Shown here piece after piece: positions 1 through 64,000 of a DNA stretch of 64,000 nt; the first letter of the stretch is position 1; the number at the start of each line of letters is the position of its first letter. A program made the position numbers and the translations under genes. This DNA is from a virus, in the IMG/VR virus record IMGVR_UViG_3300048597_000634, positions 62,001 through 126,000 of that record; one strand, given 5' to 3'. A model generated the notes under the pieces. It was not told where the DNA came from, did no database searches, and was given only the letters and a program-made list of their open reading frames with translations.

Positions 1-1
1 G

Positions 2-523
2 TTAGTCGTTCACTTATATTATCGGGAGGCTAGCTATAACGCCCCTACTATTATCTATTCAGAGCAGTCTAGCCCAATTAACGATATAGTTAACGCGCTG
101 CCCCATGGTCGGATGTTGCAGTATAAAGAAGGTTTTGACCAACCAGTTGATTTACCTGGAGATACTTTACAAGAGCATTTGCCGGAGACTCATTTTGTAG
201 GGCAGAAGATGTTACAGGTTAATATTCTGCCTGGTGAGGAGATATTAAGGAATTGGATGGCCATATTGCGCGGCGTCATTAGGGATATTAACGTGCTGAA
301 GCCATTTACGGTTAGGAATCCTACTATCCAGTCTGTTAATTATGAGACGCCTAACTGGGAAGGAAAGGACAAGATGAACTTAGTCTTTCATTCCGCGTTT
401 ATGGTTGTTACTTACGACTTATATGAACCGCCCCGTGCCCAGGACTATATTTTGCCCAAGCCCAACTTTGTGCTGCAGTCTGGTAACCCAGAAATAGACG
501 ATGTGAGATCCTTTGTCTCATAA
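2..523 (+). CDS. Tail terminator or neck-type protein, 5' end cut by window edge
   Basis: The frame is open from base 2 to the TAA at 521-523, so the gene starts before the window and at least 173 residues are visible; the ATG at 113 is internal. I do not recognise a family-specific motif. The visible part is a mixed alpha/beta sequence of ordinary virion-protein composition, with no signal peptide or membrane segment. It lies directly upstream of the tail sheath gene, where contractile-tailed phages usually carry tail-completion, terminator or sheath-stabiliser proteins, so the role is inferred from position only. The reading frame itself is certain. Confidence 0.6.
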   Translation, partial: LVVHLYYREASYNAPTIIYSEQSSPINDIVNALPHGRMLQYKEGFDQPVDLPGDTLQEHLPETHFVGQKMLQVNILPGEEILRNWMAILRGVIRDINVLKPFTVRNPTIQSVNYETPNWEGKDKMNLVFHSAFMVVTYDLYEPPRAQDYILPKPNFVLQSGNPEIDDVRSFVS

Positions 524-546
524 GGGTTTTCGGCTAGCTACCACAT

Positions 547-591
547 AATTAGTCAAAATCAACTAATTGTATGAGTAGGGGCTGACGCCCT
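547..591 (+). promoter_or_regulatory. Two hairpins in the leader of the sheath gene
   Basis: Between the upstream stop and the sheath ATG there are two inverted repeats: AATTAGT (547-553) with ACTAATT (562-568), then AGGGGC (577-582) with GCCCT (587-591). Neither is followed by a T tract, so they may be a leader structure or mRNA-stability element rather than a terminator. An A+T-rich stretch, TGTAATAAAA, follows at about 598. No clear -35 box is visible. Confidence 0.3.
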
Positions 592-628
592 ATGTAGTGT
601 AATAAAAACATCACGCTAGTAGCACCTC

Positions 629-3600
629 ATGGCTGACTATACCTTTCCACATATTTCGTTTGATTCTCGAATCTTAGGGCCCGTTCCTTCTACTGCTCCC
701 TGGCGTGATGGTTACGCAATCATCGGGGAGTTTAACCGCGGGCCCCTACGCCCCATTTCTTCCAAACAGCGTTCTGTATTAGCCTCTTTGTTCGGCGAAG
801 ATAGCAGCTCTGGCTCCATTGCTCTTCAACAAGCGTTACAACAGGGCGCAGCTAATGCCACCGCTATTCGTGTCGTTCCTAGTACCCAGCCTGGATATCT
901 ACGGTTCTACTTAGCCGGTGAAGATCCTAACGTGGTGCCCAAGACTGGTTTTGAGTCTGGTGTTAGCACCACTAACGTATTAGACGTATTCAACCGGACT
1001 ACTGGTTTCCGCCTGACCTTTGATTATATTGGCAGCCCTGTTAGTGCCGTTACTCATTATGGAGAGCTGCGTACTGAGACTGGACCTGTAACCCACCCTG
1101 ACTTTTTCGGTCGCGGTCAGTTCAACTTTAATGCTAAGTATATCCAGAAGGGTAACTTTGCTGAGCCAGTGGTTTACGAAGATGACGAGCAGACTTTAGA
1201 CTTGAGTGTTCGTAACTCAGCGCCTGGTGAATACCAAGTTGTTACTTACATCGAAGGGAATAACAGTTACGTCGAGCAGTTCTTAAACCCTGGTTTTTCT
1301 TTACTGTCCGAAGAAAACGGGCAGCAAGAAGGTTTGACTATCGCATCTGAGCCCTTCACTATTAATGAAGATACAGGGCTTAAAGGTATTGTAGTTACAG
1401 GTCATTTTAGCCCTACTACGACTATTAACGGTGTTGTAACCGGCACTTCTGGGCTGCGGGAAATCACCTTCGACGCTACTCTTGGTGCGTTGGGTGCCGG
1501 TTGGGAGCCTACTGCTGAACAACTGACTATTTTAGAAGATGCCGCGCTATTAGTTAACGAAACTGTTTATCTAATTGACAGCGCCGATGCTACTGATGAT
1601 ACGGTAACTCTGCAAATAGGCAGTAATCTAAGCTCTACTGTAGAGGCTGGTTCTCGGGTGACCTTGGCCCCCCGTGTAGGTAGTATTACCCCCGGCAGCA
1701 CCACTTCTACTTTGACTATTAAAGGTCTGCCTGATGCTGCCATTGCGGTGGGTACTAAATTGACCTTTGGTCACTCTAAAGAGACTTTTGTTGTTGATGC
1801 AATCACCACCCCCTATGCACCCTTAACTGGACTAGTTACGGTAACCGTGACTGGTAATATCGCTAATAAGACCAAGGTCGGCGATTATATCGTTCTCACT
1901 GCCCCTAATACCGCTGCTGTAGAGAAAGCCTTCCGGGTTCACTTCCCTGCTAAAAGTAAGATTCTGGTATCTTACGCTTACGTACAGACTGATACCTTCG
2001 CTAACTTAACTGCTCAGCAAGCGGGTTATAAGTATTTTGAAGTACCCAGTTTGGCTGAAGCTGACGCTTTCTTTGTATTGGAGGAAGGAAACGGTAATAA
2101 GCCCATTGAGTTTAAGTATTTGACCTCACCACTGTCTCTTAATGCAGCTACTCTGTTGGGACAAGAATCTGTAGGGATTAAAATCCTTTATGGTTTGCCT
2201 AATGATAGTCGCTTGAACCTCACTTTGGGTACTCAGTGGACTGTACCCTTTGTACGGACGCAAGTAGTAGTTGGTGGTCGTGCTGGTACTCCTGAAGCTT
2301 ATCCTAAAGGTACTCCGCTGGCTAATATCATGCGGGATTTGGAGTATGCTATTTACGCCGACCCCGCATTCTCTTCCATGACTAGTTCTGTAGAGAATGT
2401 TATTGGGATTACACCCTACATGTTCCAGGTCCGTCCTAGCATCACTGGGTTGGAGTCTAATCGGTGTCTGTGGAACTTGGTTCGCTATGTAGCTGGACCT
2501 GAGCTGGTCTTCTCTAGCTATGACGCTGGCGACTTTAACGTAGAGTCTGTCAATAACGTTATCTTGGATCACCCAGAAGACTATGGCGTTACCTTCAATG
2601 GGACTTATTACCCCATCGAGTCTGCCACTAGCACTTCTGTGACGTTTGACATGCCTGTTGATGTAGAGGCGGCGTTTGTCTCTACTCTTTATGCCGGGGC
2701 TCCTATTCCCTTAGAGAGTCAAGACCAAACCCGTGATATCTTGATGTCCTTAACTAAAGACGGGATTTACACTCAGGATAACTACGGCGCCGCTAGTTAC
2801 TATCCGTATAAAGGAGGTCGTGACAGCGGCTCTTTTGCTTACCGTGACTTCTATACCCTCGATGGTCGTCCTCTGGTTCGAGTTCAATCTTTGAGCCCTG
2901 GTGACTATGGTAATAAGATTCGGGTAACTCTTATTCCAGATGAAGTTACTGAAGGTAGCGCTCGGTTTTATCTACAAGTCGAAGATACTTCTGCTGAGGT
3001 TGGCATTGGCGGACCTAAAGTAGAGTCTTTCTACTTGGATAATAAGGCTGTTAATACTGACACTGGAGTCTATGTAGAGACTGAGACCTCTAACTTGGTC
3101 CGAGTATTCTTAATCCCTGCTATTGAGCCTAGCAATCCTATTGTTCGTGCCCAATTGTTAACCTCGGAGATTTATACTCAATTACCTCTGCGTTTGGCAC
3201 CACCTTTGGAAGCCCAAGATAACTCCTATGCTTCTGGGTTTACTCGATTTAGCGCACAAGGCTCTACTACTATTGCTGACGTCTTCCTTCGTAAAGGCAC
3301 TAACTTCTCCGCTGCCGATGCTACTTCTGCTGTAGAAGCTCGTAAGGCTGGCTACTTAGAAGCGCTAGAAAAAGTACGTTCTTTGGACGTTACTTGGATT
3401 GGTATCGCTGGTATTTACTACGGTGATAGTGACTACAAAGAAGTCTTTGAGACTCTCAAAGAGATTGTTGACTCTAGTGGTCCATCTACTGGTGGTTTCC
3501 GCCGGGCAGTAGTCCAACTATCTCCCACAGTCACCCCTCGCTCTGCGGGTACGATGCGTACTCAGGTTAATTCCCCACGCTTTATTCAGATTGCTGGTAT

Positions 3601-4225
3601 GGCCCAAGGACGGAGCATGAGCGGTATTGCTTACCGGAGCGAGCCGGTAGTAGGCGCTTATATCGGGTTAGGCGCTAGCCGCGGTCCTCACTTGAGCCCG
3701 GCCTCTACCTACGGTGAGCGCTCTGTCGTGGGTATGACTTATAGCTCTATCAATCCTACTCCTGCTACGTTGGAGGCCTATACCCAATCTGGCACTGAGG
3801 TCTTCTACCGTGACCCCGGGTTGAACGTGTTCAAGTTCTTGAATGGTATTAGTTCTACGACTAATAACCTGTTGCGCCATGTCTCTGTAGTCCACTCTTG
3901 GGACCAGGCCCGCGACCGGATTTATCAATCGTTGTTAAGCTACCGTTCTCAGAATATCAGCCCCCAACTGTTGAGCCGTATTGCTAGCGCCTGTGACGCT
4001 GTGTTGGCTGAGTTTGTACGGAACGAAATGTTGTCTGCTTACCAGCCGACGATTTGCGATGCCCGTAACAATAGTGAAGATGATGCTCGTCGGGGCATTA
4101 TCAACATTCTAATTCAGGCTCGTCCTATCTTCCCTGGGGATTACCTCAAGGTTACTGACATCTTGGACTTCCGGTCTTCGTTGACCATTAACGCACTGCC
4201 TGGACCTCGTGTCGACCAGTTCTAG
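629..4225 (+). CDS. Contractile tail sheath protein (very large, 1,198 aa)
   Basis: Forms the contractile outer cylinder of a myovirus tail. The N-terminal part (about residues 10-75) has a sheath-like segment about taking a 'free ride' (GYAIIGEFNRGP) followed by an Ala/Gln-rich helix. The C-terminal 150 residues carry the conserved sheath core, with the NxLNGISSTT-type strand, a helix with HSWDQARDRIYQSLL, and the end FPGDYLKVTDILDF. At 1,198 residues it is about twice the length of common sheaths; the middle (about 150-900) is beta-rich with many Thr/Ser/Val repeats and probably forms extra surface domains. The next gene is the likely tube protein, the usual sheath-tube pair. ATG start; only a weak Shine-Dalgarno sequence. 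The family call is firm; the nature of the inserted domains is unknown. Confidence 0.88.
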   Translation: MADYTFPHISFDSRILGPVPSTAPWRDGYAIIGEFNRGPLRPISSKQRSVLASLFGEDSSSGSIALQQALQQGAANATAIRVVPSTQPGYLRFYLAGEDPNVVPKTGFESGVSTTNVLDVFNRTTGFRLTFDYIGSPVSAVTHYGELRTETGPVTHPDFFGRGQFNFNAKYIQKGNFAEPVVYEDDEQTLDLSVRNSAPGEYQVVTYIEGNNSYVEQFLNPGFSLLSEENGQQEGLTIASEPFTINEDTGLKGIVVTGHFSPTTTINGVVTGTSGLREITFDATLGALGAGWEPTAEQLTILEDAALLVNETVYLIDSADATDDTVTLQIGSNLSSTVEAGSRVTLAPRVGSITPGSTTSTLTIKGLPDAAIAVGTKLTFGHSKETFVVDAITTPYAPLTGLVTVTVTGNIANKTKVGDYIVLTAPNTAAVEKAFRVHFPAKSKILVSYAYVQTDTFANLTAQQAGYKYFEVPSLAEADAFFVLEEGNGNKPIEFKYLTSPLSLNAATLLGQESVGIKILYGLPNDSRLNLTLGTQWTVPFVRTQVVVGGRAGTPEAYPKGTPLANIMRDLEYAIYADPAFSSMTSSVENVIGITPYMFQVRPSITGLESNRCLWNLVRYVAGPELVFSSYDAGDFNVESVNNVILDHPEDYGVTFNGTYYPIESATSTSVTFDMPVDVEAAFVSTLYAGAPIPLESQDQTRDILMSLTKDGIYTQDNYGAASYYPYKGGRDSGSFAYRDFYTLDGRPLVRVQSLSPGDYGNKIRVTLIPDEVTEGSARFYLQVEDTSAEVGIGGPKVESFYLDNKAVNTDTGVYVETETSNLVRVFLIPAIEPSNPIVRAQLLTSEIYTQLPLRLAPPLEAQDNSYASGFTRFSAQGSTTIADVFLRKGTNFSAADATSAVEARKAGYLEALEKVRSLDVTWIGIAGIYYGDSDYKEVFETLKEIVDSSGPSTGGFRRAVVQLSPTVTPRSAGTMRTQVNSPRFIQIAGMAQGRSMSGIAYRSEPVVGAYIGLGASRGPHLSPASTYGERSVVGMTYSSINPTPATLEAYTQSGTEVFYRDPGLNVFKFLNGISSTTNNLLRHVSVVHSWDQARDRIYQSLLSYRSQNISPQLLSRIASACDAVLAEFVRNEMLSAYQPTICDARNNSEDDARRGIINILIQARPIFPGDYLKVTDILDFRSSLTINALPGPRVDQF

Positions 4226-4300
4226 ATAGCGTATTCATTGTTCTAGTAATGGGGTAGGTATCTTGCGGTGCCTGCCCCATTTACTTTCGGATTTCTTTCT

Positions 4301-5071
4301 ATGTCTTCGATTATTTCCCGGGCGGCGATTAATAACGCCATCCTAGACCCTTTCCAGGGGTTTGATATTGACGTATTTGTACAAGACCAGGCCACTGGTG
4401 TTCAGGTTCTGGCAGGCTCCTTTACCTCGTTCCAATTCACCATGCGGAACGCCACTGAGCCCTATTTAGAATTAAACCAACGTGTACCTCGCCTCCTTGA
4501 TGGTGTTTTCCAATTTGGTTGGGTATTAGAACGTGGTTGCTTAGACGTTCGGTTTGTAGAGCAGACCTTTGGCTTCCGGTCTATTGGTCGTGAGCTGCGG
4601 GTCAATCGTAGCCCTCGGTTCCAAATCACTTTGGAAATGAACGCCCCTGAGCTTGATGGCAATCCTATTGATGGTAGTGTTGCTTACTTTAAAGCTGGTG
4701 CCAGTGGTCAGGCTGCTGCTGGTGAAACGCGTATGGCTAAGGGTCGCATTCGTTTAGTTTATGCCAAGACTGACGCCTTGACCTTTGGTGCTATGGCCGG
4801 AGGCTCTGTGGTCGCTAACCGTTGGGAAGGGCTGTGTGAAGGTATTTACCGTTCTGATGAGGTTAGTGGTTGGGCTGGCATTCAGACTGGTCAAACCGAC
4901 ATTGATCAGGATGTAAGCTTGGCGCAGAGTAGGGACCAAATCGAGCGAAATAACGTTAATGGTTCAGGCGGTATTATTCGGGCTACTAGTGACTTTGAGA
5001 ATACCTACCCTAGTTGGTTAAATAACTACTTGCCTACCGGAGCTTCTGAAACTACTACTGTTGATATTTAG
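4301..5071 (+). CDS. Probable tail tube protein
   Basis: About 256 residues from the ATG at 4301; an in-frame GTG at 4268 would add 11 residues (MPAPFTFGFLS). I prefer the ATG because the segment FDIDVFVQD, typical of tube N-termini, then follows soon after. The protein is beta-rich with few Cys or Lys and has no signal peptide. Its place straight after the sheath gene, its size, and a strong hairpin after its stop all fit a highly expressed tube subunit that stacks in hexameric rings inside the sheath. The name is inferred from context and fold type, not from a diagnostic motif. Confidence 0.65.
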   Translation: MSSIISRAAINNAILDPFQGFDIDVFVQDQATGVQVLAGSFTSFQFTMRNATEPYLELNQRVPRLLDGVFQFGWVLERGCLDVRFVEQTFGFRSIGRELRVNRSPRFQITLEMNAPELDGNPIDGSVAYFKAGASGQAAAGETRMAKGRIRLVYAKTDALTFGAMAGGSVVANRWEGLCEGIYRSDEVSGWAGIQTGQTDIDQDVSLAQSRDQIERNNVNGSGGIIRATSDFENTYPSWLNNYLPTGASETTTVDI

Positions 5072-5094
5072 TAAGCTGAACTTGGTAGAATCAT

Positions 5095-5132
5095 AAGCGC
5101 TAGGGGTTCTATGAGCCTCGGCGCTTTAACTT
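5095..5132 (+). terminator. Strong hairpin after the tube gene
   Basis: AAGCGC (5095-5100) pairs with GCGCTT (5121-5126), and inside it AGG pairs with CCT. The stem is followed by TAACTTATTTG, a weak T-rich tail. It lies 24 bases after the tube stop and before the hub operon. It could partly terminate or process the sheath-tube message so that these abundant proteins are made in excess. Confidence 0.5.
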
Positions 5133-5157
5133 ATTTGTAGTAATAGACGTTGGTTGT

Positions 5158-6876
5158 ATGTCAACAGAAGACCTAAAAGGACAGATAGAGAAGTTAGAGA
5201 AGGAGCTTAAAGCCCTAGAAACGCTACAACAGGATAAGTTAGAAGCAGTTAGACGTAGTACTTTATTTGAGAATAATCTTGACCAACTAATAATCCAAGG
5301 TAATCCTTTAGCACTCGAATACTCCCGAGCCACAGCTAATGTAGCTTCGAAAAAGGCAGAATTAGACGCCAAAAAGAAAGAGTCAAACCCTGGCACGACT
5401 ACGCAACAGACAACTGGCCTGAGTGTAACACCATCATCTCCAAGTACAACATCCACAACTACTGCCTCAGCAATAGGCAAACCCAACAAACTAGCACCTT
5501 ACTTTCCAGGCTTTACCACTGACGATAAAGGTAATAGCACCCCTAAGATGGGTGCTTTATGTCATCAACAGCGTCCTGCCGCGGTACCGGTCTGTGCTAT
5601 CACTGACTTAGAAAACAAAATCATAATGTCTAACACCAACAAAGCTGGTGATTGGGTAGTGCTTAAGGCAAGGACTAATATAAATAATTATTGGGATGCG
5701 TCGACGGCGTTTTTCCAGTGTACGGTGGCAGCTACAGATACTACTGCTGATATCCCACCAAGTCCTGGCGGTATAGCGCGGCATATGCTGGTTAGGAGTA
5801 GTTTTGATAAAGGCGTTAAATATTCAGACGAGGCTCAATTAGGCAGTACGTTAGCTATCAGGTATGGGAAAGACAAAGCAGATGCGGTAAAGACAGCTAT
5901 TTTGAACCCACAAAATTACACTACATATGACACTCAGGGAAGTCAATCTAGGAAGGTAAAAGGTATATCTATAGATAAAATAGACGCTGCTTTTAGAAAC
6001 TTGCTACCTGACATTTCAAAGGCTAAGACTCCGACAGGCGAAGTAGACGAAAAGAAAAAACAAGTAACAGACGACGCGCTAAGGCAACTATTAGATTCAC
6101 TTAAAGTAACTAACCAAATTCAATCTGAGCCTAGGGGTATTGTAACTGAGGAAGATTTACAAGCTGCCTTAAATGACCCTAACTCAAAGTTAGCTCAATT
6201 TTTTGCGGCTGCCAGTAGTATAGAAAACAGTGAGGAGTTAGAAGCTGGACTAACAGATGGAGAGAAAGAAGCTAAAGCAGCAGCAACCCAAGACGAAATA
6301 GAAGAGTTTCCCTTAGATATCCTTGACGAGGTCTGTATCTTCTTTGGCTACCTAGATACCATGCGTCCTGTAACGCAGCAGGATATAGCCGAAAATCGGT
6401 TATTACGGCGTGGAGTTTGGGTAATTGACACAGTCACTAAGAGCGGCGGTGCTTCAGCGGGCATAGTCTGGACAGTGCAGTGCCGAGACCGTCTGAAGTA
6501 TTTAATGGATACCTTAGGGTCGTTTAATACGGCGGCGAATAATGACTTATTAATCGGGGATATTTTAGCGCAAAAGCCTGGTGATAAGGCAGAAGGGGCA
6601 TCCCCTCCTCCAGCAAAGTCAGAGAATGCCGCTAAGAATGGCGCGGCGCCTGCTGCAGAACCAACTACGTTAAAGAATAGTAGGTCGTTAGCCATTCTTT
6701 ATATTGCTCGCACGGGTATTGGCGATTTAGGAGATTTCAATGTAGGGGGTAGATTTATAGAAAAGGGGTTTATTTTGGATATATCGGATTACGCTATGGC
6801 AACGTCATCAGAAGAGCCGGGCACTGGCGCCAGTGAAGCTGATAAAGGAGATAGTAGTAGTGTAGCCCCCCCCTAA
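5158..6876 (+). CDS. Baseplate hub protein, N-terminal-half type (gp27/gpD-like)
   Basis: 572 residues. Residues 1-65 are a charged coiled coil (SxEDLKGQIEKLEKELKALE pattern), followed by a Thr/Ser/Pro linker. Around residues 395-460 is a segment of the kind seen in hub proteins of contractile tails: an acidic strand running into FFGYLDTMRP, then RRGVWVIDTV and VQCRDRLKYLMDTL. The matching C-terminal hub region (GDPxIxPGE, then YYTELTLL) is absent here but present in the next gene, so the two may form one split hub. The C-terminus is Gly/Ser/Glu-rich. The hub ring would sit under the tube and hold the spike. ATG start at 5158. The assignment is by motif pattern and gene order. Confidence 0.55.
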   Translation: MSTEDLKGQIEKLEKELKALETLQQDKLEAVRRSTLFENNLDQLIIQGNPLALEYSRATANVASKKAELDAKKKESNPGTTTQQTTGLSVTPSSPSTTSTTTASAIGKPNKLAPYFPGFTTDDKGNSTPKMGALCHQQRPAAVPVCAITDLENKIIMSNTNKAGDWVVLKARTNINNYWDASTAFFQCTVAATDTTADIPPSPGGIARHMLVRSSFDKGVKYSDEAQLGSTLAIRYGKDKADAVKTAILNPQNYTTYDTQGSQSRKVKGISIDKIDAAFRNLLPDISKAKTPTGEVDEKKKQVTDDALRQLLDSLKVTNQIQSEPRGIVTEEDLQAALNDPNSKLAQFFAAASSIENSEELEAGLTDGEKEAKAAATQDEIEEFPLDILDEVCIFFGYLDTMRPVTQQDIAENRLLRRGVWVIDTVTKSGGASAGIVWTVQCRDRLKYLMDTLGSFNTAANNDLLIGDILAQKPGDKAEGASPPPAKSENAAKNGAAPAAEPTTLKNSRSLAILYIARTGIGDLGDFNVGGRFIEKGFILDISDYAMATSSEEPGTGASEADKGDSSSVAPP

Positions 6877-6918
6877 TAATGCAGATATAGGTAATGCGTA
6901 TCTTCTAGGATTTTAATT

Positions 6919-8532
6919 ATGGCTGACTCAACAGCTCCTCCCACTCCTGAAACTCCAGTGGCTCAGGTGCCCGCCGAACCTACTACTGACGTTACTGCCA
7001 GACCGAGAATAGAAGCGGGCGGCTTTGACCCATTCATTCCTTGGAAAGGCTCTACTGGCAGTATGTCTACGAACGTAACTGTAGACTCTAGCGGTCAATC
7101 AGTGCCTACTAATAAAACCGACAATTTTGTAGTAGTCAGCCCTAATGAAGGTAACTTTGCTGATTATTATAAGATTGCTAGAGAGGACCAAGCTAAACAA
7201 CAGCCTGGTACTAACAACCTTCTGCTAGAGAATGTCGCAAAGCGATATAACAAAGAAATCAAAGACATTACTTTAGAAGACTTCAGTAATTATTTGCTGT
7301 CTAATACTGATGAAGCAGTCGCCTTGACTACGCCTGATGCCAATAATAACTTCACTCAGTTCAGTGCAGGTGGCACGTTACAAGGCAGTACGCGTAACAA
7401 AGCATTATCTAAAGAGCTCAAGTTCAACATAGTCACAGGTAGAACGGCATATGAAAGTCAAGTAGAATCCTACTTTGGCACTAACTTTGTTGTAACCGAG
7501 CGTGGTCCGTTGGAGTTTATCAAGTTTCTTAGTCAGCAAGAGCCCTGGCCCACTATCGTCTTTGCTGATAGCCGCACTGGTGAGTATTGGTATGTGGTGC
7601 GTGGACTTGATGTAAGTGGTTTAGGGGATGGGTCTAGGTTTAACAGGACTTACTATTTCCGGCAATATCCTGAGGGAGTGGCACCGCATATGGCTACCAT
7701 GCTTCATTCATTCAGAGAAGAGCGGTCGGCTATTAGTAAACGGACTAACATCATTGTGCAGAGTCACGCTATCAGTGATAGCAATGGAGAGAAAAATAAC
7801 CTAATCCATTTATCAATTATCCCACCGGGTTGGAGAGACCGTGCGTTCGCCTGTAGTTATTTTACAGTTACCGATGATACTGCCGTTGATAGTCCCGGGG
7901 CGCTAATTGCGGTGGCATTTGCCTATGCTCGGGTATTAAGTAAGGAAGTAAAAGCGGCGGCGGCTACTATGCTCGGCGACCCCAGTATCATCCCAGGAGA
8001 GGCTATACAAGTTATAGGCTCGCCAATGCACCAAGGATATACTGACCCAGATAAAGGGGCTGCAGATCGAGAAGTATTTATGGAAATGGCTCAAGCTTAT
8101 GAGGACACATATAAAAGGATGGCTGACTTAGTGAGGTCTGATGCTTCTGGTACCGCAGGGGCTAGTGCTGCAGACAACGAAGGTAACTTTTTACAAAATA
8201 TGTTAGGTACTGCAGCTAATGCATTAGGGTTTGGTAATGGCAGTGGTAGCGATGCAGCAGGCGGGGGCGGCGGCGGTGGTAAAAGCCCAGTAGATCTTAA
8301 AATAGCCAACAACGCAAATGGTGGACCGGTGGTATTTGAGACTACCCAAAACGCCACCGATATGCCAGAAGTATTAACTTTGGCTGCCCAAGAGCGTCAA
8401 CAGTTATATAGGAATACGATTATGTTTGAGCCGGAGCCTAATTCAATGTGGCGAGTTGAAGGGGTAGTAGATAGGTTTAATGATGGTACTGAGGGGTATT
8501 ACACCGAGTTAACCTTATTAAGCTGCTTTTAA
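6919..8532 (+). CDS. Baseplate hub protein, C-terminal-half type
   Basis: 537 residues. Residues 350-365 read MLGDPSIIPGEAIQVIG, and the C-terminus reads MWRVEGVVDRFNDGTEGYYTELTLL. These are the two signatures usual at the end of gpD/gp27-type hubs. A Gly-rich linker (seven or more consecutive Gly) near residue 452 separates a helical insert from the last domain. Residues 1-45 are Pro/Thr-rich and probably disordered. It follows the first hub half by 42 bases and is followed after 6 bases by the OB-fold spike gene, the usual hub-spike order. Confidence 0.6.
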   Translation: MADSTAPPTPETPVAQVPAEPTTDVTARPRIEAGGFDPFIPWKGSTGSMSTNVTVDSSGQSVPTNKTDNFVVVSPNEGNFADYYKIAREDQAKQQPGTNNLLLENVAKRYNKEIKDITLEDFSNYLLSNTDEAVALTTPDANNNFTQFSAGGTLQGSTRNKALSKELKFNIVTGRTAYESQVESYFGTNFVVTERGPLEFIKFLSQQEPWPTIVFADSRTGEYWYVVRGLDVSGLGDGSRFNRTYYFRQYPEGVAPHMATMLHSFREERSAISKRTNIIVQSHAISDSNGEKNNLIHLSIIPPGWRDRAFACSYFTVTDDTAVDSPGALIAVAFAYARVLSKEVKAAAATMLGDPSIIPGEAIQVIGSPMHQGYTDPDKGAADREVFMEMAQAYEDTYKRMADLVRSDASGTAGASAADNEGNFLQNMLGTAANALGFGNGSGSDAAGGGGGGGKSPVDLKIANNANGGPVVFETTQNATDMPEVLTLAAQERQQLYRNTIMFEPEPNSMWRVEGVVDRFNDGTEGYYTELTLLSCF

Positions 8533-8538
8533 AACATC

Positions 8539-10374
8539 ATGGCTATAGCGGACGAGATTTTCTTTGATAATAAGTTTACGGAGATGCAGCGTTGGCCCCA
8601 GCAAGACCAGCGTAATAATGTCTTATACTCTGGCGTTGTCCAGACTATATCTCCGTTAAATAGGCTTAATGGTACTTTGCACGTCCGCGTGCCTGACCTC
8701 CATAGCATTCTTAAGTGTGATGCTTCTGGACCGTATAGCTCTTACTTTGTGGGAGATACTAGGGATTATTACGAAGGCGACCATGTTCTTATTGCTTTTG
8801 TAAATGGTAAGTCTGAGCGCCCAGTGGTAATAACCACGATCCCACATCACAACACTGAGGCTGAATTTCTAAACGATATAATCCCTACCATTGGGCTTGA
8901 GTCAGACGTATCTGGCAAGCTTAATTTACCCAGTACGGCTCCTCAAGGGTATCTACCAGGGGCTATTAATAATAACTTTCAGGTTAGTGGCACTGTCCAT
9001 AGGATGAGATATGCGCCGCTAGAATCATTTCACTCTAACTATCATCCTGTGGCGGGGCACTGGGTTGACTCATTAGGTAATGAGTTCCATTACCCATCCC
9101 ATACGTTTGCCATTAAGGCTACAGAGATTCAGCATATAATCCGCGCTCCTAAGGAGTCATTAGACCCAGTACTAAGTCCTTTTGCAGAGGCTGAAGATAA
9201 GATTAACGTCTTGAAAGTAAGTGGTGAGATGCAACACCCACTGCGTCTACAAGAAGGGTCGGATGATTACTTGTGGGAGCCTGTAGAGTACCCGGTAGGA
9301 GAAACTGGTAAGCAACTGGGACATGACTTTTTAATTGAGAAGTCTCAGGAAATCTTTCCTGTTAAGACGCCTGAGATGATATTAGAAGAAGCACAACAGG
9401 AATCAGACGCTGCTAAGTTTCTTAAAGCCTGTTTGAGTCAGAACGTTGACTTGGGGGCAGACCTATTTAGTGTGGTGTTAGGTGCTGGAGAAGGATTAAT
9501 AGGTGCTGCGTTAGAAGCACTTAACTCCTTCTTGCCTGATTTTTTACAAGTCAGTATGCAAGATGGTGAGATACAAGTAGGTCCATTAGTAGTTAACAGC
9601 GAAACTGGTCAAGTGGGTTTTCAAGGACAAGCATTTGGTCAGCTACTACAAAAACCCCTTGCTGAATTGAATAGCCTACTGCCCGACTTCATGGGGCTTA
9701 ATATTACGGCAGAGTCTATAGGTCTTGGAGGTCAGACTCTCAATTTTAGTGATTTACAAAACTTTGCTTCAGGGCAGTCACAGGGTCTAGGTCCTTTAGA
9801 TGTAACTATGGGGGATGACGGCGGATTAAGGGTTATGCTTGGCGACTCTGAGGTTGTTAACCTAACTCAGCTGGCGGTTAATCAGGTGGGTAATATGGCT
9901 AACGGACCGCTTAGTGAAGTCAATAGTCAATTACCACCCGGTATGGATATTAGTTATAGTATCGGTGCCGACGGTAAGCCTATCGTCAAAATAGGACCAT
10001 TAACCTTAGACCTAAGTAATCCATCCCAGATATTATCTTTTGACCCCATGTCTATGATGGAGATGCTTACTCAGCATATACAGAACTTTGTGGGAGGGCT
10101 TATGAATCAACTACCTAAGCCTATACAAATGCTGGCGTTGGCATTATGGGAGGAGCTTAACATAGGTGGCTTATTTACTGGGTTACTAGAGGCTTTAGGA
10201 TTACCAGAGGAGCCTAGCGTGATTAAGTCTACCTCTTATAAGTCTTGTGCGGTTGATTCTAGTGGACCTAGACTGCCCACTTTCGATCCCACTAACTCAG
10301 GGCCGCCCCCCATTACTAACACGTCAGACTTCACTGTCCCTACTGAACCTATAGGTCAATTTGATTTTGACTAA
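8539..10374 (+). CDS. Baseplate central spike/hub protein with OB-fold (gp5/VgrG type)
   Basis: 611 residues. Residues about 25-100 form the OB-fold of gp5/gpV spikes: YSGVVQTI, then NGTLHVRVPDL, then YYEGDHVLIAFVNG and RPVVITTIPHH, the classic 'long Gly-x-Val strand then PVVLG-like' pattern. No lysozyme domain is visible in it; wall-cutting domains lie in the tape measure instead. The middle (about 300-500) has repeated units with QVGPLVVN, DGEIQ, FG and LPDF, suggesting stacked beta or amphipathic repeats. The C-terminus is Pro/Ser-rich. The protein likely plugs the hub and carries the piercing tip together with the beta-helix protein at 12129. Confidence 0.65.
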   Translation: MAIADEIFFDNKFTEMQRWPQQDQRNNVLYSGVVQTISPLNRLNGTLHVRVPDLHSILKCDASGPYSSYFVGDTRDYYEGDHVLIAFVNGKSERPVVITTIPHHNTEAEFLNDIIPTIGLESDVSGKLNLPSTAPQGYLPGAINNNFQVSGTVHRMRYAPLESFHSNYHPVAGHWVDSLGNEFHYPSHTFAIKATEIQHIIRAPKESLDPVLSPFAEAEDKINVLKVSGEMQHPLRLQEGSDDYLWEPVEYPVGETGKQLGHDFLIEKSQEIFPVKTPEMILEEAQQESDAAKFLKACLSQNVDLGADLFSVVLGAGEGLIGAALEALNSFLPDFLQVSMQDGEIQVGPLVVNSETGQVGFQGQAFGQLLQKPLAELNSLLPDFMGLNITAESIGLGGQTLNFSDLQNFASGQSQGLGPLDVTMGDDGGLRVMLGDSEVVNLTQLAVNQVGNMANGPLSEVNSQLPPGMDISYSIGADGKPIVKIGPLTLDLSNPSQILSFDPMSMMEMLTQHIQNFVGGLMNQLPKPIQMLALALWEELNIGGLFTGLLEALGLPEEPSVIKSTSYKSCAVDSSGPRLPTFDPTNSGPPPITNTSDFTVPTEPIGQFDFD

Positions 10375-10381
10375 GCTAATT

Positions 10382-11008
10382 ATGTTTTTACCTACTGGCC
10401 AACCTACTGAGATATTAGCTCGACAGTCTAACGATGACTTACGGTTCTGCACTGCCATGCATACTGCTGGTATCCCAGGCGGCTTTCAAACAGCTGCTAT
10501 TTTACTTAGCTATCATGCTTCTCACTCGATGTATGACTTGCTTAATCTAGTAAAGCTGACAGGAAACTTTGGGCAGGCATACTGTGCTTCAGCATTAATG
10601 ATATTACTAGGCAGAGAACTAGAGAAAGAGATGTCTGACTTAGGAGCTCTACAACTAACTCAGTTAGTAGAGACCGCATACAGTCAAGGTTTGCCCAAGT
10701 TAAGTGACTTGCGCCGCGCCCACATTACACCTAAAGAAAACTTACAGGCTATAGCTGACTGGTTTGGCTATGAATCCTTTGTAGACCCATTAGAGATGAT
10801 AGATAACCCTAGGGTGTTTATTAACTGGGCAAAAGACACGTTGGGGTATCAATATGAACTTAAAGGGTTATATCCGTTCCACCATCATGGCTGCCGGGCA
10901 TTTGTAGAGTCTATGTTGTCAGCTATGGGTCAGGATAGAATACCTAAAAGCTTAGGGTTATTAATGCTAAGGTTGTTTACTTCTACCGAGGGTCGTCCAG
11001 TAACATGA
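10382..11008 (+). CDS. Baseplate-region protein of unknown function
   Basis: 208 residues from the ATG at 10382, 7 bases after the previous stop; an in-frame TTG at 10361 would overlap the spike gene. Mostly helical with several His/Tyr/Trp clusters, including an FHHHGCRAF segment near the C-terminus. No family recognised. The ATG of the next gene overlaps its stop (ATGA at 11005-11008), so the two are translationally coupled within the baseplate operon. A structural or assembly role is inferred from position. Confidence 0.6.
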   Translation: MFLPTGQPTEILARQSNDDLRFCTAMHTAGIPGGFQTAAILLSYHASHSMYDLLNLVKLTGNFGQAYCASALMILLGRELEKEMSDLGALQLTQLVETAYSQGLPKLSDLRRAHITPKENLQAIADWFGYESFVDPLEMIDNPRVFINWAKDTLGYQYELKGLYPFHHHGCRAFVESMLSAMGQDRIPKSLGLLMLRLFTSTEGRPVT

Positions 11009-12126
11009 TAGAAATCACTCAGGTCAGACAACCTAAACTATCTAAGCTAGCGGGGCTAGCTATAGACCCTAAAGCTCAACGTATAGGATATGAGTCTAAT
11101 ACTGCTTACGAAGTAGATCGTGACCGTAGCCTTGACGTTTTAAAAGGCACTGGGGTATTTACTAAACTATCTATCCAATACGGCGAATCATACCAACAAG
11201 GGCGCGGGCGTCCATCTGTAATTCAATACCGAGACTATGTCTTCTCACTAATCCTGTCTGAGTCTTTATATAACACTCAATATTATGGAGCTCAAACCTT
11301 AACAGGACAGGCGACAAAGGTATGGACTAATTACAATTATAGAGATTTATGGCCTAACTATGACCCTGGGTTGGAGCCTAACTTAGTTAATGGCTGGGGT
11401 CCGCTAGGGTCTATTGCTTTTTATTGCTACTACCTAGGCTCTAATAGTAGTAATGACTATGACTGGTTGTCTTTAATCAAGGGTTGTTTAAGGGTGGCTT
11501 GGGTAACAGTGGGTCAACGTTATCCCAATGAGTCTACTGTTAACCGCCGCCTCGTAGACTTGTTTGAGTGGAATATAGGTTTGACCCGCAAGAAGTCGGA
11601 CTTGTTTGAAGAAGCGTTGACTGCCTACTGGGAATATCCAGAGATACAAAAGGTATTACGGCGCGCAGGGCAACTTGTTAAGCCTGATTTAGTGAGACAG
11701 CGGTTGTTAACAGGAGAGTATGATGCCTATACCTGGGATTTGATTATGTCTGAGGCGCCAGATAAGATACAAGAAGAATTCCAGCAGATTACTAAGAGTT
11801 TGTTGAGCCTTACTAAACCCGGTGGGCTACGCTTGATACTACAAGCTGCCATTATAGAGACTCTACTAGAGATAGGCGAGACATTAACTGAGTATGCTAA
11901 CCAAAGTAAACTACAGGACCTACCAGTGCCTATCAAAGCTCATATTGCTGGGCTATGGGCGACTATAGCTGACGCCAGATTAATCCAGAACTACTTTGAC
12001 CCGGTGCAGGCTAATAGAAGGTTTAAGCGTAATGAGAATCTTACGTTATGGTTGCGCTTAGCTGGGATAGACCGACCTGATTTAGACCTTAACTCCAGTC
12101 AATACCGGCTCAACTTCTTTGATTAA
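11005..12126 (+). CDS. Baseplate-region protein of unknown function
   Basis: 373 residues, overlapping the previous gene by 4 bases and followed 2 bases later by the beta-helix spike gene. The first 130 residues are Tyr/Asn-rich with aromatic motifs (YNTQYYGAQ, NYNYRDLWPNYDPG). The rest is helical and charged. No signal peptide, membrane segment or known motif. The tight spacing on both sides puts it in the baseplate operon; it may be a wedge or a chaperone. Confidence 0.6.
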   Translation: MIEITQVRQPKLSKLAGLAIDPKAQRIGYESNTAYEVDRDRSLDVLKGTGVFTKLSIQYGESYQQGRGRPSVIQYRDYVFSLILSESLYNTQYYGAQTLTGQATKVWTNYNYRDLWPNYDPGLEPNLVNGWGPLGSIAFYCYYLGSNSSNDYDWLSLIKGCLRVAWVTVGQRYPNESTVNRRLVDLFEWNIGLTRKKSDLFEEALTAYWEYPEIQKVLRRAGQLVKPDLVRQRLLTGEYDAYTWDLIMSEAPDKIQEEFQQITKSLLSLTKPGGLRLILQAAIIETLLEIGETLTEYANQSKLQDLPVPIKAHIAGLWATIADARLIQNYFDPVQANRRFKRNENLTLWLRLAGIDRPDLDLNSSQYRLNFFD

Positions 12127-12128
12127 TT

Positions 12129-14348
12129 ATGGCTGTATTACCACAAGATTACGACTTAAATGAGCTGTTATTCCCTGGTGACAGCGGTGCGCCGATTACT
12201 TACGGCTCAGTGGATATTAGTACCGGTACGACTATTACGGCCTCTACTGAAGTGCCCTTAGTTCGCGGGGCTGAGGATAATGCTGTTAACGTCACTATAT
12301 TAGGTGGCGATGTAGGGACTATAAATCCTAACGACTTTAGTGTGACGGCTATTAGTCCTGATCGTGAGACTTCTGTTAGGTTGCCAGTACAAGGAATTAC
12401 TGCTGCGACCCAGCCTAATTCATTTAAGTTAACTCCAGGATTACCTGAAAACTTCGTAGATGGCTCGCAGGTTGTTGTTAGTTATTTAGGTGCAGAGAGT
12501 AATAGTTTGCCTGTGGCAAATGGCACTTACCCTACACTGCCTGTTTATGAGGCTAATCAAGCGTCGGAAGAACTATTAGGGTTATATGCTCAAGCTGGTG
12601 CTGCTTTGAGCGGAGCCGGTGGTGGCGGTCAGTCTGATAATGGAACCCTAGAAGGCATATTAGCTGCTTCCGGTAAAGTGACTATTGACGCTAAAGATGA
12701 CATCTTAAGGAAAGAAGCGCTAAGGGGTGCAGCTAAAGAGACTGCTACTCGTTATGGTGGCTTAACCGAATTATTAAATGGCAATCATATAGCTGATGAA
12801 GTTCTTAAACTAGGGCTTTGGACTGCCAGCATGGGATTAGGCAACTTAGATGTAGCCGACCAATTCAGGAAATATAAGACTACGTTGGCCTATTCTATGT
12901 CTCGGCTGGGCTTCATTATGAAGAAGTATGACTTCACCAATAAAGGTAGTGTAGTCGTGCAGAGCTCTAACGCGTATAACTCATCTGCTCAGAGTCACAG
13001 GTTTAATTCTGGGACTGTATTTGACATATATGCTCCTACAACGATGATTAACACTGAATATTTAATTCAGCAGTCGTCTAATGCTACGTTGAGACAAACG
13101 GGGATTGACCAGCTAAGTTGTTTTTATCGGTGGCATCGCGCAGAAGAAGCGATGATTAACCAGACTAAAAAAATATATAACTACACTACTGACCAAGTAA
13201 TTAATGGAGGCAATGCCTTAGATGAGGTTTATAACGTAGCCACTTATAAATACTTAGATGGAGTTAATGTTCATATTGGCGGGTTTGGTTCGCCATTGGG
13301 CGGCGGAATTGGTGGGGCAATTGGCGGCGCCGTAGGTGGAGCGGTTGGCGGGGCAATTGGCGGAGCTGTAGGTAGTGCTGCTAGTGGAGGCGGTGGCAGT
13401 GGGGGTGGTGGAGGCTCAAGTTCTGGCGGTGGAGGCTCAAGTTCTGGCGGTGGTGGCGGCAGCGGGGAATTCTCTTTAGATGGGACAGAAGAAAGTATAA
13501 GTCTAGATGGTGTAGAGTCTGCGTTAGGTGGCGCTGGTGATGTTGCAGGGTCAGCAGTTAATGCTGGTATTGATGCAGCACAAGGCGGTATTGATGCGCT
13601 CACAGGTGGTGAGTTACCGGGCTTGACAGACCCTATCAAATCTAACTATACGCTTAGCGCTACAGGTAACGTTAACCTGTTTAGTCTATTAGGGCGGCTA
13701 TTAGTAAAAGCCAAAGACTCAGTTTTGGCTATGGCTGAGAATATAGTCTTAGATGCTACTAAAGATATATTTATCCGAGCTGCTGAAAAACTGGCATTAG
13801 AATCTAAGCACAATCTTAATATCACCTGTAGAGAAGGACAGTTAATCATAGACGCCGAAGAGATTATCTTTAGAAGTCCACGCCCAATCCAATTTAACAT
13901 TGGTGAAGGGCCTATGTATATGCAAGAAACCATTGCCGGGCTATATGAAATAGAGAACCCAGACTTAATGAGACTGCCTGAGCTATTTGTCACTGCAGTA
14001 GAAGACTTAGCTCCTATTGATGAAATACCGGCTGAGGGTGGCGAGGCTATTGGTGTAGAGGGCCCTGCAGAAGGTGGCGGGCGCCCTCATGCTGGCGTTG
14101 CTGCTGGAGCTATTGATGAGATACCTGCTGAGGGGGCTGTACCAATTGAGGTAGAGGAAGTAGAAGAATTAATAACTGAAGGACCACTTATTAAATATGT
14201 GGTTATTGTAGAGCAGACCCCAGACCCTTCTCCTGGCATGATTACTTCACCCTATCCATTAATGGGGTACCCAACTTCGCCGCTGCCTGCCCCAGTAGCC
14301 CAACCTAATAATGGTATTGTTGCCAGTCCTGTTTACCCAGCTGCTTAA
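12129..14348 (+). CDS. Beta-helical spike/baseplate protein with Gly-Ser linker
   Basis: 739 residues. Residues about 375-445 are extremely Gly-rich: first GGAIGGAVGG-type repeats, then a true Gly4-Ser3 linker. Residues about 505-600 carry regular short strands (VKAKDSVLAMAEN, LDATKDIFIRAAEK, LALESKHNLNI, LIIDAEEIIF), the repeat of VgrG/gp5 beta-helix needles. The C-terminal 130 residues are acidic and Pro-rich, with the imperfect repeat IDEIPAEGG appearing twice. It probably forms the trimeric needle or an associated baseplate spike with a flexible hinge. ATG start, 2 bases after the previous stop. Confidence 0.55.
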   Translation: MAVLPQDYDLNELLFPGDSGAPITYGSVDISTGTTITASTEVPLVRGAEDNAVNVTILGGDVGTINPNDFSVTAISPDRETSVRLPVQGITAATQPNSFKLTPGLPENFVDGSQVVVSYLGAESNSLPVANGTYPTLPVYEANQASEELLGLYAQAGAALSGAGGGGQSDNGTLEGILAASGKVTIDAKDDILRKEALRGAAKETATRYGGLTELLNGNHIADEVLKLGLWTASMGLGNLDVADQFRKYKTTLAYSMSRLGFIMKKYDFTNKGSVVVQSSNAYNSSAQSHRFNSGTVFDIYAPTTMINTEYLIQQSSNATLRQTGIDQLSCFYRWHRAEEAMINQTKKIYNYTTDQVINGGNALDEVYNVATYKYLDGVNVHIGGFGSPLGGGIGGAIGGAVGGAVGGAIGGAVGSAASGGGGSGGGGGSSSGGGGSSSGGGGGSGEFSLDGTEESISLDGVESALGGAGDVAGSAVNAGIDAAQGGIDALTGGELPGLTDPIKSNYTLSATGNVNLFSLLGRLLVKAKDSVLAMAENIVLDATKDIFIRAAEKLALESKHNLNITCREGQLIIDAEEIIFRSPRPIQFNIGEGPMYMQETIAGLYEIENPDLMRLPELFVTAVEDLAPIDEIPAEGGEAIGVEGPAEGGGRPHAGVAAGAIDEIPAEGAVPIEVEEVEELITEGPLIKYVVIVEQTPDPSPGMITSPYPLMGYPTSPLPAPVAQPNNGIVASPVYPAA
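13407..13448 (+). repeat. Tandem 21-bp repeat coding a Gly4-Ser3 linker
   Basis: Two identical 21-bp units (13407-13427 and 13428-13448, starting GGTGGAGGCTCAAG) lie in frame in the spike gene. The seven-residue unit is GGGSSSG. Perfect identity suggests recent duplication by slippage. Confidence 0.85.
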
Positions 14349-14350
14349 CC

Positions 14351-14632
14351 ATGGATAACATTTATTTACCAGCCCACTTACAAGACGATACTGACCCTGG
14401 ATACAGACCACCACCAACTTATGCTGTGAAAGAGCTATCTGGTCAGTATGCTACTGTTGCGTATCCGATGGGGTTGGGGGAATTAGTTGACTTTTTTTAT
14501 AGCGGGGACAGAGTGTTCCGTGGGATTGTTATTAGGCGCTCAGGTAGTACTCAAGACGCTTTAGTTTTATTAAGTAAGAAGTGTGTGGGGACTGAGCAGG
14601 TGTCTCGTATGTCCGCTGTTAAAGTCTTCTAG
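14351..14632 (+). CDS. Small baseplate-region protein, unknown
   Basis: 93 residues, ATG 2 bases after the previous stop. Mixed composition, with an FYSGDRVFRGIVIRRS beta-hairpin-like stretch that could be a small SH3/OB-type barrel. No known family. The position between the spike and gp25-like genes suggests a small baseplate component. Confidence 0.55.
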   Translation: MDNIYLPAHLQDDTDPGYRPPPTYAVKELSGQYATVAYPMGLGELVDFFYSGDRVFRGIVIRRSGSTQDALVLLSKKCVGTEQVSRMSAVKVF

Positions 14633-14669
14633 CCGCTAGGTTGCTAATAGGTCTTTAGTTATTTGTTAT

Positions 14670-15185
14670 ATGGCTAGCATTACTTTACCTATTTCCCAGC
14701 TGGACCAGGCATACGGAGTGGATTTGTTACTAGATGGGTCTAAAGACTTATCTTTGGATACTTATGAGCCTGACTTGGCAGCAGTGGTAGGGCCTAAAAG
14801 TGTAGCTACTAGTCTTCGGCGACGTCTCACTACTACTCCTCAAGGTTTTACTCGTATGGTCAAGACTGTGGATGGGTATCGCGCCGTAGACGAAGGGTAT
14901 GGGTCTATCTTGATGTCTTTCTTGTCAGCACCTATTACTAGTCAATTTTTAGATGCTATTGTCGAGGAGGCAGAGAAGACTGCTTTACAAGACTTACGCA
15001 TTGCTAGCACTCAAGGCAATATTGTCGGTGTAGATATGAGTGAGGTTAAGTTACAGCTATACAGCACTGTGGAGCCTGAACCTATAGGTCAAGTAATTAC
15101 TGGAGAGTTTGACTTAAATGGCTTGCCGGTGGGCACTGTCAATACTAATTACCAATTTGTTCTGCCCTTAGGAGGCTTAAGTTAA
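14670..15185 (+). CDS. Baseplate wedge protein, gp25/GPW-like
   Basis: 171 residues. Residues 5-80 match the gp25-like layout: a strand with the phrase DLLLDGSKDLSL, then SVATSLRRRLTTTPQGFTRM, then the Tyr-Gly pair in EGYGS that follows the conserved 'RRLtTp-G' motif of the gp25/GPW family. Family members initiate sheath polymerisation at the baseplate periphery. It directly precedes the gpJ-like gene with a 1-base overlap (TTAATG), the usual W-J or gp25-gp6 pairing. Confidence 0.7.
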   Translation: MASITLPISQLDQAYGVDLLLDGSKDLSLDTYEPDLAAVVGPKSVATSLRRRLTTTPQGFTRMVKTVDGYRAVDEGYGSILMSFLSAPITSQFLDAIVEEAEKTALQDLRIASTQGNIVGVDMSEVKLQLYSTVEPEPIGQVITGEFDLNGLPVGTVNTNYQFVLPLGGLS

Positions 15186-16279
15186 TGGTTCAGTATAATC
15201 CTAAGTCAGTAGAGCAATATCAAGCGGATTATATTCAAGCATTGGCTGATGCTGGGTCAGGTTTGGCTTTTGATGTTACCCAAGGGTCGGTATTATATGC
15301 GTTAGCACGGGGCTCAGCGGCAGTGGCAGCCACCCAAGGAGTAGACCTTAAACGCTTAGCTGAGTCCATTACCTTATCTAACGCTAAGGGCGCCGACTTA
15401 GACGCTTATTCATCCTATGGGATTACTAGGATAGTAGCTGCCAAGGCAGTAGGTTCGGTGTTGGCTATTTCTAGTTCTAATCGTAGCGAGACTATAGCTC
15501 CTGATACAGTGTTAACTGAGCCTCAGACGGCTATTCAGTATCGAACTACGAATACGGCTCCAGTGCGTGTTGGTTACTTAGAGGCTACTATCTCTGTAGA
15601 GTCTATTGAAAGTACCACAGTAGCTAATTTACAGGCAGGCACGCGGCTTTATAGTAGTCGTCATGGCGGTATTCAGTTCATAGTGGGAAATTCCCACACC
15701 GCTGATAATGCTTATTATGGTGATTTAACTGGTGGGCGTCCTCGGGAATCAGATGACTCGTATAGACAACGGATTGCTAATTGGCTTTCGTCTCGGTCTA
15801 CTACTGCTAGGGATAATGTTATGCAGCGCGTTCTTAGCTTCCCTGGTGTTACTAATGCTTATACCCGCACTAAAGCTGGCGGCGTGCTAGAAATATGGGT
15901 TGATATGGGTTTTGCCGAGGGTCAACGTATGAACACCCAGCAACAACTTGAATTGACCCAATGGGTACGTCCTGTGGTCTCTGATGGCATCTTTATAACC
16001 ATAGGGGACATCATCAGGAAGTATGTTGATTTACGGTTTGATGTTAAGCCGTTCTTTAACGCTAACTTAGACACGTTGTCTACTAGGATTACTGACTTGT
16101 GTCGTGCTTATTTTAACCAACAGTTCTTAAACCAAGACTTTCAGGCTGCGCCATTGCTTAGTTTATTAAGACCGCTAGCCCCTAAGGTGTTTTTGGTTAG
16201 CCCTAAGTTTGATGTTTATGTAGATTTGGAAGAGCGGGCAATGTTAGGTACCGTAGACGTTAACTATCAGGTTTATTGA
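15185..16279 (+). CDS. Baseplate J-like wedge protein (gpJ/gp6 family)
   Basis: 364 residues. It shows the order of the baseplate_J family: FDVTQGSVLYALARG near the N-terminus, then LSNAKGADLDAYSSYGITR (residues about 63-82), then the GGRPRESDDSYRQRIANWLSS motif near residue 180-200 and FPGVTNAYTR. The protein links inner and outer baseplate through wedge dimers. It starts on the last base of the gp25-like gene. There is no truncation; the length is typical of JayE/gp47-type proteins. Confidence 0.75.
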   Translation: MVQYNPKSVEQYQADYIQALADAGSGLAFDVTQGSVLYALARGSAAVAATQGVDLKRLAESITLSNAKGADLDAYSSYGITRIVAAKAVGSVLAISSSNRSETIAPDTVLTEPQTAIQYRTTNTAPVRVGYLEATISVESIESTTVANLQAGTRLYSSRHGGIQFIVGNSHTADNAYYGDLTGGRPRESDDSYRQRIANWLSSRSTTARDNVMQRVLSFPGVTNAYTRTKAGGVLEIWVDMGFAEGQRMNTQQQLELTQWVRPVVSDGIFITIGDIIRKYVDLRFDVKPFFNANLDTLSTRITDLCRAYFNQQFLNQDFQAAPLLSLLRPLAPKVFLVSPKFDVYVDLEERAMLGTVDVNYQVY

Positions 16280-16281
16280 GT

Positions 16282-18849
16282 ATGAGTGTTACCAGCAGTC
16301 CTCCTAAACTAGGTTTTATAGATTTTCTATTTACCCATTTAGGCGTAGAAGAAAATCTAGCGCCTACGTTGCTTATAGACTGGGAGCTGTGTTCATACTC
16401 TGATAAAGTGCGGACGTTGTGTCTGAAATATAGACATAACGTAGAACGATTTGAAAGGCTAGAGTTTCAACCGGTAACTAATAAAGTTAAAGTTCGAGCT
16501 CCTTTAAGGGTAAATGGTGGCGCTAAGGTTAGCTCTACTTTGACTTATAGTCGGTACACGGTTGACTTTGAAGCAAGCGATGACCCCACTCAAGTTAGGA
16601 CTGCTTTATACACAGACCCTGAGGACTATAACCTTTACGTTACTAGCCGGACGGTACAGGTAGCTGAACCTACATTACAGCACGTAATCTCTGGGCAGGA
16701 CGAGGAAGAGAATAGGTACCACCAGCGGACTATAGGGTCGGTGCCTGATGTGCGCGGTGTGGCGTTAGAAGTAACAAATACACTGACTGACGCTGACGAG
16801 CCTGAGTCTATTACTAATCCTCGTTTGGTTTCTACTCGATTAGATATACCGGCTAGTAGAGATGGCTTATTGGCAGCGCCAACTATAACCCATGATACTT
16901 CTGCCAAAACGCCTATTAGTATCGCTTGGGGGCTATTATCTGCCTGCTGCTTGGGTAATGACTTGTTAGTATTACACACCTTAAAAGGATTAGTAGCGGA
17001 GTTTGGCAGGCGTTCTCTTGATAGTCCGGGCTTTGAAGAAACGTTTGCGCCGGGTGCATTAGAAGATGATTTACGTAGAGATATTAGGTATAACGCTGTT
17101 TTGGGTTGGTCTATTTGTCATGCTATCCGCTATCTAAACGATAGACGTCCTCTTAATCCCGAACTGTTAAAAGGCTCTTATGTAGAGTTCTTACCGAGAC
17201 TACGGGATTTGTTATTGTCTTTGGGCAGTTTATGCGCTGGCGCGGTGGTCGACGGTCTAGGCTGGTGTGCTGACTCTGTTGAGTATGGTGTTTATAATTA
17301 CGGGGTGTGCTCCAGAGCGGCGTCTTATTGGTCAGCTATATTCTTTAATGAATTGCTGCCTTTGGTGTATGACCAATATGTTCATTTGCAAGCAGCCAAG
17401 TTACATCTGGTTTTATACGAGTATGACCCAGATTCTAATGACTTAGACCCGTTTTTGTTTAAAGATACTGATGACCAGGTTATAGCTGACCGCGCCTGGT
17501 GGTTATGGCAAATTGAAGATGCACCGGCGGTAGCTCATCAATACCTAAAGGATAGCTACGGCGATGGCAGCCAGTTAACTGAGTATGCCAAGGCACTATC
17601 ATCTTACCTCTGGTATAACACTAAGCAGTTTGATACTGAGTCTTTGCCTGATTGGGTGTGGTCGGAGACTAAGGAGGAATATGCTTTAGGCCTATCTGCT
17701 GGTTTAGATACTAGAGAGTATCTGCCGCTTACGTGTCTTATTTATGGCTATTCATTAAAAGCGCCCGCGAACTTTGACTTAAAAGCGCACGAAGCGCAAG
17801 CATTAGTCCAGTGGGTATTGAGTCAGTTAAGGAGGATGTGGCCAACTGGACTACGTTGGGGTTCCACTGAGGTAATTAACACTACTACTTCCTTATTAGG
17901 CTCGCTGTTTAAAGCAGAGGCTTGGCTTTACTTTGACTACTACCTCACTAAGTGTTTAACAGATGACGCTAATTACCTAAGCCGAAGCCAAGGCCCGTAT
18001 AGTAAAGGTTGGTTAGACCTCTATACCATTGCAGACGCCGACCATCTAATGACGGATAGTTTTGGTAATAGTTATGTGGATGATTACATTAACCGTAACA
18101 AGACGGACATCGAGCTATTTATTAGGCTGACTCTTGGGTACAGTGACGCTCTTGTTAAATACTTAAGACCTCGCCCTTATAGTTTGTTAATAGACGATAG
18201 GTTAGTCAGTGACGCGTTGGACAACTATACAGTAGAAGTCAATCAACTCAGGGGTGACCAAGCGTTTAATGAATTAGAGCGGCGTTGTATTGTGTATCAA
18301 CCAGCGTCTAGGCAGTTAGTTAATCGTAGTTCTACACCAAACTCAGCTAGTGGGGTATTAATTAATGACTGGGGGGGATTTGGACCCCGCCGGCGTTCTG
18401 GGTTCCCTTACCGTAACCAATTGGTATCTAGCACTGAATTAGCTGCTCCAGAAGCCATCTTGAGTGTTGAGTATGATGAATTAGCTATAGTGCCTCGACT
18501 AATGTATCCGCCAGGCACGCTAGCGTCTAACAACGAAATAGACTGTTCTTATCCTGAGTGGACTAACCCTGACTTGTATGTACGGGATGGGACTATGCTC
18601 ATTAAACCGTTGGAGCAGTTTGTTCCGGTTATAGAGATATGGTTAGACCGCCCGGCGGGCCCAGATTTGAAGCCAATCTTAGATAAGTTGATTACGGCAG
18701 GTGTGACCTATGTAATTAAGTATGTTGAGTGGCATTATATTGACCCACTGCAGACTATATACATTGGAGATTTTAGGATTACAGTGGCTAGAACTTCGTT
18801 CTACCTAGATTTTTCATCCCATTACACATTGTTGCGCCGGACGTTCTAG
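16282..18849 (+). CDS. Large baseplate/tail protein, unknown family
   Basis: 855 residues from the ATG at 16282; an in-frame TTG at 16276 lies inside the preceding stop region and is less likely. The first 150 residues are beta-rich; residues 210-560 are alpha-helical and unusually rich in Trp, Tyr, Leu and Asp; the end is beta-rich again. In myovirus gene order the position after gpJ usually holds gpI or a fibre-attachment wedge protein, so this may be an oversized counterpart. No diagnostic motif seen. Confidence 0.55.
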   Translation: MSVTSSPPKLGFIDFLFTHLGVEENLAPTLLIDWELCSYSDKVRTLCLKYRHNVERFERLEFQPVTNKVKVRAPLRVNGGAKVSSTLTYSRYTVDFEASDDPTQVRTALYTDPEDYNLYVTSRTVQVAEPTLQHVISGQDEEENRYHQRTIGSVPDVRGVALEVTNTLTDADEPESITNPRLVSTRLDIPASRDGLLAAPTITHDTSAKTPISIAWGLLSACCLGNDLLVLHTLKGLVAEFGRRSLDSPGFEETFAPGALEDDLRRDIRYNAVLGWSICHAIRYLNDRRPLNPELLKGSYVEFLPRLRDLLLSLGSLCAGAVVDGLGWCADSVEYGVYNYGVCSRAASYWSAIFFNELLPLVYDQYVHLQAAKLHLVLYEYDPDSNDLDPFLFKDTDDQVIADRAWWLWQIEDAPAVAHQYLKDSYGDGSQLTEYAKALSSYLWYNTKQFDTESLPDWVWSETKEEYALGLSAGLDTREYLPLTCLIYGYSLKAPANFDLKAHEAQALVQWVLSQLRRMWPTGLRWGSTEVINTTTSLLGSLFKAEAWLYFDYYLTKCLTDDANYLSRSQGPYSKGWLDLYTIADADHLMTDSFGNSYVDDYINRNKTDIELFIRLTLGYSDALVKYLRPRPYSLLIDDRLVSDALDNYTVEVNQLRGDQAFNELERRCIVYQPASRQLVNRSSTPNSASGVLINDWGGFGPRRRSGFPYRNQLVSSTELAAPEAILSVEYDELAIVPRLMYPPGTLASNNEIDCSYPEWTNPDLYVRDGTMLIKPLEQFVPVIEIWLDRPAGPDLKPILDKLITAGVTYVIKYVEWHYIDPLQTIYIGDFRITVARTSFYLDFSSHYTLLRRTF

Positions 18850-18895
18850 CCACTAGGTTATTGGTAGATGAGTGCAGTAGTGAGGTCGAGCTCTA

Positions 18896-19132
18896 ATGAT
18901 CAATTCGGAAAATATATTTCCGGTAGTGGCTGTGGGTGGTGGGTGCGCTGTTATGGTGAGCGCCGCACTAATAATAGCTTTTAAACCTAATCCCCCTGAT
19001 AGTGTCAGAGATTTGATCGTAGGTGGTGGTGGTGTAGCTGCATTGGGTGGTACTGCCTATGGGATTACTTATTCACAGACTAATAACAGAAAACCTACTA
19101 CACGTAAGAAAGCCACTCCTCCCGGCCCTTAA
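18896..19132 (+). CDS. Two-helix membrane protein, holin candidate
   Basis: 78 residues with two hydrophobic segments (about 8-28 and 40-58, both Gly-rich) joined by a short FKPNPPDS turn, ending in a basic Lys/Arg-rich tail. This is the layout of class II holins, which would let the endolysin reach the wall. The endolysin gene itself lies far away at 60948 on the other strand, so pairing is not shown by position. A structural membrane protein is the main alternative. Confidence 0.45.
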   Translation: MINSENIFPVVAVGGGCAVMVSAALIIAFKPNPPDSVRDLIVGGGGVAALGGTAYGITYSQTNNRKPTTRKKATPPGP

Positions 19133-19247
19133 AGCATGATTAGACCTATTCGTAGATTATGAAGGTCAGACTAAGTTGGTAATGCAACGAACGTCATTTA
19201 TTATGAGTTTCTCAACGCGCTGGAGTTTGTCAAGGAGGGCCTTCTAG
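19133..19247 (+). promoter_or_regulatory. Leader with consensus Shine-Dalgarno site deciding a GTG start
   Basis: A 115-bp gap. AAGGAGG at 19232-19238 stands 9 bases before the GTG at 19248 and is among the strongest ribosome binding sites in the window, where many genes have none. No clear -35/-10 pair seen. Confidence 0.6.
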
Positions 19248-19712
19248 GTGGCTAATATCAGGGCTATAGACATTGATAATACTAGCCTTGTTTACCTTAA
19301 AGCTAAAGGTGTCGGCGAGGACAATGACCCGTTTGTTTCTGTCTTCCAACAAGAATTCCCTGACATCCTAAGTTTTAGAGATGCGTCTCTATCTATAACA
19401 CCAGTGCAAGTTAAAGCCGGCGCCGTGGAATTATTAGCGTGGAATATTATTAACCTTAATACTACGTGCTCCTATGTAAAGTTCTATGACTCCCTTGCCC
19501 CGGCAGTAACTGTCGGCACTACTGTCCCTAAGCTGACCCTTATGATACCTCCAGGTAATTTAGTCGTGCCTGGGGTGTTTTATATGGACCCTTCGTTAAT
19601 AGCCCACGAAAGCTTTACCTCTGGGTTGACGGTAGCAGCCACGTCCGGTCTAGCAGATGACAATAATACCGCCGTTTTTAGCCCAATCCATATAAATTTG
19701 AGGTACCGGTAA
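19248..19712 (+). CDS. Fibre-module virion protein of unknown function
   Basis: 154 residues from a GTG start chosen because of the AAGGAGG site upstream. A beta-sandwich-like sequence with no signal peptide. Segments such as LLAWNIINLN, YVKFYDS and LMIPPGNLVVPG resemble small head or tail decoration proteins often found beside cyanophage fibre genes, but this is only an impression. It precedes the fibre gene by 5 bases. Confidence 0.55.
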   Translation: MANIRAIDIDNTSLVYLKAKGVGEDNDPFVSVFQQEFPDILSFRDASLSITPVQVKAGAVELLAWNIINLNTTCSYVKFYDSLAPAVTVGTTVPKLTLMIPPGNLVVPGVFYMDPSLIAHESFTSGLTVAATSGLADDNNTAVFSPIHINLRYR

Positions 19713-19717
19713 TAGTC

Positions 19718-21931
19718 ATGGGATTATATTATTCTCCTGTTTCTAATATGGGTGTCGACAACAATGGTGTTGTCGACGATTCTGAACGCTTAGGCGGGCA
19801 ACTACCTAGTCATTACTTAACTAAAACTGAGTATGATATCCTTACTGCTAACAGAATTTATTATGTAGACCCAGATAACGGTGATGATTCGAATACTGGG
19901 TTAGATGGTGCTCCGTTCGCTACGTTAGCAAAAGCTATTAGTATATTATCTACTTTAGACGCTAATGGTTTTTTAGTTAGGGTTTATTTCAGCGGCACCC
20001 ATGATATACCTGAGTCTGGCTGGACAATTATGCCCCCTTCTCGTTGTAGGGAGCTAATTATTACGGGGGATGACCGGGATACTACCCTGCTACGATATAC
20101 TGCCGGCTCTGATGAGTATTGTTTTAGGATTCGGAGTAATTCGTCTATCGTCGAGCTCTCTGACTTTTCTATAGTTTACGAAGAGGTAGAAGACCATTCA
20201 TATTGGACGACTCCTATCTACGCTAGTGGTCAAGGTGAGTTAAATATAGAATACGTAAAATTTAATATCCCACTTGCAGGAGAGACTACCTGTATTGAGC
20301 TGAATGGCTCTGTAACTTCTCAAATACAGGATTGCCAAGTAGTAGGCAATTTGGCTAATAACAGCACTGGAGGATACTTCGTAAACTTAGATGACCGCAC
20401 TAGGGCTAATGTCAGGTGGATTCAACTTGAAGAGCCTAACCTTTATAGTGTATTTAGCATTGATGACCAATCTATTTTAACGTTTGATTCAGTCGAAGGC
20501 ACTTTACCTCCTAATACTAGAAGATTTAGTCAGTATGGCGATAGTAGGCTCTTGGGTTCTTTTACTAGTAGCATCAGCGGTGGGCTGCCTGGTTACGTTT
20601 CGTTAAACAACGCTCAGTATGATTATGAGCAGAGAGACAAAGTTAACTGGGATTCCGAGTATACGATTAGAGACTACGATAAGAATACTGTCTTAGTAAG
20701 AACGGAGCCGGGCGACATTGATTATATTATCCCTACCGAAGCCAGCGGTTACTTAGCAGATGGTTTTACTGTAAGAATTCAGCGTGGGTCTACTGGTGAT
20801 GTAACAGTCATCCCGCAGGCTGGCGTAACTATAAATGGTGCGTCAGATAATATTCCTTTGTCCGCTTTAGGCGACTGCTTTACCTTACGTAAGGTTGAGA
20901 ATAATAAGTGGGAAACACTTTACGACCGTCCTACCAGTAAAGTTAAGTGGTCTGACGTTATAGAAGTCGATGGAGCCCTTATTAAAGACCTGTATGAGGA
21001 CGAGCCAGACACTAATGCCTTTACTGATGCTGAAAAGACTAAACTGGCTGATACTGAGGTAACTAGTCAGTTAAACAGTAGAGACACGGCGAATAGAAAT
21101 AGAGCTAATCATACTGGCACTCAGGTTATAAGCACCGTTAGTGGTTTACAGATAGCTCTAGATGGTAAGCAGCCTGTCGGTAACTATGCCACTTTAACAG
21201 ACGGAAAAGTAACCGCTAGTCAATTGCCGCCATTTGTTGGTGAATCTCCCAGTAGCACTGATGCTGTTCCAGAAGGTGCAACTAATCTATACTTCACCAA
21301 CGCACGGGCATTATTAGCTGTTACTTGGTCAACTTTAACGGGGATTCCCGCGTGGATTGGTAGTGCTACATCGTTTGGTCAATCATTAATTACAGCGGCA
21401 AATGCTGGTGCGGTTAAAACGCTGCTATCGTTATCAAAGGCTGATGTAGGACTAAGTAATGTAAATAACACGAGTGACCTGGCTAAGCCAATCTCTACGG
21501 CAACGCAGGCAGCGTTAGATTTAAAGTTAAATATCGCCGACGCAACAACAATCGTAGAAACAATTGCCGTCCACCTATCCGACAACGTTACTCCCGTTGC
21601 TCCTGCCACTGCGGTTGAATATTATTTCCTTGAATACAATCTAGACTTAACTGGTGTTGGTTTTAAGTCACCAATCCAAGCACCTACTGGAAGCAATGCA
21701 ATAGTTAGGGTTCTGTATAACGCTGATGGTAATACGGCTGGTACTTTTACCAATATATTTACCTCGGCTGATTCTCTGACTATCCCCGCTGGCTCTACAA
21801 GTGTGGGGTTGTTAGTCCCCGATACTACGTCTCTTGCAAGCGGTGGGGTACTTCGGTTTGATATTCAGCAGGTTGGTGCAACTAATACTGGTCGAGGCTA
21901 TCGAGTTACTTTACAGGGGACGAGGAGTTAA
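19718..21931 (+). CDS. Tail fibre/tailspike with predicted beta-helix
   Basis: 737 residues. The N-terminus (about 1-45) is a fibre-attachment type segment ending in RLGGQLPSHYL. Residues about 48-300 start with YYVDPDNGDDSNTG and FATLAKAI, the classic opening of right-handed beta-helix tailspikes related to pectate lyases. Residues about 440-620 hold phage fibre repeats (FTDAEKTKLADTE; ADVGLSNVNNTSD; TQAALDLKLN). The last 110 residues form a beta-sandwich tip. It would contact the cell envelope, perhaps with glycan binding. The adhesin gene follows after 2 bases. Confidence 0.7.
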   Translation: MGLYYSPVSNMGVDNNGVVDDSERLGGQLPSHYLTKTEYDILTANRIYYVDPDNGDDSNTGLDGAPFATLAKAISILSTLDANGFLVRVYFSGTHDIPESGWTIMPPSRCRELIITGDDRDTTLLRYTAGSDEYCFRIRSNSSIVELSDFSIVYEEVEDHSYWTTPIYASGQGELNIEYVKFNIPLAGETTCIELNGSVTSQIQDCQVVGNLANNSTGGYFVNLDDRTRANVRWIQLEEPNLYSVFSIDDQSILTFDSVEGTLPPNTRRFSQYGDSRLLGSFTSSISGGLPGYVSLNNAQYDYEQRDKVNWDSEYTIRDYDKNTVLVRTEPGDIDYIIPTEASGYLADGFTVRIQRGSTGDVTVIPQAGVTINGASDNIPLSALGDCFTLRKVENNKWETLYDRPTSKVKWSDVIEVDGALIKDLYEDEPDTNAFTDAEKTKLADTEVTSQLNSRDTANRNRANHTGTQVISTVSGLQIALDGKQPVGNYATLTDGKVTASQLPPFVGESPSSTDAVPEGATNLYFTNARALLAVTWSTLTGIPAWIGSATSFGQSLITAANAGAVKTLLSLSKADVGLSNVNNTSDLAKPISTATQAALDLKLNIADATTIVETIAVHLSDNVTPVAPATAVEYYFLEYNLDLTGVGFKSPIQAPTGSNAIVRVLYNADGNTAGTFTNIFTSADSLTIPAGSTSVGLLVPDTTSLASGGVLRFDIQQVGATNTGRGYRVTLQGTRS

Positions 21932-21933
21932 TT

Positions 21934-22965
21934 ATGGCTACTACGATTATTAATAACTTTATCAGCCCCCGCAGTCCGTTTGAAATGGTTATCAAGACTA
22001 ACAATCTATCGACGGGCAGTACGGCGAATAATCAATTCCGTATTCCCCATTACCCTACGGGCACATATAACTACAAGGTGGACTGGGGTGATGGTGTAGT
22101 TGAAGAAGTTAGGGGGAATACTTCGCCAACGCATACCTATCCTAGTGTTGGGACTTACAATGTGAAAATCTGGGGAATATTTGCCGGGATTTATTTTAAT
22201 AATAGTGGAGATAGATTAAAGCTCCTTCAGATAATTAGTGCAGACAGACGAAATAAGCAGACAGCATTTAATCGTTCTTATAGACGGTGCGATAACTTAG
22301 TGGGCGACTTATCCAATTGGGATGTGAGCAATGGTACTGATTTTTCTTATATGTTCAATGCCGCAACCTCATTCAATAGTGACTTATCTAATTGGGATGT
22401 GAGCAATGGTATTGATTTTACTGCTATGTTCTTTAACACAACATCATTCAATGATGACTTATCCAATTGGGATGTGAGCAATGGTACCAATTTTTCTTAT
22501 ATGTTTAATGGCGCAACATCATTCAATGGTGACTTATCCAATTGGGATGCGAGCAATGGTACCAATTTTTCTTATATGTTCTTTAACGCAACATCATTCA
22601 ATGGTGACTTATCCAATTGGGATGCGAGCAATGGTACCAATTTTTCTTATATGTTCAATGGCGCAGCATCATTTAGTAACTTCCCTCCAGGTTTTTTTGA
22701 CAACTGGACTGCCACTCCAGCTCTTTTGTGTTTTCTGGGAACGTGGGATGGTTGTACTTCTTTGACTGCTCAATCAGTAGAAAACATCTTGGTTAGCATC
22801 GACACCAGTGCGCGCAGTGCTCCGGCTGGTGCAACGGGAGTCCAAGCGGACATAACAATTGACTACAACACAGCAACTGGATCGCTATCAACCGCTACTA
22901 ATACCGCAATCACTAACCTTAAAGCAAAGGGTTGGAAACCTAAAATTAATAATGTTTATGTCTAA
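21934..22965 (+). CDS. Repeat adhesin: PKD-like domain plus BspA/DUF285-type repeats
   Basis: 343 residues, ATG preceded by GAGGAG. Residues about 25-80 resemble a PKD domain (YKVDWGDGVVEE, then THTYPSVGTYNVKIWG). Residues about 125-250 are five 25-residue repeats of the form D-LSNWDVSNGT-FSYMF-N-A-SF, the signature of DUF285/BspA-like surface proteins of bacteria. Such modules mediate binding to other cells or to host surface molecules. Its place between a fibre and a fibre chaperone suggests an exchangeable receptor-binding tip. The repeats are near-identical at DNA level, so copy number may vary between relatives. Confidence 0.75.
   Translation: MATTIINNFISPRSPFEMVIKTNNLSTGSTANNQFRIPHYPTGTYNYKVDWGDGVVEEVRGNTSPTHTYPSVGTYNVKIWGIFAGIYFNNSGDRLKLLQIISADRRNKQTAFNRSYRRCDNLVGDLSNWDVSNGTDFSYMFNAATSFNSDLSNWDVSNGIDFTAMFFNTTSFNDDLSNWDVSNGTNFSYMFNGATSFNGDLSNWDASNGTNFSYMFFNATSFNGDLSNWDASNGTNFSYMFNGAASFSNFPPGFFDNWTATPALLCFLGTWDGCTSLTAQSVENILVSIDTSARSAPAGATGVQADITIDYNTATGSLSTATNTAITNLKAKGWKPKINNVYV
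22306..22680 (+). repeat. Five tandem 75-bp repeats in the adhesin gene
   Basis: Units start at 22306, 22381, 22456, 22531 and 22606, each opening GACTTATC(C/T)AATTGGG. The third, fourth and fifth are nearly identical. All are in frame and code the 25-residue BspA-like unit. Confidence 0.95.
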
Positions 22966-23455
22966 AATTCTTTACTCTCAATCAACTCAACAAACCTTTG
23001 GTTATCCCCGTAGTGATAACGAGCCTATTGTCGGGCTAGACCCTGATTTTCTGGTGTTAACCCAAGTGGAAACTACACCGCCGGAGATAACAGAAAGCCA
23101 GTCGTTATCTAGTAGTTATGAAGTGGACTTAGATTCACTAGAATATGTGCAACAGTGGACGGTGGTGGATAATCCATTACAACCTGATTGGGATGGGTTT
23201 AATGGTGCAATGCTACAAGATGTTGCATTTAATCAAACAACAGGGGCAGTGATGGGGGTTGCCCCTAGTGTGGCGTTAGCTCTGCCTGCAGCTTTGGCAC
23301 AGGTTTCTACTAACGGAGTCAATGCTTTTGGTTTAGTGTTCAATGCATTCTGTGCGGCAGGGAGTGTGAGTGTTGTACAAAGGAGTGAGTGGGCAAGTAT
23401 TGCTGAAACGTATAGTTTGCCCGCCGACTTCGTAAACATAGTTAGGGGTACATAA
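22961..23455 (+). CDS. Tail-fibre assembly chaperone-like protein (copy 1)
   Basis: 164 residues from the ATG at 22961, which overlaps the adhesin stop (ATGTCTAA). N-terminus short and polar, middle with a Gly-containing strand and an Ala-rich helix; the C-terminus has RSEWASIAETYSLPADFVNI. The protein at 63185 ends with the same pattern (R-x-EWA-x-x-A, then LPA-x-FV-x-I-x-RG) and also follows a fibre gene directly. I infer that both are fibre chaperones or tip-associated proteins; no known family is certain. Confidence 0.5.
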   Translation, partial: SKILYSQSTQQTFGYPRSDNEPIVGLDPDFLVLTQVETTPPEITESQSLSSSYEVDLDSLEYVQQWTVVDNPLQPDWDGFNGAMLQDVAFNQTTGAVMGVAPSVALALPAALAQVSTNGVNAFGLVFNAFCAAGSVSVVQRSEWASIAETYSLPADFVNIVRGT

Positions 23456-23465
23456 GCTAAAAACA

Positions 23466-24299
23466 ATGGACTATCTCAATCCACTATCTGCCACTCCACA
23501 AATTATTATCGGTAATCCTGCTACTGGGCAAGGTGCTGATGATACAGCGCAGGCATTTCGTAAATATAACGCTCATACCCACCGCACCTACAGCCCTGAT
23601 GACTTTAGGGCCTACCATATATCATTAGGCGACCGGGTTTATGTATATGACGAAGACGACGTCTCAGTATTTGACATAGTAGATGCCCCGGTCATTACTA
23701 CCCTCAATCCTGATTATTTAATCGTCAGTGTTACTTGCACCACCAACCTTAGTAACACCAAGCTCTATGTTGGCGCCCCTAAAAACTCTCCTGACTCACC
23801 GCCGGTAATCATCTGGGGTGTTCAGTTAACTTTAGGCTCTAACGTCATTGAATTTAACCCGGCTATAGACCGCGCGGGCTTCTTAGATTCACGCCAAGTA
23901 GAAGCTCTAAGTTCATTCCAAACTAGTCAACTGTTTTACCTAAACATCGCTGAGTATCCAGAAGAACCTGACCCATTAGACTTGCCGGTTATAGTCATTC
24001 ACACTCCGAAGGTCATAGCTGTGCGGGCACTTAGTGTACAACTACAGTTTAATGGCGCTGGTGAAGGTAATCTTACATTAGCCTCCTACGACCCAGAACT
24101 AGATACGACTAAGATACTAGACAGTCAACCTTTATTAGTTACTAGTCAGTATACTAATAGAGTGTACTTAGACAATCCTTTGGATGTTATCGAACCTGAA
24201 GAGGACTTAAGGTTATTAGTTAACTCCTTGGTGTTGCCAGAGGATGTCTATAGTGTGTATTTGAACGTGACCTTTGAGTTTCAAAGACTGATAACGTAA
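23466..24299 (+). CDS. Virion-module protein of unknown function
   Basis: 277 residues, beta-rich with many Val/Asp/Pro, no Cys cluster or membrane segment. It overlaps the large terminase start (TAATG at 24297-24301) and so is coupled to it. In many phages this slot holds a small terminase or fibre accessory protein, but I see no HTH and do not call it a small terminase. Confidence 0.5.
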   Translation: MDYLNPLSATPQIIIGNPATGQGADDTAQAFRKYNAHTHRTYSPDDFRAYHISLGDRVYVYDEDDVSVFDIVDAPVITTLNPDYLIVSVTCTTNLSNTKLYVGAPKNSPDSPPVIIWGVQLTLGSNVIEFNPAIDRAGFLDSRQVEALSSFQTSQLFYLNIAEYPEEPDPLDLPVIVIHTPKVIAVRALSVQLQFNGAGEGNLTLASYDPELDTTKILDSQPLLVTSQYTNRVYLDNPLDVIEPEEDLRLLVNSLVLPEDVYSVYLNVTFEFQRLIT

Positions 24300-26077
24300 T
24301 GGCTAGTGTTAAGGGCTTTGATAGTTTAGCGGACAACTTCTTTGGGGACTTCTTAGAAGACCTGAGTCAGGAGTTTTCGGCTAACTATCGGGCTAGTAAC
24401 ATTATTGAGTTTTTAGAGACTGAGGTAGATATAGAGTCTTGGTTGGGCCCGGGCGGTAAGCTTAATGAACGGCAGATAATACTATTGAAAACATATGATG
24501 GCTTACCACTAACTGAGAGTGAAATAGCTTATATTCAAGCTTGGCGCGCGCTAGACCGTACAACCTATGACCTAGAAATGGGTCCTAGAAAAAGACAGTC
24601 ATTTGTACTAGAATCTGGTCGTGGCTCGGGGAAAACTTTTCTCGGAGCTGTTATCATCGGGTATGAATGGTATAGGCTTTGTATGCTTCCTAATCCCCAA
24701 CAATTCTTTGGTGTAGCCAGCTCCACCTTAATAAGTATATACTGCCTGGCACCTGCAGCCAGTCAAGTTAAGAAAACTATCTTTGGACAAGCGCGGGCAT
24801 TCCTTAACTACATCCCTAAAGTCAAAAGACTAATAGACAACAAAGATATAATAATAGGTGAAGAAGAAATTAAATATCACGACAAGCTACTCTACATATA
24901 TGCAGGTAACTCTAAGGGTTCTAGTCAAGTAGGGTCTAGGGTTATTCTACTAGTCATGGATGAAGTGGCCCGTTTTGAGAATAAGGATGGTAAGTCTAAC
25001 GCTTTAGAGTTATGGTCTAACGTAGGTGTATCTGGTATAACCTTTGGGGAACATGCTCGCCGCGTCGCCATTAGTAGTGCCTGGCGAGAAGGAGATGCCA
25101 TACAACGGTTATACACCGCCGCCAAGGCAGAGGACTCTTGGATAGGCTTCAGATTCCGTACTTGGGATGTAAATCCTACAATGGACCGTAATAACTCTAT
25201 TGTGGCTTCTGAGTATGTATTGAATCCGGCGTCAGCCCGCCTTGAATTTGAGGGTGACCGCACTACCTCAGCTTACACCTACTTCAGTGAAAACGAGGTG
25301 TTAGCCGCCACAGTAGGTAGGTCGGTCATTAAGATTGAGCCTATGCAAGCCATGCCGGACAAAATGGTTCGGCTACAGCTATCTAGCATCGAGAAAGATT
25401 ATAGCCACCCTACTTATATGCACTTAGACCCAGCATTCGTTAAAGACGCCTATGCTATGGCATTTGGTCATGGAGAGCGTCGAGATGACCAGGACGTAGT
25501 GGTTATTGATGGATTAGCCGCTTGGGAGCCTGAGGGTGGCTCTGTAGTGAGTATCATTAATGTTTATGACATCATCACTACTATCCACGCTGCTAGACCT
25601 ATTCATAAGCTAACTACAGACCATGCCCAACAACATGAGACCATCCAACGTCTAAGGCTGCTTGGTATCAATGCTAGTAGTCGGTTTTGGAGTAATAGGG
25701 TCCAAGTAGAAATCTATGACTTTACGAGGAAGTTAGTTCACGAAGGGCGGCTGATACTGCCTAAGGATTCCTACTGGACTGCTTTACTGAAGTCGGAGAT
25801 GATGGGCATCATTTATGATACCGAACGAGGCAAGATAAACCACCCCCCAGATGGCACAAAAGACCTAATAGACGCCGTAGCTTCTGTTGCATGGGAGATT
25901 GCCGGCGCGCCCACAGCGGCTAAAGCATTGCCTAGGATGGTAGGTAGACCGTCTGTAATGAAGTCTAAAGTCAGGGATTGGGGGTCTGACTCTCAGCGCC
26001 GCTCTTTAGTAAGACAAGCTAGAACTAAGGGGCACGGCTTTAGTGATGACTTCGACGATGGCGGCTTCGGTTTTTAA
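24299..26077 (+). CDS. Terminase large subunit
   Basis: 592 residues. The packaging ATPase has Walker A GRGSGKT at 107-113 and Walker B VILLVMDE at 215-222 (Asp221, Glu222). The C-terminal RNase H-type nuclease shows HLDPAF (around residue 377-382), THDHxxx-like acidic strand TTDHAQQ, and the last acidic motif DGTKDLIDAVAS. It cuts concatemers and pumps DNA into the prohead. The length is usual for the family. Unusually, it lies between fibre genes and the tape measure, not beside the portal, which is not in this window. Confidence 0.9.
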   Translation: MASVKGFDSLADNFFGDFLEDLSQEFSANYRASNIIEFLETEVDIESWLGPGGKLNERQIILLKTYDGLPLTESEIAYIQAWRALDRTTYDLEMGPRKRQSFVLESGRGSGKTFLGAVIIGYEWYRLCMLPNPQQFFGVASSTLISIYCLAPAASQVKKTIFGQARAFLNYIPKVKRLIDNKDIIIGEEEIKYHDKLLYIYAGNSKGSSQVGSRVILLVMDEVARFENKDGKSNALELWSNVGVSGITFGEHARRVAISSAWREGDAIQRLYTAAKAEDSWIGFRFRTWDVNPTMDRNNSIVASEYVLNPASARLEFEGDRTTSAYTYFSENEVLAATVGRSVIKIEPMQAMPDKMVRLQLSSIEKDYSHPTYMHLDPAFVKDAYAMAFGHGERRDDQDVVVIDGLAAWEPEGGSVVSIINVYDIITTIHAARPIHKLTTDHAQQHETIQRLRLLGINASSRFWSNRVQVEIYDFTRKLVHEGRLILPKDSYWTALLKSEMMGIIYDTERGKINHPPDGTKDLIDAVASVAWEIAGAPTAAKALPRMVGRPSVMKSKVRDWGSDSQRRSLVRQARTKGHGFSDDFDDGGFGF

Positions 26078-26097
26078 CGGTTCTAAACAGACTAACT

Positions 26098-26727
26098 ATG
26101 TACAACTCCAATCCACCACAATTAATAGATGTATATGGTCGGTCGGTAACTGCCGGGCAATTGAAATATACGCCCATAGTCATCCATTTCCGTCCATCGG
26201 CATTATCCCCTGATGGCTCATTTATCCAGAAGCCCAGTGAGTATTACTTGAAGATACATCCGCCGGCGGTGGTGCATCGAGGGGTGCAGAATATTATTCC
26301 AGAACCTTTTGTCTTAGAAGTGCCGCCGGATGGCTTTATCCGGTTACAGTTAGCGTCTAGTGCCGCCGAGTTGCCCAATGGTCATTACATAGTAGATTAC
26401 CACCGTAAAGGGGCGCGGGCACCGTTATTAGCCCAGCGGTGGCTAATCCCTGAGTTTGACGGTATGGAGTCTAGCCATGATTTTGTTTATACCGGGGCTA
26501 ATCCTTATGAGTTGCCTACTAATGTGTGGTTGGTGAGGTCAGTGGGGTCGAATGGTAATAATGTGTGGAGTTCTAACTATAATGTGTTGACTTGGCCTGG
26601 TGAGACACCGGTGCCTGGGGAGTATGTGCGCGTTGTATTTCAGCCAGCGCTGACTTTAGCAGATATTGTAGATAGCGACGATTTTGGGTTTGAGTCAGCT
26701 AAAGACTTAACTCGACGGCGTGCCTGA
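26098..26727 (+). CDS. Virion-module protein of unknown function
   Basis: 209 residues, between terminase and tape measure. Beta-rich, with RFVLEVPPDGFIRL and LPNGHYIVDYHRKG strands that resemble a small immunoglobulin-like or sandwich domain. The C-terminal 25 residues are acidic then basic (ending LTRRRA). Position upstream of the tape measure is where myoviruses put tape-measure chaperones, but size and composition do not settle it. Confidence 0.5.
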   Translation: MYNSNPPQLIDVYGRSVTAGQLKYTPIVIHFRPSALSPDGSFIQKPSEYYLKIHPPAVVHRGVQNIIPEPFVLEVPPDGFIRLQLASSAAELPNGHYIVDYHRKGARAPLLAQRWLIPEFDGMESSHDFVYTGANPYELPTNVWLVRSVGSNGNNVWSSNYNVLTWPGETPVPGEYVRVVFQPALTLADIVDSDDFGFESAKDLTRRRA

Positions 26728-26771
26728 AGCCGACTTAAGTTGAAGATAAGAGTGCTAACCTTGGGGACTAA

Positions 26772-29700
26772 ATGGCCGGGACTTTTGGGTATACCAGCGT
26801 CAATAATGACCACCAACTGAAGTTTAATGTGCCTGATCGGTTTAGTGCTAGTAGAACCGGTCAAGTACGCCCTGAGTCTGGCTCTAACCCCTACGTTGTA
26901 TATAGTGAGACCCACACAGTCTTTAATTTAGAGCAGTCCTTATCTAGATTTAAGCGAGGCACTGTAGAGACGGATAACTTTCTAGTTACTGCGCCCCCCG
27001 ATAGTTTCTTAGGGTGGGCTTTGGGTAAAACAGAAAGTCAAGTGTTGGCTAAACAGGGTGTTACTAGGGTTCAACAGAGTGAGTTCTCTTTTGGGGCTAA
27101 CAAGAGTAAAATACATGTCCCTGCTGAGACTCAGGGCATAGGCAGGCTTAGATCCTTTCTAGAACGAGTCAATCTTAATGGTGAGCCCCCTTTAGTTTCT
27201 GGCGCAGGTGTAGACCCTAACGTCCCTAAAGAGATTGAACAAAAACTAGCTCACTTTAAGATCACTACTGGAGATATAGATGCTGCTGCTCTAGGTCAAT
27301 ATGAAGGTATAACAGATGGTAACAATAGCCCAGTAGAAGCACCGACTAAAGTGGCAGTCCAAACTACTGCCATGTACGGCAACTATCAATTCCATGGCAC
27401 TTGGGGTATTGTTGGTGGCGCCCTATCGTTTAAACGTGATAGCTCAGGCATAACTGACTTAGGGCGTGGGGCCTACACTCAAGGCTATATGGACACTTCT
27501 ATCCACATAGAAGACCCTAGATATTTACGAATGGTCGATGACTGGAGTAAGGATAAATACGCCACTAGAGGAGTATTTAGAAGTGAAGACTATTCAAAAG
27601 AAGGTCAAGAGAAGTTAGAAGGCGTAAAGCTACTTCGTAACGTATCTATACATGAGGAAGCTATACGAGAAACAGCCGCTTATATTGAGGCGTTAAGTCC
27701 TCGCTCAGCCACTGCAGAACGGTTATCTGAAGGTAAGCAGATAACCAACAAAGATTTAGAGAATATCCGTAAAGAGTATGCAGAAGACTTAGAGGTTATT
27801 CAGTCTGATATGCAGGCGGCTGGCGCCATGTATTACATGAGTGGTCCGGCTATGGGTTACAACGAGACTAACTTGTCTGATAACACTGTAGCTGGCATAC
27901 GACGTCAACAAGTAAAGCAAACCCTAGACCAAATAGAGACTCTAAAGCAGCTGGGTATTAAGCCGGTCATTCATACAGATATTAACCGGATGGATATAGA
28001 TACTGGGTCTAAGCGCCGTCTGTTAGAAGAAGCCTATGTGGTTCAAACTCATACCTTTTTTGGGATGAGTCAACAGCAGGCCCACCACAACGTATCAGGG
28101 TTAGTAATCCCTAACCTGGACATAGACTCTCAGGCTGGTAGTAGGCTCAAAGAAGCAGGTTTAGCGTCGGAAAGCGGTCTGGCAGGATTTATAAGTTTGG
28201 GTACCGCCCGTTTGATTGGCTCCTTTGCCTATGAGATGGGTATCCAAGTAGATCTTGACGCTGCGCCAGACTCCTATGTTGACGCTATTATGGGGTCTAT
28301 TGGTCGGACATTAAACGTGGGGGCAGTATATCGTCAGCGTAAAGACGCTGCTTACCAAGGTCCCAGCGGCGCTGACTTATCATCTTTTTATAAACCCACG
28401 TATAGAGACGTAAGGAGCGGCAACTTCCAGGAGATTGGGTTACTACCAGTCATGCCTAATGAGATGCCCGACGATTTCTTTGAATACTACGGCGGGCTAT
28501 CCACCCGTATCTACTCCGATAGATACCAAGCTTTATACGGCACTAAAGCCACAGGAATGCAAGGTCACGTCTTAGAACGATTAGACGCCAAGCTAAGCGC
28601 GCCCGGCTTTGGTATGGGGCTCAACCAACTATTCCGACAAGACGATTTATACACCCCAGGACAGGGTTTAGCCGGCTTCCTAGCTACTAGTATTGGTAGG
28701 GTATTCGATACTGTTAGCGGGCATTATACGATGCAACGCATTAAGAAACAGCACGACGGGGATTTGTCCGGCTCTTTAGGGGAATACCAACAGAAGATTA
28801 TTGAGCAGGAACACTTCAGGGCTATAGAGCAGCGGGGCTTCTTTGAGAACTTATTCAATACCTTGACGACTACTATTGCCGATACGTCGCTGTCTATGGC
28901 TAGTTACTTTGGGGTTACTCACGCCTATAGTATTGCCAAAGCACAAATCGAAGACGCCGGTTCCAAACATATCCTTGATGTCGTTACTGGAGCAGTGGGC
29001 GAAGGTAAGGCACATACTAGTATCTTGATGTTAACTGGGGGGCACTCCAAGTTGTTTGAGGAGGCTAATCAGTTACATGAGTTGATGGACAAAGTCGGAG
29101 GCTTCGATAGCATTAAGTCTGCTTCATCACTTGGTGATTATCTGTTAGCCGTACAAGACTTCACTTCTGGGCAAGATGTAACTATAGCTGAGGGCGCTAC
29201 TGATAGCGTTTTTGGGTGGTATAAGAAAAAGAAAGATGTTGAAGGATTTATGCGGACTCCTACAGGCCCAGGCGCTGCACCAGTGTCAGCTTTAGGAGAG
29301 CAACAGCTGTTCGACTTTCTAGACGATATTTATAATGTAAAGCCCGGCTTGGACGATGACTTAGCCAGTCTAGTTAAAAAGAAATTAGGGCAGGCTAATA
29401 CAAATAGTATTGACCCAGCTGCCTTAAGGAAAGCTTACGCTAAAGCATTAGAGGAGATGGGTATAACTATAAACTTGCCTACTTCAGGTAACGCTCATGT
29501 AAGCGGCAGCGTTGAGTTAGCTAGGTCACTGGATAATGCTAATTCTGGTGCGATTCACATGCCAGATGCCGTTGGCTTTAGGAACATTAGGGCGGTACGC
29601 CGGCTAGACTCAGCCAATCTAACTAATATGTTCCTGCCGTTCTTAGATAACGCGGTAGACCTATCAACAGAGGCTAGTAAGGAAGGATATCTAAAGGCTC

Positions 29701-32700
29701 GGGAACAGCTAGTTGACTTAGCCCGCGCCAAACCTGTTCTAACCTTTGACTCTAGTGTCCAAGGTGAACACACCAATAAAATTCTCCACTACGGTTATGA
29801 TCGGCTAACGGACTTGGCCCGTACCTTCGACGACCTGGCTCAATACTTACCCGCCTATCCTCTACTATGGATTAAGCCCATACGAGACGCATTTAACCGC
29901 TATGAGTTAGCCCAAGGCAAAACTAAAGATGACATTCTTGGTACTAGACGCTCTTTTAGAGATCTAATCGGCCCGGGCTTTACTGGACTACTATCTTTAC
30001 AAGGGGAAGTAAGTAGAACCATAGGCAGCATAGCCCAAGTAGGTGTAGGCAAATATGTGACTAACACCTTGGAGGTGTTTAAACTACAAGGTCAGGCTTC
30101 TGTTCTAGAAGCTAAGATAGCTAACTCATTTAAAGAGTCATATAAGTTTATTGCTCAAGTTCACGGTGCCGCCAACAACGTTAACTTCGATGACGTACTT
30201 CAGGCATTTATAGATAGGCTACAAGATCCTAAAAAAAGCGGGATTAATCAACAAGACTTTGAGGAGTTAGCGAAGTTACATTCAGAAATAAGCCTGAAGA
30301 TTAATAAGACCCCAGGCTTGAAATACTCTACTGGGCATAACGAATTAGGGGCGCCTGGCGAGGACTCTTATGCCGGACTAAGGAAGTTCTTATTCAGTGC
30401 TGGTGCGGTGCTAATCGCTGACCGCATTATCGACCACTTCTTTATTAAGCCCCAAGGAGTGGACTTAGGCGATAGTCTAATGAGCCATATCTTCGGGACT
30501 GTCAGCCCTGAAGTAGAAGGCAGAGAAGAAGACGCTAAGGTATTAGCTGGCTATAGTCAAAACTATAGTCATACGGCGCCGGCTATATTCAAATATCCGG
30601 CAGCTACTGCAGGGTACGCCATAGGTGGTCTAGTTTTCCCTTCTGTATACCACCAAGCCAGTCATCTAAAGTATTGGACTTCTGCTACTAAGGGTAAGCA
30701 GTTCACCTCCGACCAAGTAGAGTTGGTCACCCAAGTAGCGTCTGGCATCACCCAGGGGTTACAAGGTATAACACCTAACGCTACTAAAGAGCAATTAGCC
30801 GAGGCGTTTGCTAAGGGTAGTGCTAATGCCTTTGCAGGGTCTAATAAGTTACGCTTTGGTTATGCCGGCGCTTTTGTGGGTGCATCCTTAGCACTATTAG
30901 CTACCCAAGCAATTACATCTGTAGTGGCTTCCACTTTAGAGCCACTGGTAGCCCTAGGGGATACAGCATTCCGTGGTCGTTGGCATGACCCCCGTAAAGG
31001 TTTAGAACTAGACCCGATTAAAGGTAGTGCGGCAGCCATATTTGCTAAAGCGCATAGACAAGGGGCTGCTAGGGCAGCAGCGTTATCTCAGAGGGCTGAG
31101 GCTCGTGGTGGTAAGGCTGGAGATTATATGGATTATACGTCTAGGGGAAGTATGGTAGTCGCCTGGCTATTATCCTCCTCTATGACGGTAAGCGCCCAGC
31201 AACCAGGTAGATTATTCTATCCATTTGCTACCCAAATAGCCGCGCCGTTCTACCAGTTCGCCATGGTAGGTAAGTTAGACCCCAGCTCTAACCAGATTAC
31301 TATGCAGTCTGGTTTGCAGCTGTTCCCACTATCTGGGGTGGGCTTTATGGTGCCGTCTATGTTCAACCCAGCTACTAAATACACCCCATCTATCGCCGAA
31401 CAATTCCTCATCAACCAATTAACAGACCTTACTCCCGGTATGAACCAACGGGCGTTAATCGGTGATGACTCCGACGTAGAGCAACGAAAAGAAGCCTATT
31501 CACTGTTAAAGGCATCGTCTGGGATATTATCGCTGGCGCTAGGGTCAGGGCTTAACCCTACGTTTGACTATAGACCGGTGATGTTTATTGGTGGGCTTAC
31601 TGCTTTACAGTCTGCAGAGCAGGTATTAGGTAAGTCTGTGGGCAGATTAAAGCCCGACTCTGCTTTATATAAAGAGCTGAAGAATTACGAGACTGTTTAC
31701 TCTATCGCGAGTATGGGGCTAAACGTAACAGATAAGTTAACACGAGGGGCGTTTTCTTTAAGCCTCACAGGAGTTAATTACCTAACTCACTCTATTACTG
31801 CCTTCTTAGGGCGCGGGGAATTGTCCTTATTTAAGGCAGGCCCCGCGGCTAGGAAACTAATGCCGTTTTATCTGAGTGCTATGTTAGTGGCGGGTATGTT
31901 ACGTCCTGGACAGACTACCACTGAACACCAAAGTGATCACATAGGCTCTTTGATTGAAAACCTTACGGAAGGTAATACTTTTGGTGCAGTGCGGTTAGAG
32001 CAAGACCATTTGACTAACTATGTGCTGGCTACGGCTATCGGGTCGGCGGGTTTTGGTGGCGCCCTTACTGCTTCAGGAGCATTTGAGAACGTAGCTGACT
32101 GGGCTAATGAGGCTGGTACGGGCTATATAGGTCTTAAGAAGCAAGAGATGTACAAGACTTACTTGGAGCATCTAGGAAAGATAGGTGTCTCTGTAGATGA
32201 TGCTGCTGATTTTAGAAAACAGTTGATGGTCAGCATTAAGCGTGGCGAGAACGTAACCACCCTATTATCCCAGGTTAACCGCCAGCAATTACCGCTATTA
32301 CAGTCCGGTGCCGCCCGCCTTGGTATGGCTTCTAGGGTCTTAGCCCCTATACTCTTAGGGTCGTTTGTGGCGGCTCAGTTCTTATCTCTGACGGACTTCT
32401 ATGACCACTCCAACCCAGTCAGTTACTTATTAAGGGGTCTTACTGATACTGGTCGTGGCGCTCAGATGACCTATGAACAGAAGGCGATGCTTTCTAACTT
32501 AGGCATTAAGGGTGCCAGATACCAACCCAAGAACGTAGGCGAGGCAGTCTCGAACGTAGGGGATTATCTCTTAAGGTCAGTATTCTTCATGGGTAACCCG
32601 TCTAAGTCCATGGGGACTTACCAGGATGCGCCGTCGCCGTTCTTGGGATTAGGCGGTCCTTTTGGGGTATCTGGTCAGCAGGATATGATGAAGTCCTATA

Positions 32701-35700
32701 TGCAGTCTCAGTCGGTGGCTGCTGACGTTAGTGGATCATTTTACTTAATGCCTGCTATGGCATCTGAGTTTAATAACGCTAAGTCCTTAGGTCCCCTATT
32801 AGCCGCCGCCCAGCGTAACCCTAACCTGACTGACTCTAGGGCAGTAGCCCTATACCGAGCCACGTTGATGCGTAAGTCCAGGGCTACGTATAAGAACAAT
32901 ATTAGTGCAGGTGAGTCTGCGGCTATTTCTAGCCCTACATTACAGATTGCCATTGGGCGCCGCTCAGATGAAGTAAGACGTCTTGCTTGGCAAACCGGCG
33001 AGGGTCATATGTTAGACCTGTTGACCACTATGGCTGCCGCAGGTCGGATTAAAACAGAGGCCACTACCAACTTTATTAGTAATGCCGGCGCTACTATATA
33101 TGACTTTGTGGGTAATAACTTCAGAATCCAACCTACTAACATCGCTGGTAATCCTGTTAGGTTTAGTATCCAGACTAATGCTGAGTTCGCCCGGGCTATG
33201 TGGACTATGGCTAAGGGCAGCAATACTCAGACTGACATCAACACGATGTTATATGACTCTGAGCGGGTACAAGACGCTGGGCCCAATCCTGTTACAGGGT
33301 ACTTCGGCAATATCATGAGTTACGCCTTTGGTACCTTTTATGACCGTACCTTAGATGAGTATGGCCCGAGCTTCCACAATATATTGCCCGCCGCCGCCCT
33401 AGCATTTAGTGCAGTGGGCTTAAGCGCCATGTTGACCGGTACGGCGATAACTTCGGTTGTACAGGGTATTGGGGCGCTAGGTGCCTTACAGGTGTATGGA
33501 ACGCTGGCCGACTCTGCTCGTAACTTAGACCAAGCGAGACAGAACGTCACTCATGTTATACAAAGCACTTCCTATGGCATCGGGCGCGATAACAAATTAA
33601 TGAAGCAAGTTGGCTCAGTGATGTCTGAGATGGATATGACCGGGGGCGTAACCGAGGAAGCCATTACTGCCTTAAATAGTGTTTTTGGTAAACGCAACCA
33701 AGTTGGTAGTTTAGGTAAGTTCAGTAACTCCCTAGCGGGTAAGGCCAGCCAACTAGCCTCTATGTCTGCTAGTAATACTAACGATATAACGGAGGTACTG
33801 CGGCAGATTAAAGCGGACTTCAACGATAGCGTTGAGGGTCTTCAGAAAGGCTTCAACATGTCAAACGACGCTTTCAAAGAGATGTTAGAGGGCATATTTG
33901 ATGCGACTGATAGCACTTTAGTAGCCGGCATCAATAATATTCTTCGCAACATGCCTCTGGAAGAAACCCGCCGACAAGAGATAGAAATCCTATTGTTGCA
34001 GCATATGCAGAATAATATGGACCCCTTGCGTAATACGTCGGGGTTTAAGCTGACTGATGCCGCCCCTAGCGATAAGTCTCGTATTGTTTATAACTCTCTA
34101 TCTGACAAAAAAACCATGAGCGCTAGCTCTGCGTTTATCAATACAGTATTAGACCAAGAAGGGTACTCTGGACTATTTAAACGGTCTACGGGAGGGCTAT
34201 TCCGGGCATCTTTTGCCATGTTTGATATGAAAGCTGCTTATGAGTTTGCCAGCTTTGCGGCGGCTTCCTCTGACCCTATGGATGAATTAGAACGCCGTCG
34301 GTCCTCTTATGCTGCCGCTGCCAGTCTATTCCAAACATTCGGGATGATTATCCCAGGTCAGGTAGTATTAGGCACCTTAGCTAAGAACCCGACCTTAGCT
34401 GTAGCAGCTATGGTCGCTGCGGTAGGTATTGGTAGTGTTGCCTATGCCAACAAGGGTTTTCGTAAAAAGGTCAGTAACTTCTTCAAGCCGAAGTTTAAGT
34501 GGGCAGACCGTAACATAATTAAGCCTACTATTAGGTCTATTGCCAGTGCTTTAGACGCAGTGGGAAGTATTGGCGCTGTCCAAACTATGCTATCTCCAGT
34601 ACGGGTTATTACCTCAGGCTTAGATCCTATGTTTACGAATATGCGGCGTAGGGCGGCGCGCATACCTGGGGTTAACTTCATAGCTGACATGTTCATCCCT
34701 GAGACCAAAGAATCGTTCTACGACCGGTGGTCTGAGCAGACACCCACTATGACCGCCTATGGTCCCCGCATGGAGTTATACACCCGTGCAGAGATAGAAC
34801 AAGACCGTAAGAATAGGATTGAATCTCGGCGACGCCGGGGCGGTCAATTAAACGCTGGCATTAGTGTTGAGTTAATGTCTGGATTCCTACAAGGTAGACC
34901 TGATTCTACTGAATTAGGTCGTATGAGGTTAGAGCGTTTAACCAAGGGCGCTGGGCGGGTAGCCAGTGAGCACATAGGGTATAGCTATGTAAGCCCCCTA
35001 ATTCATTTAGCGGTTAAGCGGCGTCAACAAGAGATAGACTCCTATGGCAATGCTCTACTTGGCCCGTTGGTTCCTGAGACTAGGGGGTCGGCGGCGCCCA
35101 TATTGTCTTTGTCAACTAGTGTTATGCGTTATAGCTTGCACAGCACTGGCAGTTTAATTCAAGCGCCTATGGATGTGGCAGGTAAGGGGGCGGCCATAAC
35201 CATAAAGTCTTTTGCTTGGCTGAATGACGCCTTTACTAAGGTGAAAGACAGTAAGTTAGTATTTGGTCTTATTGGGGGTGCTAAGGCAGCTCCTAATAAC
35301 CAAATGTTTACCTGGGCTGCCGCCGGCGTGATCGGCTCATCTATCTTGGCAGACCGTTTAGGTTGGACTCAAAAAGAAGATAAGAAATGGCAAACTGCCG
35401 GGCTGGTAATTGGGGCAGGCGCTACAGCGGCGGTGGCCAGACCCTATGCCGGCGCCGCCTTTAATATGCTAGCTGACCAAGATAACTTTGCCGGTAAGAA
35501 TATTCGTAAGCTACGTCGTATAAACATGAATGCCATTACTGACCTGGCGGTTAAGGTCGGTATGGGCGGTCTTAAATGGACTAAGGGGTTATTTAGTCAC
35601 GCATCACAGTGGGCAAGGACTCAATCATGGTCTCGCATAGCGGCTAATACCGGGTATAGTGGCGCTGCTATTGTCGGGGCAACAATGTTATTAAGCCCGG

Positions 35701-38700
35701 CGGTGGATGACTTTCTGGGTTGGGGTGAAGACCCTAAGAAAGAGAATGACCGTAAATTATTAGACCGTCGTAGGATGACGGCTATTGGAGTTACTGCAGG
35801 GGTGTCACTATTAGCTAGATTAGGAGCCACTTGGAAGCCTAACCTTGCAGGCTCAGCAGTTAACAAAGTAGGGGGCTCTGTCACACGATTAGCCACTTTT
35901 GGGGTTAGTACCTTAGCAGTGTTTAAGCTTAGTAAGGTAGTGATGGCTAATCAAATCACTGGGTTTGGATTTAACACTGCTTTTAACGTCGGCTATGGTT
36001 TGCTTAACTTAGAAGACGACGCACAAGGTCGGGCTAAAGCACAGGCCTATGAAGCTACCACGAGCACCATTGCTTTTGGTTTGACTGTGGGTTATGCATA
36101 TAACGTCTATGGTAAGGAATTAATAAATAAAGCTAGGGGTATAGCCCCGACGCATGTAGGCTGGGCTGCTTTCCGCCATAACGTTAAGTCTGGGCTTAAG
36201 AATATATTCACACCAGTTACCTTTGGAGCACCTTATTGGGGTCAGATAAGGGGTCTATTAGGGGGTGGTTGGAATGCGGTCTATAACTCGAATAATTTGG
36301 CTGGGCGGGCGCTAAGACCTACAGGTAGGTATTTAGGAATGGCTAAGGACATGCTGCCTAAACTACCCCCCGGTTGGAATGAGCCTGTTAATAAGTTCTT
36401 TGGTCGTAAGATTAATTGGTTAATCAACGCCCAGAATGCGGCTAACCCAACTAAGGCACAATACGCAGCCTTCGATGCTGAGCAGATAGGATTACGGGAA
36501 CCTGCCCGAAAATTAGCCATTAAGAAGTGGGGTACTGTAGCTAGCCATGCGGCGAAATTAACCCCATTGATTATGGATACGGCTACCATAGCCGCCGCCC
36601 ACCACCGATACACTAAAGTAGACCCTAAAGATCACCTTGGTAACTACAAGGAAGCCTACCGCGCATATTACCAGTCGTCGGCTATGACTGCGGTCAGTAG
36701 CGTGCTTAGTGCCATTAGTGGTGGTGATAAGAAAGTAGGTCTGGTTAGCACTTTGTTAACTACCACTCAAGTTAGTGATATTGCCGGACGTATGGCAGAA
36801 GAGTGGGCTACTAAAGACTTGTATTCAGGGCGGTTATTAACTGAACAACGTGCCGGTCAAGATAGTTACTTTAGTCCTGAGTCAGCTGCTGGCGTAGGAG
36901 CTTTAACGCTTAGTGCTGCAGCCACTGCGTCTTACTACAAAGTAGGGGTCTTTAAGTCAGCTCGTTGGGATAAGACCGCCAACTTTATGGCAACTCATGC
37001 TGGTCAAGTAGCCCAAACAGCCATTACTGCCTATAACTGGCAAGATACCTGGCGTGCTGGTCGGCAAAGATATAGTGGTACTAATCCTAACTACATTGCC
37101 GCACAGCGCAGTAGTGATTTGGGCAAAGGGGCATTATACGCGGCGGCTATGTTGTCCTTGGCGTCTAAGAATCCAAGTTCTGGAGGTAAGAATCTGGCGT
37201 TAAGGACTGCTGGGGTGGTAACCTTTACTGCTGCTGCTATGGCAATGGATAACACTGAGTCTTATTTTGCTAAGCAACATACCTTAGCTGTCCGAGAAGC
37301 AGGCATTAGGGATGTATATGTTAAGAACTTAATCCAACGGGAAGCCGCCGAATCTACCCTTGGTTATGGTGCTGCTGGGGCGGCTATAGCTGGTCTAACC
37401 GTAGCCTCGTTATTGGCTTTTAAAGGCAAAGGTACTCCTTTCTGGAGTAAGGCGTCTTATGCACTACTAAGTGCCGCTACTGGTGGTTCAGCGGCTAGTT
37501 TCTTCGGACATCAGTGGCAATTAAATAAGGGTATCCAGAAGTATAAGGATGGTATTACTCCTGAGCAATATTTAGAACGGCAGCGGTGGATAGACAATGG
37601 TGCGTATACCCCAGATAGTTGGCGCAACACTGACCAGAACCGAATGCAATGGTTGTTATGGAATACTGATTCGGTTAATGCCCGTAATCAGGTTCGCCGT
37701 GGGCGAACGGGTGCGGCTATAGGATTAGGTAACTTGAGTAGTAGCTATGTGACTCCTGATATGATAGCCGCCGCCCAAGATCGGGAGTTAAGAGCACGTT
37801 ATGGCCAGCCTATTACCTTTACCAGTACCGTTCAGTTTGTCGGTGGGGCTACTATACTTGCTGCTAATACTTTCCGATATGAGAAGGGTTTAGGCGCGGT
37901 AGGGGTTACATTTAGGCAACATATTAAGCCTACAGCCACTTTGTTTGATACGGTAGCGGGCTCTGCTAAAGATATGAGTCTTTGGCAGAAAGGTAAGTCT
38001 ATTGGTGGGTCTACACTAAACGCAGGATTCCAAGCATTACCCCTAATGTCGTATTACTTTGCTGCTCAAGGTGCTAAGGAGCAAATCACTAAGCATTCTG
38101 GACGTTATAGTTCTGGACGTATGACTACCGCCCAATACTTACAGGCTACTGCTTTGAGTAGAAGGGCGTATATGGCTCGTAGTGAGGCGCTATATGACGC
38201 CTATTTGCCGGGTTCGTCTAGTATAATGCGGTCGATTATAAGCGGCGTGGCTTTTGGTGCAGCCAAGGGTGCCTTATCAGGCGTCTTAGACTCCAAAGCC
38301 ATTGATGATGAGCGTCGGTGGATTGAGCGTAATAAAGAGGGGCTAAACCTTAGTAGTCTGAACCTAGCTAAAGCCAACCGTGCGTCCAGAAAATATCTAA
38401 CTGGTGGTAGTGGTACTGATAAGGTAGTCGGATTGGCTACCGGTGTAACCACTTTAAGTATCAACCTGTCAGCTGGTTTCATCACTGGTGGTCCTGTTGG
38501 TATATTCACTGGACTAATCACTAGTATTGTGCCAGGGTTACAGAACCAAGCCATCGCTAAGGCGAATATATCTAGACATAGGGCGCGCAATGTATTGCTA
38601 GAGAAAGGTAATGAAGTAGGGCATGAAGGGATATTAGACGACCTGAGTGGTATTGGAGCTGATGGTTATGGAATGATGGCGCTTAACATGGGGATTAGCT

Positions 38701-41700
38701 CGGGGGCGAGTTATTTAGTTAAGCGTATTCGTGAATACCATAAAACAAAGAAAGCCAAAGAAGCTTTAGAGAGTAAGCGACCTGGTGCTTCTCCTGATGT
38801 AATTAATAATACGTCAGATGATGGTGATGTTGGGCGCGGTGGCGGGACGGATGACGCTGGTGGCGACGGAGTCCTTAGCCCCAGACCCGGCGGGGGTGGG
38901 GACGGTGGTAGTGTAGGTCCTGCACCTACTTTGAAAGATGCTGATGATAGAGCGTCTACTAGAGCAGTTTTAGACACCAGTAATACTTCTATGTCTACTG
39001 AAGAAGTGAAGGCGGTCATGTCTAGAGGTAATGTTTCTGTAGAGCAGTATGAAGGTAAGTCTAAGTCTCTACAAGAGTACCATTCCGAGAAGATAGAAAT
39101 TTACGATAAGAAGATAAATGCGTTAAATACTGAGAGATCAGCGTTGTCAGCAGAAATAGACGGCTTAATTACAGAAAGGCTAAGGTTAGATGACGCGTAT
39201 CAAAACTCGTCGGTTACCGGCGGTAAAGAGGTGTATGAAGCTATAGAAGCGTCACATAATGCCTCATTGAAGCAGTTAGACGATAAGTTAAAGCAAGTCG
39301 ACCAGAGAATAGTAGAGATTGACCGTACAATAAACGCCCATAGTAAAGGGAGGGTCGCGTCTCAAACTATCATTAGTGAGTTGGGTACTGCGTATACTAT
39401 CAGGCACCAGCAGTTTAATATGCCAGCGCCCGCACCCGACCTGGTAATAACTCCACAACCTTCTCCGACAGTTGTCGGCCCCCAGCCTACCCTAGAGCCG
39501 CCTGTAAGCCGTGGCGGAACTACAGTAGCTCAACCTGTTATGCGTGGGCGGAATGCTATTGTCACTGATCTTGGTGACGGTACTGTGAGAAAGACATTAG
39601 TGCCTGACGGACCTAACCCACAGATAGCTAACAATATTCAAGTTGAGGCTGCGATACAACGTAAAATGGCCATCTTTGGCGTATCTCCAGACGTAAGGTC
39701 AGTTAACGTAGATTCTTTTGTCATGCGTAAAGTTACAGGGCACGCAGTAAGTCCTCTAACTGGAGAGGCTCTAACAGCTTCTAGACTAATAGCGGCTAGA
39801 AAGTTAGCTTTATTACATAGTCTGGGTGTTGTACACGGTGATGTACACTCTGGCAACATACTTACATCACCAGACGGCACTAAAGCTACGGTTTTAGATT
39901 ACGGTTACTCTAGATTAGCCAGTGTAGAAGAAGCTTACTCTATGCTGAGCGACAATGTAACCGTAGATAGACTCAAGAATAATGAATTTACGTCTAGGCC
40001 TATGGCTGACGGGTCACTGGGACCTCGTACAGTTGGGTCTGACCTGTCTGGGCTAATCAATATGTCTGGGTCTGACTCTGAGGAAGTATTGAAAGTATAT
40101 AAAAGTGAAATGGACCGTCACCGGCGTATGCCTGATAGTGACAATGTCTTTAAACTAAATGAGTTGGGACTACCTCCTGAAATAGAAGCCCAGGTCAAAT
40201 GGACAAACTCATCCGAGATAACCCTGAATAATGGTAACTTGGCATCTAGGGGTGCTGACATTGTTGAACCTATCATTGCACAACCCCAACAATCTACTCA
40301 GGCTAGTAGACCTATTACTAGTGCCCAAGAGATAATTAATAGATCGGGCGGTGGGTCTTCTGTGCCTACTACACCTCAACCCTCAATAGAATCTCATGTA
40401 AAGCTTGGTAGCGGGTCTACATCCTCGGCACCCAACCCAGTTATCTCCCAACCAGAACTCTTGGATACTGATAATAAAGTGGTCGGCGCCCCTGTAGAGC
40501 CTGACCAGATTGTAGCTAAGGGCGGTGCTAATATGGTGAGTCCAATGCCATCACAAAATCTTGGTACCACTACTAACCCCTTACCTAACGTATCCAACTA
40601 CGATAACAATGTAGTATCTAATCCTTTAGACCAGACACCTAGTGGTTTAAACAAGCAGCAGCCTGGCGGTTACATAAACCTAGGCTCAGACTCTATCAGA
40701 CCTAATGACCCAGTCACTATCATAAGTCGGTCTGGGCGCGGTCTCGTAGGTAATGCCATAGACTCCGTTAAAGAAGCAGATTGGCAAACCCGCGGCACCT
40801 ACGCTAGCAACACTGTTAGCGCTGGTATGGCTACCTTTAACCTCTACCGAGGTGTCACTACCTTAGCTAAGAAAAACACCACAGGCTTTGAAAAGTCCTA
40901 CGGGTTTGAATACTTAAGTCAATCTGGCGCTGGCTACGCTACTACTTACCTCACCATTAAAGGCGGGCTTAAAGCGACTAAGGCGCTGCCTTACCTAAAC
41001 TATGCTAGTGATGCTATCTCATTAGCTTATGGGAGTCATCGTCTTAATACAGCTACTACTGAAGCTGAATATATTAAAGCTAAGGGGGATGTAGGCGGCG
41101 CCATTGGTGGGTTGGCCGGTAATGTTGCTGGGCAGGGTATTGGTTGGCTGGTTGGCGGTGCTATTGGTGCAGGTATTGGTGCTGTCATCGGCTTCTTTGG
41201 TGGTTTTGGTATAGGTGCCGGTGTGGGTGCCGCCGCAGGATTTAAGATAGGCTCGTCTATAGGGTCTATAGTCGGTTCTATCGCTGGCTCTATGTACGGG
41301 GAGCAAGTAGGTAGAGACTGGGTCACTAAGAATAAGTATGGTGCCGGCGATGCCGTAGAAGTGTTCGACCTTACTGGTAAATATAAGAAGACTCAGGAGG
41401 ATAAGGAGCAGCGTAGAGCAGCGTCCATGGCTAGACACGATGGCGGACCTAAAGTGTCTTATGTCAAACCGAAGGCTACTACTGGTACTAAAGCTACTGC
41501 GGTTAAGAGAGTAACCAAACCCATGAGACCTGGGTCTAATACGTCAAAGAATGGGGGAACTCGGTCTGGTGTTGATGGGCCAACGAATAATATAGTGTCG
41601 TTTAACCCGCTTAGTAACGTACCTGGGTTGGACTTGTTCTTTCCTAAACCAGCGGCGGCTAGTGATGTTATACCCACAAGCGCAAAGGTTTATACGGAAC

Positions 41701-44700
41701 CTACCCTTCCTAAAGATATCAAGAATGTAGACGTTGATGTAACATCACGGTCTTTAGAATCTAAGACCCAGGAAGAAAAGGAAGAGATAGAAAATAAGCA
41801 GTGGTATGAAGGGCTCTTTGAAGGGCTGGCAGCAATGGGTCGGAATATGACCAATACCATCAACAAGGCAGCTGAGTATGTAGGTGATTTAATTGGCGAC
41901 GCCTGGAATTTTGTGACGGGTGGGGGCGCTGACGCTACCTTTGCCGATGGTAAGTTTAGCGGAAGTATGGCTCCGTTGTTTAACCTCATTCATAAATATG
42001 AGTCGCCTGGCGCCGGCTTTGATGCGTTAAATCCTTCTACAACGGGTACTGCTGTGTATGGTAAACCTCTAACTGAGACTACTATCGGAGAGATTATGGA
42101 TAGGTCTCCACGAGGTGGCGGACGCGCCAGTGGTATGTTTCAGTTTATGCCTTGGATTAATGGCAAAGAAGGGACGCTATATAGCGCCATGAAAGCTGCA
42201 GGTTATACCAGAGACACAGTCTTTACTGCCGAAGTACAGACTAATATGGCCATTAAATTTTTGCCTAAGCACAGACCTGAATTATGGGCGTATTTAACAG
42301 GTAAGTCTGACAATATCAACGCAGCTATGGATGACTTTGCTCGTGAGTGGGCTGCATTCCCTAACTCTAGAGATACAGGTGCTTATTCAGGACAACGTTC
42401 TGCTGGATTTGAAGAAACCAAGCAGGCATTAATAGAAACTCGTAAGTTAGTTATGGCTTCTGGCTCTGCGGAGGCAGGGTTTCAAACTGGAGCTGCTAGA
42501 GTAGGGGGCGTAGTTAAGACTAACGTGAAGACTATTCGTGATGGGGGTGGCACTCCTTATCACATTGATATGATGTTTGACCGAAGCACGTCATGGGAAC
42601 AAAGGGTTCAGGTTTTTGACCAACTAGCCGCTGGTTATGCTGCAATGGGTCGTCGCATTGAGTTTAGTAATAGTGCTGTTTCTGGTCTTGTATACCGAAC
42701 TAATCTTACCCAGAAGCAGAAAATCGACATGTTAAAGCGTGTAGAGTCTGCTCATAGTAATAGAAAAGGTGGTAGCGGTCGTGCCGCCATGGACTTTTTT
42801 GTCCCGCAAGAAGGTCATGCTAGATGGACAGGCGGACCAGCCACTAGCGGCTCAGGGGCTAACGTTGAGTATTTATTACCGGTCATTGAAGGTGGTTATT
42901 ATACTGTGGGTGCCAAAGGTCGTTCAGGTCAACATATTCAAGCTTTTGATGCTAGTGGTAAGAAGATATATGAGTTCTTTCACGGTGGTGGTGGTCAGCA
43001 AGGACGATTTAATTTTTCTGGTGCTGGTAGCGGCGGCTCTATGCCACAAGCAACACAACAAAATAGACCGCCCCATCCTCTCACTAGAGGTGAAAAGAAA
43101 GTTACTAGTGGCACTACCGGAAAAGGTCAATCAGGCAGTGTTACCCACTTTAAATATGAAGAATACACAGGCAAACGGGTAAGCGTTGGTAACAACCAAA
43201 CTATGGCAGAGCCCGCTGCCATCGCATTTAAGAAAATGCAAGAAGCCGCCGCTAAAGAAGGCGTAACGTTACAAGCTCGTAGTGGCTTCAGGTCAGTTAA
43301 AGAACAAGGAGAGGTCTTTAAACGAGGCCTAGATAGAAGAGAAGGCAATGTTTACGAAAATACTTTATATATTGCCCCTGCCGGATATTCAGAGCATGCC
43401 ACGGGTTACGCCATCGATATTACGGGTACTCTCAGTGAAGGTCTAACTGCTGCTGTAGCTGATACCGCCGCCGGCAAATGGTTGGCAGCTAACTCTGCCA
43501 AGTTCGGCTATCAAATGTCTTTCCCTAAAGGAAATGCCGACGGCGTCACTTATGAGCCTTGGCACTTTAGGTTTATGGGTGATTACTACGAAGGTAGTGA
43601 ACCTGATACGTCTACTGACGGAGTTTATGTACCCAGTGAGGGTGGTAGTATAACTCGACAACGACCCCAACGACGAAAAGTAACTTCCTGGGCTGAGCGG
43701 GAACGTCGTGCACAAGAACGCATTAAGTCTGGTCAGGTTAGGCGTGAAGTTAATATCGGAACACCAGCTAAAAATAATGGTGTACGTCAAGGCGGTGCCA
43801 AGGTACAGACTAAAGCTGAAGAGCTGCCCAAGAATATTCAGACTAATGATGTACCTGCCATGTCTAATGACCGTCGTGGTGTTAGTGGCTCTAGCGGGGG
43901 CTCGGGCGGAGGTGGTGGCGCCGGGGGCGGTAGTTCTGTAATAAGTGGACCCGTTTACACTCAGGGAGATTTAGGGTCTCCGGGAGCATTCCACTTTGAC
44001 ATCAAACGAGTCGAAGGCGGGTTTTATGAACGTGATTACCTAGACAATTATGTCCAAGTAAATGGTAAGCCTATAGGCACAGGTATTACAGTTAAGGGTG
44101 GAGAGTACGGAGCCCCTAGGTCTTACGGTGGTCATGGTGGCTGGGACTATGCCTTTGGGGATAAGAATGCCGGGCTTAGTCTTGTTAATGGTGCCCGCTT
44201 AATCAGCGTTACACCCACTAAGACCTATGGTGATAAGCTAATATTCCAGCTTCCTACTGGAGAACAGTTCGCTATTATCCATGGACGAGCTACTGCCTTG
44301 GGTAAAGATTCCGCTGGAGCGGAAGGAGCATATGCTCAAACTGATGGCTCGGTCAGTTTGGCTAGTGGCGGTGGGGGCCGTGGCGGTTACAGATATATGC
44401 AGCCGCCTCGTAGAAAAGTCACTTCCTGGGCTGAGCGAGAACGTCGGGCTCAGGAACGTATTAGATCTGGTCAAGTTGTAAGGCAGTCTTACGTTACTAA
44501 CCCAAGTAGAACCCGTAATAACCAAGTGAGACCCGGCGGCAACATTACCCAAAGCGGCGGCGGTTTTGGTTGGTTAAAGCTACCTTCCTTCTTTAGACCG
44601 CAATCTACTAACCAAGACAAAGTTTCAGCGATATATGAACCTGATGCTAAACGTAATGCTCGCCAGAAAGACTTACTCAAGACTATTCCTTCTAACCAGA

Positions 44701-45116
44701 AAGACTTAGACGTAGATGAAATCCTTGACACTAAGGTTACCCAGGCTTCAGATGAGGCTATGTCTAATGCAGAGATTATCGGTAATGTAATCGCTGAGGC
44801 GGCGGCCAAAGCCTATAAACAAAAACAAGAAGCCACCCCAGAAAAAGCCGTTCATCATATTACTAACGTCCAACGTCCGGCGGAGACTGCCCTTAACGTT
44901 AACAGCTACTCGCGGGCCATCACCAGTAACATTACCCGTGCTACTAAAACACAAACTGTTTATCAACCGGACAACGACCAAAATGTTATCTTGGTCAGCT
45001 CTCAAGTAGACCACACTATGGTAAATGTCAATGTGGCTAACAGTGGAATTAAATCGCCGTGCGGGTGGCAGATGGCGGGTAAGAAACAAAGAGTACAGGG
45101 ACCTTGTGTTGCCTAA
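26772..45116 (+). CDS. Giant tape-measure protein (6,114 aa) with kinase-like and cell-wall-cutting domains
   Basis: One unbroken 18.3-kb gene. N-terminal 1,200 residues are soluble and helical. Roughly 1,250-3,950 contain dozens of Ala/Gly-rich hydrophobic segments typical of tape measures. About 4,000-4,160 is a charged coiled-coil-like stretch (SEKIEIYDKKINALNTERSA). A protein-kinase-like domain follows (4,257-4,440; K4274, E4292, H4355-G-D4357, N4362, D4376-Y-G). A glycine zipper lies at 4,775-4,843. Then come a lysozyme/transglycosylase-like domain (catalytic-type E5077), a VanY-like DD-carboxypeptidase (H5542, H5598) and an M23-like peptidase (H5788, D5792, H5837). Tape measures set tail length, and those with wall hydrolases help injection. 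By the usual rule of about 0.15 nm per residue, even the first 4,250 residues would span several hundred nm. ATG at 26772; the stop overlaps the integrase stop. Confidence 0.85.
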   Translation: MAGTFGYTSVNNDHQLKFNVPDRFSASRTGQVRPESGSNPYVVYSETHTVFNLEQSLSRFKRGTVETDNFLVTAPPDSFLGWALGKTESQVLAKQGVTRVQQSEFSFGANKSKIHVPAETQGIGRLRSFLERVNLNGEPPLVSGAGVDPNVPKEIEQKLAHFKITTGDIDAAALGQYEGITDGNNSPVEAPTKVAVQTTAMYGNYQFHGTWGIVGGALSFKRDSSGITDLGRGAYTQGYMDTSIHIEDPRYLRMVDDWSKDKYATRGVFRSEDYSKEGQEKLEGVKLLRNVSIHEEAIRETAAYIEALSPRSATAERLSEGKQITNKDLENIRKEYAEDLEVIQSDMQAAGAMYYMSGPAMGYNETNLSDNTVAGIRRQQVKQTLDQIETLKQLGIKPVIHTDINRMDIDTGSKRRLLEEAYVVQTHTFFGMSQQQAHHNVSGLVIPNLDIDSQAGSRLKEAGLASESGLAGFISLGTARLIGSFAYEMGIQVDLDAAPDSYVDAIMGSIGRTLNVGAVYRQRKDAAYQGPSGADLSSFYKPTYRDVRSGNFQEIGLLPVMPNEMPDDFFEYYGGLSTRIYSDRYQALYGTKATGMQGHVLERLDAKLSAPGFGMGLNQLFRQDDLYTPGQGLAGFLATSIGRVFDTVSGHYTMQRIKKQHDGDLSGSLGEYQQKIIEQEHFRAIEQRGFFENLFNTLTTTIADTSLSMASYFGVTHAYSIAKAQIEDAGSKHILDVVTGAVGEGKAHTSILMLTGGHSKLFEEANQLHELMDKVGGFDSIKSASSLGDYLLAVQDFTSGQDVTIAEGATDSVFGWYKKKKDVEGFMRTPTGPGAAPVSALGEQQLFDFLDDIYNVKPGLDDDLASLVKKKLGQANTNSIDPAALRKAYAKALEEMGITINLPTSGNAHVSGSVELARSLDNANSGAIHMPDAVGFRNIRAVRRLDSANLTNMFLPFLDNAVDLSTEASKEGYLKAREQLVDLARAKPVLTFDSSVQGEHTNKILHYGYDRLTDLARTFDDLAQYLPAYPLLWIKPIRDAFNRYELAQGKTKDDILGTRRSFRDLIGPGFTGLLSLQGEVSRTIGSIAQVGVGKYVTNTLEVFKLQGQASVLEAKIANSFKESYKFIAQVHGAANNVNFDDVLQAFIDRLQDPKKSGINQQDFEELAKLHSEISLKINKTPGLKYSTGHNELGAPGEDSYAGLRKFLFSAGAVLIADRIIDHFFIKPQGVDLGDSLMSHIFGTVSPEVEGREEDAKVLAGYSQNYSHTAPAIFKYPAATAGYAIGGLVFPSVYHQASHLKYWTSATKGKQFTSDQVELVTQVASGITQGLQGITPNATKEQLAEAFAKGSANAFAGSNKLRFGYAGAFVGASLALLATQAITSVVASTLEPLVALGDTAFRGRWHDPRKGLELDPIKGSAAAIFAKAHRQGAARAAALSQRAEARGGKAGDYMDYTSRGSMVVAWLLSSSMTVSAQQPGRLFYPFATQIAAPFYQFAMVGKLDPSSNQITMQSGLQLFPLSGVGFMVPSMFNPATKYTPSIAEQFLINQLTDLTPGMNQRALIGDDSDVEQRKEAYSLLKASSGILSLALGSGLNPTFDYRPVMFIGGLTALQSAEQVLGKSVGRLKPDSALYKELKNYETVYSIASMGLNVTDKLTRGAFSLSLTGVNYLTHSITAFLGRGELSLFKAGPAARKLMPFYLSAMLVAGMLRPGQTTTEHQSDHIGSLIENLTEGNTFGAVRLEQDHLTNYVLATAIGSAGFGGALTASGAFENVADWANEAGTGYIGLKKQEMYKTYLEHLGKIGVSVDDAADFRKQLMVSIKRGENVTTLLSQVNRQQLPLLQSGAARLGMASRVLAPILLGSFVAAQFLSLTDFYDHSNPVSYLLRGLTDTGRGAQMTYEQKAMLSNLGIKGARYQPKNVGEAVSNVGDYLLRSVFFMGNPSKSMGTYQDAPSPFLGLGGPFGVSGQQDMMKSYMQSQSVAADVSGSFYLMPAMASEFNNAKSLGPLLAAAQRNPNLTDSRAVALYRATLMRKSRATYKNNISAGESAAISSPTLQIAIGRRSDEVRRLAWQTGEGHMLDLLTTMAAAGRIKTEATTNFISNAGATIYDFVGNNFRIQPTNIAGNPVRFSIQTNAEFARAMWTMAKGSNTQTDINTMLYDSERVQDAGPNPVTGYFGNIMSYAFGTFYDRTLDEYGPSFHNILPAAALAFSAVGLSAMLTGTAITSVVQGIGALGALQVYGTLADSARNLDQARQNVTHVIQSTSYGIGRDNKLMKQVGSVMSEMDMTGGVTEEAITALNSVFGKRNQVGSLGKFSNSLAGKASQLASMSASNTNDITEVLRQIKADFNDSVEGLQKGFNMSNDAFKEMLEGIFDATDSTLVAGINNILRNMPLEETRRQEIEILLLQHMQNNMDPLRNTSGFKLTDAAPSDKSRIVYNSLSDKKTMSASSAFINTVLDQEGYSGLFKRSTGGLFRASFAMFDMKAAYEFASFAAASSDPMDELERRRSSYAAAASLFQTFGMIIPGQVVLGTLAKNPTLAVAAMVAAVGIGSVAYANKGFRKKVSNFFKPKFKWADRNIIKPTIRSIASALDAVGSIGAVQTMLSPVRVITSGLDPMFTNMRRRAARIPGVNFIADMFIPETKESFYDRWSEQTPTMTAYGPRMELYTRAEIEQDRKNRIESRRRRGGQLNAGISVELMSGFLQGRPDSTELGRMRLERLTKGAGRVASEHIGYSYVSPLIHLAVKRRQQEIDSYGNALLGPLVPETRGSAAPILSLSTSVMRYSLHSTGSLIQAPMDVAGKGAAITIKSFAWLNDAFTKVKDSKLVFGLIGGAKAAPNNQMFTWAAAGVIGSSILADRLGWTQKEDKKWQTAGLVIGAGATAAVARPYAGAAFNMLADQDNFAGKNIRKLRRINMNAITDLAVKVGMGGLKWTKGLFSHASQWARTQSWSRIAANTGYSGAAIVGATMLLSPAVDDFLGWGEDPKKENDRKLLDRRRMTAIGVTAGVSLLARLGATWKPNLAGSAVNKVGGSVTRLATFGVSTLAVFKLSKVVMANQITGFGFNTAFNVGYGLLNLEDDAQGRAKAQAYEATTSTIAFGLTVGYAYNVYGKELINKARGIAPTHVGWAAFRHNVKSGLKNIFTPVTFGAPYWGQIRGLLGGGWNAVYNSNNLAGRALRPTGRYLGMAKDMLPKLPPGWNEPVNKFFGRKINWLINAQNAANPTKAQYAAFDAEQIGLREPARKLAIKKWGTVASHAAKLTPLIMDTATIAAAHHRYTKVDPKDHLGNYKEAYRAYYQSSAMTAVSSVLSAISGGDKKVGLVSTLLTTTQVSDIAGRMAEEWATKDLYSGRLLTEQRAGQDSYFSPESAAGVGALTLSAAATASYYKVGVFKSARWDKTANFMATHAGQVAQTAITAYNWQDTWRAGRQRYSGTNPNYIAAQRSSDLGKGALYAAAMLSLASKNPSSGGKNLALRTAGVVTFTAAAMAMDNTESYFAKQHTLAVREAGIRDVYVKNLIQREAAESTLGYGAAGAAIAGLTVASLLAFKGKGTPFWSKASYALLSAATGGSAASFFGHQWQLNKGIQKYKDGITPEQYLERQRWIDNGAYTPDSWRNTDQNRMQWLLWNTDSVNARNQVRRGRTGAAIGLGNLSSSYVTPDMIAAAQDRELRARYGQPITFTSTVQFVGGATILAANTFRYEKGLGAVGVTFRQHIKPTATLFDTVAGSAKDMSLWQKGKSIGGSTLNAGFQALPLMSYYFAAQGAKEQITKHSGRYSSGRMTTAQYLQATALSRRAYMARSEALYDAYLPGSSSIMRSIISGVAFGAAKGALSGVLDSKAIDDERRWIERNKEGLNLSSLNLAKANRASRKYLTGGSGTDKVVGLATGVTTLSINLSAGFITGGPVGIFTGLITSIVPGLQNQAIAKANISRHRARNVLLEKGNEVGHEGILDDLSGIGADGYGMMALNMGISSGASYLVKRIREYHKTKKAKEALESKRPGASPDVINNTSDDGDVGRGGGTDDAGGDGVLSPRPGGGGDGGSVGPAPTLKDADDRASTRAVLDTSNTSMSTEEVKAVMSRGNVSVEQYEGKSKSLQEYHSEKIEIYDKKINALNTERSALSAEIDGLITERLRLDDAYQNSSVTGGKEVYEAIEASHNASLKQLDDKLKQVDQRIVEIDRTINAHSKGRVASQTIISELGTAYTIRHQQFNMPAPAPDLVITPQPSPTVVGPQPTLEPPVSRGGTTVAQPVMRGRNAIVTDLGDGTVRKTLVPDGPNPQIANNIQVEAAIQRKMAIFGVSPDVRSVNVDSFVMRKVTGHAVSPLTGEALTASRLIAARKLALLHSLGVVHGDVHSGNILTSPDGTKATVLDYGYSRLASVEEAYSMLSDNVTVDRLKNNEFTSRPMADGSLGPRTVGSDLSGLINMSGSDSEEVLKVYKSEMDRHRRMPDSDNVFKLNELGLPPEIEAQVKWTNSSEITLNNGNLASRGADIVEPIIAQPQQSTQASRPITSAQEIINRSGGGSSVPTTPQPSIESHVKLGSGSTSSAPNPVISQPELLDTDNKVVGAPVEPDQIVAKGGANMVSPMPSQNLGTTTNPLPNVSNYDNNVVSNPLDQTPSGLNKQQPGGYINLGSDSIRPNDPVTIISRSGRGLVGNAIDSVKEADWQTRGTYASNTVSAGMATFNLYRGVTTLAKKNTTGFEKSYGFEYLSQSGAGYATTYLTIKGGLKATKALPYLNYASDAISLAYGSHRLNTATTEAEYIKAKGDVGGAIGGLAGNVAGQGIGWLVGGAIGAGIGAVIGFFGGFGIGAGVGAAAGFKIGSSIGSIVGSIAGSMYGEQVGRDWVTKNKYGAGDAVEVFDLTGKYKKTQEDKEQRRAASMARHDGGPKVSYVKPKATTGTKATAVKRVTKPMRPGSNTSKNGGTRSGVDGPTNNIVSFNPLSNVPGLDLFFPKPAAASDVIPTSAKVYTEPTLPKDIKNVDVDVTSRSLESKTQEEKEEIENKQWYEGLFEGLAAMGRNMTNTINKAAEYVGDLIGDAWNFVTGGGADATFADGKFSGSMAPLFNLIHKYESPGAGFDALNPSTTGTAVYGKPLTETTIGEIMDRSPRGGGRASGMFQFMPWINGKEGTLYSAMKAAGYTRDTVFTAEVQTNMAIKFLPKHRPELWAYLTGKSDNINAAMDDFAREWAAFPNSRDTGAYSGQRSAGFEETKQALIETRKLVMASGSAEAGFQTGAARVGGVVKTNVKTIRDGGGTPYHIDMMFDRSTSWEQRVQVFDQLAAGYAAMGRRIEFSNSAVSGLVYRTNLTQKQKIDMLKRVESAHSNRKGGSGRAAMDFFVPQEGHARWTGGPATSGSGANVEYLLPVIEGGYYTVGAKGRSGQHIQAFDASGKKIYEFFHGGGGQQGRFNFSGAGSGGSMPQATQQNRPPHPLTRGEKKVTSGTTGKGQSGSVTHFKYEEYTGKRVSVGNNQTMAEPAAIAFKKMQEAAAKEGVTLQARSGFRSVKEQGEVFKRGLDRREGNVYENTLYIAPAGYSEHATGYAIDITGTLSEGLTAAVADTAAGKWLAANSAKFGYQMSFPKGNADGVTYEPWHFRFMGDYYEGSEPDTSTDGVYVPSEGGSITRQRPQRRKVTSWAERERRAQERIKSGQVRREVNIGTPAKNNGVRQGGAKVQTKAEELPKNIQTNDVPAMSNDRRGVSGSSGGSGGGGGAGGGSSVISGPVYTQGDLGSPGAFHFDIKRVEGGFYERDYLDNYVQVNGKPIGTGITVKGGEYGAPRSYGGHGGWDYAFGDKNAGLSLVNGARLISVTPTKTYGDKLIFQLPTGEQFAIIHGRATALGKDSAGAEGAYAQTDGSVSLASGGGGRGGYRYMQPPRRKVTSWAERERRAQERIRSGQVVRQSYVTNPSRTRNNQVRPGGNITQSGGGFGWLKLPSFFRPQSTNQDKVSAIYEPDAKRNARQKDLLKTIPSNQKDLDVDEILDTKVTQASDEAMSNAEIIGNVIAEAAAKAYKQKQEATPEKAVHHITNVQRPAETALNVNSYSRAITSNITRATKTQTVYQPDNDQNVILVSSQVDHTMVNVNVANSGIKSPCGWQMAGKKQRVQGPCVA
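39540..40090 (+). other. Protein-kinase-like domain inside the tape measure
   Basis: Residues about 4,257-4,440. Hallmarks in order: Gly-rich strand (DLGDGTVRK) with K4274, a helix glutamate E4292, the catalytic loop HGDVHSGN (4355-4362) and the metal-binding DYG at 4376-4378 in place of DFG. HGDxHxxN is the loop of the atypical kinase families (RIO, ABC1, APH, Bud32). The Lys, Glu, catalytic-loop Asp and DYG Asp are all kept, so ATP binding and catalysis look possible. Sequence inspection only; no profile search done. Confidence 0.7.
41094..41300 (+). other. Glycine-zipper segment in the tape measure
   Basis: Residues about 4,775-4,843 are almost continuous G-x-x-x-G repeats with Ala, Ile and Val (IGGLAGN...GAIGAGIGAVIG). 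Such zippers insert into membranes; here it could form a channel or anchor in the inner membrane during injection. Confidence 0.7.
41949..42460 (+). other. Lysozyme/transglycosylase-like domain in the tape measure
   Basis: Residues about 5,060-5,230. The pattern NLIHKYES with E5077 matches the catalytic Glu-Ser of lytic transglycosylase and GH24/SLT-type folds. It is followed by a GxFQFMP-type segment (ASGMFQFMPW) and a Q-x-x-MAIKFL helix. It likely cuts glycan strands at injection. Fold family not resolved further. Confidence 0.65.
43150..43600 (+). other. VanY-like (M15) peptidase domain in the tape measure
   Basis: Residues about 5,460-5,610. Shows SGFRSVKEQ, then SEHATGYAIDI with H5542 and the Asp seven residues on, then EPWHFRFMG with H5598. 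These are the zinc ligands of M15 DD-carboxypeptidases, which cut peptide cross-links. Confidence 0.85.
43671..43742 (+). repeat. Linker repeat, copy 1, after the VanY domain
   Basis: Codes RRKVTSWAERERRAQERIKS, a charged helix. A second copy with one Lys/Arg exchange lies at 44409-44480 after the M23-like domain. The DNA differs at many third positions, so the duplication is old and kept by selection. Confidence 0.85.
43960..44345 (+). other. M23-like peptidase domain in the tape measure
   Basis: Residues about 5,730-5,860. GGHGGWDYAFG gives H5788 and D5792 (the H-x-x-x-D of LytM-type endopeptidases), and FAIIHGRA gives H5837, matching the third ligand. The first His of the usual H-x-H pair is not seen, so activity is uncertain. 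Confidence 0.55.
44409..44480 (+). repeat. Linker repeat, copy 2, after the M23-like domain
   Basis: Partner of 43671-43742; codes RRKVTSWAERERRAQERIRS. It follows a hydrolase domain just as copy 1 does, so a 'domain plus linker' unit was probably duplicated. Confidence 0.85.
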
Positions 45117-46186
45117 TCTTCATATAGCCGGTCTCTAATCTTCTCCCAAGCCTTGGCGTGGTCTGATTCGGTTAGCCATGCATTATAAGTACTGGTGTGA
45201 ACTTGGTGACTATGGCGCATCTGCTGTGCTGCCAGTCTACTATCTAATCCTAACTCGATGGAGCGCCGTGCCCAACAGTGCCTCAAGTTATAAGGGGGGA
45301 ACGGTATGCTGGCTCGATTAAACGCCCTGGAAATGCGCTGTCCATTTTCCCTATTACTCTTACCGTTTATGTTCGGTACCCTCACGTTCTTTAAAGCAAA
45401 TAAGTCTACCCAGTGGGGGTATAACGGCCATACCTTCCCACTGTGAGATTTACTACTCAGCCCGTTCTTCTCCGTTACGTAACATATACCGGTCTCTACT
45501 AGATAATCAAGGTCTATAAGGAAAACCTCATGGTTTCTTAGTGCGTAAGTTGCCATCATTCCGTATGCCCAACGATAGGGCTCATAACTGAATTGTTTAA
45601 CTAGCTGTTCTATCTCAGCGTCGGTTGGTAATAACCGTGGCTTTACTTGTTTCTGACTATAGTTGCCTTTTAGTTTAGATACGTCTAGCTCTAAATCAAA
45701 CTCAGTTGCCAGTGCCTTAAACGCTTGGCACATTAATTGTCTGCTACGAGTATTGGCGTCACTAGACTTAATCACGTCAAGCAATATGCGAGGGGTTAAG
45801 TCTTTATTGTTGGGTAATTTCTTAAAGGCGTCTCCGTAGTTACTACTCCAAGTAGTCTTAGTCTTTGTATCGATACCGCGCTCAACGAAGTACTTCTCCT
45901 TAAATAGCTCTATGGCTTCAAGGATAGTAATGCGGTCACGCTTTGGCTCCCAGGCGAAACTACCCTCCGCTAACTGAACACCTAACTTCTTAGCCTCTAA
46001 CTCTGCATGCTTAAACCCCATAGAGTTGGCATTAATACCTAAAGCTATTCGTTGTTGGTAAGGTTCGGTACGGTCACTGTTCGGCTTAGGAGGCAGCGTG
46101 GCCACTAGGTAAAGTTTTTCTCCCCTCTGCTCTATCTGGACTTTTACCTTACCTGCTTTTAACCTGGCATTGACTGAGTTAAGCAT
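45113..46186 (-). CDS. int: Tyrosine recombinase (phage integrase)
   Basis: 357 residues. C-terminal catalytic domain: Arg217 (YALRNHE, box I), Arg302 and His303 in YNLRHCWAR (box II, with Tyr299 in the place of the first His), His325 in MRHSH and the nucleophile Tyr334, nine residues on. The Tyr-for-His change is known in cyanobacterial integrases. Residues 1-75 look like an arm-binding beta domain; 85-175 a core-binding SAM-like domain. The gene is convergent with the tape measure, and its stop codon overlaps the tape-measure stop. Paired repeats stand 10 bases before its ATG, so it may control itself. Integration into a tRNA-Arg gene is predicted from the block at 47077. Confidence 0.88.
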   Translation of the reverse strand: MLNSVNARLKAGKVKVQIEQRGEKLYLVATLPPKPNSDRTEPYQQRIALGINANSMGFKHAELEAKKLGVQLAEGSFAWEPKRDRITILEAIELFKEKYFVERGIDTKTKTTWSSNYGDAFKKLPNNKDLTPRILLDVIKSSDANTRSRQLMCQAFKALATEFDLELDVSKLKGNYSQKQVKPRLLPTDAEIEQLVKQFSYEPYRWAYGMMATYALRNHEVFLIDLDYLVETGICYVTEKNGLSSKSHSGKVWPLYPHWVDLFALKNVRVPNINGKSNRENGQRISRAFNRASIPFPPYNLRHCWARRSIELGLDSRLAAQQMRHSHQVHTSTYNAWLTESDHAKAWEKIRDRLYED

Positions 46187-46195
46187 ATCAAAAAC

Positions 46196-46243
46196 TGGCT
46201 TAAAATTGGCTTAAATGTCCGTCGATCATTGCCAATTTAAGCC
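46196..46243 (-). promoter_or_regulatory. Putative integrase arm-type sites, integrase-proximal cluster
   Basis: GGCTTAAA occurs at 46197 and 46208, 11 bp apart in the same orientation, and inverted (TTTAAGCC) at 46236-46243. The same pair, spaced 11-12 bp, recurs at 47165 and 47176 beside the tRNA-like core. One-turn spacing and location on both sides of a core fit arm sites. The cluster also covers the integrase promoter region. Confidence 0.55.
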
Positions 46244-46275
46244 TGTTTTGTCAAGGGTAGTCTGTAGGAGTTAGC

Positions 46276-46322
46276 CTAAATAAACGAAGTGCGTATAGTA
46301 TTCGAACTAATTGTTTATTTAG
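46276..46322 (-). terminator. Inverted repeat at the end of the HNH gene
   Basis: CTAAATAAAC (46276-46285) pairs with GTTTATTTAG (46313-46322), a 10-bp A+T-rich stem with a 27-base loop. It includes the HNH stop codon. Could be a weak terminator or an element boundary. Confidence 0.4.
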
Positions 46323-46948
46323 TCTGGTAGAGGACATGCCTGCCCTTCAAATTTACCTGCCTTTATTTTGTTCCAGAATCCTCTTCCTGGACGAGGGACA
46401 CCATACTTTATACACTGCTTCTTAACTGCCGTATCGCTGACACCTAAAGCCACAGCAACATCAGTTATTGGTTTATCCCATATTTGTTTATGTAGGTTAA
46501 GTCTAGCCTCTTCGTCGTCTTTGATTTTTATTACAGATTTAGACTTTGCTGCACAGGAATGGGAGCAGAATTTTTGCTCTCTTTTGCCTCTCCTTACACT
46601 CGGGGCAAATGCTGCACCGCAGCAGGGGCATATCTTAGTGGGCTTTTCTCGACACACATAAGTACCGTCAGCTAAAAGTAATAGTTCCCTAGATTCAGGG
46701 TCTAAGTTGTGAAAACGAATGTGGTCACCGTTTGTTTTAAAGACAAGGAGATTATCTATGTCATTATTCTCCTTATTCTCATCTATATGGTGAACAGTTT
46801 CCCCGGGAGCTAGAGGGCGTCCCAGCATAATTTTTGCAGCCTTTCTGTGTATATAATCCAATCTACTTTCTTCCTGATTAAAGTAGTAAAAATAGCCAGC
46901 CCGCTTTGCTTGTTCAACCATAGATGTTAGTAGGTTCGACTCTTTCAT
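46319..46948 (-). CDS. Free-standing HNH homing endonuclease
   Basis: 209 residues. Residues 50-80 hold the HNH core (ETVHHIDENKENNDIDNLL..., with H53, H54 and H80). A zinc knuckle follows (C107, C109/C110, then C128, C132), and an AraC/resolvase-type helix-turn-helix (VAVALGVSDTAVKKQCIKYG) lies at about 160-185. This layout is typical of phage homing endonucleases that cut a specific site and copy themselves in. It lies between the integrase and the tRNA-like att core, so it may have landed inside attP. ATG start overlaps a GGTTCGA inverted repeat. Confidence 0.82.
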   Translation of the reverse strand: MKESNLLTSMVEQAKRAGYFYYFNQEESRLDYIHRKAAKIMLGRPLAPGETVHHIDENKENNDIDNLLVFKTNGDHIRFHNLDPESRELLLLADGTYVCREKPTKICPCCGAAFAPSVRRGKREQKFCSHSCAAKSKSVIKIKDDEEARLNLHKQIWDKPITDVAVALGVSDTAVKKQCIKYGVPRPGRGFWNKIKAGKFEGQACPLPD

Positions 46949-46971
46949 TGTAGCAGAATCGAACCAGCTAA
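46927..46971 (-). repeat. Inverted repeat with GGTTCGA at the HNH start
   Basis: GTTAG-TA-GGTTCGA on the left pairs with TCGAACC-AG-CTAAC on the right (14 bp, 2 mismatches), around the HNH start codon. GGTTCGA is the T-arm sequence of tRNAs; a similar GGTTCGAACC lies at 47029-47038. Possible remnant tRNA-derived sequence or protein binding site. Confidence 0.4.
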
Positions 46972-47014
46972 CAGCGCTAATAGCTATATGCTCAAATGGA
47001 CACCTACATAAAAG

Positions 47015-47048
47015 AAAAAGCCCTCTATAGGTTCGAACCCATATGAGG
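47015..47048 (-). terminator. Intrinsic terminator after the tRNA-like block
   Basis: CCTC-A-TATGGG pairs with CCTATA-GAGG around the loop TTCGAA (10 bp with one bulged A), followed by GCTTTTTC. It lies 29 bases after the tRNA-like block, so transcripts from the TATAAT at 47148 would end here in the free phage. Confidence 0.65.
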
Positions 47049-47076
47049 TCATCTTTTCAATATAGATGCAGTCTTT

Positions 47077-47131
47077 AACCTGCGACCGTCCGCTTAGAAG
47101 GCGGATGCTCTATCCACTGAGCTACGCACCC
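47077..47131 (-). other. attP: attP core candidate: 5' 55 nt of a tRNA-Arg(UCU) gene
   Basis: Read on the minus strand it starts GGGTGCGTAGCTCAGTGG and gives a full 7-base acceptor half, D arm, anticodon stem TCCGC/GCGGA with loop CTTCTAA (anticodon TCT at 47096-47098), variable loop and the start of the T arm (GCAGGTT). After that the match to a tRNA stops: no CCTGC, no CGCACCC partner for the acceptor stem. A functional tRNA is therefore not made from this copy. A tRNA fragment of this length beside an integrase is the usual sign of an attachment site. Here the phage carries the 5' part, so integration would rebuild the host gene with a phage 5' end and promoter. Confidence 0.75.
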
Positions 47132-47147
47132 AGGCTTGCCCTTAATA

Positions 47148-47153
47148 ATTATA
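47148..47153 (-). promoter_or_regulatory. TATAAT -10 box reading into the tRNA-like block
   Basis: A perfect TATAAT 16 bases before the first tRNA base. A -35 element of consensus type is not visible 17 bp upstream. It would supply transcription to a tRNA rebuilt at integration. Confidence 0.5.
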
Positions 47154-47163
47154 TCTTCAACAG

Positions 47164-47183
47164 TGGCTTAAAATTTGGCTTAA
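47164..47183 (-). promoter_or_regulatory. Putative integrase arm-type sites, core-proximal pair
   Basis: On the plus strand TGGCTTAAAATTTGGCTTAA; GGCTTAAA/GGCTTAAC at 47165 and 47176. It is nearly identical to the pair at 46196-46215 and lies 33 bases from the tRNA-like core. Confidence 0.55.
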
Positions 47184-47309
47184 CTATTAACTTGTTGTTT
47201 ATATCATAACAAGCTGGTGGTGAAAAAGCAACCCCTACCAGCTTATTTATTTTTGGTTCTTAAACATACTGTCAATATATCTTTTATATTTGTTTGGCAG
47301 AGATATTAA

Positions 47310-47552
47310 TTAGAACTCAGCAGGAGCAATGATTTGCCAGATATTTTCTGTGCTTTCACTGTCTAAACTTGCGCTTGCTGTTGACGTCAATATCTCCAGT
47401 AGTTGGTTGGGGTCATAGATTCCACTACTGTGGTCGTCGTAGACTTTTACCCCGTCGTCGTCAACATCTACACGTAGTCCGCTATAAGGGTCGTGCTCTG
47501 CAGAGCATTTAAGGCTGTCAATTTCTTTGTTAATTAGTTTAATAATAGACAT
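47310..47552 (-). CDS. Small acidic protein, unknown
   Basis: 80 residues from the ATG at 47552; an upstream in-frame start at 47612 would overlap the previous gene. Acidic and Ser-rich (VDVDDDGVKVYDDHSSG), with a C-terminal helix. Last gene of the minus-strand early-type module. Small acidic phage proteins of this kind often inhibit host enzymes or mimic DNA, but nothing here proves it. Confidence 0.5.
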   Translation of the reverse strand: MSIIKLINKEIDSLKCSAEHDPYSGLRVDVDDDGVKVYDDHSSGIYDPNQLLEILTSTASASLDSESTENIWQIIAPAEF

Positions 47553-47571
47553 GTAGTTATTTGGTATTCTC

Positions 47572-47853
47572 TTATAAAGCAGATTGATACTGTTCAAAGC
47601 AGTATTTGGCATACTCTATAGCTAAGTCGCCTAAGACTTCTTTGTCCTCGTCTGTTAACTTGTTGACCGCCTCTTCTGTCCATTCTTCCCATGGAGTCCC
47701 CATTTCCCAATCGAATCTGCCATTCTCTGTGACAGACTCTTTGAATCCCCATTTACAGAAGTATGGGAGAACATCACGGCTTAACTTGACGTCTCTTCCT
47801 TCAATAAACGAAGCGTACAAATCGTTTTCAACTGCAAAAGTATTAATGTCCAT
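47572..47853 (-). CDS. Small acidic protein, unknown
   Basis: 93 residues from the ATG at 47853 (a TTG at 47898 is the alternative). Rich in Glu, Asp and Trp (WEMGTPWEEWTEEAVNKL). Ends 19 bases before the next gene. No family recognised. Confidence 0.5.
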   Translation of the reverse strand: MDINTFAVENDLYASFIEGRDVKLSRDVLPYFCKWGFKESVTENGRFDWEMGTPWEEWTEEAVNKLTDEDKEVLGDLAIEYAKYCFEQYQSAL

Positions 47854-47912
47854 TTTGTTGCTTGTAATTGTTTGTGGTGGGTTTGGTATACGGTCCAAAC
47901 CATAATATACTC

Positions 47913-48560
47913 CTAATTCCCCGAAGGAGCGTAAATCACCGGCTTAGTTGGGAACTTAGGAAACGACAATGGCGGCGCTACATTCAAGGGCACCGGCTTC
48001 TTCGGTTTAAACTCATAAGTAAACCGCCCGGACTTAATAGCCAATCCTTCGTCTTCCAGCTTAAGCAAAGCCGCCCGCGCCGCTTCCTTCCATAAATGTC
48101 GGTCAGCACGACTAGGGGTTAACCGTAAGTCTAGTAGACGCTCTTTGTCAGCATCACCCATTTTAAGCAGGTATTCGTCGTAGATATGGTCGTTATACTC
48201 GTAGCTGGTGGTACTGCCCAGCGCAAACTTATCTAGGTCTAAGTCAGCTTTAACTCGGTTATAGATATAGTCGGTTAACTCTAACAGGTCAGACTTGGTA
48301 CCAAACTTGACGTTATCTAGCCCGTCGATAATCGGATGAGCCGCCGGCTTCGGTTTGGGTTCTTGGGTAGCATTAGAGGCGGGGGCGGCGGGGCTAAAAC
48401 TAAGTAACAACCCAGTAAGCACATCAAGGGACTTATAGTCTTCAGAGGTAACGGATTCTACTGCCAGCTCTTTAATACAGCTCAGGAGCTTCGTTTGGCA
48501 ATTCTGGGAGAGGCTCTCGAGCAATTGATTCAGCGTAGGCTCGGACGATGACTTGTGCAT
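47913..48560 (-). CDS. Unknown protein with Pro/Ala linker
   Basis: 215 residues. An N-terminal helical part (1-55), a Pro/Ala/Lys linker (about 56-75) and a C-terminal helical domain, then a Pro-rich basic tail. The start at 48560 overlaps the previous gene by 89 bases in another frame, which is long for a phage; a later start is possible but no ATG offers a good fit. No known family. Confidence 0.5.
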   Translation of the reverse strand: MHKSSSEPTLNQLLESLSQNCQTKLLSCIKELAVESVTSEDYKSLDVLTGLLLSFSPAAPASNATQEPKPKPAAHPIIDGLDNVKFGTKSDLLELTDYIYNRVKADLDLDKFALGSTTSYEYNDHIYDEYLLKMGDADKERLLDLRLTPSRADRHLWKEAARAALLKLEDEGLAIKSGRFTYEFKPKKPVPLNVAPPLSFPKFPTKPVIYAPSGN

Positions 48561-48846
48561 AACGGTTATTAACTAATGATTGTGAACTTTTGACTTTCTG
48601 ATTAGGCAGTCCCACACATAGGATTCCGCCAAAGGGTGGGGTGCCGGAAATAGCGGCGATTATAGCTTGTTCTCCGCCCTCTTTATATAGTTCTATGACT
48701 TGACCTACATAAGGGCTTTCTAGGTTAAGCCAGTCATAGAACCATGGGGATGTCTCATACCAGCGGCGCAATGATACGGCATAGATACCGCTATGCATTC
48801 GCTGAGGCGGCGGTGTTGATTTCTTATCTAGGGTTTTGACCATCAT
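48472..48846 (-). CDS. Unknown protein
   Basis: 124 residues; the ATG follows the previous stop with no gap (TAAATGATG). Contains a conserved-looking VIELYKEGGEQAIIAAISGTPPFGGILCVG segment. Ends inside the next gene. Position in the ribonucleotide reductase operon is the only hint at a role. Confidence 0.55.
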   Translation of the reverse strand: MMVKTLDKKSTPPPQRMHSGIYAVSLRRWYETSPWFYDWLNLESPYVGQVIELYKEGGEQAIIAAISGTPPFGGILCVGLPNQKVKSSQSLVNNRYAQVIVRAYAESIAREPLPELPNEAPELY

Positions 48847-49407
48847 TTAATTATTAACATTTAGGACTTGTCCAGTAGCACTTACGATAATGCCGGTGGC
48901 TTCAAATTCTTCTACTGCTTGTAGCAGTCTATTATCTAAACCAAGGCTTATATCTAGTAGAGCTATGTACGGATAGTGGAAGTTAACGTTGGCGCCGCCG
49001 GCGGCTATGGCAGTCATATAAAGAGCCTCGTACTCAGACAGCCCCCACATGACGTAGAGGCCGGCGATTAGACTATGACTTAACTGCTGGTAATTCAACT
49101 GATATACAAACCTCACCAAATCACATTCGTTTAATAGCCGGCTATGTACTTTATACAAAGCGCCTATACAGTCAAAGGCTTCAGTGAAGTAGTCTATCTG
49201 GTCAAATTCATTGTCTAGCTCATATAAGGGGTCTATGACGGGGTCATGGATTATCCCTATGGATAGACTTGGTGTTTGGTCGTCTGGGGGCGGCGGCGCC
49301 CGGTCAAACCCACCCACATAAACCAAGCCTTCTTCATTCTTATGGTTACTGGGTAAGTTTGACCATTGGAAGGTAGTCAGTAATTCTAACCTTGGCAGGC
49401 TAGACAT
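48847..49407 (-). CDS. Unknown protein downstream of nrdA
   Basis: 186 residues, starting 22 bases inside the end of nrdA. Asp/Glu/Tyr-rich, helical second half (LSHSLIAGLYVMWGLSEYEALYMTAIAAGG). No recognisable domain. Translationally coupled to nrdA by the overlap. Confidence 0.55.
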   Translation of the reverse strand: MSSLPRLELLTTFQWSNLPSNHKNEEGLVYVGGFDRAPPPPDDQTPSLSIGIIHDPVIDPLYELDNEFDQIDYFTEAFDCIGALYKVHSRLLNECDLVRFVYQLNYQQLSHSLIAGLYVMWGLSEYEALYMTAIAAGGANVNFHYPYIALLDISLGLDNRLLQAVEEFEATGIIVSATGQVLNVNN

Positions 49408-51641
49408 TCATCTCCTCCCCCTTCCGAGTGATAGTTCTGCTTAATCACTTTCTGTTCTAGCTCCTGTTGGCGTTTAGCGGCTAACTGCCCAGACCGCCCC
49501 TCGGCGTTCTGAATAGCTTGTGACCGACAATAATACAACGTCTTTAACCCCAAACGCCAGGCTTCAAAGTGAACCTTAGCAAAATACGTCGGGTCGGGCT
49601 CAGCAGTAAAGAATAGATTCACTGATTGGGACTGTCCCTGTAAATGCCTGTCCATCTCTACCTGACGCTCAGCGGCTTGCTTGACAATAGCCATCTGGTT
49701 AATTTCACGGGCGGTTAGGAATACTTCCCGCTCTAAGTCAGACAAGAACGTCAAGTGTTGTACACTGCCCCGGGCTTCTGTAATAGAATCCCAAGTCTCA
49801 TCGTCATCTTTACCGTACTCAGCTAATACCTTTTGTAAGGTGGGGTTGTGAAAGAACATAGAGCCGCGGCTAGTCTTCTTCTCGAAGCTATTAGCGGCGA
49901 AGGGCTCAATACCAGGGCTAACATGACCACAGATGATTGAGTTAGTTACCGTGGGGGCACATGTCACTGTATGGGTATTGCGAGTGCCTGTACCTTCACA
50001 CCATTCAGGCTCGCCGTATTCTTTATACATGTCGACACTAGCCCGATGGGATTCATCTGCTATATGTCGGAATACAGCTCGATTTAATAAGCTTGCTCCG
50101 AATGATTCGAAGGGTAGGCGGCGCTCTTGTAGTAACGAATGCCATCCCATAGCCCCTAACCCTAACATCCGGCTTTTAACGGCGAAGCGGTAGGCATTAT
50201 CAAAGTACGGCTCACCTTCGATTTTGTCTATGTACTCTTGCATAACGCCATCTAAGAACCATGTAGCCCAATACACCGCGTCAGTCTCCCGCCATTCATC
50301 CCACTTAGCCAAGTTCATAGAACTCAAGCAGCACACGAAGGTATGATTTGGATCGGTGTAGGCGGTAATCTCGCTACAGTTGCCTGTCATCCGTCCATCC
50401 GCCAAAGCAAACATGTTAGTAGTGGGTACAGTGGTGCAATATACAGGCACCGGCTCTTCCATATACACCTTGGCTACCCGTTTAATCAAACCTGTAACCT
50501 TCTTCAGGTGGGTTAATACTTCTAGGAAAGGGTGGTCGATGCGGCGGTATTGCTCGCATAGTTCCCCGGCGGTGACGAACTCTACTTTCTGTGTAGTGCC
50601 AAAACGCCTAACTGGTAGGCGGTGTTCTGGTGTGACATCAATGGTACTATCATCGCCGAAGGTAATACGAATAAAGCGGTCGTTAACACCTTTTTGTTCA
50701 AAGGCATCGTTCTGTACCCAGTCTTTTCCATCCCAGATACTTACTGCCTTACCTACCAGGTCTTTAATGGCCACAGGACCGTCTTTAGTCCTTACCAGTG
50801 CATCCCCTTTAAGGCAGATGTTAGATGTTTTTACTTTCAGTCCTAAGCGGTTATAACCAGGGGGATTAACGCGGTTAACGTTGTCTGTGAAGAACAGATA
50901 AGGCTCGCCGGTTTCAATCCTAGTCCGTAGAATTTGACCAAATAATTCCCGGGCCTCGCCGCCGGCTTGGATAGCCAACATATCTTCATCGGTGAAGCAT
51001 ACAGCATGGTGGATGTTCATACAGCGCTGGTTCTCATCCCCTGTAGGGCGCCGCATGTTAATGAATTCTTTAATGTCTGGGTGGTTAAACGGTAAGTAAA
51101 CCGCCGATGCTCCTTTACGTACCCCGTTTTGGCTAACGCCTACAGTAGTGGAATCTAATATCTTGCACCATGGGATAACACCTTCTGAGATATAACCCCC
51201 GCGGATGGCAGCCCCACGACCTCTAATGTCCCCAGCATAGATGCCAACCCCTGCTCCTTTAGAACTTAAATGAGCTAGCTCAGCAACACCGTGAAATATA
51301 CCACCGAGAGAATCCTCTATGTGTAGGCTGTTACAGCTTATAGGAAAACCACGGGTGGTGCCTAAGTTAGCAAACACTGGGCTAGCTGGTCCAAGCCACC
51401 CAAGCCACATAATCTTAAAGAATCGTTGGGCTAAGTCAGGTCGTTTAAGAGCGCGGGCGGAGGCTTCTGATAACCTCACATAGGCATCCCAGGGGGTCTC
51501 ACCGTCTAATAGATAGCCAGACTTGAGCATATAATAGCCTTCAGCAGTCATCCAATCTGGTACGCCGTTGTCTGGTTTAGTGAAGCCTTCAGTGGTATTG
51601 AATTTGAGATGGGCTTGGGGCAGTCGAGGGAAGATAAACAT
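49386..51641 (-). CDS. nrdA: Ribonucleotide reductase large subunit, class I, with intein
   Basis: Makes dNDPs from NDPs with NrdB. I choose the ATG at 51641; a longer frame to 51758 would overlap nrdB. Numbered from 51758: active-site Cys142 (RGFPISCNSLH), the NxCxE motif N313-I314-[intein]-C461-S-E463 with the thiyl-radical cysteine, its partner Cys in FVCCLSSMNL, the Tyr pair in TLYYCRSQ, and the C-terminal redox pair in ECLACQG. No ATP-cone is visible at the N-terminus, so allosteric control may be reduced. The mature protein without intein is about 605 residues, short for the family. The gene lies 61 bases after nrdB, so the two are co-transcribed. Confidence 0.92.
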   Translation of the reverse strand: MFIFPRLPQAHLKFNTTEGFTKPDNGVPDWMTAEGYYMLKSGYLLDGETPWDAYVRLSEASARALKRPDLAQRFFKIMWLGWLGPASPVFANLGTTRGFPISCNSLHIEDSLGGIFHGVAELAHLSSKGAGVGIYAGDIRGRGAAIRGGYISEGVIPWCKILDSTTVGVSQNGVRKGASAVYLPFNHPDIKEFINMRRPTGDENQRCMNIHHAVCFTDEDMLAIQAGGEARELFGQILRTRIETGEPYLFFTDNVNRVNPPGYNRLGLKVKTSNICLKGDALVRTKDGPVAIKDLVGKAVSIWDGKDWVQNDAFEQKGVNDRFIRITFGDDSTIDVTPEHRLPVRRFGTTQKVEFVTAGELCEQYRRIDHPFLEVLTHLKKVTGLIKRVAKVYMEEPVPVYCTTVPTTNMFALADGRMTGNCSEITAYTDPNHTFVCCLSSMNLAKWDEWRETDAVYWATWFLDGVMQEYIDKIEGEPYFDNAYRFAVKSRMLGLGAMGWHSLLQERRLPFESFGASLLNRAVFRHIADESHRASVDMYKEYGEPEWCEGTGTRNTHTVTCAPTVTNSIICGHVSPGIEPFAANSFEKKTSRGSMFFHNPTLQKVLAEYGKDDDETWDSITEARGSVQHLTFLSDLEREVFLTAREINQMAIVKQAAERQVEMDRHLQGQSQSVNLFFTAEPDPTYFAKVHFEAWRLGLKTLYYCRSQAIQNAEGRSGQLAAKRQQELEQKVIKQNYHSEGGGDECLACQG
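50379..50816 (-). mobile_element. Mini-intein in nrdA at the thiyl-radical cysteine
   Basis: 146 residues (315-460, counted from 51758). Starts with Cys (block A, CLKGDALVRTKDG), block B has TPEH, and it ends VYCTTVP...RMTGN before Cys461. The penultimate residue is Gly, not His, and block F has Cys for the common Asp. No homing endonuclease domain. The +1 residue is the catalytic thiyl-radical Cys. Confidence 0.9.
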
Positions 51642-51702
51642 TAGTCTATTAGGCGATATGAAGGAAAGAGCGGGCTGATTGCAGTCAGCCCGGGTTGGTT
51701 GC

Positions 51703-54165
51703 TTAGGCGAATACAGAATCCCAGTCGATGGCTTCGGTATTAAACAGCCCTTTGGCATAGTTAGATACGTGGGCTGCGAAGAAGTCGGTGCTAGCCTCGC
51801 CTCCGGTCATTAGATAAAACCAGCGCTCGATTTGTCTGGCCGCTGCTTTATCTACGTCGAAGATGGGCTCTAAGCCAATCTCCTCTAACTTCTGGTTAGT
51901 GCGCTGCTCAATAAATGACTTCACAATATGAGCGTTAAGTCCAGGCAATTCATGGTTATCAAACACCATGTCAATAAAGTCGTATTCTAAGTCCACTACT
52001 GCCCGGGCAGCTTCGTATAACGTATTGTTTACGTGCTCACTGTTCAAAGATGGAAACTCAGATCGTAGTTGACGGAATAACCAACAACCGGCGTTAGAGT
52101 GCATACAATTCCCACTAATCATCACGGAGTCTTTATACCGTGTGATGAGTGTGCCTTTGTCTACGGTGGCACAATACACGTAGCCAGAATAAGACTTACT
52201 GGTCATTACAGTGCAGCGGATGTTTTTCCACGCTTTGTTGTCATAAATCTTCAGTCCATACTTATAGCCCCGCTTGGGGTCTCTGTAATGTTCGCCGCCG
52301 CGTCCTGATAGGGTACACAACACTTGGACACGGTCTGCTGCCGCCCGGTCATTCGTATAGAACAACTCACAGGTTCTATTAGCTGGCTTACCCCGCCGCC
52401 AAAACCGCAGCTCATGGAAGAATTGGTCAATCCAATTCTGAGTAATATGCGTGAAGACAATCCACTTAAATGACTTGGGTAATAACTGTTCTTCCTTCAG
52501 CTTAATCTGGTAGTTGATAGTGGTCGGGTTATTACGGGTGTAGTACCTTACCCCGGGGATAACGTCTAGCCCAGCCAACACTCCTTCCATTGCCTTAATC
52601 TTGTGCTGCTCTTTCTTCTTAGACAGGGTGATAGTGAGTGTATAAAACCCGTGCTCGTCTTCCATTTCTACTCGACTGCCGATAATCTCAGCAATTAAGT
52701 GAATACGTTCAAGGGCGGTCATAGTCACCTTGGTGCCCTTTACTTTATAGCCGGCAATGGGAATCTCAAACTTGTTCTCTACCCGTAAGTCCTTAGCCTT
52801 TATCTTGTAGGTCTTCTTATTTATCTGGTTATAAATGACCATGTCGTGGTCTTTAGTAACCCTGCATTTTAAAGGCAACTTGCGCTTACCACTTAACTCA
52901 TACATTGACCCGGAGTAACGCTTTTTAACCAGTTGGCTAGGTCTGACATAGCTTATCTCCTCGGTCTCTATGTCGTATTGAGCCAGCAAGTGGTATTCAG
53001 ACAAAGAATCGAACTTAACCCAACCCACATCAGTCAATACCTCTGTATCCGGGCTATGGCATTCATCTCGAACGCTATAGGCAATTACTTCTGATACGCC
53101 CTTTAGCATGTTCTCAGAGGGTAATTCTAAGTAGTTCCCTTTGAGTCCGTATTTGTCGCTGATGTCTTTGTTACCGGCGCGGTCTAGCTCTTTAATCAAC
53201 CCGCGGGCTGAGAAGTATAACAACACAGCAAAGTTGGCGTATAGGCTCACACCTTCGGCAAAAGCAGAGTACACGGCTAGGGATATAGCTCGCTCTTCTA
53301 GGGAATCCCCTGGAGTATTGATAAGATTTTCAATCTTAGCCGCTGCCCTGGGCTCTCTTAAGAACGCATCATATTCCTCTAGGTTCAGCGTCTCGTTTAG
53401 GTAGTTATAAGATTTGGAATGAATGGAGTTGCCGGTGATGGCTACTTTGCCATTACGGCGACATATAACGGTGGTCTTAGGTAAAGATACACAGTAAACG
53501 TAACCTTGATAAGGTTTCTTTGTGGGGGTGGGTAGAGGCTCGAACTCCACATGGTCATCAACCATTGTTGTGGTTAATAGCCGCCCGGCATCTGTAGTAT
53601 CTAGTAAGTCACCAGCTTGAACCTTTAGTAGAATACTATCTGGTCCAGTCACGATTAACATATCGTGGTTAGGTGTCACAAACACATCAATGGTGTCATT
53701 GACGAAGTGAATCATGTTACCCACATAGCGCTCACAAATCAGCTTATTGGGCTTGGCATAGCTAACCTCACAGGTGTTCAAGTCTAGCTGGGCTATCTCA
53801 TGGTCAGTGGTAATCTGAGGGCATGATATCCAACCATCAGTGGTTAGCAGCTCAGTCTCTTGGTCAAAACACTCCATCCCAGCAAAGGTAAACGCCATTA
53901 GGCTAATTTCCGGCTTAGGAAACCATTGAGCCACCTTCTGAGCCCAGTAGTTACCGATGTACAACTCCATCTGTGTGAAGCCTAGTAGCGTGCCGCTGAT
54001 AATCTTTTTCTCTTCTTCGGTCAGCTTAGTCTCCCAGTCATGTACGCTACTTGTCATTACGCACTGTGACCACAACCAATGAGACTGTTGCTGCTTCACG
54101 AAGTACTCGTGGGCTTCTGGGTACTCAAATGGTTGGTAAGACTTCCTTGGTGTAATTAACGTCAT
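51703..54165 (-). CDS. nrdB: Ribonucleotide reductase small subunit, class I, with two inteins
   Basis: 820 residues as encoded, 354 after both inteins are removed, which is normal for NrdB. It carries the metal-radical cofactor. Visible ligands and radical site: E67 region (TQMELYIGNYW), E98 split by intein 1 from S-I-H249, Tyr253 four residues after that His (radical Tyr), E304 in AFAEG, and E368 split by intein 2 from C-M-H689. Both E-x-x-H motifs are therefore interrupted. The first gene of the nrd unit; a 216-bp non-coding gap lies upstream. Confidence 0.93.
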   Translation of the reverse strand: MTLITPRKSYQPFEYPEAHEYFVKQQQSHWLWSQCVMTSSVHDWETKLTEEEKKIISGTLLGFTQMELYIGNYWAQKVAQWFPKPEISLMAFTFAGMECFDQETELLTTDGWISCPQITTDHEIAQLDLNTCEVSYAKPNKLICERYVGNMIHFVNDTIDVFVTPNHDMLIVTGPDSILLKVQAGDLLDTTDAGRLLTTTMVDDHVEFEPLPTPTKKPYQGYVYCVSLPKTTVICRRNGKVAITGNSIHSKSYNYLNETLNLEEYDAFLREPRAAAKIENLINTPGDSLEERAISLAVYSAFAEGVSLYANFAVLLYFSARGLIKELDRAGNKDISDKYGLKGNYLELPSENMLKGVSEVIAYSVRDECHSPDTEVLTDVGWVKFDSLSEYHLLAQYDIETEEISYVRPSQLVKKRYSGSMYELSGKRKLPLKCRVTKDHDMVIYNQINKKTYKIKAKDLRVENKFEIPIAGYKVKGTKVTMTALERIHLIAEIIGSRVEMEDEHGFYTLTITLSKKKEQHKIKAMEGVLAGLDVIPGVRYYTRNNPTTINYQIKLKEEQLLPKSFKWIVFTHITQNWIDQFFHELRFWRRGKPANRTCELFYTNDRAAADRVQVLCTLSGRGGEHYRDPKRGYKYGLKIYDNKAWKNIRCTVMTSKSYSGYVYCATVDKGTLITRYKDSVMISGNCMHSNAGCWLFRQLRSEFPSLNSEHVNNTLYEAARAVVDLEYDFIDMVFDNHELPGLNAHIVKSFIEQRTNQKLEEIGLEPIFDVDKAAARQIERWFYLMTGGEASTDFFAAHVSNYAKGLFNTEAIDWDSVFA
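52108..53061 (-). mobile_element. Intein 2 of nrdB, with degenerate LAGLIDADG-like domain
   Basis: 318 residues (369-686). Cys369 opens it (SPDTEVLTDVGW block A), block B is TKDH, and it ends YCATVD...VMISGN before Cys687. The 170-residue middle (about 480-650) has LIAEIIGSRVE and MEGVLAGLDV, the remains of two LAGLIDADG helices with the catalytic acidic residues lost or moved. Penultimate Gly again. Confidence 0.85.
53428..53871 (-). mobile_element. Intein 1 of nrdB, mini-intein
   Basis: 148 residues (99-246). Cys99 opens it (FDQETELLTTDGW), block B is TPNH, and it ends YCVSLPK...AITGN before Ser247. No endonuclease domain. It lies between the Glu and His of the first E-x-x-H motif. Confidence 0.9.
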
Positions 54166-54381
54166 AATTTATCGGTGTTGGAATGGGCCCCCCCATTAGG
54201 GACGTGATTTTACCTTAGCGTTTTTCCTAACGCCTTTAAATATGATAGAACCTTAAGAAATTATTAAGTTTCTTGCTGTGTAATTAAATACAATATCACA
54301 AAGTAAATTAAGACTTAGGAAATAAACCCCTAAGCCTTGATATACTTATCATAGAGCCACGTCGTGCCCTAAAAGTTACTG
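54166..54381 (-). promoter_or_regulatory. Non-coding leader upstream of nrdB
   Basis: 216 bp, A+T-rich in the middle. Besides the stem at 54314-54334 there is a short GCGTT/AACGC hairpin (54218-54233) and an ATGGG/CCCAT hairpin close to the nrdB start (about 54184-54196). I see no convincing -35/-10 pair and no NrdR-box that I can support. Confidence 0.4.
54305..54334 (-). terminator. Possible terminator of the replication operon
   Basis: CTTAGG (54314-54319) pairs with CCTAAG (54329-54334), followed on the minus strand by TCTTAATTT. It lies about 50 bases after the stop of the HTH gene. Short stem and imperfect T tract make it a weak call. Confidence 0.4.
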
Positions 54382-55119
54382 TTACTCTCTGCCTTGTGAA
54401 AGTAATTTATTAACGCCCGTGTCCTTGAATCTAGCTAATATTAATGCTTGTTTTTCAGGTAACTCTTGAATTAGTATCTCTCGGACAATATCTTTTACTT
54501 GTTGTAGCTCCTGTTGAGCTGTGTATCGCGCTTGGAATCCTTCGACGTTCTTTAATAGTTGGCGCAGCTCAGAGATATATCGTACATGGTTCTCAGGGTC
54601 GTTTTCAAGCTTAGCCAGCATCCTGTATATGAGTGAGCCCATCTCTTCCCAGTGCCCTACAAAATCCATAATGGACCGGTTACGCTCTTTGACTTTCTCT
54701 AAGGGAGTCATGCGGTCATAGAGCCGGCAAAACTTGGAGACAGTAGTTTCTGATAAAGAGAAGCGCTCGCCGATTTGTTTAAACGTTTGGCGCTCCATAT
54801 TCCGCAGGCGGATAATTTCAGAGCCAATACCTAACTTAGCGATTACACCACGGATAGATGACCCAGCATCAGAGCTATCTGAATTAAGTACCCGGAGGAC
54901 TTCTTCCCCATCCTCCTTGTTGTTCAGCATCTTAAGTAGCGACTCAGCCCTAGACTTAACCAGGGATACCTCAGGACGATACTCCAAAGCAACGTGTTCG
55001 TGGAGTTGGTCTAAGTCTTTAACGATGGTCTCGAATTGTTCGATGATAGCTAAGGCTCTTTGAGCGACAGCTACGGCCTCATTATTAGGGGTGGCTGGGG
55101 CGCCGGCGGTGGTGAACAT
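54382..55119 (-). CDS. HTH DNA-binding protein
   Basis: 245 residues. Residues about 105-135 form a helix-turn-helix of the sigma-region-4/FixJ kind (RQTFKQIGERFSLSETTVSKFCRLY). Long charged helices flank it on both sides, giving a coiled-coil dimer or oligomer. Candidate roles are transcription regulator of the early operons or a small terminase; the second is a real alternative since no small terminase is otherwise visible. Last gene before the nrdB leader. Confidence 0.6.
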   Translation of the reverse strand: MFTTAGAPATPNNEAVAVAQRALAIIEQFETIVKDLDQLHEHVALEYRPEVSLVKSRAESLLKMLNNKEDGEEVLRVLNSDSSDAGSSIRGVIAKLGIGSEIIRLRNMERQTFKQIGERFSLSETTVSKFCRLYDRMTPLEKVKERNRSIMDFVGHWEEMGSLIYRMLAKLENDPENHVRYISELRQLLKNVEGFQARYTAQQELQQVKDIVREILIQELPEKQALILARFKDTGVNKLLSQGRE

Positions 55120-55140
55120 AAAGATACTGACGTTGATAAA

Positions 55141-55389
55141 CTATTCTTCGCTTAGGTAGTCTGTGATGTCGTTGATAACGCAGCTTTGGTTATTAATGGC
55201 ATTAACTAGTCTACAGCTTGTGGCGAAGTTGTCGGCGGTTATTTCTAGGACTTTTTCTAAGACATGACATAAGACCACAACCTCTGGGTTACTAGAGCTA
55301 AAGCGTAAGTAACCTAAGGTGTCATCACAGTTCTCCATAGTCTGTGCGACCTCTTCAATATACTGCTCTATAGACTCTTGTGACTCCAT
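55141..55389 (-). CDS. Small acidic protein, unknown
   Basis: 82 residues, strongly acidic, with five Cys. Short all-helical protein in the replication operon; spaced 15 and 21 bases from its neighbours. No family recognised. Confidence 0.5.
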   Translation of the reverse strand: MESQESIEQYIEEVAQTMENCDDTLGYLRFSSSNPEVVVLCHVLEKVLEITADNFATSCRLVNAINNQSCVINDITDYLSEE

Positions 55390-55404
55390 AACTTAGTCCT
55401 ATTG

Positions 55405-56064
55405 CTACTTACTTTTCAATCTAGAATCCAACAGCTCCTTCACACCAGTGGGTGTTAAGTGCTCACAAGTTAATATCAGCAACACTGAGTCTACTGACCG
55501 CAGCCACGCCCGCTTTACTAAATAAACATTGTTATCTAGCTGCTCGGCAATATACTCCACCCGCTCACTAATCGGCCACCACAACAACCAGAACAATAGC
55601 CAACTCTTAGGGTCTACAACCCTAAAAAGCTCTACAGCTTTCTTAATCTCTTCATGCTGGTAAACTACCCGGGTTGTGGGGTGTTCCCAGTTATGTCCTA
55701 ACACAAAGCCTTCCCTTAAATATTTCATAAAGGTATTCCGCAGTTTACGAGTTGAATCCCGTACCCCTTTAGCCCTTAACTGGGTCATAGGCTTGGTGTT
55801 GGGGATAAGAGTGTCTAACTGTTGTGCGTTGGCTCTAATAGCACGCCCTAATCGGGTGGGGTAGTAAAGCCTGATGTAGCTAATCTTCTTATCTTCTTTG
55901 TTGATGCTAGCCTTTAATTTGCCAAGAGGGCCCAAGTCAGCCTCACCGTTAGCTAAGAGCTCACCAAGCATACAATCAGCAACGGCGTCGGCTATTGCTT
56001 GACTATCATCCTTAGTGAGCCCTAGACGGCTTTGTAGGTGCAACGTTAGTTTATCGGTTAACAT
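55405..56064 (-). CDS. Possible HU/IHF-like DNA-binding protein with C-terminal extension
   Basis: 219 residues. The first 80 resemble an HU-type fold: two helices (LTLHLQSRLGLTKDDSQAIADAVADC), then LGPLGKLKASINKEDKKIS like the beta arm, and RLYYPTRLGRAI like the C-terminal strand. The remaining 140 residues, Trp-rich (SWLLFWLLWWP), are helical and unlike HU. The ATG overlaps the nuclease stop (TGATG), so the two are coupled. Resemblance is at pattern level only. Confidence 0.4.
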   Translation of the reverse strand: MLTDKLTLHLQSRLGLTKDDSQAIADAVADCMLGELLANGEADLGPLGKLKASINKEDKKISYIRLYYPTRLGRAIRANAQQLDTLIPNTKPMTQLRAKGVRDSTRKLRNTFMKYLREGFVLGHNWEHPTTRVVYQHEEIKKAVELFRVVDPKSWLLFWLLWWPISERVEYIAEQLDNNVYLVKRAWLRSVDSVLLILTCEHLTPTGVKELLDSRLKSK

Positions 56065-57191
56065 CAGCCCTCTAGCTTAAGCATGTGTTTGACTTCATCC
56101 CTAACGTAATCAACGTAACGGGGGTGACATTCATTCAGATAGGGGCAGACCGATGTGACTTGTTTAGACTTCCAATCTCGTTTAACGCATGGAGTACCGT
56201 AATCTGTTGGCCCTTTGGTGGGCCAACAGTTGGTCTCATACGCCATATTGATAGACTTCTGGACGTCTTGGAAGTGTTTAAAGGTGTCATAGACGACCTT
56301 GAGGTCTACTTTGGCCACCACTATTTCCCCAGTTGGTAAATGGTTAATGGCTATGTAGTCGGGGGGCTTACCAGTGTCTTCCGTCCATAGATAGGCGTAC
56401 ATGTTTAGCTGACCATGGAAAGCAACGTCTAATCCTGAGGGTAGGTCTTTACCAGTCTTATGGTCACTAATGACTGTATGTCCTTCTTTGGTCTTATAAC
56501 TGAAGTCTACGAACCAAGCCCATTCTTTATTACCGTCGTCCCAGGGGATTTTCTTCTCTGAGGTGTATTCAATGCCGGTTATTTCTTCTACCCAGTCGGG
56601 GATATAAAAGTTGTAGAAGCAGGCGGCGGCCTGGGCGGCGGTGTTACATAAACTGATGCGGCGGAATTCCGGGTTAATCAACGCTGCTGAATTATCTACA
56701 GCCATCTTGATGTCATATAACCCGTGTCTTTCCAACTCAGCAGTCATCTGTTTAGGTGGGTACTCCACCGGCTTCTTTGGTACGGTACCATCACCATTAC
56801 GGATAGCGTCAGACCCTTTATAGGTCGCTGTACATCTATGTAGTAAATAACCATAGATTTTGGCGTATCTGGTTAGGCTGTCTACGTCGATGAGGTGTAG
56901 GGTGTCTAGGCTACTGGTGTCCATATGTGTAGACTCAGTGGCGAACTTACAGCTTTCAATTAACCATTCAGGGATGAGCATCTCTAGGATGTCGTCTTTG
57001 GCACCACCGCTTTTCAGATATTCCTCAATACAGTTATGGGCCAAGGTACCCTTTAAGAAATAATCTTCTAGTGGGATATACACCCCTTCGGGCTTATTAA
57101 CGTATCGGTGGTAGAACTTGGCTGGGCATTCCGTGAAAGTAGTTAACCTACTGTACGACACGGTATTTGATAACTGTTTTGATGAACTCAT
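56064..57191 (-). CDS. PD-(D/E)XK exonuclease with four-Cys (Fe-S type) signature
   Basis: 375 residues of the RecB/Cas4-AddB nuclease family. Conserved: SYSRLTTFTECPAKFYHRY near the N-terminus, D229 (WFVDF), D243-x-K245 in ISDHKTG, then Q261-L-x-x-Y265. Cys22, Cys335, Cys349 and Cys355 form the one-plus-three pattern that binds a 4Fe-4S cluster in Cas4 and AddB. It likely processes DNA ends during recombination or replication. It starts 44 bases inside the RuvC-like gene, so the two are coupled. Confidence 0.82.
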   Translation of the reverse strand: MSSSKQLSNTVSYSRLTTFTECPAKFYHRYVNKPEGVYIPLEDYFLKGTLAHNCIEEYLKSGGAKDDILEMLIPEWLIESCKFATESTHMDTSSLDTLHLIDVDSLTRYAKIYGYLLHRCTATYKGSDAIRNGDGTVPKKPVEYPPKQMTAELERHGLYDIKMAVDNSAALINPEFRRISLCNTAAQAAACFYNFYIPDWVEEITGIEYTSEKKIPWDDGNKEWAWFVDFSYKTKEGHTVISDHKTGKDLPSGLDVAFHGQLNMYAYLWTEDTGKPPDYIAINHLPTGEIVVAKVDLKVVYDTFKHFQDVQKSINMAYETNCWPTKGPTDYGTPCVKRDWKSKQVTSVCPYLNECHPRYVDYVRDEVKHMLKLEG

Positions 57192-57807
57192 CTGGGTTGT
57201 TTATTCTCTTAATATGTAGCTTATTGTCCTCTAACCATTTTAACGTTATAAGGTTAGACCTAATTAGCCCACCAAATAACACTCCTAGGGCATCGTATTC
57301 ATGCTCAGTACCGCTCTTAAGCCACCTCTTGAAGAATGTTTGGGCATATTCTTTGGTGCCTTCTAGTTGGAGGTGCTGAGACCATTCCTTAGCCCCTATT
57401 ACTTCATAAGGTATGCACTTCTTATAGAGTGTCATATGTACGGTCATCTCCGCTCTGAGTAGGGTGCCGTAGGCAGAGCGTCTACCGGGATAAACTTGTT
57501 CAGTGAATACGGTATTAGGATTAGCGCGGGTGCAGTCTTGGATAAACTCTTCTAACTTGATTAGTCTCTTAATTAGTTGGGTAGAGCTAGAGCCAGCCGA
57601 TAACGTGGTGGTATAGACAGTAAGGTTAGGTATATTTAGCCAGGCTACCCCAGTAAAACTAGAGCTCTGGTCTAATCCCAGATAATGTGTGCCTAATGCC
57701 TTGTGCTTAGTTGTTTTAGTTGATGCAGCACGGCGCTTAGTTGGCTTAGCAGACGACTTCGGCTTCGTGGACTTCTTGGTCGAGGGCTTGGTTTTGGATA
57801 AAGGCAT
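57148..57807 (-). CDS. RuvC-like Holliday junction resolvase
   Basis: 219 residues from the ATG at 57807 (a GTG at 57831 is possible). A disordered Lys/Ser/Thr/Pro tail (1-35) precedes the RuvC fold: GLDQSSSFTG with D46, VFTEQVYPGR with E103, and HEYDALGVL with D172. These acidic residues are the metal ligands of RuvC nucleases. Resolves branched DNA before packaging. The start overlaps the previous gene by about 60 bases. Confidence 0.8.
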   Translation of the reverse strand: MPLSKTKPSTKKSTKPKSSAKPTKRRAASTKTTKHKALGTHYLGLDQSSSFTGVAWLNIPNLTVYTTTLSAGSSSTQLIKRLIKLEEFIQDCTRANPNTVFTEQVYPGRRSAYGTLLRAEMTVHMTLYKKCIPYEVIGAKEWSQHLQLEGTKEYAQTFFKRWLKSGTEHEYDALGVLFGGLIRSNLITLKWLEDNKLHIKRINNPDEFIKTVIKYRVVQ

Positions 57808-58180
57808 TGAGAGCTTTGGTGCGGTGTTCACTGTATTCTACAAGCTCTTGCCAGTAGTTAATGTCAGTATTATCTAGCATCCTACTAATGCCCAGCACCC
57901 ACCGTCGGATTAATTCTAATGACTCCTTAAACTCTTTACAGTTAGTCAAGCCAGGGTATAGCGCCAGCCATTCTTCATTGAGGGCTACCCAGAAGCTGAC
58001 CCACCAAGGGTTGTGGTAGACATCTTCGGCACTGGTTAACGCTACTCGGATTAAGTCTCTAATTAGTCGCACTTCAATGGCTACTAGCATCTGTGGGTCG
58101 ATGATATTGCCGGCGTCTGATGCGGCTAATACGTCGGGTAATCGTTGCTTTAGGTATTGGATTTGGGTGATGTCGTCCAT
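57746..58180 (-). CDS. Unknown helical protein
   Basis: 144 residues, all helical, Trp-rich (NPWWVSFWVALNEEWLALYPG). Heads the run of genes after the 204-bp gap, so its promoter probably lies there. No family recognised. It overlaps the RuvC-like gene. Confidence 0.55.
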   Translation of the reverse strand: MDDITQIQYLKQRLPDVLAASDAGNIIDPQMLVAIEVRLIRDLIRVALTSAEDVYHNPWWVSFWVALNEEWLALYPGLTNCKEFKESLELIRRWVLGISRMLDNTDINYWQELVEYSEHRTKALNAFIQNQALDQEVHEAEVVC

Positions 58181-58384
58181 GCTGTTGATATTAGTTTTTG
58201 TGGGTTGGGAACTGTTGGTATAAATCTGTAGAAAGCTGTAGAATCTATTAGTAATGGTTGTACACTATGTATGTAAATCCATTTATCTTAAGTATTCAGC
58301 AACGACGTAATGTCCGAGTTGATAGAAGCTTCGCCGTTAAGCTTTAGTTTGGATTCTTCATTCTAGAAACACTACCTCGTTTTT
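58181..58384 (-). promoter_or_regulatory. Non-coding gap in the replication operon
   Basis: 204 bp, the second largest non-coding gap in the minus-strand module. It holds GCTGTAGAA-type direct repeats (58226-58243) and two AAGCTT copies around a 7-base loop (58326-58344) that can form a hairpin. Likely promoter for the genes from 58180 leftwards; no clear -35/-10 seen. Confidence 0.4.
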
Positions 58385-59260
58385 CTACAGGTTTTGTGAA
58401 CGGTATGGTGCGGGAGAGCCGTATATGTTCATATGGGCTTGGTTGCTTTCTTGGTCCAGCCACGTGTTGAACCGGTCAGGGTATTGCCCACGCCCTAATA
58501 GGTTTACTTGGTCATTGGCGTCAGCATCCCAATAGGGTAATTCCCTAAAGGTGGTTGACCACCAGTCTGGTTTAACGGTGAGTGTCTGGTCGAAGTGGTT
58601 AGTCATTGCTCGTAGAGGTCCATCGACTATGGACGACTGAAGGTCTAATAGTCGCACGCTGGGTAGTAGGTCATAGACGTTCTCTAGGATGAATAACTCT
58701 TCATTAGGTACGCCGTGTTGCCATAGGATGCGCCCTGCTTCTACGTTTAATACCCCGCGGTTTTTTGAAAGCTCTAGGTGGGGATATATCTTGTCATAGT
58801 GAGAGTCAATCATCCAATGTCTACGCATAGCAGAGACAGCGGCTAAAACAGAACACTGCACGCAACCTTCTTCCTTTACCTGGATAGACCGTAGGTGTCG
58901 GTCTTGAAGGTTTATATAAGGGGTTGTGCAAACCTTAACCACCGTGTTCTCAGCTAATAGGTTATGGTTTTGAATGAATTGGTAGGCTAATAACCGAAGC
59001 TTTCTACGGATTAGGTCGGTAGCATCTTTAAAGTTAGCGTTTAGTTCCCTAGGGGTGATGACGCTCAGTATGACGTCTGGGGTATGGTTTTCTACTAAGT
59101 CTTCTACTGTCTGGTTTTTATAGCACTCTTGGTAGGTAGCGCAGCATTTCCTGATGGTTGGGTCTAGTGACTTAGGCAAGTCCATACCCACGCTACACCA
59201 GATAGGGGCGGCGAAGTAATTGTTAGCCCAATGTACGTGGCAGTAGATGTAGTTCAGCAT
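58385..59260 (-). CDS. Unknown protein coupled to primase
   Basis: 291 residues, ATG overlapping the primase stop (ATGCTGA). Eight or nine Cys, including CCATYQEC and EGCVQC pairs that may bind metal. Position between primase and resolvase suggests a replication accessory role. No known fold recognised. Confidence 0.55.
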   Translation of the reverse strand: MLNYIYCHVHWANNYFAAPIWCSVGMDLPKSLDPTIRKCCATYQECYKNQTVEDLVENHTPDVILSVITPRELNANFKDATDLIRRKLRLLAYQFIQNHNLLAENTVVKVCTTPYINLQDRHLRSIQVKEEGCVQCSVLAAVSAMRRHWMIDSHYDKIYPHLELSKNRGVLNVEAGRILWQHGVPNEELFILENVYDLLPSVRLLDLQSSIVDGPLRAMTNHFDQTLTVKPDWWSTTFRELPYWDADANDQVNLLGRGQYPDRFNTWLDQESNQAHMNIYGSPAPYRSQNL

Positions 59261-60462
59261 AGTGGTAAGTCTGCTATGTACCGTGCCCAGTCTCCACGGT
59301 AGGGTTCTGTTTGCTCTACGTATTGTTTTAGTAGTGACGCCGCCGAAGCGTCGAAGTTATTACCTTTTAGTAGTTTCCATAAATCCCCATGCTGTTTAGG
59401 AGTAGAGCCACCGGGTAGTTGTAATACCAGGTCTACTGCCATAGCGGTGAGGGTTACGGAATTATTAGCTAAGTACCGTTTAAACTCTGTTAAGTCCCAG
59501 TCGATGGCGAGCATAAAGTCATTAATGTCTTTGACACCTGACCAATTGGGAACCATACAGCAGAAGATTTTGGTATTGGGTAGTGCCCCGGCTAATTCTA
59601 CAAGGTTAGGGAGCATCCTTGACCAGCTTTTATATTGCCCAGCCTGTTCAGACCCTAGCGGGTATTTATCCCGGTCTAAAACTATAACCATATGACTCAA
59701 ATCCTTTAACGCCCAAGCATGATGGACCAGCGGGATGTTAACTCCAAAGCAGGATACTACCGGTTCGCCTAGTGCTTTGAGGCAAATACCGTCTGTTACG
59801 CCTTCGCAGAGGATGACGTAGTCTTGTTGTTGATATTTGACTTGGTCTAGACCCCATAGATAGTTGTTAATAGCCGGCGTGCCTTTGGAGTGCATCCAGC
59901 GTATATCCTGGGTTGGGTTGTTAGCTCTGCCTGTTAGGTGAGTGATGCTACCGTTAAGGGCTCGTACAGCGGCTATGTACCGGTCTTGGAAGTAGTGGTA
60001 TAGTTCGTGGTCTTGTAACTGATTAGGGTGCCAATAGTTAAAGTAGTCCGTGAGATTATGTTGATTAACTAGTGCTTCGGGAATGCCCCGGGTGTTTACT
60101 AGCCATTCAACTACTTGTCTGGAGTTGTGTTTAGATAATGTAGACCACAGAGAATCTAGTGGTGATGGCCCAGCGTTTGCCTTAGTGACTTGGATGTTAA
60201 ATGTTTCAGCCAGCCAATGGAGCGATGATTTAAAGTCATGGGCGCGCCCTGCTTTGACTACGAGGTCGAATACTGAGCCTTGGGCATCGCAGCGATAGCA
60301 CCTGAAGTATTGGTCTCTGGTGGTTTTAAACCCGGTGGAAGAGCCACACCAAGGGCAAGGGTCGCGGCGGCCCCCACTGGGAGAGATATTTAATCCAAGG
60401 TGTTCAGCTGCTTGGCTCAGGCTTACCTGTTCCTTTATGGTTTGACTTAGGGTCGAGTTCAT
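59254..60462 (-). CDS. DNA primase, CHC2 zinc finger and Toprim
   Basis: 402 residues. A CHC2-type zinc finger: C36-P-W-C39 and C55-Y-R-C58 (residues 30-70). A Toprim core: ILCEGVTDG with E220, and VLDRDK with D263 and D265. These bind the metal for primer synthesis. The protein is a DnaG/T7 gp4 primase-half type; no helicase domain is attached, and none lies in this window. Overlaps its neighbours on both sides, so it is part of one operon. Confidence 0.88.
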   Translation of the reverse strand: MNSTLSQTIKEQVSLSQAAEHLGLNISPSGGRRDPCPWCGSSTGFKTTRDQYFRCYRCDAQGSVFDLVVKAGRAHDFKSSLHWLAETFNIQVTKANAGPSPLDSLWSTLSKHNSRQVVEWLVNTRGIPEALVNQHNLTDYFNYWHPNQLQDHELYHYFQDRYIAAVRALNGSITHLTGRANNPTQDIRWMHSKGTPAINNYLWGLDQVKYQQQDYVILCEGVTDGICLKALGEPVVSCFGVNIPLVHHAWALKDLSHMVIVLDRDKYPLGSEQAGQYKSWSRMLPNLVELAGALPNTKIFCCMVPNWSGVKDINDFMLAIDWDLTEFKRYLANNSVTLTAMAVDLVLQLPGGSTPKQHGDLWKLLKGNNFDASAASLLKQYVEQTEPYRGDWARYIADLPLC

Positions 60463-60589
60463 TGTCAGTGGTGGGGCTTAGTTGTTTAATGTCTTCTAGG
60501 GATGACTCTTTAGGTAAACCTAGTTGAATGGCTAAACAAGGAATGACCCACGCTTGATATTCTTCCCTAAGTCGTTGGCTAAGCGGCAT
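60404..60589 (-). CDS. Small unknown protein overlapping primase
   Basis: 61 residues; the ATG overlaps the previous stop, and the end overlaps the primase start by 59 bases. Polar and Ser/Pro/Lys-rich C-terminal half. The overlap on both sides argues for a real gene, but it could be spurious. Confidence 0.4.
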   Translation of the reverse strand: MPLSQRLREEYQAWVIPCLAIQLGLPKESSLEDIKQLSPTTDNELDPKSNHKGTGKPEPSS

Positions 60590-60932
60590 TGGCTTCTATT
60601 AATAGATGTCTAGCGCTTGCCAGTTTAGCTTCTACATCGAACCATTCGTAATCATCGATTTTAGAAGCATAGCCCATGGGACCTAATAAGACTTGGCGGT
60701 GATTGATTTGAGATATATACCAACCAGCCGGCAAGATACCGTTTAGTCTTTCTTTAGTGGTGTTGGTTGGCCAACCAGCTAATGAGTACAATACCCTGCC
60801 GGTTTCTGGGTCTCGTTTAGCTATGCAATTGCCGTGGAGCCAGACCTTGAGCCCGTCTGTTTCTGTATTTGATTTACGCCAAGCCTCTTGTCTAAGCCAA
60901 GCTTGGCGGAGTTCTTTAGTGATTTTCCGCAT
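60579..60932 (-). CDS. Unknown protein
   Basis: 117 residues, beta-rich (KVWLHGNCIAKRDPETGRVLYSLAGW). Charged helix at the start. Lies between the endolysin and the small overlapping gene. No family recognised. Confidence 0.55.
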   Translation of the reverse strand: MRKITKELRQAWLRQEAWRKSNTETDGLKVWLHGNCIAKRDPETGRVLYSLAGWPTNTTKERLNGILPAGWYISQINHRQVLLGPMGYASKIDDYEWFDVEAKLASARHLLIEANAA

Positions 60933-60947
60933 GGGTTTCTGATGGTT

Positions 60948-61697
60948 TCAGCTTTTGATGTGCTTTTTACATAGCTCGAAGTAGTGTTCTCTTTCTGCTA
61001 AACCGTTAAGACCGCCGTTGATAATGCGGGTAATGATTTTAACGGTGGCGCCGCGGTCGGCGGTATTGTTCAGCTTATTTTGTTGCCAGAACCAACCGGC
61101 GGAGCAGAAGGGGTATTTAGCCGCGGTGTAAGAGGCGCCTTGTACGATTACTTGAGCATCGCCTATGTCGTTAGCGAAGCGTTGGTAATTATAGCGACCT
61201 GTCAGCATTAGACCGCCGCTGCCTTTGAACTTAGGTCCATCGCCAGGGCGATTATTACCAAGGTTTTGTCTACCCTCGTAGGCTTCTCCAGAGGCTAATT
61301 CAAGCCACCATTGACCGCCGCCGGTTTCATGAGCTACTTGAGACAGAAAATGCCAGGCGCGGGGTCCTGGCACGATGTCATACTTCTTAAGGCAGCGGTT
61401 AAGGTCTTCGAGTTGAGTAACGGTTAACTGTCTGCCGAAGATATTGGTTATCTGGTCATTGGTTACCCATAGTGTTTTTTCTTTAGCGTTGTTGTAGTGG
61501 TGTTCTAGGTTAGCCAGGGATTCATCGGCGTATTTATCGAGGTTAACCTCATGGGCTAGTCGTTTGAATTGAGCCCAGGCAGCGTGGGTTTTGGGACCTG
61601 GGTCACCGTCTATGGGACCTGGGTCGATGCCGATGGTTTTGAGCTTTTGTTGGATAGAGCGGATGAGGTTAGTGTCTGCGGCGGTTAGTGGTTGCAT
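60948..61697 (-). CDS. Endolysin: peptidoglycan-binding plus GH19 muramidase/chitinase-type domain
   Basis: 249 residues. Residues 1-45 are a peptidoglycan-binding repeat (IRSIQQKLKTIGIDPG, then DGDPGPKTHAAWAQF). Residues about 80-249 are a GH19 lysozyme-like domain: FLSQVAHETGG with catalytic E124, GLMLTGRYNYQRFA, SAGWFWQQNKLN, and RIINGGLNGLAER, all standard family strings. It cuts the wall at lysis. It lacks a signal peptide, so it needs a holin or other export. Unusually, it sits in the replication strand, two bases after the HNH gene. Confidence 0.9.
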   Translation of the reverse strand: MQPLTAADTNLIRSIQQKLKTIGIDPGPIDGDPGPKTHAAWAQFKRLAHEVNLDKYADESLANLEHHYNNAKEKTLWVTNDQITNIFGRQLTVTQLEDLNRCLKKYDIVPGPRAWHFLSQVAHETGGGQWWLELASGEAYEGRQNLGNNRPGDGPKFKGSGGLMLTGRYNYQRFANDIGDAQVIVQGASYTAAKYPFCSAGWFWQQNKLNNTADRGATVKIITRIINGGLNGLAEREHYFELCKKHIKS

Positions 61698-61699
61698 GA

Positions 61700-62374
61700 C
61701 TATGTGTTATAGCGAAGATGTGGGTTCTTTTCGTGTAGGCACTTGAAGATCCAAGAAGTCATCCAATTAGGCATGTGGGTGCGGACTAAGGTGTTGTATA
61801 GCTTTTTAACCGGCAGACCTTTTTGGATGATACCTAGAGCCAGCTTAACTTCATGGCCGCTACGAGAGAGACTAACTGCCGCCAAGGTTTGTTGGAGAAT
61901 GTTAGCGAGGAAGTGGATTGGATTGGTAATTGTTTCGCCTTGTTTGTTAAAGGGCGTGGGCTCTTCTGACTTAGGTCGTCCTATCAATGGAGTATTGGTG
62001 GCAGAGCTTACTATGATGTGGTCTTGTTTGCTGAGGTAAGTTAGGTTTTCTGGGCGATTATCATCAGTAACACCATTGATGTGATGTACTTCGACGACGC
62101 CTTCTTCAGCCTTGAAACCATTTGAGAGAGCTTTATACCCACCGCAGGCGTAGAAAGCGACTATTTGGGAGACGCCGACTATTTCACCGTTGTTCGTGGT
62201 GTGAAAATCAAAGAAACCTGAGCGGGTTAAGGTGCGAAAGACCGACTTATTATCTGCACGTTTAGCGAAGAGTCTGCCAGACTTTTTGCACTTGATGGTT
62301 TTAATGACATTGAGAATGGCGCCTAATCGGAGTTTAGCCCGTTCGGCGCCCATGCTAGCATTCTTATTACTCAT
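61700..62374 (-). CDS. HNH endonuclease directly downstream of the HEARO-like RNA
   Basis: 224 residues from the ATG at 62374; a GTG at 62431 lies in the RNA and would add 19 residues. HNH core EVHHINGVTDDNRPENL (about residues 95-110), preceded by a FYACGGYKALSNG segment typical of phage HNH proteins. The C-terminal 110 residues are helical and basic, perhaps DNA-binding. No RuvC motifs, bridge helix or P1 interaction domain is seen, so this is not IscB or IsrB. It may use the RNA, or may have landed beside it. Confidence 0.75.
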   Translation of the reverse strand: MSNKNASMGAERAKLRLGAILNVIKTIKCKKSGRLFAKRADNKSVFRTLTRSGFFDFHTTNNGEIVGVSQIVAFYACGGYKALSNGFKAEEGVVEVHHINGVTDDNRPENLTYLSKQDHIIVSSATNTPLIGRPKSEEPTPFNKQGETITNPIHFLANILQQTLAAVSLSRSGHEVKLALGIIQKGLPVKKLYNTLVRTHMPNWMTSWIFKCLHEKNPHLRYNT

Positions 62375-62402
62375 AGGCTTAGGGATGAATGGTAGACACA
62401 CT

Positions 62403-62660
62403 GATCCTATCGAACACTCAGATAGAACCACGGTTTAAACATTCAGCCCCTACGGCTTTTTATGCACAGATCTTGGGGTGCGCCGGCCTATCATCCCTTG
62501 TCTCTAGGATCAGTTCCGATGCTATCTGTCCCGGCGAATTAAGCCCGTAGGCCTACCCTCTTCCGTATGCTGATTAATGGAAGGTCCCACGCCCGGACAC
62601 ATAGGGTTGTGGTATCGACATCCGGCCCATGTCCCCAAGAGGATGGTGTCCGGCTTGCCG
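62403..62660 (-). ncRNA. HEARO-like structured RNA (omega-RNA family of IscB/IsrB)
   Basis: A 240-bp G+C-rich island without a supported ORF in either strand, unlike everything around it. Read on the minus strand it begins GGCAAGCCGGACACC. Long-range helices I can pair: CCGGACAC (62646-62653) with GTGTCCGG (62593-62600); CTTCC/GGAAG (62560-62583); GCCTACGGGCTT (62541-62552) with AAGC-CGTAGG (62446-62458); CGCCGG (62531-62536) with CCGGCG (62481-62486); and a final GGTTCTATC hairpin (62403-62429). The order of the conserved strings (AGCCGGACACC, GTCCGGGCG, CGCCGGG, AGGCCGG, GTAGGGGCTGAA, CCGTGGTTCTATC) matches my memory of HEARO. No search was run. Guide bases in this family lie at the 5' end, here just past 62660. 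Confidence 0.6.
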
Positions 62661-62675
62661 ATAAAAATAATCATA

Positions 62676-63185
62676 TCACAGCTTACCTAATCTTTCTAAA
62701 CAATCTCTACAAACGCCGCAATGGCGGCAGTCTACTTTGCTGGATAGTATTTGTAAGTCATTATTAGAGCCGAGGTCAACCGTTACAAGACTACCGGAGA
62801 AGCCACGTTCAATCTCTTTATAGCGGGACGCTATAGTTAGTCTTTTATTCTCTATTAAGGCTTTTTTCCTAGCTTCTTTCTGCTCTAGAGACTCTAAGCG
62901 TAGTCGAACGCCTTTCGTCGGTAAAGCTATGAGGTTGACAGTGGTTGGGAGAACATGTTTGAGATAGTTAAAAACCTGCGGTATTTCTTTAACACGGAAC
63001 ATATACGCAGATCTGGGGCTTTGTACGAAGCGATAGTTGTTTAAGCCGGGCTCTTTTGCTACCCACTGGCTCCGTTTGTTAATCCAGTCAACTCTAATAT
63101 AGCGGGTAGATACTATGTGTGGTCCTGGTTTGTGCACCTTCTCACGAGGTCGTCGCTCTCTCTTAGGTTTAGTTTTTCTCGCCAT
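62676..63185 (-). CDS. Basic protein with C-terminal Cys cluster
   Basis: 169 residues, ATG preceded by GAGGAG and overlapping the stop of the chaperone gene (TAATG). Basic N-terminus (KTKPKRERRPREK), and a C-terminal CRHCGVCRDCLERLG zinc-knuckle-like motif. Possibly a nucleic-acid-binding regulator. Its stop lies 15 bases before the HEARO-like RNA starts. No family recognised. Confidence 0.6.
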   Translation of the reverse strand: MARKTKPKRERRPREKVHKPGPHIVSTRYIRVDWINKRSQWVAKEPGLNNYRFVQSPRSAYMFRVKEIPQVFNYLKHVLPTTVNLIALPTKGVRLRLESLEQKEARKKALIENKRLTIASRYKEIERGFSGSLVTVDLGSNNDLQILSSKVDCRHCGVCRDCLERLGKL

Positions 63186-63715
63186 TAAACTCCTCGAATA
63201 ATATCCACAAATTCAGCAGGTAAGTCACAATTAACTGCCAGGTCTGCCCATTCATCTCTATGTGCTTGAGTAACGCCGGCTAGTTGACAGTACAACGGGA
63301 ATATCTGGCTAAAGTTATCTAGCCCATGGGTAGTAATCATCAGATATGCCAGGTCTAGCTTGCCCGCCAGCGTCGGGTTAATGGTAACTAATGCTAAATC
63401 ATAACTGACTTTAGCTGCGTTGGTAGTAAGGGCGGCGTTAAAGGATATCCAATTGGGGGTAGGGGGCGGTGTTGGTAGGGGTTCTGTGACCCAACCTAAG
63501 ACCCATACACCGTTGACCAAGTCAGGGTGGCTAGCTAGAAATAAGCGGTGGGTTTCCGGGTTGTAAGTAGGTGGCTCAGCAGTGATTACTTCTGCCGCGT
63601 TGTAATCTTCTAAGTAGAAATCTTTTAAGTCGACTGGGAAACTGGTGTTTGGGTAGTCTTGCTGTAAGTCGTAAAGGGTGTAAGGATACTTTTCGTCAGA
63701 TAGTCTAATTAACAT
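63185..63715 (-). CDS. Tail-fibre assembly chaperone-like protein (copy 2)
   Basis: 176 residues. Ends RDEWADLAVNCDLPAEFVDI, the same C-terminal pattern as the protein at 22961. Residues about 50-80 contain a Trp/Pro-rich strand. It follows the fibre end by 2 bases (TAAAAATG), exactly the place of a fibre chaperone. Family uncertain; the pairing is the evidence. Confidence 0.55.
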   Translation of the reverse strand: MLIRLSDEKYPYTLYDLQQDYPNTSFPVDLKDFYLEDYNAAEVITAEPPTYNPETHRLFLASHPDLVNGVWVLGWVTEPLPTPPPTPNWISFNAALTTNAAKVSYDLALVTINPTLAGKLDLAYLMITTHGLDNFSQIFPLYCQLAGVTQAHRDEWADLAVNCDLPAEFVDIIRGV

Positions 63716-63717
63716 TT

Positions 63718-64000
63718 TTAAACATCCCCTGTGTTAGTAGACGGGAAAGCGCGCCCTGCACCCCATATTATACGTACAGCACCAGCACCACCAGTACCTG
63801 TGTTTGAGTTAGCAACGCCAGCGCCACCACCATAGAATCCTCCATTTCTTACTTCTGCTTGATTAATTCCAGCAATAAGATTCGAACTTTTTCCTCCGTG
63901 CTGTCCCCCACTCCCACCAGATCCTCCATTAATAACTCCTGCAGAATTAGTGCTCCCGTTGTTGGAGCCATTACCTCCTACACCATTTTCTCCTTGTCCT
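63718..64000 (-). CDS. Tail fibre C-terminus, gene cut by window edge
   Basis: Open on the minus strand from the right edge to TAA at 63718-63720; 93 residues visible. Very Gly/Asn/Ser-rich, with the last residues GAVRIIWGAGRAFPSTNTGD. This end is a hallmark of cyanophage and T4-like fibre tips with Gly-rich receptor-binding loops. It is the second fibre in the window and lies on the other strand from the first. Confidence 0.8.
   Translation of the reverse strand, partial: GQGENGVGGNGSNNGSTNSAGVINGGSGGSGGQHGGKSSNLIAGINQAEVRNGGFYGGGAGVANSNTGTGGAGAVRIIWGAGRAFPSTNTGDV

Follow-up and report, generated by a model that had tools for sequence, protein, structure and literature searches.

A 6,114-residue viral protein of the Ma-LMM01 gp120 family with a conserved core and a variable, enzyme-bearing C-terminal extension

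The tail and packaging operon of a contractile-tailed virus ends in an open reading frame of 6,114 codons. What does this frame encode, and does its length tell anything about the tail? The initial annotation read the product as a tape measure, whose 4,250 residues ahead of a kinase-like domain would, at 0.15 nm each, give a tail of about 600 nm, unless a large share of the protein is packed in another way. The window analysed here comprises 64,000 nucleotides, namely bases 62001-126000 of the 205,544-base virus record IMGVR_UViG_3300048597_000634, and its main features are collected in Table 1.

Table 1. Features of the tail and packaging region and of the giant ORF (window positions; residues are those of the giant ORF).
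Feature	Positions	Strand	Evidence
Tail sheath, 1,198 aa; known sheaths matched by C-terminal half only	629..4225	+	profile/sequence match
Probable tail tube, adjoins sheath	4268..5071	+	41% identical to Ma-LMM01 gp092
Baseplate J-like wedge protein	15185..16279	+	sequence/profile match
Terminase large subunit	24299..26077	+	35% identical to Ma-LMM01 gp118
209-aa gene, position of Ma-LMM01 gp119	26098..26727	+	gene-order comparison
Giant ORF, 6,114 aa, Ma-LMM01 gp120 family	26772..45116	+	single open frame, homology to relatives
Variable N-terminal part, residues 1-532	26772..28367	+	boundary set by core profile
Conserved core, residues 533-2790, predicted helical, near-constant length in family	28368..35141	+	core profile, alignment, models
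Extension first part, residues 2791-4224: Ala-rich, hydrophobic, helix-compatible	35142..39443	+	composition, G001 comparison
Small Bud32/APH-like kinase domain, about residues 4258-4420	39543..40031	+	HGDVHSGN and DYG motifs, profiles
Glycine-zipper, membrane-like segment, residues 4645-4767	40704..41072	+	sequence; 85% identity in G001
Lysozyme-like domain, residues 5062-5225	41955..42446	+	tblastn to cyanophage lysozyme-like proteins
VanY D-Ala-D-Ala carboxypeptidase domain, residues 5477-5603	43200..43580	+	PF02557

The giant frame runs from an ATG directly preceded by GGGGA to its stop codon with no internal stop, and it occupies 28.7% of the window, in line with the 29% first noted. At the same composition, a stop-free run of this length would arise by chance with a probability of about 10^-146. 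The closest relative, G001, is collinear with residues 1-4010 at 65% identity, its own copy being ended at 4,659 aa by the edge of its contig. In this comparison dN lies between 0.14 and 0.54 and synonymous sites are near-saturated in each 400-codon block, so that the entire frame is translated and selected; the giant ORF is real, conserved and under purifying selection. An assembly or frameshift artefact is ruled out by the intact frame and this dN pattern, and repeat expansion by the finding that the sole internal duplication is a short linker (residues 5614-5679 and 5856-5927). An opposite-strand ORF of 357 aa (45113-46186, -), recombinase-like by eye, overlaps the 3' end of the giant ORF by 4 bases.

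The sheath was indeed found to be unusually long, as first noted, when compared with the 774 aa of its Ma-LMM01 match, gp091. Only its residues 721-1184 match known sheaths; the first ~720 residues (629-2800) match none and may form a large insertion or a decoration domain. Together with those of the probable tube and of the terminase to gp092 and gp118, this match marks the record, at the sequence level, as distantly related to Microcystis and Microcoleus phages. Some cyanophages carry the marker genes NblA and PsbA. Since neither gave a match when looked for in this virus, kinship is the sole ground on which a cyanobacterial host is suggested. The gene after the fibre (21934-22965) contains near-identical 'LSNWDVSNGTDFSYMF' repeats, BspA-like by eye, and a tRNA at 47063-47131 (-) was detected by Rfam and missed by ARAGORN.

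Other giant ORFs of the record lie outside the window. The second (C1:35305-51330, -; L080/L081) encodes 5,341 aa; its GDYDGD motif resembles the catalytic DxDGD of RNA polymerases, and the protein might possibly be a virion-packaged giant polymerase. Ma-LMM01 gp080 (3,562 aa) occupies a similar place on the minus strand and carries GDFDGD; blastp detected no homology between the two. The third (C1:13169-22729, -; L079/L080) encodes 3,186 aa with GDSDGD and a C-terminal Dda/PIF1-like helicase, and a GDADGD motif is found in Ma-LMM01 gp064 (1,673 aa).

The giant ORF of the window belongs, by sequence and gene order, to a family whose named-phage members are Ma-LMM01 gp120 (2,898 aa), MaMV-DC gp119 (2,806 aa), MaMV-DH01 UWV19772 (2,899 aa) and Microcoleus phage My-WqHQDG WOL31340 (4,151 aa). 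All four are annotated as hypothetical, and the Ma-LMM01-group records give no role. The order of terminase, a gene of about 210 aa and the giant gene, on one strand, is the same here and in all relatives. Further members were collected from IMG/VR via the terminase, with complete giant ORFs of 2,898-9,530 aa; none was found in genome contigs. One terminase ORF (L007, 8330-12730; 1,466 aa) has two intein-looking insertions, LAGLIDADG-like and HNH-like, ending HN. A core profile built from 11 members of the extension clade, with the Ma-LMM01 group left out, finds gp120 as three collinear pieces (E 1.5e-6, 3.2e-5 and 5.4e-4), as well as My-WqHQDG, G019, G020 and G021. The core end in Ma-LMM01 is approximate, because the last core quarter was aligned to it in-sample only.

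Comparison within the family separates a stable part from a variable one. Across 14 members the core measures 2,194 +/- 77 residues (CV 4%), against 2,845 +/- 1,554 (CV 55%; range ~90 to 6,650) for the C-terminal extension, and total length follows extension length with r = 0.996. The extension accounts thus for nearly all of the length variation in the family. Longer cores, of about 2,840-3,030 residues, occur in four sister-group members. The core of the present phage has ~2,260 residues and is followed by a C-terminal remainder of ~3,320, the first part of which is less conserved than the core and ends in a charged/Gly-rich linker. The three Microcystis phage proteins share the homologous core and its position on the late strand, but their extension amounts to just ~110 aa and bears no enzyme domains. 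My-WqHQDG shares core homology and gene order as well; unlike the giant ORF, it owes its length to an extended N-terminal part and an enlarged core, and its wall enzymes are encoded by separate genes.

The extension of the giant ORF carries several recognizable domains. The kinase-like domain of the initial annotation holds at the sequence level, through its motifs and through profile matches that are significant (1.8e-7, NCBIfam Bud32) and stay under the curated cut-offs. It is restricted to the giant ORF and G001, both of which keep the HGDxHxxN and D[YF]G motifs intact. PF02557 identifies the VanY domain with E 1.7e-33 (115.6 bits vs a cut-off of 25). By eye, an HGGWDYAF stretch close to the C-terminus resembles M23; it was rejected as such, PF01551 finding no match in this genome. 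Wall enzymes are present in most extensions of the family, where M23, amidase, transglycosylase, deacetylase and nuclease domains are also met. The G007 protein (L061) is a single chain in which a DNA/RNA non-specific endonuclease accompanies polysaccharide deacetylase, amidase and phage lysozyme domains; G003 has a weak SLT, M23, VanY, beta-lactamase and DPBB, and G002 has DPBB and SprT. M23 is found as well in the extensions of G004, G010, G011, G012 and G016. The longest member, G017 (L067/L068, IMGVR_UViG_3300032301_000632; 9,530 aa in one open frame), has an extension in which a hydrophobic hairpin of ~120 residues is repeated to 10 copies; no such repeats were found in the giant ORF.

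Some of these enzymes also exist as free genes. In Ma-LMM01, My-WqHQDG and G019, all of which are devoid of the extension, M23 is encoded by free frames of 412-439 codons within the baseplate region, whereas it lies within the giant protein in six extension members, only G011 having an extra free copy. VanY is free in G019 and inside the giant protein here and in G003, with a free VanY-like ORF elsewhere in G010. In the terminase tree, a single branch with 100/100 support separates the fused from the free states, which therefore reflect one evolutionary change and not many independent ones. This pattern supports a connection between the C-terminus of the giant protein and a tail tip or baseplate-enzyme job, and favours a tape-measure-like role; we regard it as the strongest argument for a function of the protein in the tail.

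How far, then, does the giant ORF look like a tape measure? Its size, its predicted helicity, its six strongly hydrophobic segments, its C-terminal wall enzymes and its synteny in all relatives make that part of the initial annotation plausible. Among the products of the late tail operon, no other is both very long and predicted to be helical, and no further late gene as large as a tape measure is shared with Ma-LMM01. Two sets of other candidates were rejected: gp108 and gp109 of Ma-LMM01 seem rich in beta structure and lack a counterpart here, and the two genes that follow the tube, of 572 and 537 aa, encode products too short to span a tail of 200 nm. On the other side, PF10145 and phrog_12 gave no match, nor did any Pfam, PHROG or NCBIfam tape profile reach its cut-off; PF20155 (TMP_3), of which the giant ORF is the sole match in the genome, scores 15.5 bits vs a cut-off of 41. 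The gene comes after the terminase, about 22 kb past the tube, and not between the tube/chaperone genes and the baseplate. Because the profiles and the usual gene position are unmatched, the reading as a tape measure goes no further than an inference; with a deviating length ratio in addition, canonical membership is not claimed.

That ratio comes from MaMV-DH01, whose tail measures 230 nm in the text and 260 nm in the abstract of its description (PMC9927357). With its 2,899-aa homologue this corresponds to 0.079-0.090 nm per residue, about half of the 0.15 nm figure, at which such a tail would need 1,530-1,730 residues, fewer than the core alone provides. Scaled in the same way, the whole giant ORF would give about 485-550 nm. 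If instead the core fixes the length, the tail of this phage would be near that of its relatives. The tape measure of Thermus phage P74-26, of about 5,000 residues, shares the extreme length of the giant ORF. P74-26 is however a siphovirus, and its tail is truly that long, at nearly 1 um (PMC10034513). Bacillus phage G gp183 is, like the giant ORF, a very long myovirus protein, helical as predicted for the core here, and its C-terminal glucosaminidase and M23 can be counted as a likeness to the C-terminal domains found here. Unlike the giant ORF, its gene follows the tube and chaperone genes and its 2,893 residues fit a 450 nm tail, each accounting for 0.155 nm (PMC8570332); the two proteins show no detectable homology.

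Structural predictions describe the core as helical and discontinuous. AlphaFold2 models have 61% helix for residues 540-1500 (pLDDT 66; longest helix 50 residues) and 67% for residues 1580-2779 (pLDDT 51; longest helix 61 residues), broken in both cases. These broken helices, and the Gly/Pro/Asp/Arg positions conserved throughout its length, suggest folded domains and not a simple rod. Fold searches of the core against viral and PDB libraries gave no significant match, and PDB profile searches weak coiled-coil matches only. Both tape measures and internal virion proteins occur among the insignificant fold matches, and these predictions do not separate the two readings.

The explanation that we prefer, at slightly better than an even chance, is that of a gp120-family, tape-measure-like tail protein with C-terminal cargo, whose core in the tube sets an ordinary length. 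The core, perhaps together with the N-terminus, would occupy the tail tube and fix the tail at roughly 200-260 nm, with the C-terminal residues positioned toward the tail tip. Upon sheath contraction, the lysozyme-like, VanY and membrane-type segments and the small kinase would act on the wall or enter the host. The suggestion of a different packing for a large part of the protein thus fits better than a very long tail, the core being shared with MaMV-DH01 and the surplus lying in variable cargo. Since this core is shared with Microcystis phages having tails of 230-260 nm, the extra length is most likely an exchangeable load of wall-cutting and other enzymes, not the sign of a record-long tail. 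A broader proposal, put forward tentatively, is that a tape measure has become a delivery vehicle in this family: the fixed core would set tail length. The cargo (wall enzymes, kinase, nuclease, membrane-hairpin repeats), which reaches about 6,650 residues and could not fit in the tail as one straight helix beside the core, would be stowed folded and delivered, so that the length of the protein would no longer be coupled to that of the tail.

The main rival, which we regard as rather unlikely, is an internal virion protein of the pilot or ejection type, carried in the head and injected along with the DNA to aid envelope crossing, with no role in tail length. The halved length ratio in MaMV-DH01, the helical folded domains with conserved polar positions, the kinase cargo here and the nuclease cargo in G007, and the internal virion proteins among the weak fold matches all speak for it. 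Phage polyvalent and internal ejection proteins are likewise giant and multidomain and carry enzymes delivered with the DNA; the giant ORF differs from them in its place at the end of the tail/packaging operon, and no polyvalent-protein-associated domain was found in it. Such a role would moreover leave the late operon without a tape-measure candidate, and it sits badly with an M23 domain swapped with a baseplate-cluster gene. Phage lambda gpH undergoes proteolytic maturation, a precedent for a tape measure precursor that is cut to a much shorter tape, its C-terminal enzymes being released or kept apart. Low-complexity linkers between the domains, and a length surplus already seen in the 2,899-aa homologue, would suit this scheme; it is improbable nonetheless, as no protease or cleavage site was identified and the chain stays single across the family. 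Finally, a continuous tape of ~4,250 residues in a tail of ~600 nm lacks positive support and is very improbable: phage G proves that very long contractile tails exist, and residues 2791-4010 are helix-compatible in composition, but the MaMV-DH01 tail speaks against that calculation, length variation is restricted to the C-terminal cargo side, and the models, of low confidence, have no continuous rod.

If the preferred explanation is right, a likely role would be given to an unnamed protein family of Ma-LMM01-like phages, in which tape length would fail to predict tail length, contrary to the usual rule. Caution would then be called for when tail lengths are inferred from the lengths of metagenomic ORFs. 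The family would also offer natural pairs, from 2,898 to 9,530 residues on one core, for the study of tail length and enzyme delivery.

Follow-up and report, generated by a model that had tools for sequence, protein, structure and literature searches.

Large structured RNAs fronting nuclease genes have been found to be guide RNAs, as in the HEARO/IscB systems, or regulators. A non-coding island directly upstream of a small HNH gene in a 205.5-kb IMG/VR phage record raises the question of what such an RNA may do in a phage. The window analysed here, 64,000 nucleotides long, comprises bases 62001-126000 of this record, and the source phage is cyanophage-like, judging from the neighbour genes (Kyanoviridae Gp96 family). 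In the original prediction, the island was taken for a HEARO-like RNA; the observation of the island is real, but its reading as HEARO is wrong. As a recurrent genetic association, the pairing of a small HNH protein with a structured RNA of its own finds support in the sequence comparison, and the repeated occurrence of RNAs before the HNH genes of cyanophages suggests an undescribed RNA-plus-nuclease mobile unit.

The Island and Its Neighbours

The genes and signals around the island, in minus-strand order and in window coordinates, are the following.

62676-63185, minus strand: gene of 169 aa, function not assigned, first in the order and 5' of the island
62670..62698, minus strand: promoter-like site TAGAAA-17-TATGAT, with the extended -10 TGTGATATGAT at 62670-62680 and the -35-like TAGAAA at 17 bases
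62375..62663, minus strand: leader-1, predicted non-coding structured RNA; 80% identical to its counterpart in phage L002, no codon rhythm, fold kept, no Rfam match
61700-62374, minus strand: HNH_3 endonuclease gene (HNH-1), 224 aa, ATG at 62374, directly 3' of the island
62018..62095, minus strand: HNH_3 core EVHHINGVTDDNRPENLTYLSKQDH within HNH-1 (PF13392, residues 94-119, E 6.9e-8)
60948-61697, minus strand: endolysin gene, after the HNH_3 gene

The island lies between complete genes. The gap at 62432-62675 (244 nt) contains no ORF of at least 75 aa, and the G+C content of the island is 52% versus 46% for the window, the highest among the window's four gaps of at least 180 nt; the G+C-rich non-coding stretch of about 240 bp in the original prediction is thus confirmed. 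The HNH-only protein of about 224 residues described as following it at once corresponds to the HNH_3 ORF, which carries neither RuvC nor RRXRR. Since the minus strand encodes both the island RNA and the HNH gene, the RNA reads from 62663 to 62375, its 5' end at about 62663 being placed from the -10 site and its 3' end set at the base preceding the HNH start codon. The promoter-like site TGTGNTATNAT occurs once in the 205.5-kb record, directly before the island. An in-frame GTG is present at 62431, upstream of the HNH ATG at 62374, and the intervening stretch has no third-position bias. A small protein encoded in the island was considered and rejected: although both phages have an open frame of about 47 codons, its ATG is not conserved and the substitutions follow no codon rhythm.

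Elsewhere in the window, an ORF of 6114 codons (26772-45116, plus strand) probably encodes a giant phage structural protein, and a tRNA recognised by Rfam (47063-47131, minus strand, 38.8 bits) is absent from the ARAGORN output.

Conservation and Fold of Leader-1

One relative, L002 (IMGVR_UViG_3300048597_000133), carries the same four genes together with the island. The non-coding divergence of leader-1 from this relative is 20%, compared with 49-76% at the four-fold sites of the HNH gene and of the genes around it, and it falls to 4% (96% identity) in the first 48 nt, which include one 35-nt identical run. Leader-1 substitutions are spread evenly over the codon positions (19/17/21), in contrast to those of the HNH gene (46/22/116). 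The pattern points to purifying selection on a non-coding sequence.

The consensus fold of leader-1 reaches -74.9 kcal/mol against -62.3 +/- 4.5 for a null in which the same substitutions of this two-sequence alignment were relocated at random, and only 2 of 300 nulls were as good. The compensatory changes that the original prediction called for among related phages appear as structure-preserving substitutions relative to L002. The folding energy alone is unexceptional (z -1.4; 18 of 200 shuffles as good), and the count of conserved single helices is not significant (9 versus 6.5 +/- 2.7), only the whole-fold test being so. It is the comparison, with its low divergence relative to four-fold sites and its structure-preserving substitutions, that sets the island apart from chance. 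The predicted helices are listed below.

62614..62662, minus strand: 5' hairpin H1, AUCGGCR...YGUCGAU with inner CCGG/CCGG; A-U to G-C double change at 62656/62620; holds the 35-nt identical run
62448..62606, minus strand: long-range helix YCCUAUG (62606-62600) / CGUAGGR (62454-62448), enclosing the core; C-G to U-A double change
62530..62597, minus strand: inner helix UCCGG (62597-62593) / CCGGG (62534-62530); one double change
62583-62579/62564-62560, minus strand: hairpin CUUYC/GRAAG inside the inner helix; C-G to U-A double change
62402..62430, minus strand: last hairpin before the HNH gene, UGGUUCUAUC...GAUAGRAUCA; double change in the loop-closing pair and U-G to U-A in the stem

The long-range helices put forward originally are all present in the sequence, but one of them, CCGGACAC/GTGTCCGG, is not conserved, since L002 has GTGCCTGG, which leaves one mismatch and one G-U pair. 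The helix GCCTACGGGCTT/AAGCCGTAGG is almost invariant and hence uninformative on covariation; its 3' strand has an alternative partner in YCCTATG/CGTAGGR, with the C-G to U-A change. In the RNA, the long-range helix YCCUAUG/CGUAGGR accordingly competes for one 3' strand with GCCUACGGGCUU/AAGCCGUAGG, the almost invariant pairing.

The HNH Protein and the Leaders of Its Cyanophage Relatives

The domain search of HNH-1 returned PF13392 only, with no RRXRR (E<=1) and no RuvC, and the same family matched 13 of the 13 HNH family members scanned. The structure model (pLDDT 72, with low confidence in the C-terminal third) has no significant match in the PDB, and its neighbours, by weak matches, are phage HNH and homing endonucleases. 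The protein is most simply viewed as a mob-type, free-standing homing endonuclease, probably nicking. A search for an empty site for HNH-1 beside the endolysin gene found none.

In a set of 50,697 phage records, the HNH protein has relatives in cyanophages only; viral contigs added further ones, and the genome contig collection (genome_contigs) contained none. Thirteen distinct loci were compared: the window, L002, MaMV (L004), Ma-LMM01 (L006), My-WqHQDG (L007), L034, L023, L025, L039, L042 and L109-L111, the last three being the paralogous HNH-2 copies of this phage (L109), of L023's phage (L110) and of L002's phage (L111). A leader precedes the HNH gene in all 13 lineages, covering about 290-690 nt between promoter and start and containing no substantial ORFs, whereas for generic HNH genes retrieved alongside as controls the upstream gap is mostly short. 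Fold z scores against shuffles ranged from -1.1 to -7.6 in the ten leaders tested, none of them positive. An extended -10 motif, T[AG]TGNTATN[AC]T, picked after inspecting the leaders, is present in 10 of the 13 lineages at 306-615 nt ahead of the HNH start codon, with 0.5 expected from shuffles. In L007, L034, L042 and L110, the leader closes with a terminator-like hairpin on the correct strand, 38-55 nt ahead of the HNH start. In MaMV, the leader is placed as follows:

OP394178, 15.4-16.6 kb: MaMV leader locus, with the promoter-like site TGTGCTATAAT where the RNA would start

The proposed order, in which a structured RNA is immediately followed by an HNH-only gene, holds in 13 of 13 lineages, but the HEARO identity attached to it does not. 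Covariance models built on leader-1 (R1) and on the leader of HNH-2 (R2) detect their own lineage only. As cross-detection between lineages failed, one common RNA family is not established, and what recurs is the anatomy. Rfam scans of the leaders gave chance-level matches, tRNA or CRISPR repeats only, and no Rfam family describes the leaders of this cyanophage HNH family.

The leaders of MaMV and its relatives are nearly identical, some of them with a TnpB element inserted. Between My-WqHQDG and L034, the promoter and the final hairpin are common, the rest of the approximately 600-nt leader shows about 48% identity, which is near random, and the HNH genes are 77% identical in DNA; such a pattern may reflect very fast leader evolution or exchange.

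Several leader regions contain further elements. Three CRISPR-DR5-like 37-nt repeats (31.4 bits, cut-off 40) lie before the HNH gene gp051 of Ma-LMM01 (L006 2581-2779; NC_008562 35763-35961). Very long near-perfect hairpins of 20 bp and more occur in the leaders of L039 (2650-2900) and L042 (2700-2860), both phages being A+T-rich. An insertion sequence with TnpB (OrfB_IS605, Cas12f1-like_TNB) is found in the leader region of L010 (897-2488) and L019 (897-2487), in opposite orientations. A sharp break in similarity in L010, L013 and L019, considered as a possible element boundary, turned out to be an inserted TnpB element.

The HNH-2 Paralogue and Joint Displacement

The leader of HNH-2, in an alignment of two sequences, is the strongest case. 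In this phage it lies on the minus strand at about 2041-2447 of L109, and with its counterpart in L002's phage (L111) it is 69% identical over 354 aligned bases. For this pair, the consensus fold reaches -71.0 kcal/mol versus -41.7 +/- 4.5 for the null, and none of 200 nulls was as good (z -6.5), with 13 double compensatory changes and conserved unpaired loops such as GUAAAGCGAUAAA.

The genomic position of this unit differs between the two phages. In this phage the leader and HNH-2 lie between the MDDEQLL and MPNHII genes, and in L002's phage they precede the MNDEQLL gene, the end of which overlaps with the beginning of the MNPII gene. The block thus stands on opposite sides of the MDDEQLL gene, with the flanking genes intact. 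Either the leader and HNH-2 block or the neighbour gene has moved; the leader kept its HNH gene either way, and no gene is interrupted. Both points speak for a mobile cassette in an intergenic position rather than for a splicing element.

A Proposed Cis-Acting Leader of a Mobile Cassette

Our analysis computed a conserved fold, a non-coding character, a promoter-like site where the RNA begins in most lineages, a recurrent RNA-then-HNH order and joint displacement in the paralogue. The best-supported reading, by analogy with phage homing endonucleases known to be held down by leader structures, is that the island represents a promoter-driven, structured non-coding leader of the HNH gene, which would act in cis and form one mobile cassette with it; we give this reading roughly an even chance. 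Leader RNA and HNH gene would together constitute a cassette lying between complete genes, and its protein would be a free-standing, homing-type HNH_3 endonuclease, probably nicking. The RNA structure may mainly delay or attenuate expression of the nuclease, as leader RNA structures control expression of the T4 and Aeh1 homing endonucleases (PMC2988022, PMC3014915). The terminator-like hairpins at several leader ends would fit attenuation or the release of a discrete small RNA.

The free-standing HNH endonucleases of T4-like phages (mobA-mobE; PMC2988022, PMC3014915) share with the locus an intergenic position between complete genes, an own promoter and RNA structure before the start. However, the T4-type leader is one hairpin hiding the ribosome-binding site, whereas the cyanophage leaders are 290-690 nt long and contain many helices, with conserved structure spanning hundreds of nucleotides far from the start codon. 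The HNH-1 start offers no Shine-Dalgarno sequence to hide, as is the case for most genes of this phage. The last hairpin of leader-1 has no U-run, and the minimum free energy helix beside the HNH start codon in the window is not conserved in L002. These features count against a cis-acting leader, as does the failure of leaders from different lineages to detect each other by covariance model. Were the leader only a regulator, it would represent unusually elaborate control of a homing endonuclease together with several undescribed RNA structures.

A Possible Ribonucleoprotein Nuclease or Stand-Alone RNA

Part of the evidence that sits uneasily with a cis-acting leader is what keeps an RNA-protein partnership under consideration: the RNA is far larger than the known hairpins, structured far from the start and reminiscent of a discrete unit in several lineages. 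In such a partnership, the leader would be a discrete RNA acting in trans, bound by the HNH protein and guiding or scaffolding its nicking, much as HEARO/omega RNA does but with an unrelated, HNH-only protein. We regard it as unlikely. The layout corresponds to that of the HEARO/omega RNA of IscB and IsrB (RF02033; PMC9755519), namely a structured, non-coding RNA immediately 5' of a gene for an HNH-containing nuclease, on the same strand, with RNA and gene moving together. The leaders have their own promoter and, in several lineages, a terminator-like end, and the conserved unpaired loops of the HNH-2 leader are also in keeping with a partner protein. On the other hand, leader-1 shows no guide-like variable end between the two phages, whose copies of the island occupy the same site, and its 11-mers are no commoner in its own phage than those of shuffled sequences. 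The HNH_3 core shows no sign of a known RNA-binding domain, and the C-terminal third of the protein is poorly predicted. The broader proposal, that the cyanophage HNH_3 family consists of ribonucleoproteins with a dedicated, promoter-driven upstream RNA and represents a nicking or homing system unrelated to IscB/Cas9 and TnpB/Cas12, seems to us rather improbable. Such RNAs are carried by MaMV and Ma-LMM01, both isolated phages of Microcystis, and by the sequenced Microcoleus phage My-WqHQDG, and with the isolates the choice between a regulator and an RNA-protein nuclease is testable.

The same promoter, together with the terminators of other lineages, would equally suit a small phage RNA that stands alone and only happens to lie beside the HNH gene. 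This is improbable in view of the RNA-then-HNH order in 13 of 13 lineages, the joint displacement and the mostly short upstream gaps of the control HNH genes.

Group I Introns and Other Ribozymes

We give a similarly low probability to the reading of the leader as a ribozyme, of a diverged group I type or another kind, or as a decayed intron, with the HNH protein as its homing endonuclease. HNH endonucleases are frequent in phage group I introns (PMC3428280, PMC2988022), and the long-range helix of leader-1 is followed by AAUU, loosely resembling P3-J3/4. The intron-encoded I-PfoP3I of a cyanophage polymerase intron is likewise a cyanophage HNH-type endonuclease adjoining a structured RNA, but the present locus differs from it in having no RF00028 group I core and no interrupted gene (PMC3428280). 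A group I intron had been named as the alternative that might score higher than HEARO; RF00028 matched neither the island nor any other leader, while it detected four tandem group I introns of the same phage (record positions 145601-146936, minus strand, E down to 4.9e-21). In both phages, the ORFs flanking each of the two HNH loci are complete, which leaves no split gene to splice.

The four introns lie within 1.3 kb, outside the window (G000:145601-146936; L097 1-1140), beside a fragment of a family A DNA polymerase. Tandem group I introns also occur in L002's phage (three) and in L025's phage (four).

The HEARO Reading

The possibility that the island is a HEARO (omega RNA) whose IscB or IsrB was lost, suggested by the first impression of the sequence and by the position directly before an HNH gene, is negligible, as RF02033 gave no match on the island at E<=10 and the HNH protein is a member of a distinct family, one always found on its own. 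The HEARO-like strings of the original prediction do not add up to a match with the Rfam model, and the replacement of a lost IscB is without support. With lax filters, cmscan gave only chance-level matches to Rfam families, both on the island and on that of L002. Unlike HEARO and its nucleases (PMC9755519), leader-1 shows no recognisable guide, nor a variable guide-like 5' end between the two phages compared, and the phage protein has no RuvC or RRXRR/PLMP and carries HNH_3 in place of a Zn-ribbon HNH, the Zn-ribbon cysteine pairs being absent.

Two further points concern the relatives of IscB and the reach of the model. IshB proteins are mentioned in PMC12477157. They are HNH-only IscB relatives with a PLMP domain plus HNH. 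The phage protein resembles IshB in being HNH-only and about 180-220 aa in size, but no PLMP/RRXRR was found in it (E<=1) and its HNH belongs to another Pfam family. As a control, RF02033 was found to match a HEARO of the Microcystis phage MaMV-DH01 that has diverged (25.9 bits, under the 83-bit cut-off), which shows that the model can recognise such RNAs in this group of phages. This HEARO-like RNA (L116, OP394178.1 171189-172501, minus strand) lies directly upstream of a gene for a 365-aa RRXRR protein annotated as hypothetical; in the RRXRR control, UWV19826.1 matches PF14239 at 5e-52. RNA and gene are likely to represent an IsrB locus in a Microcystis phage.
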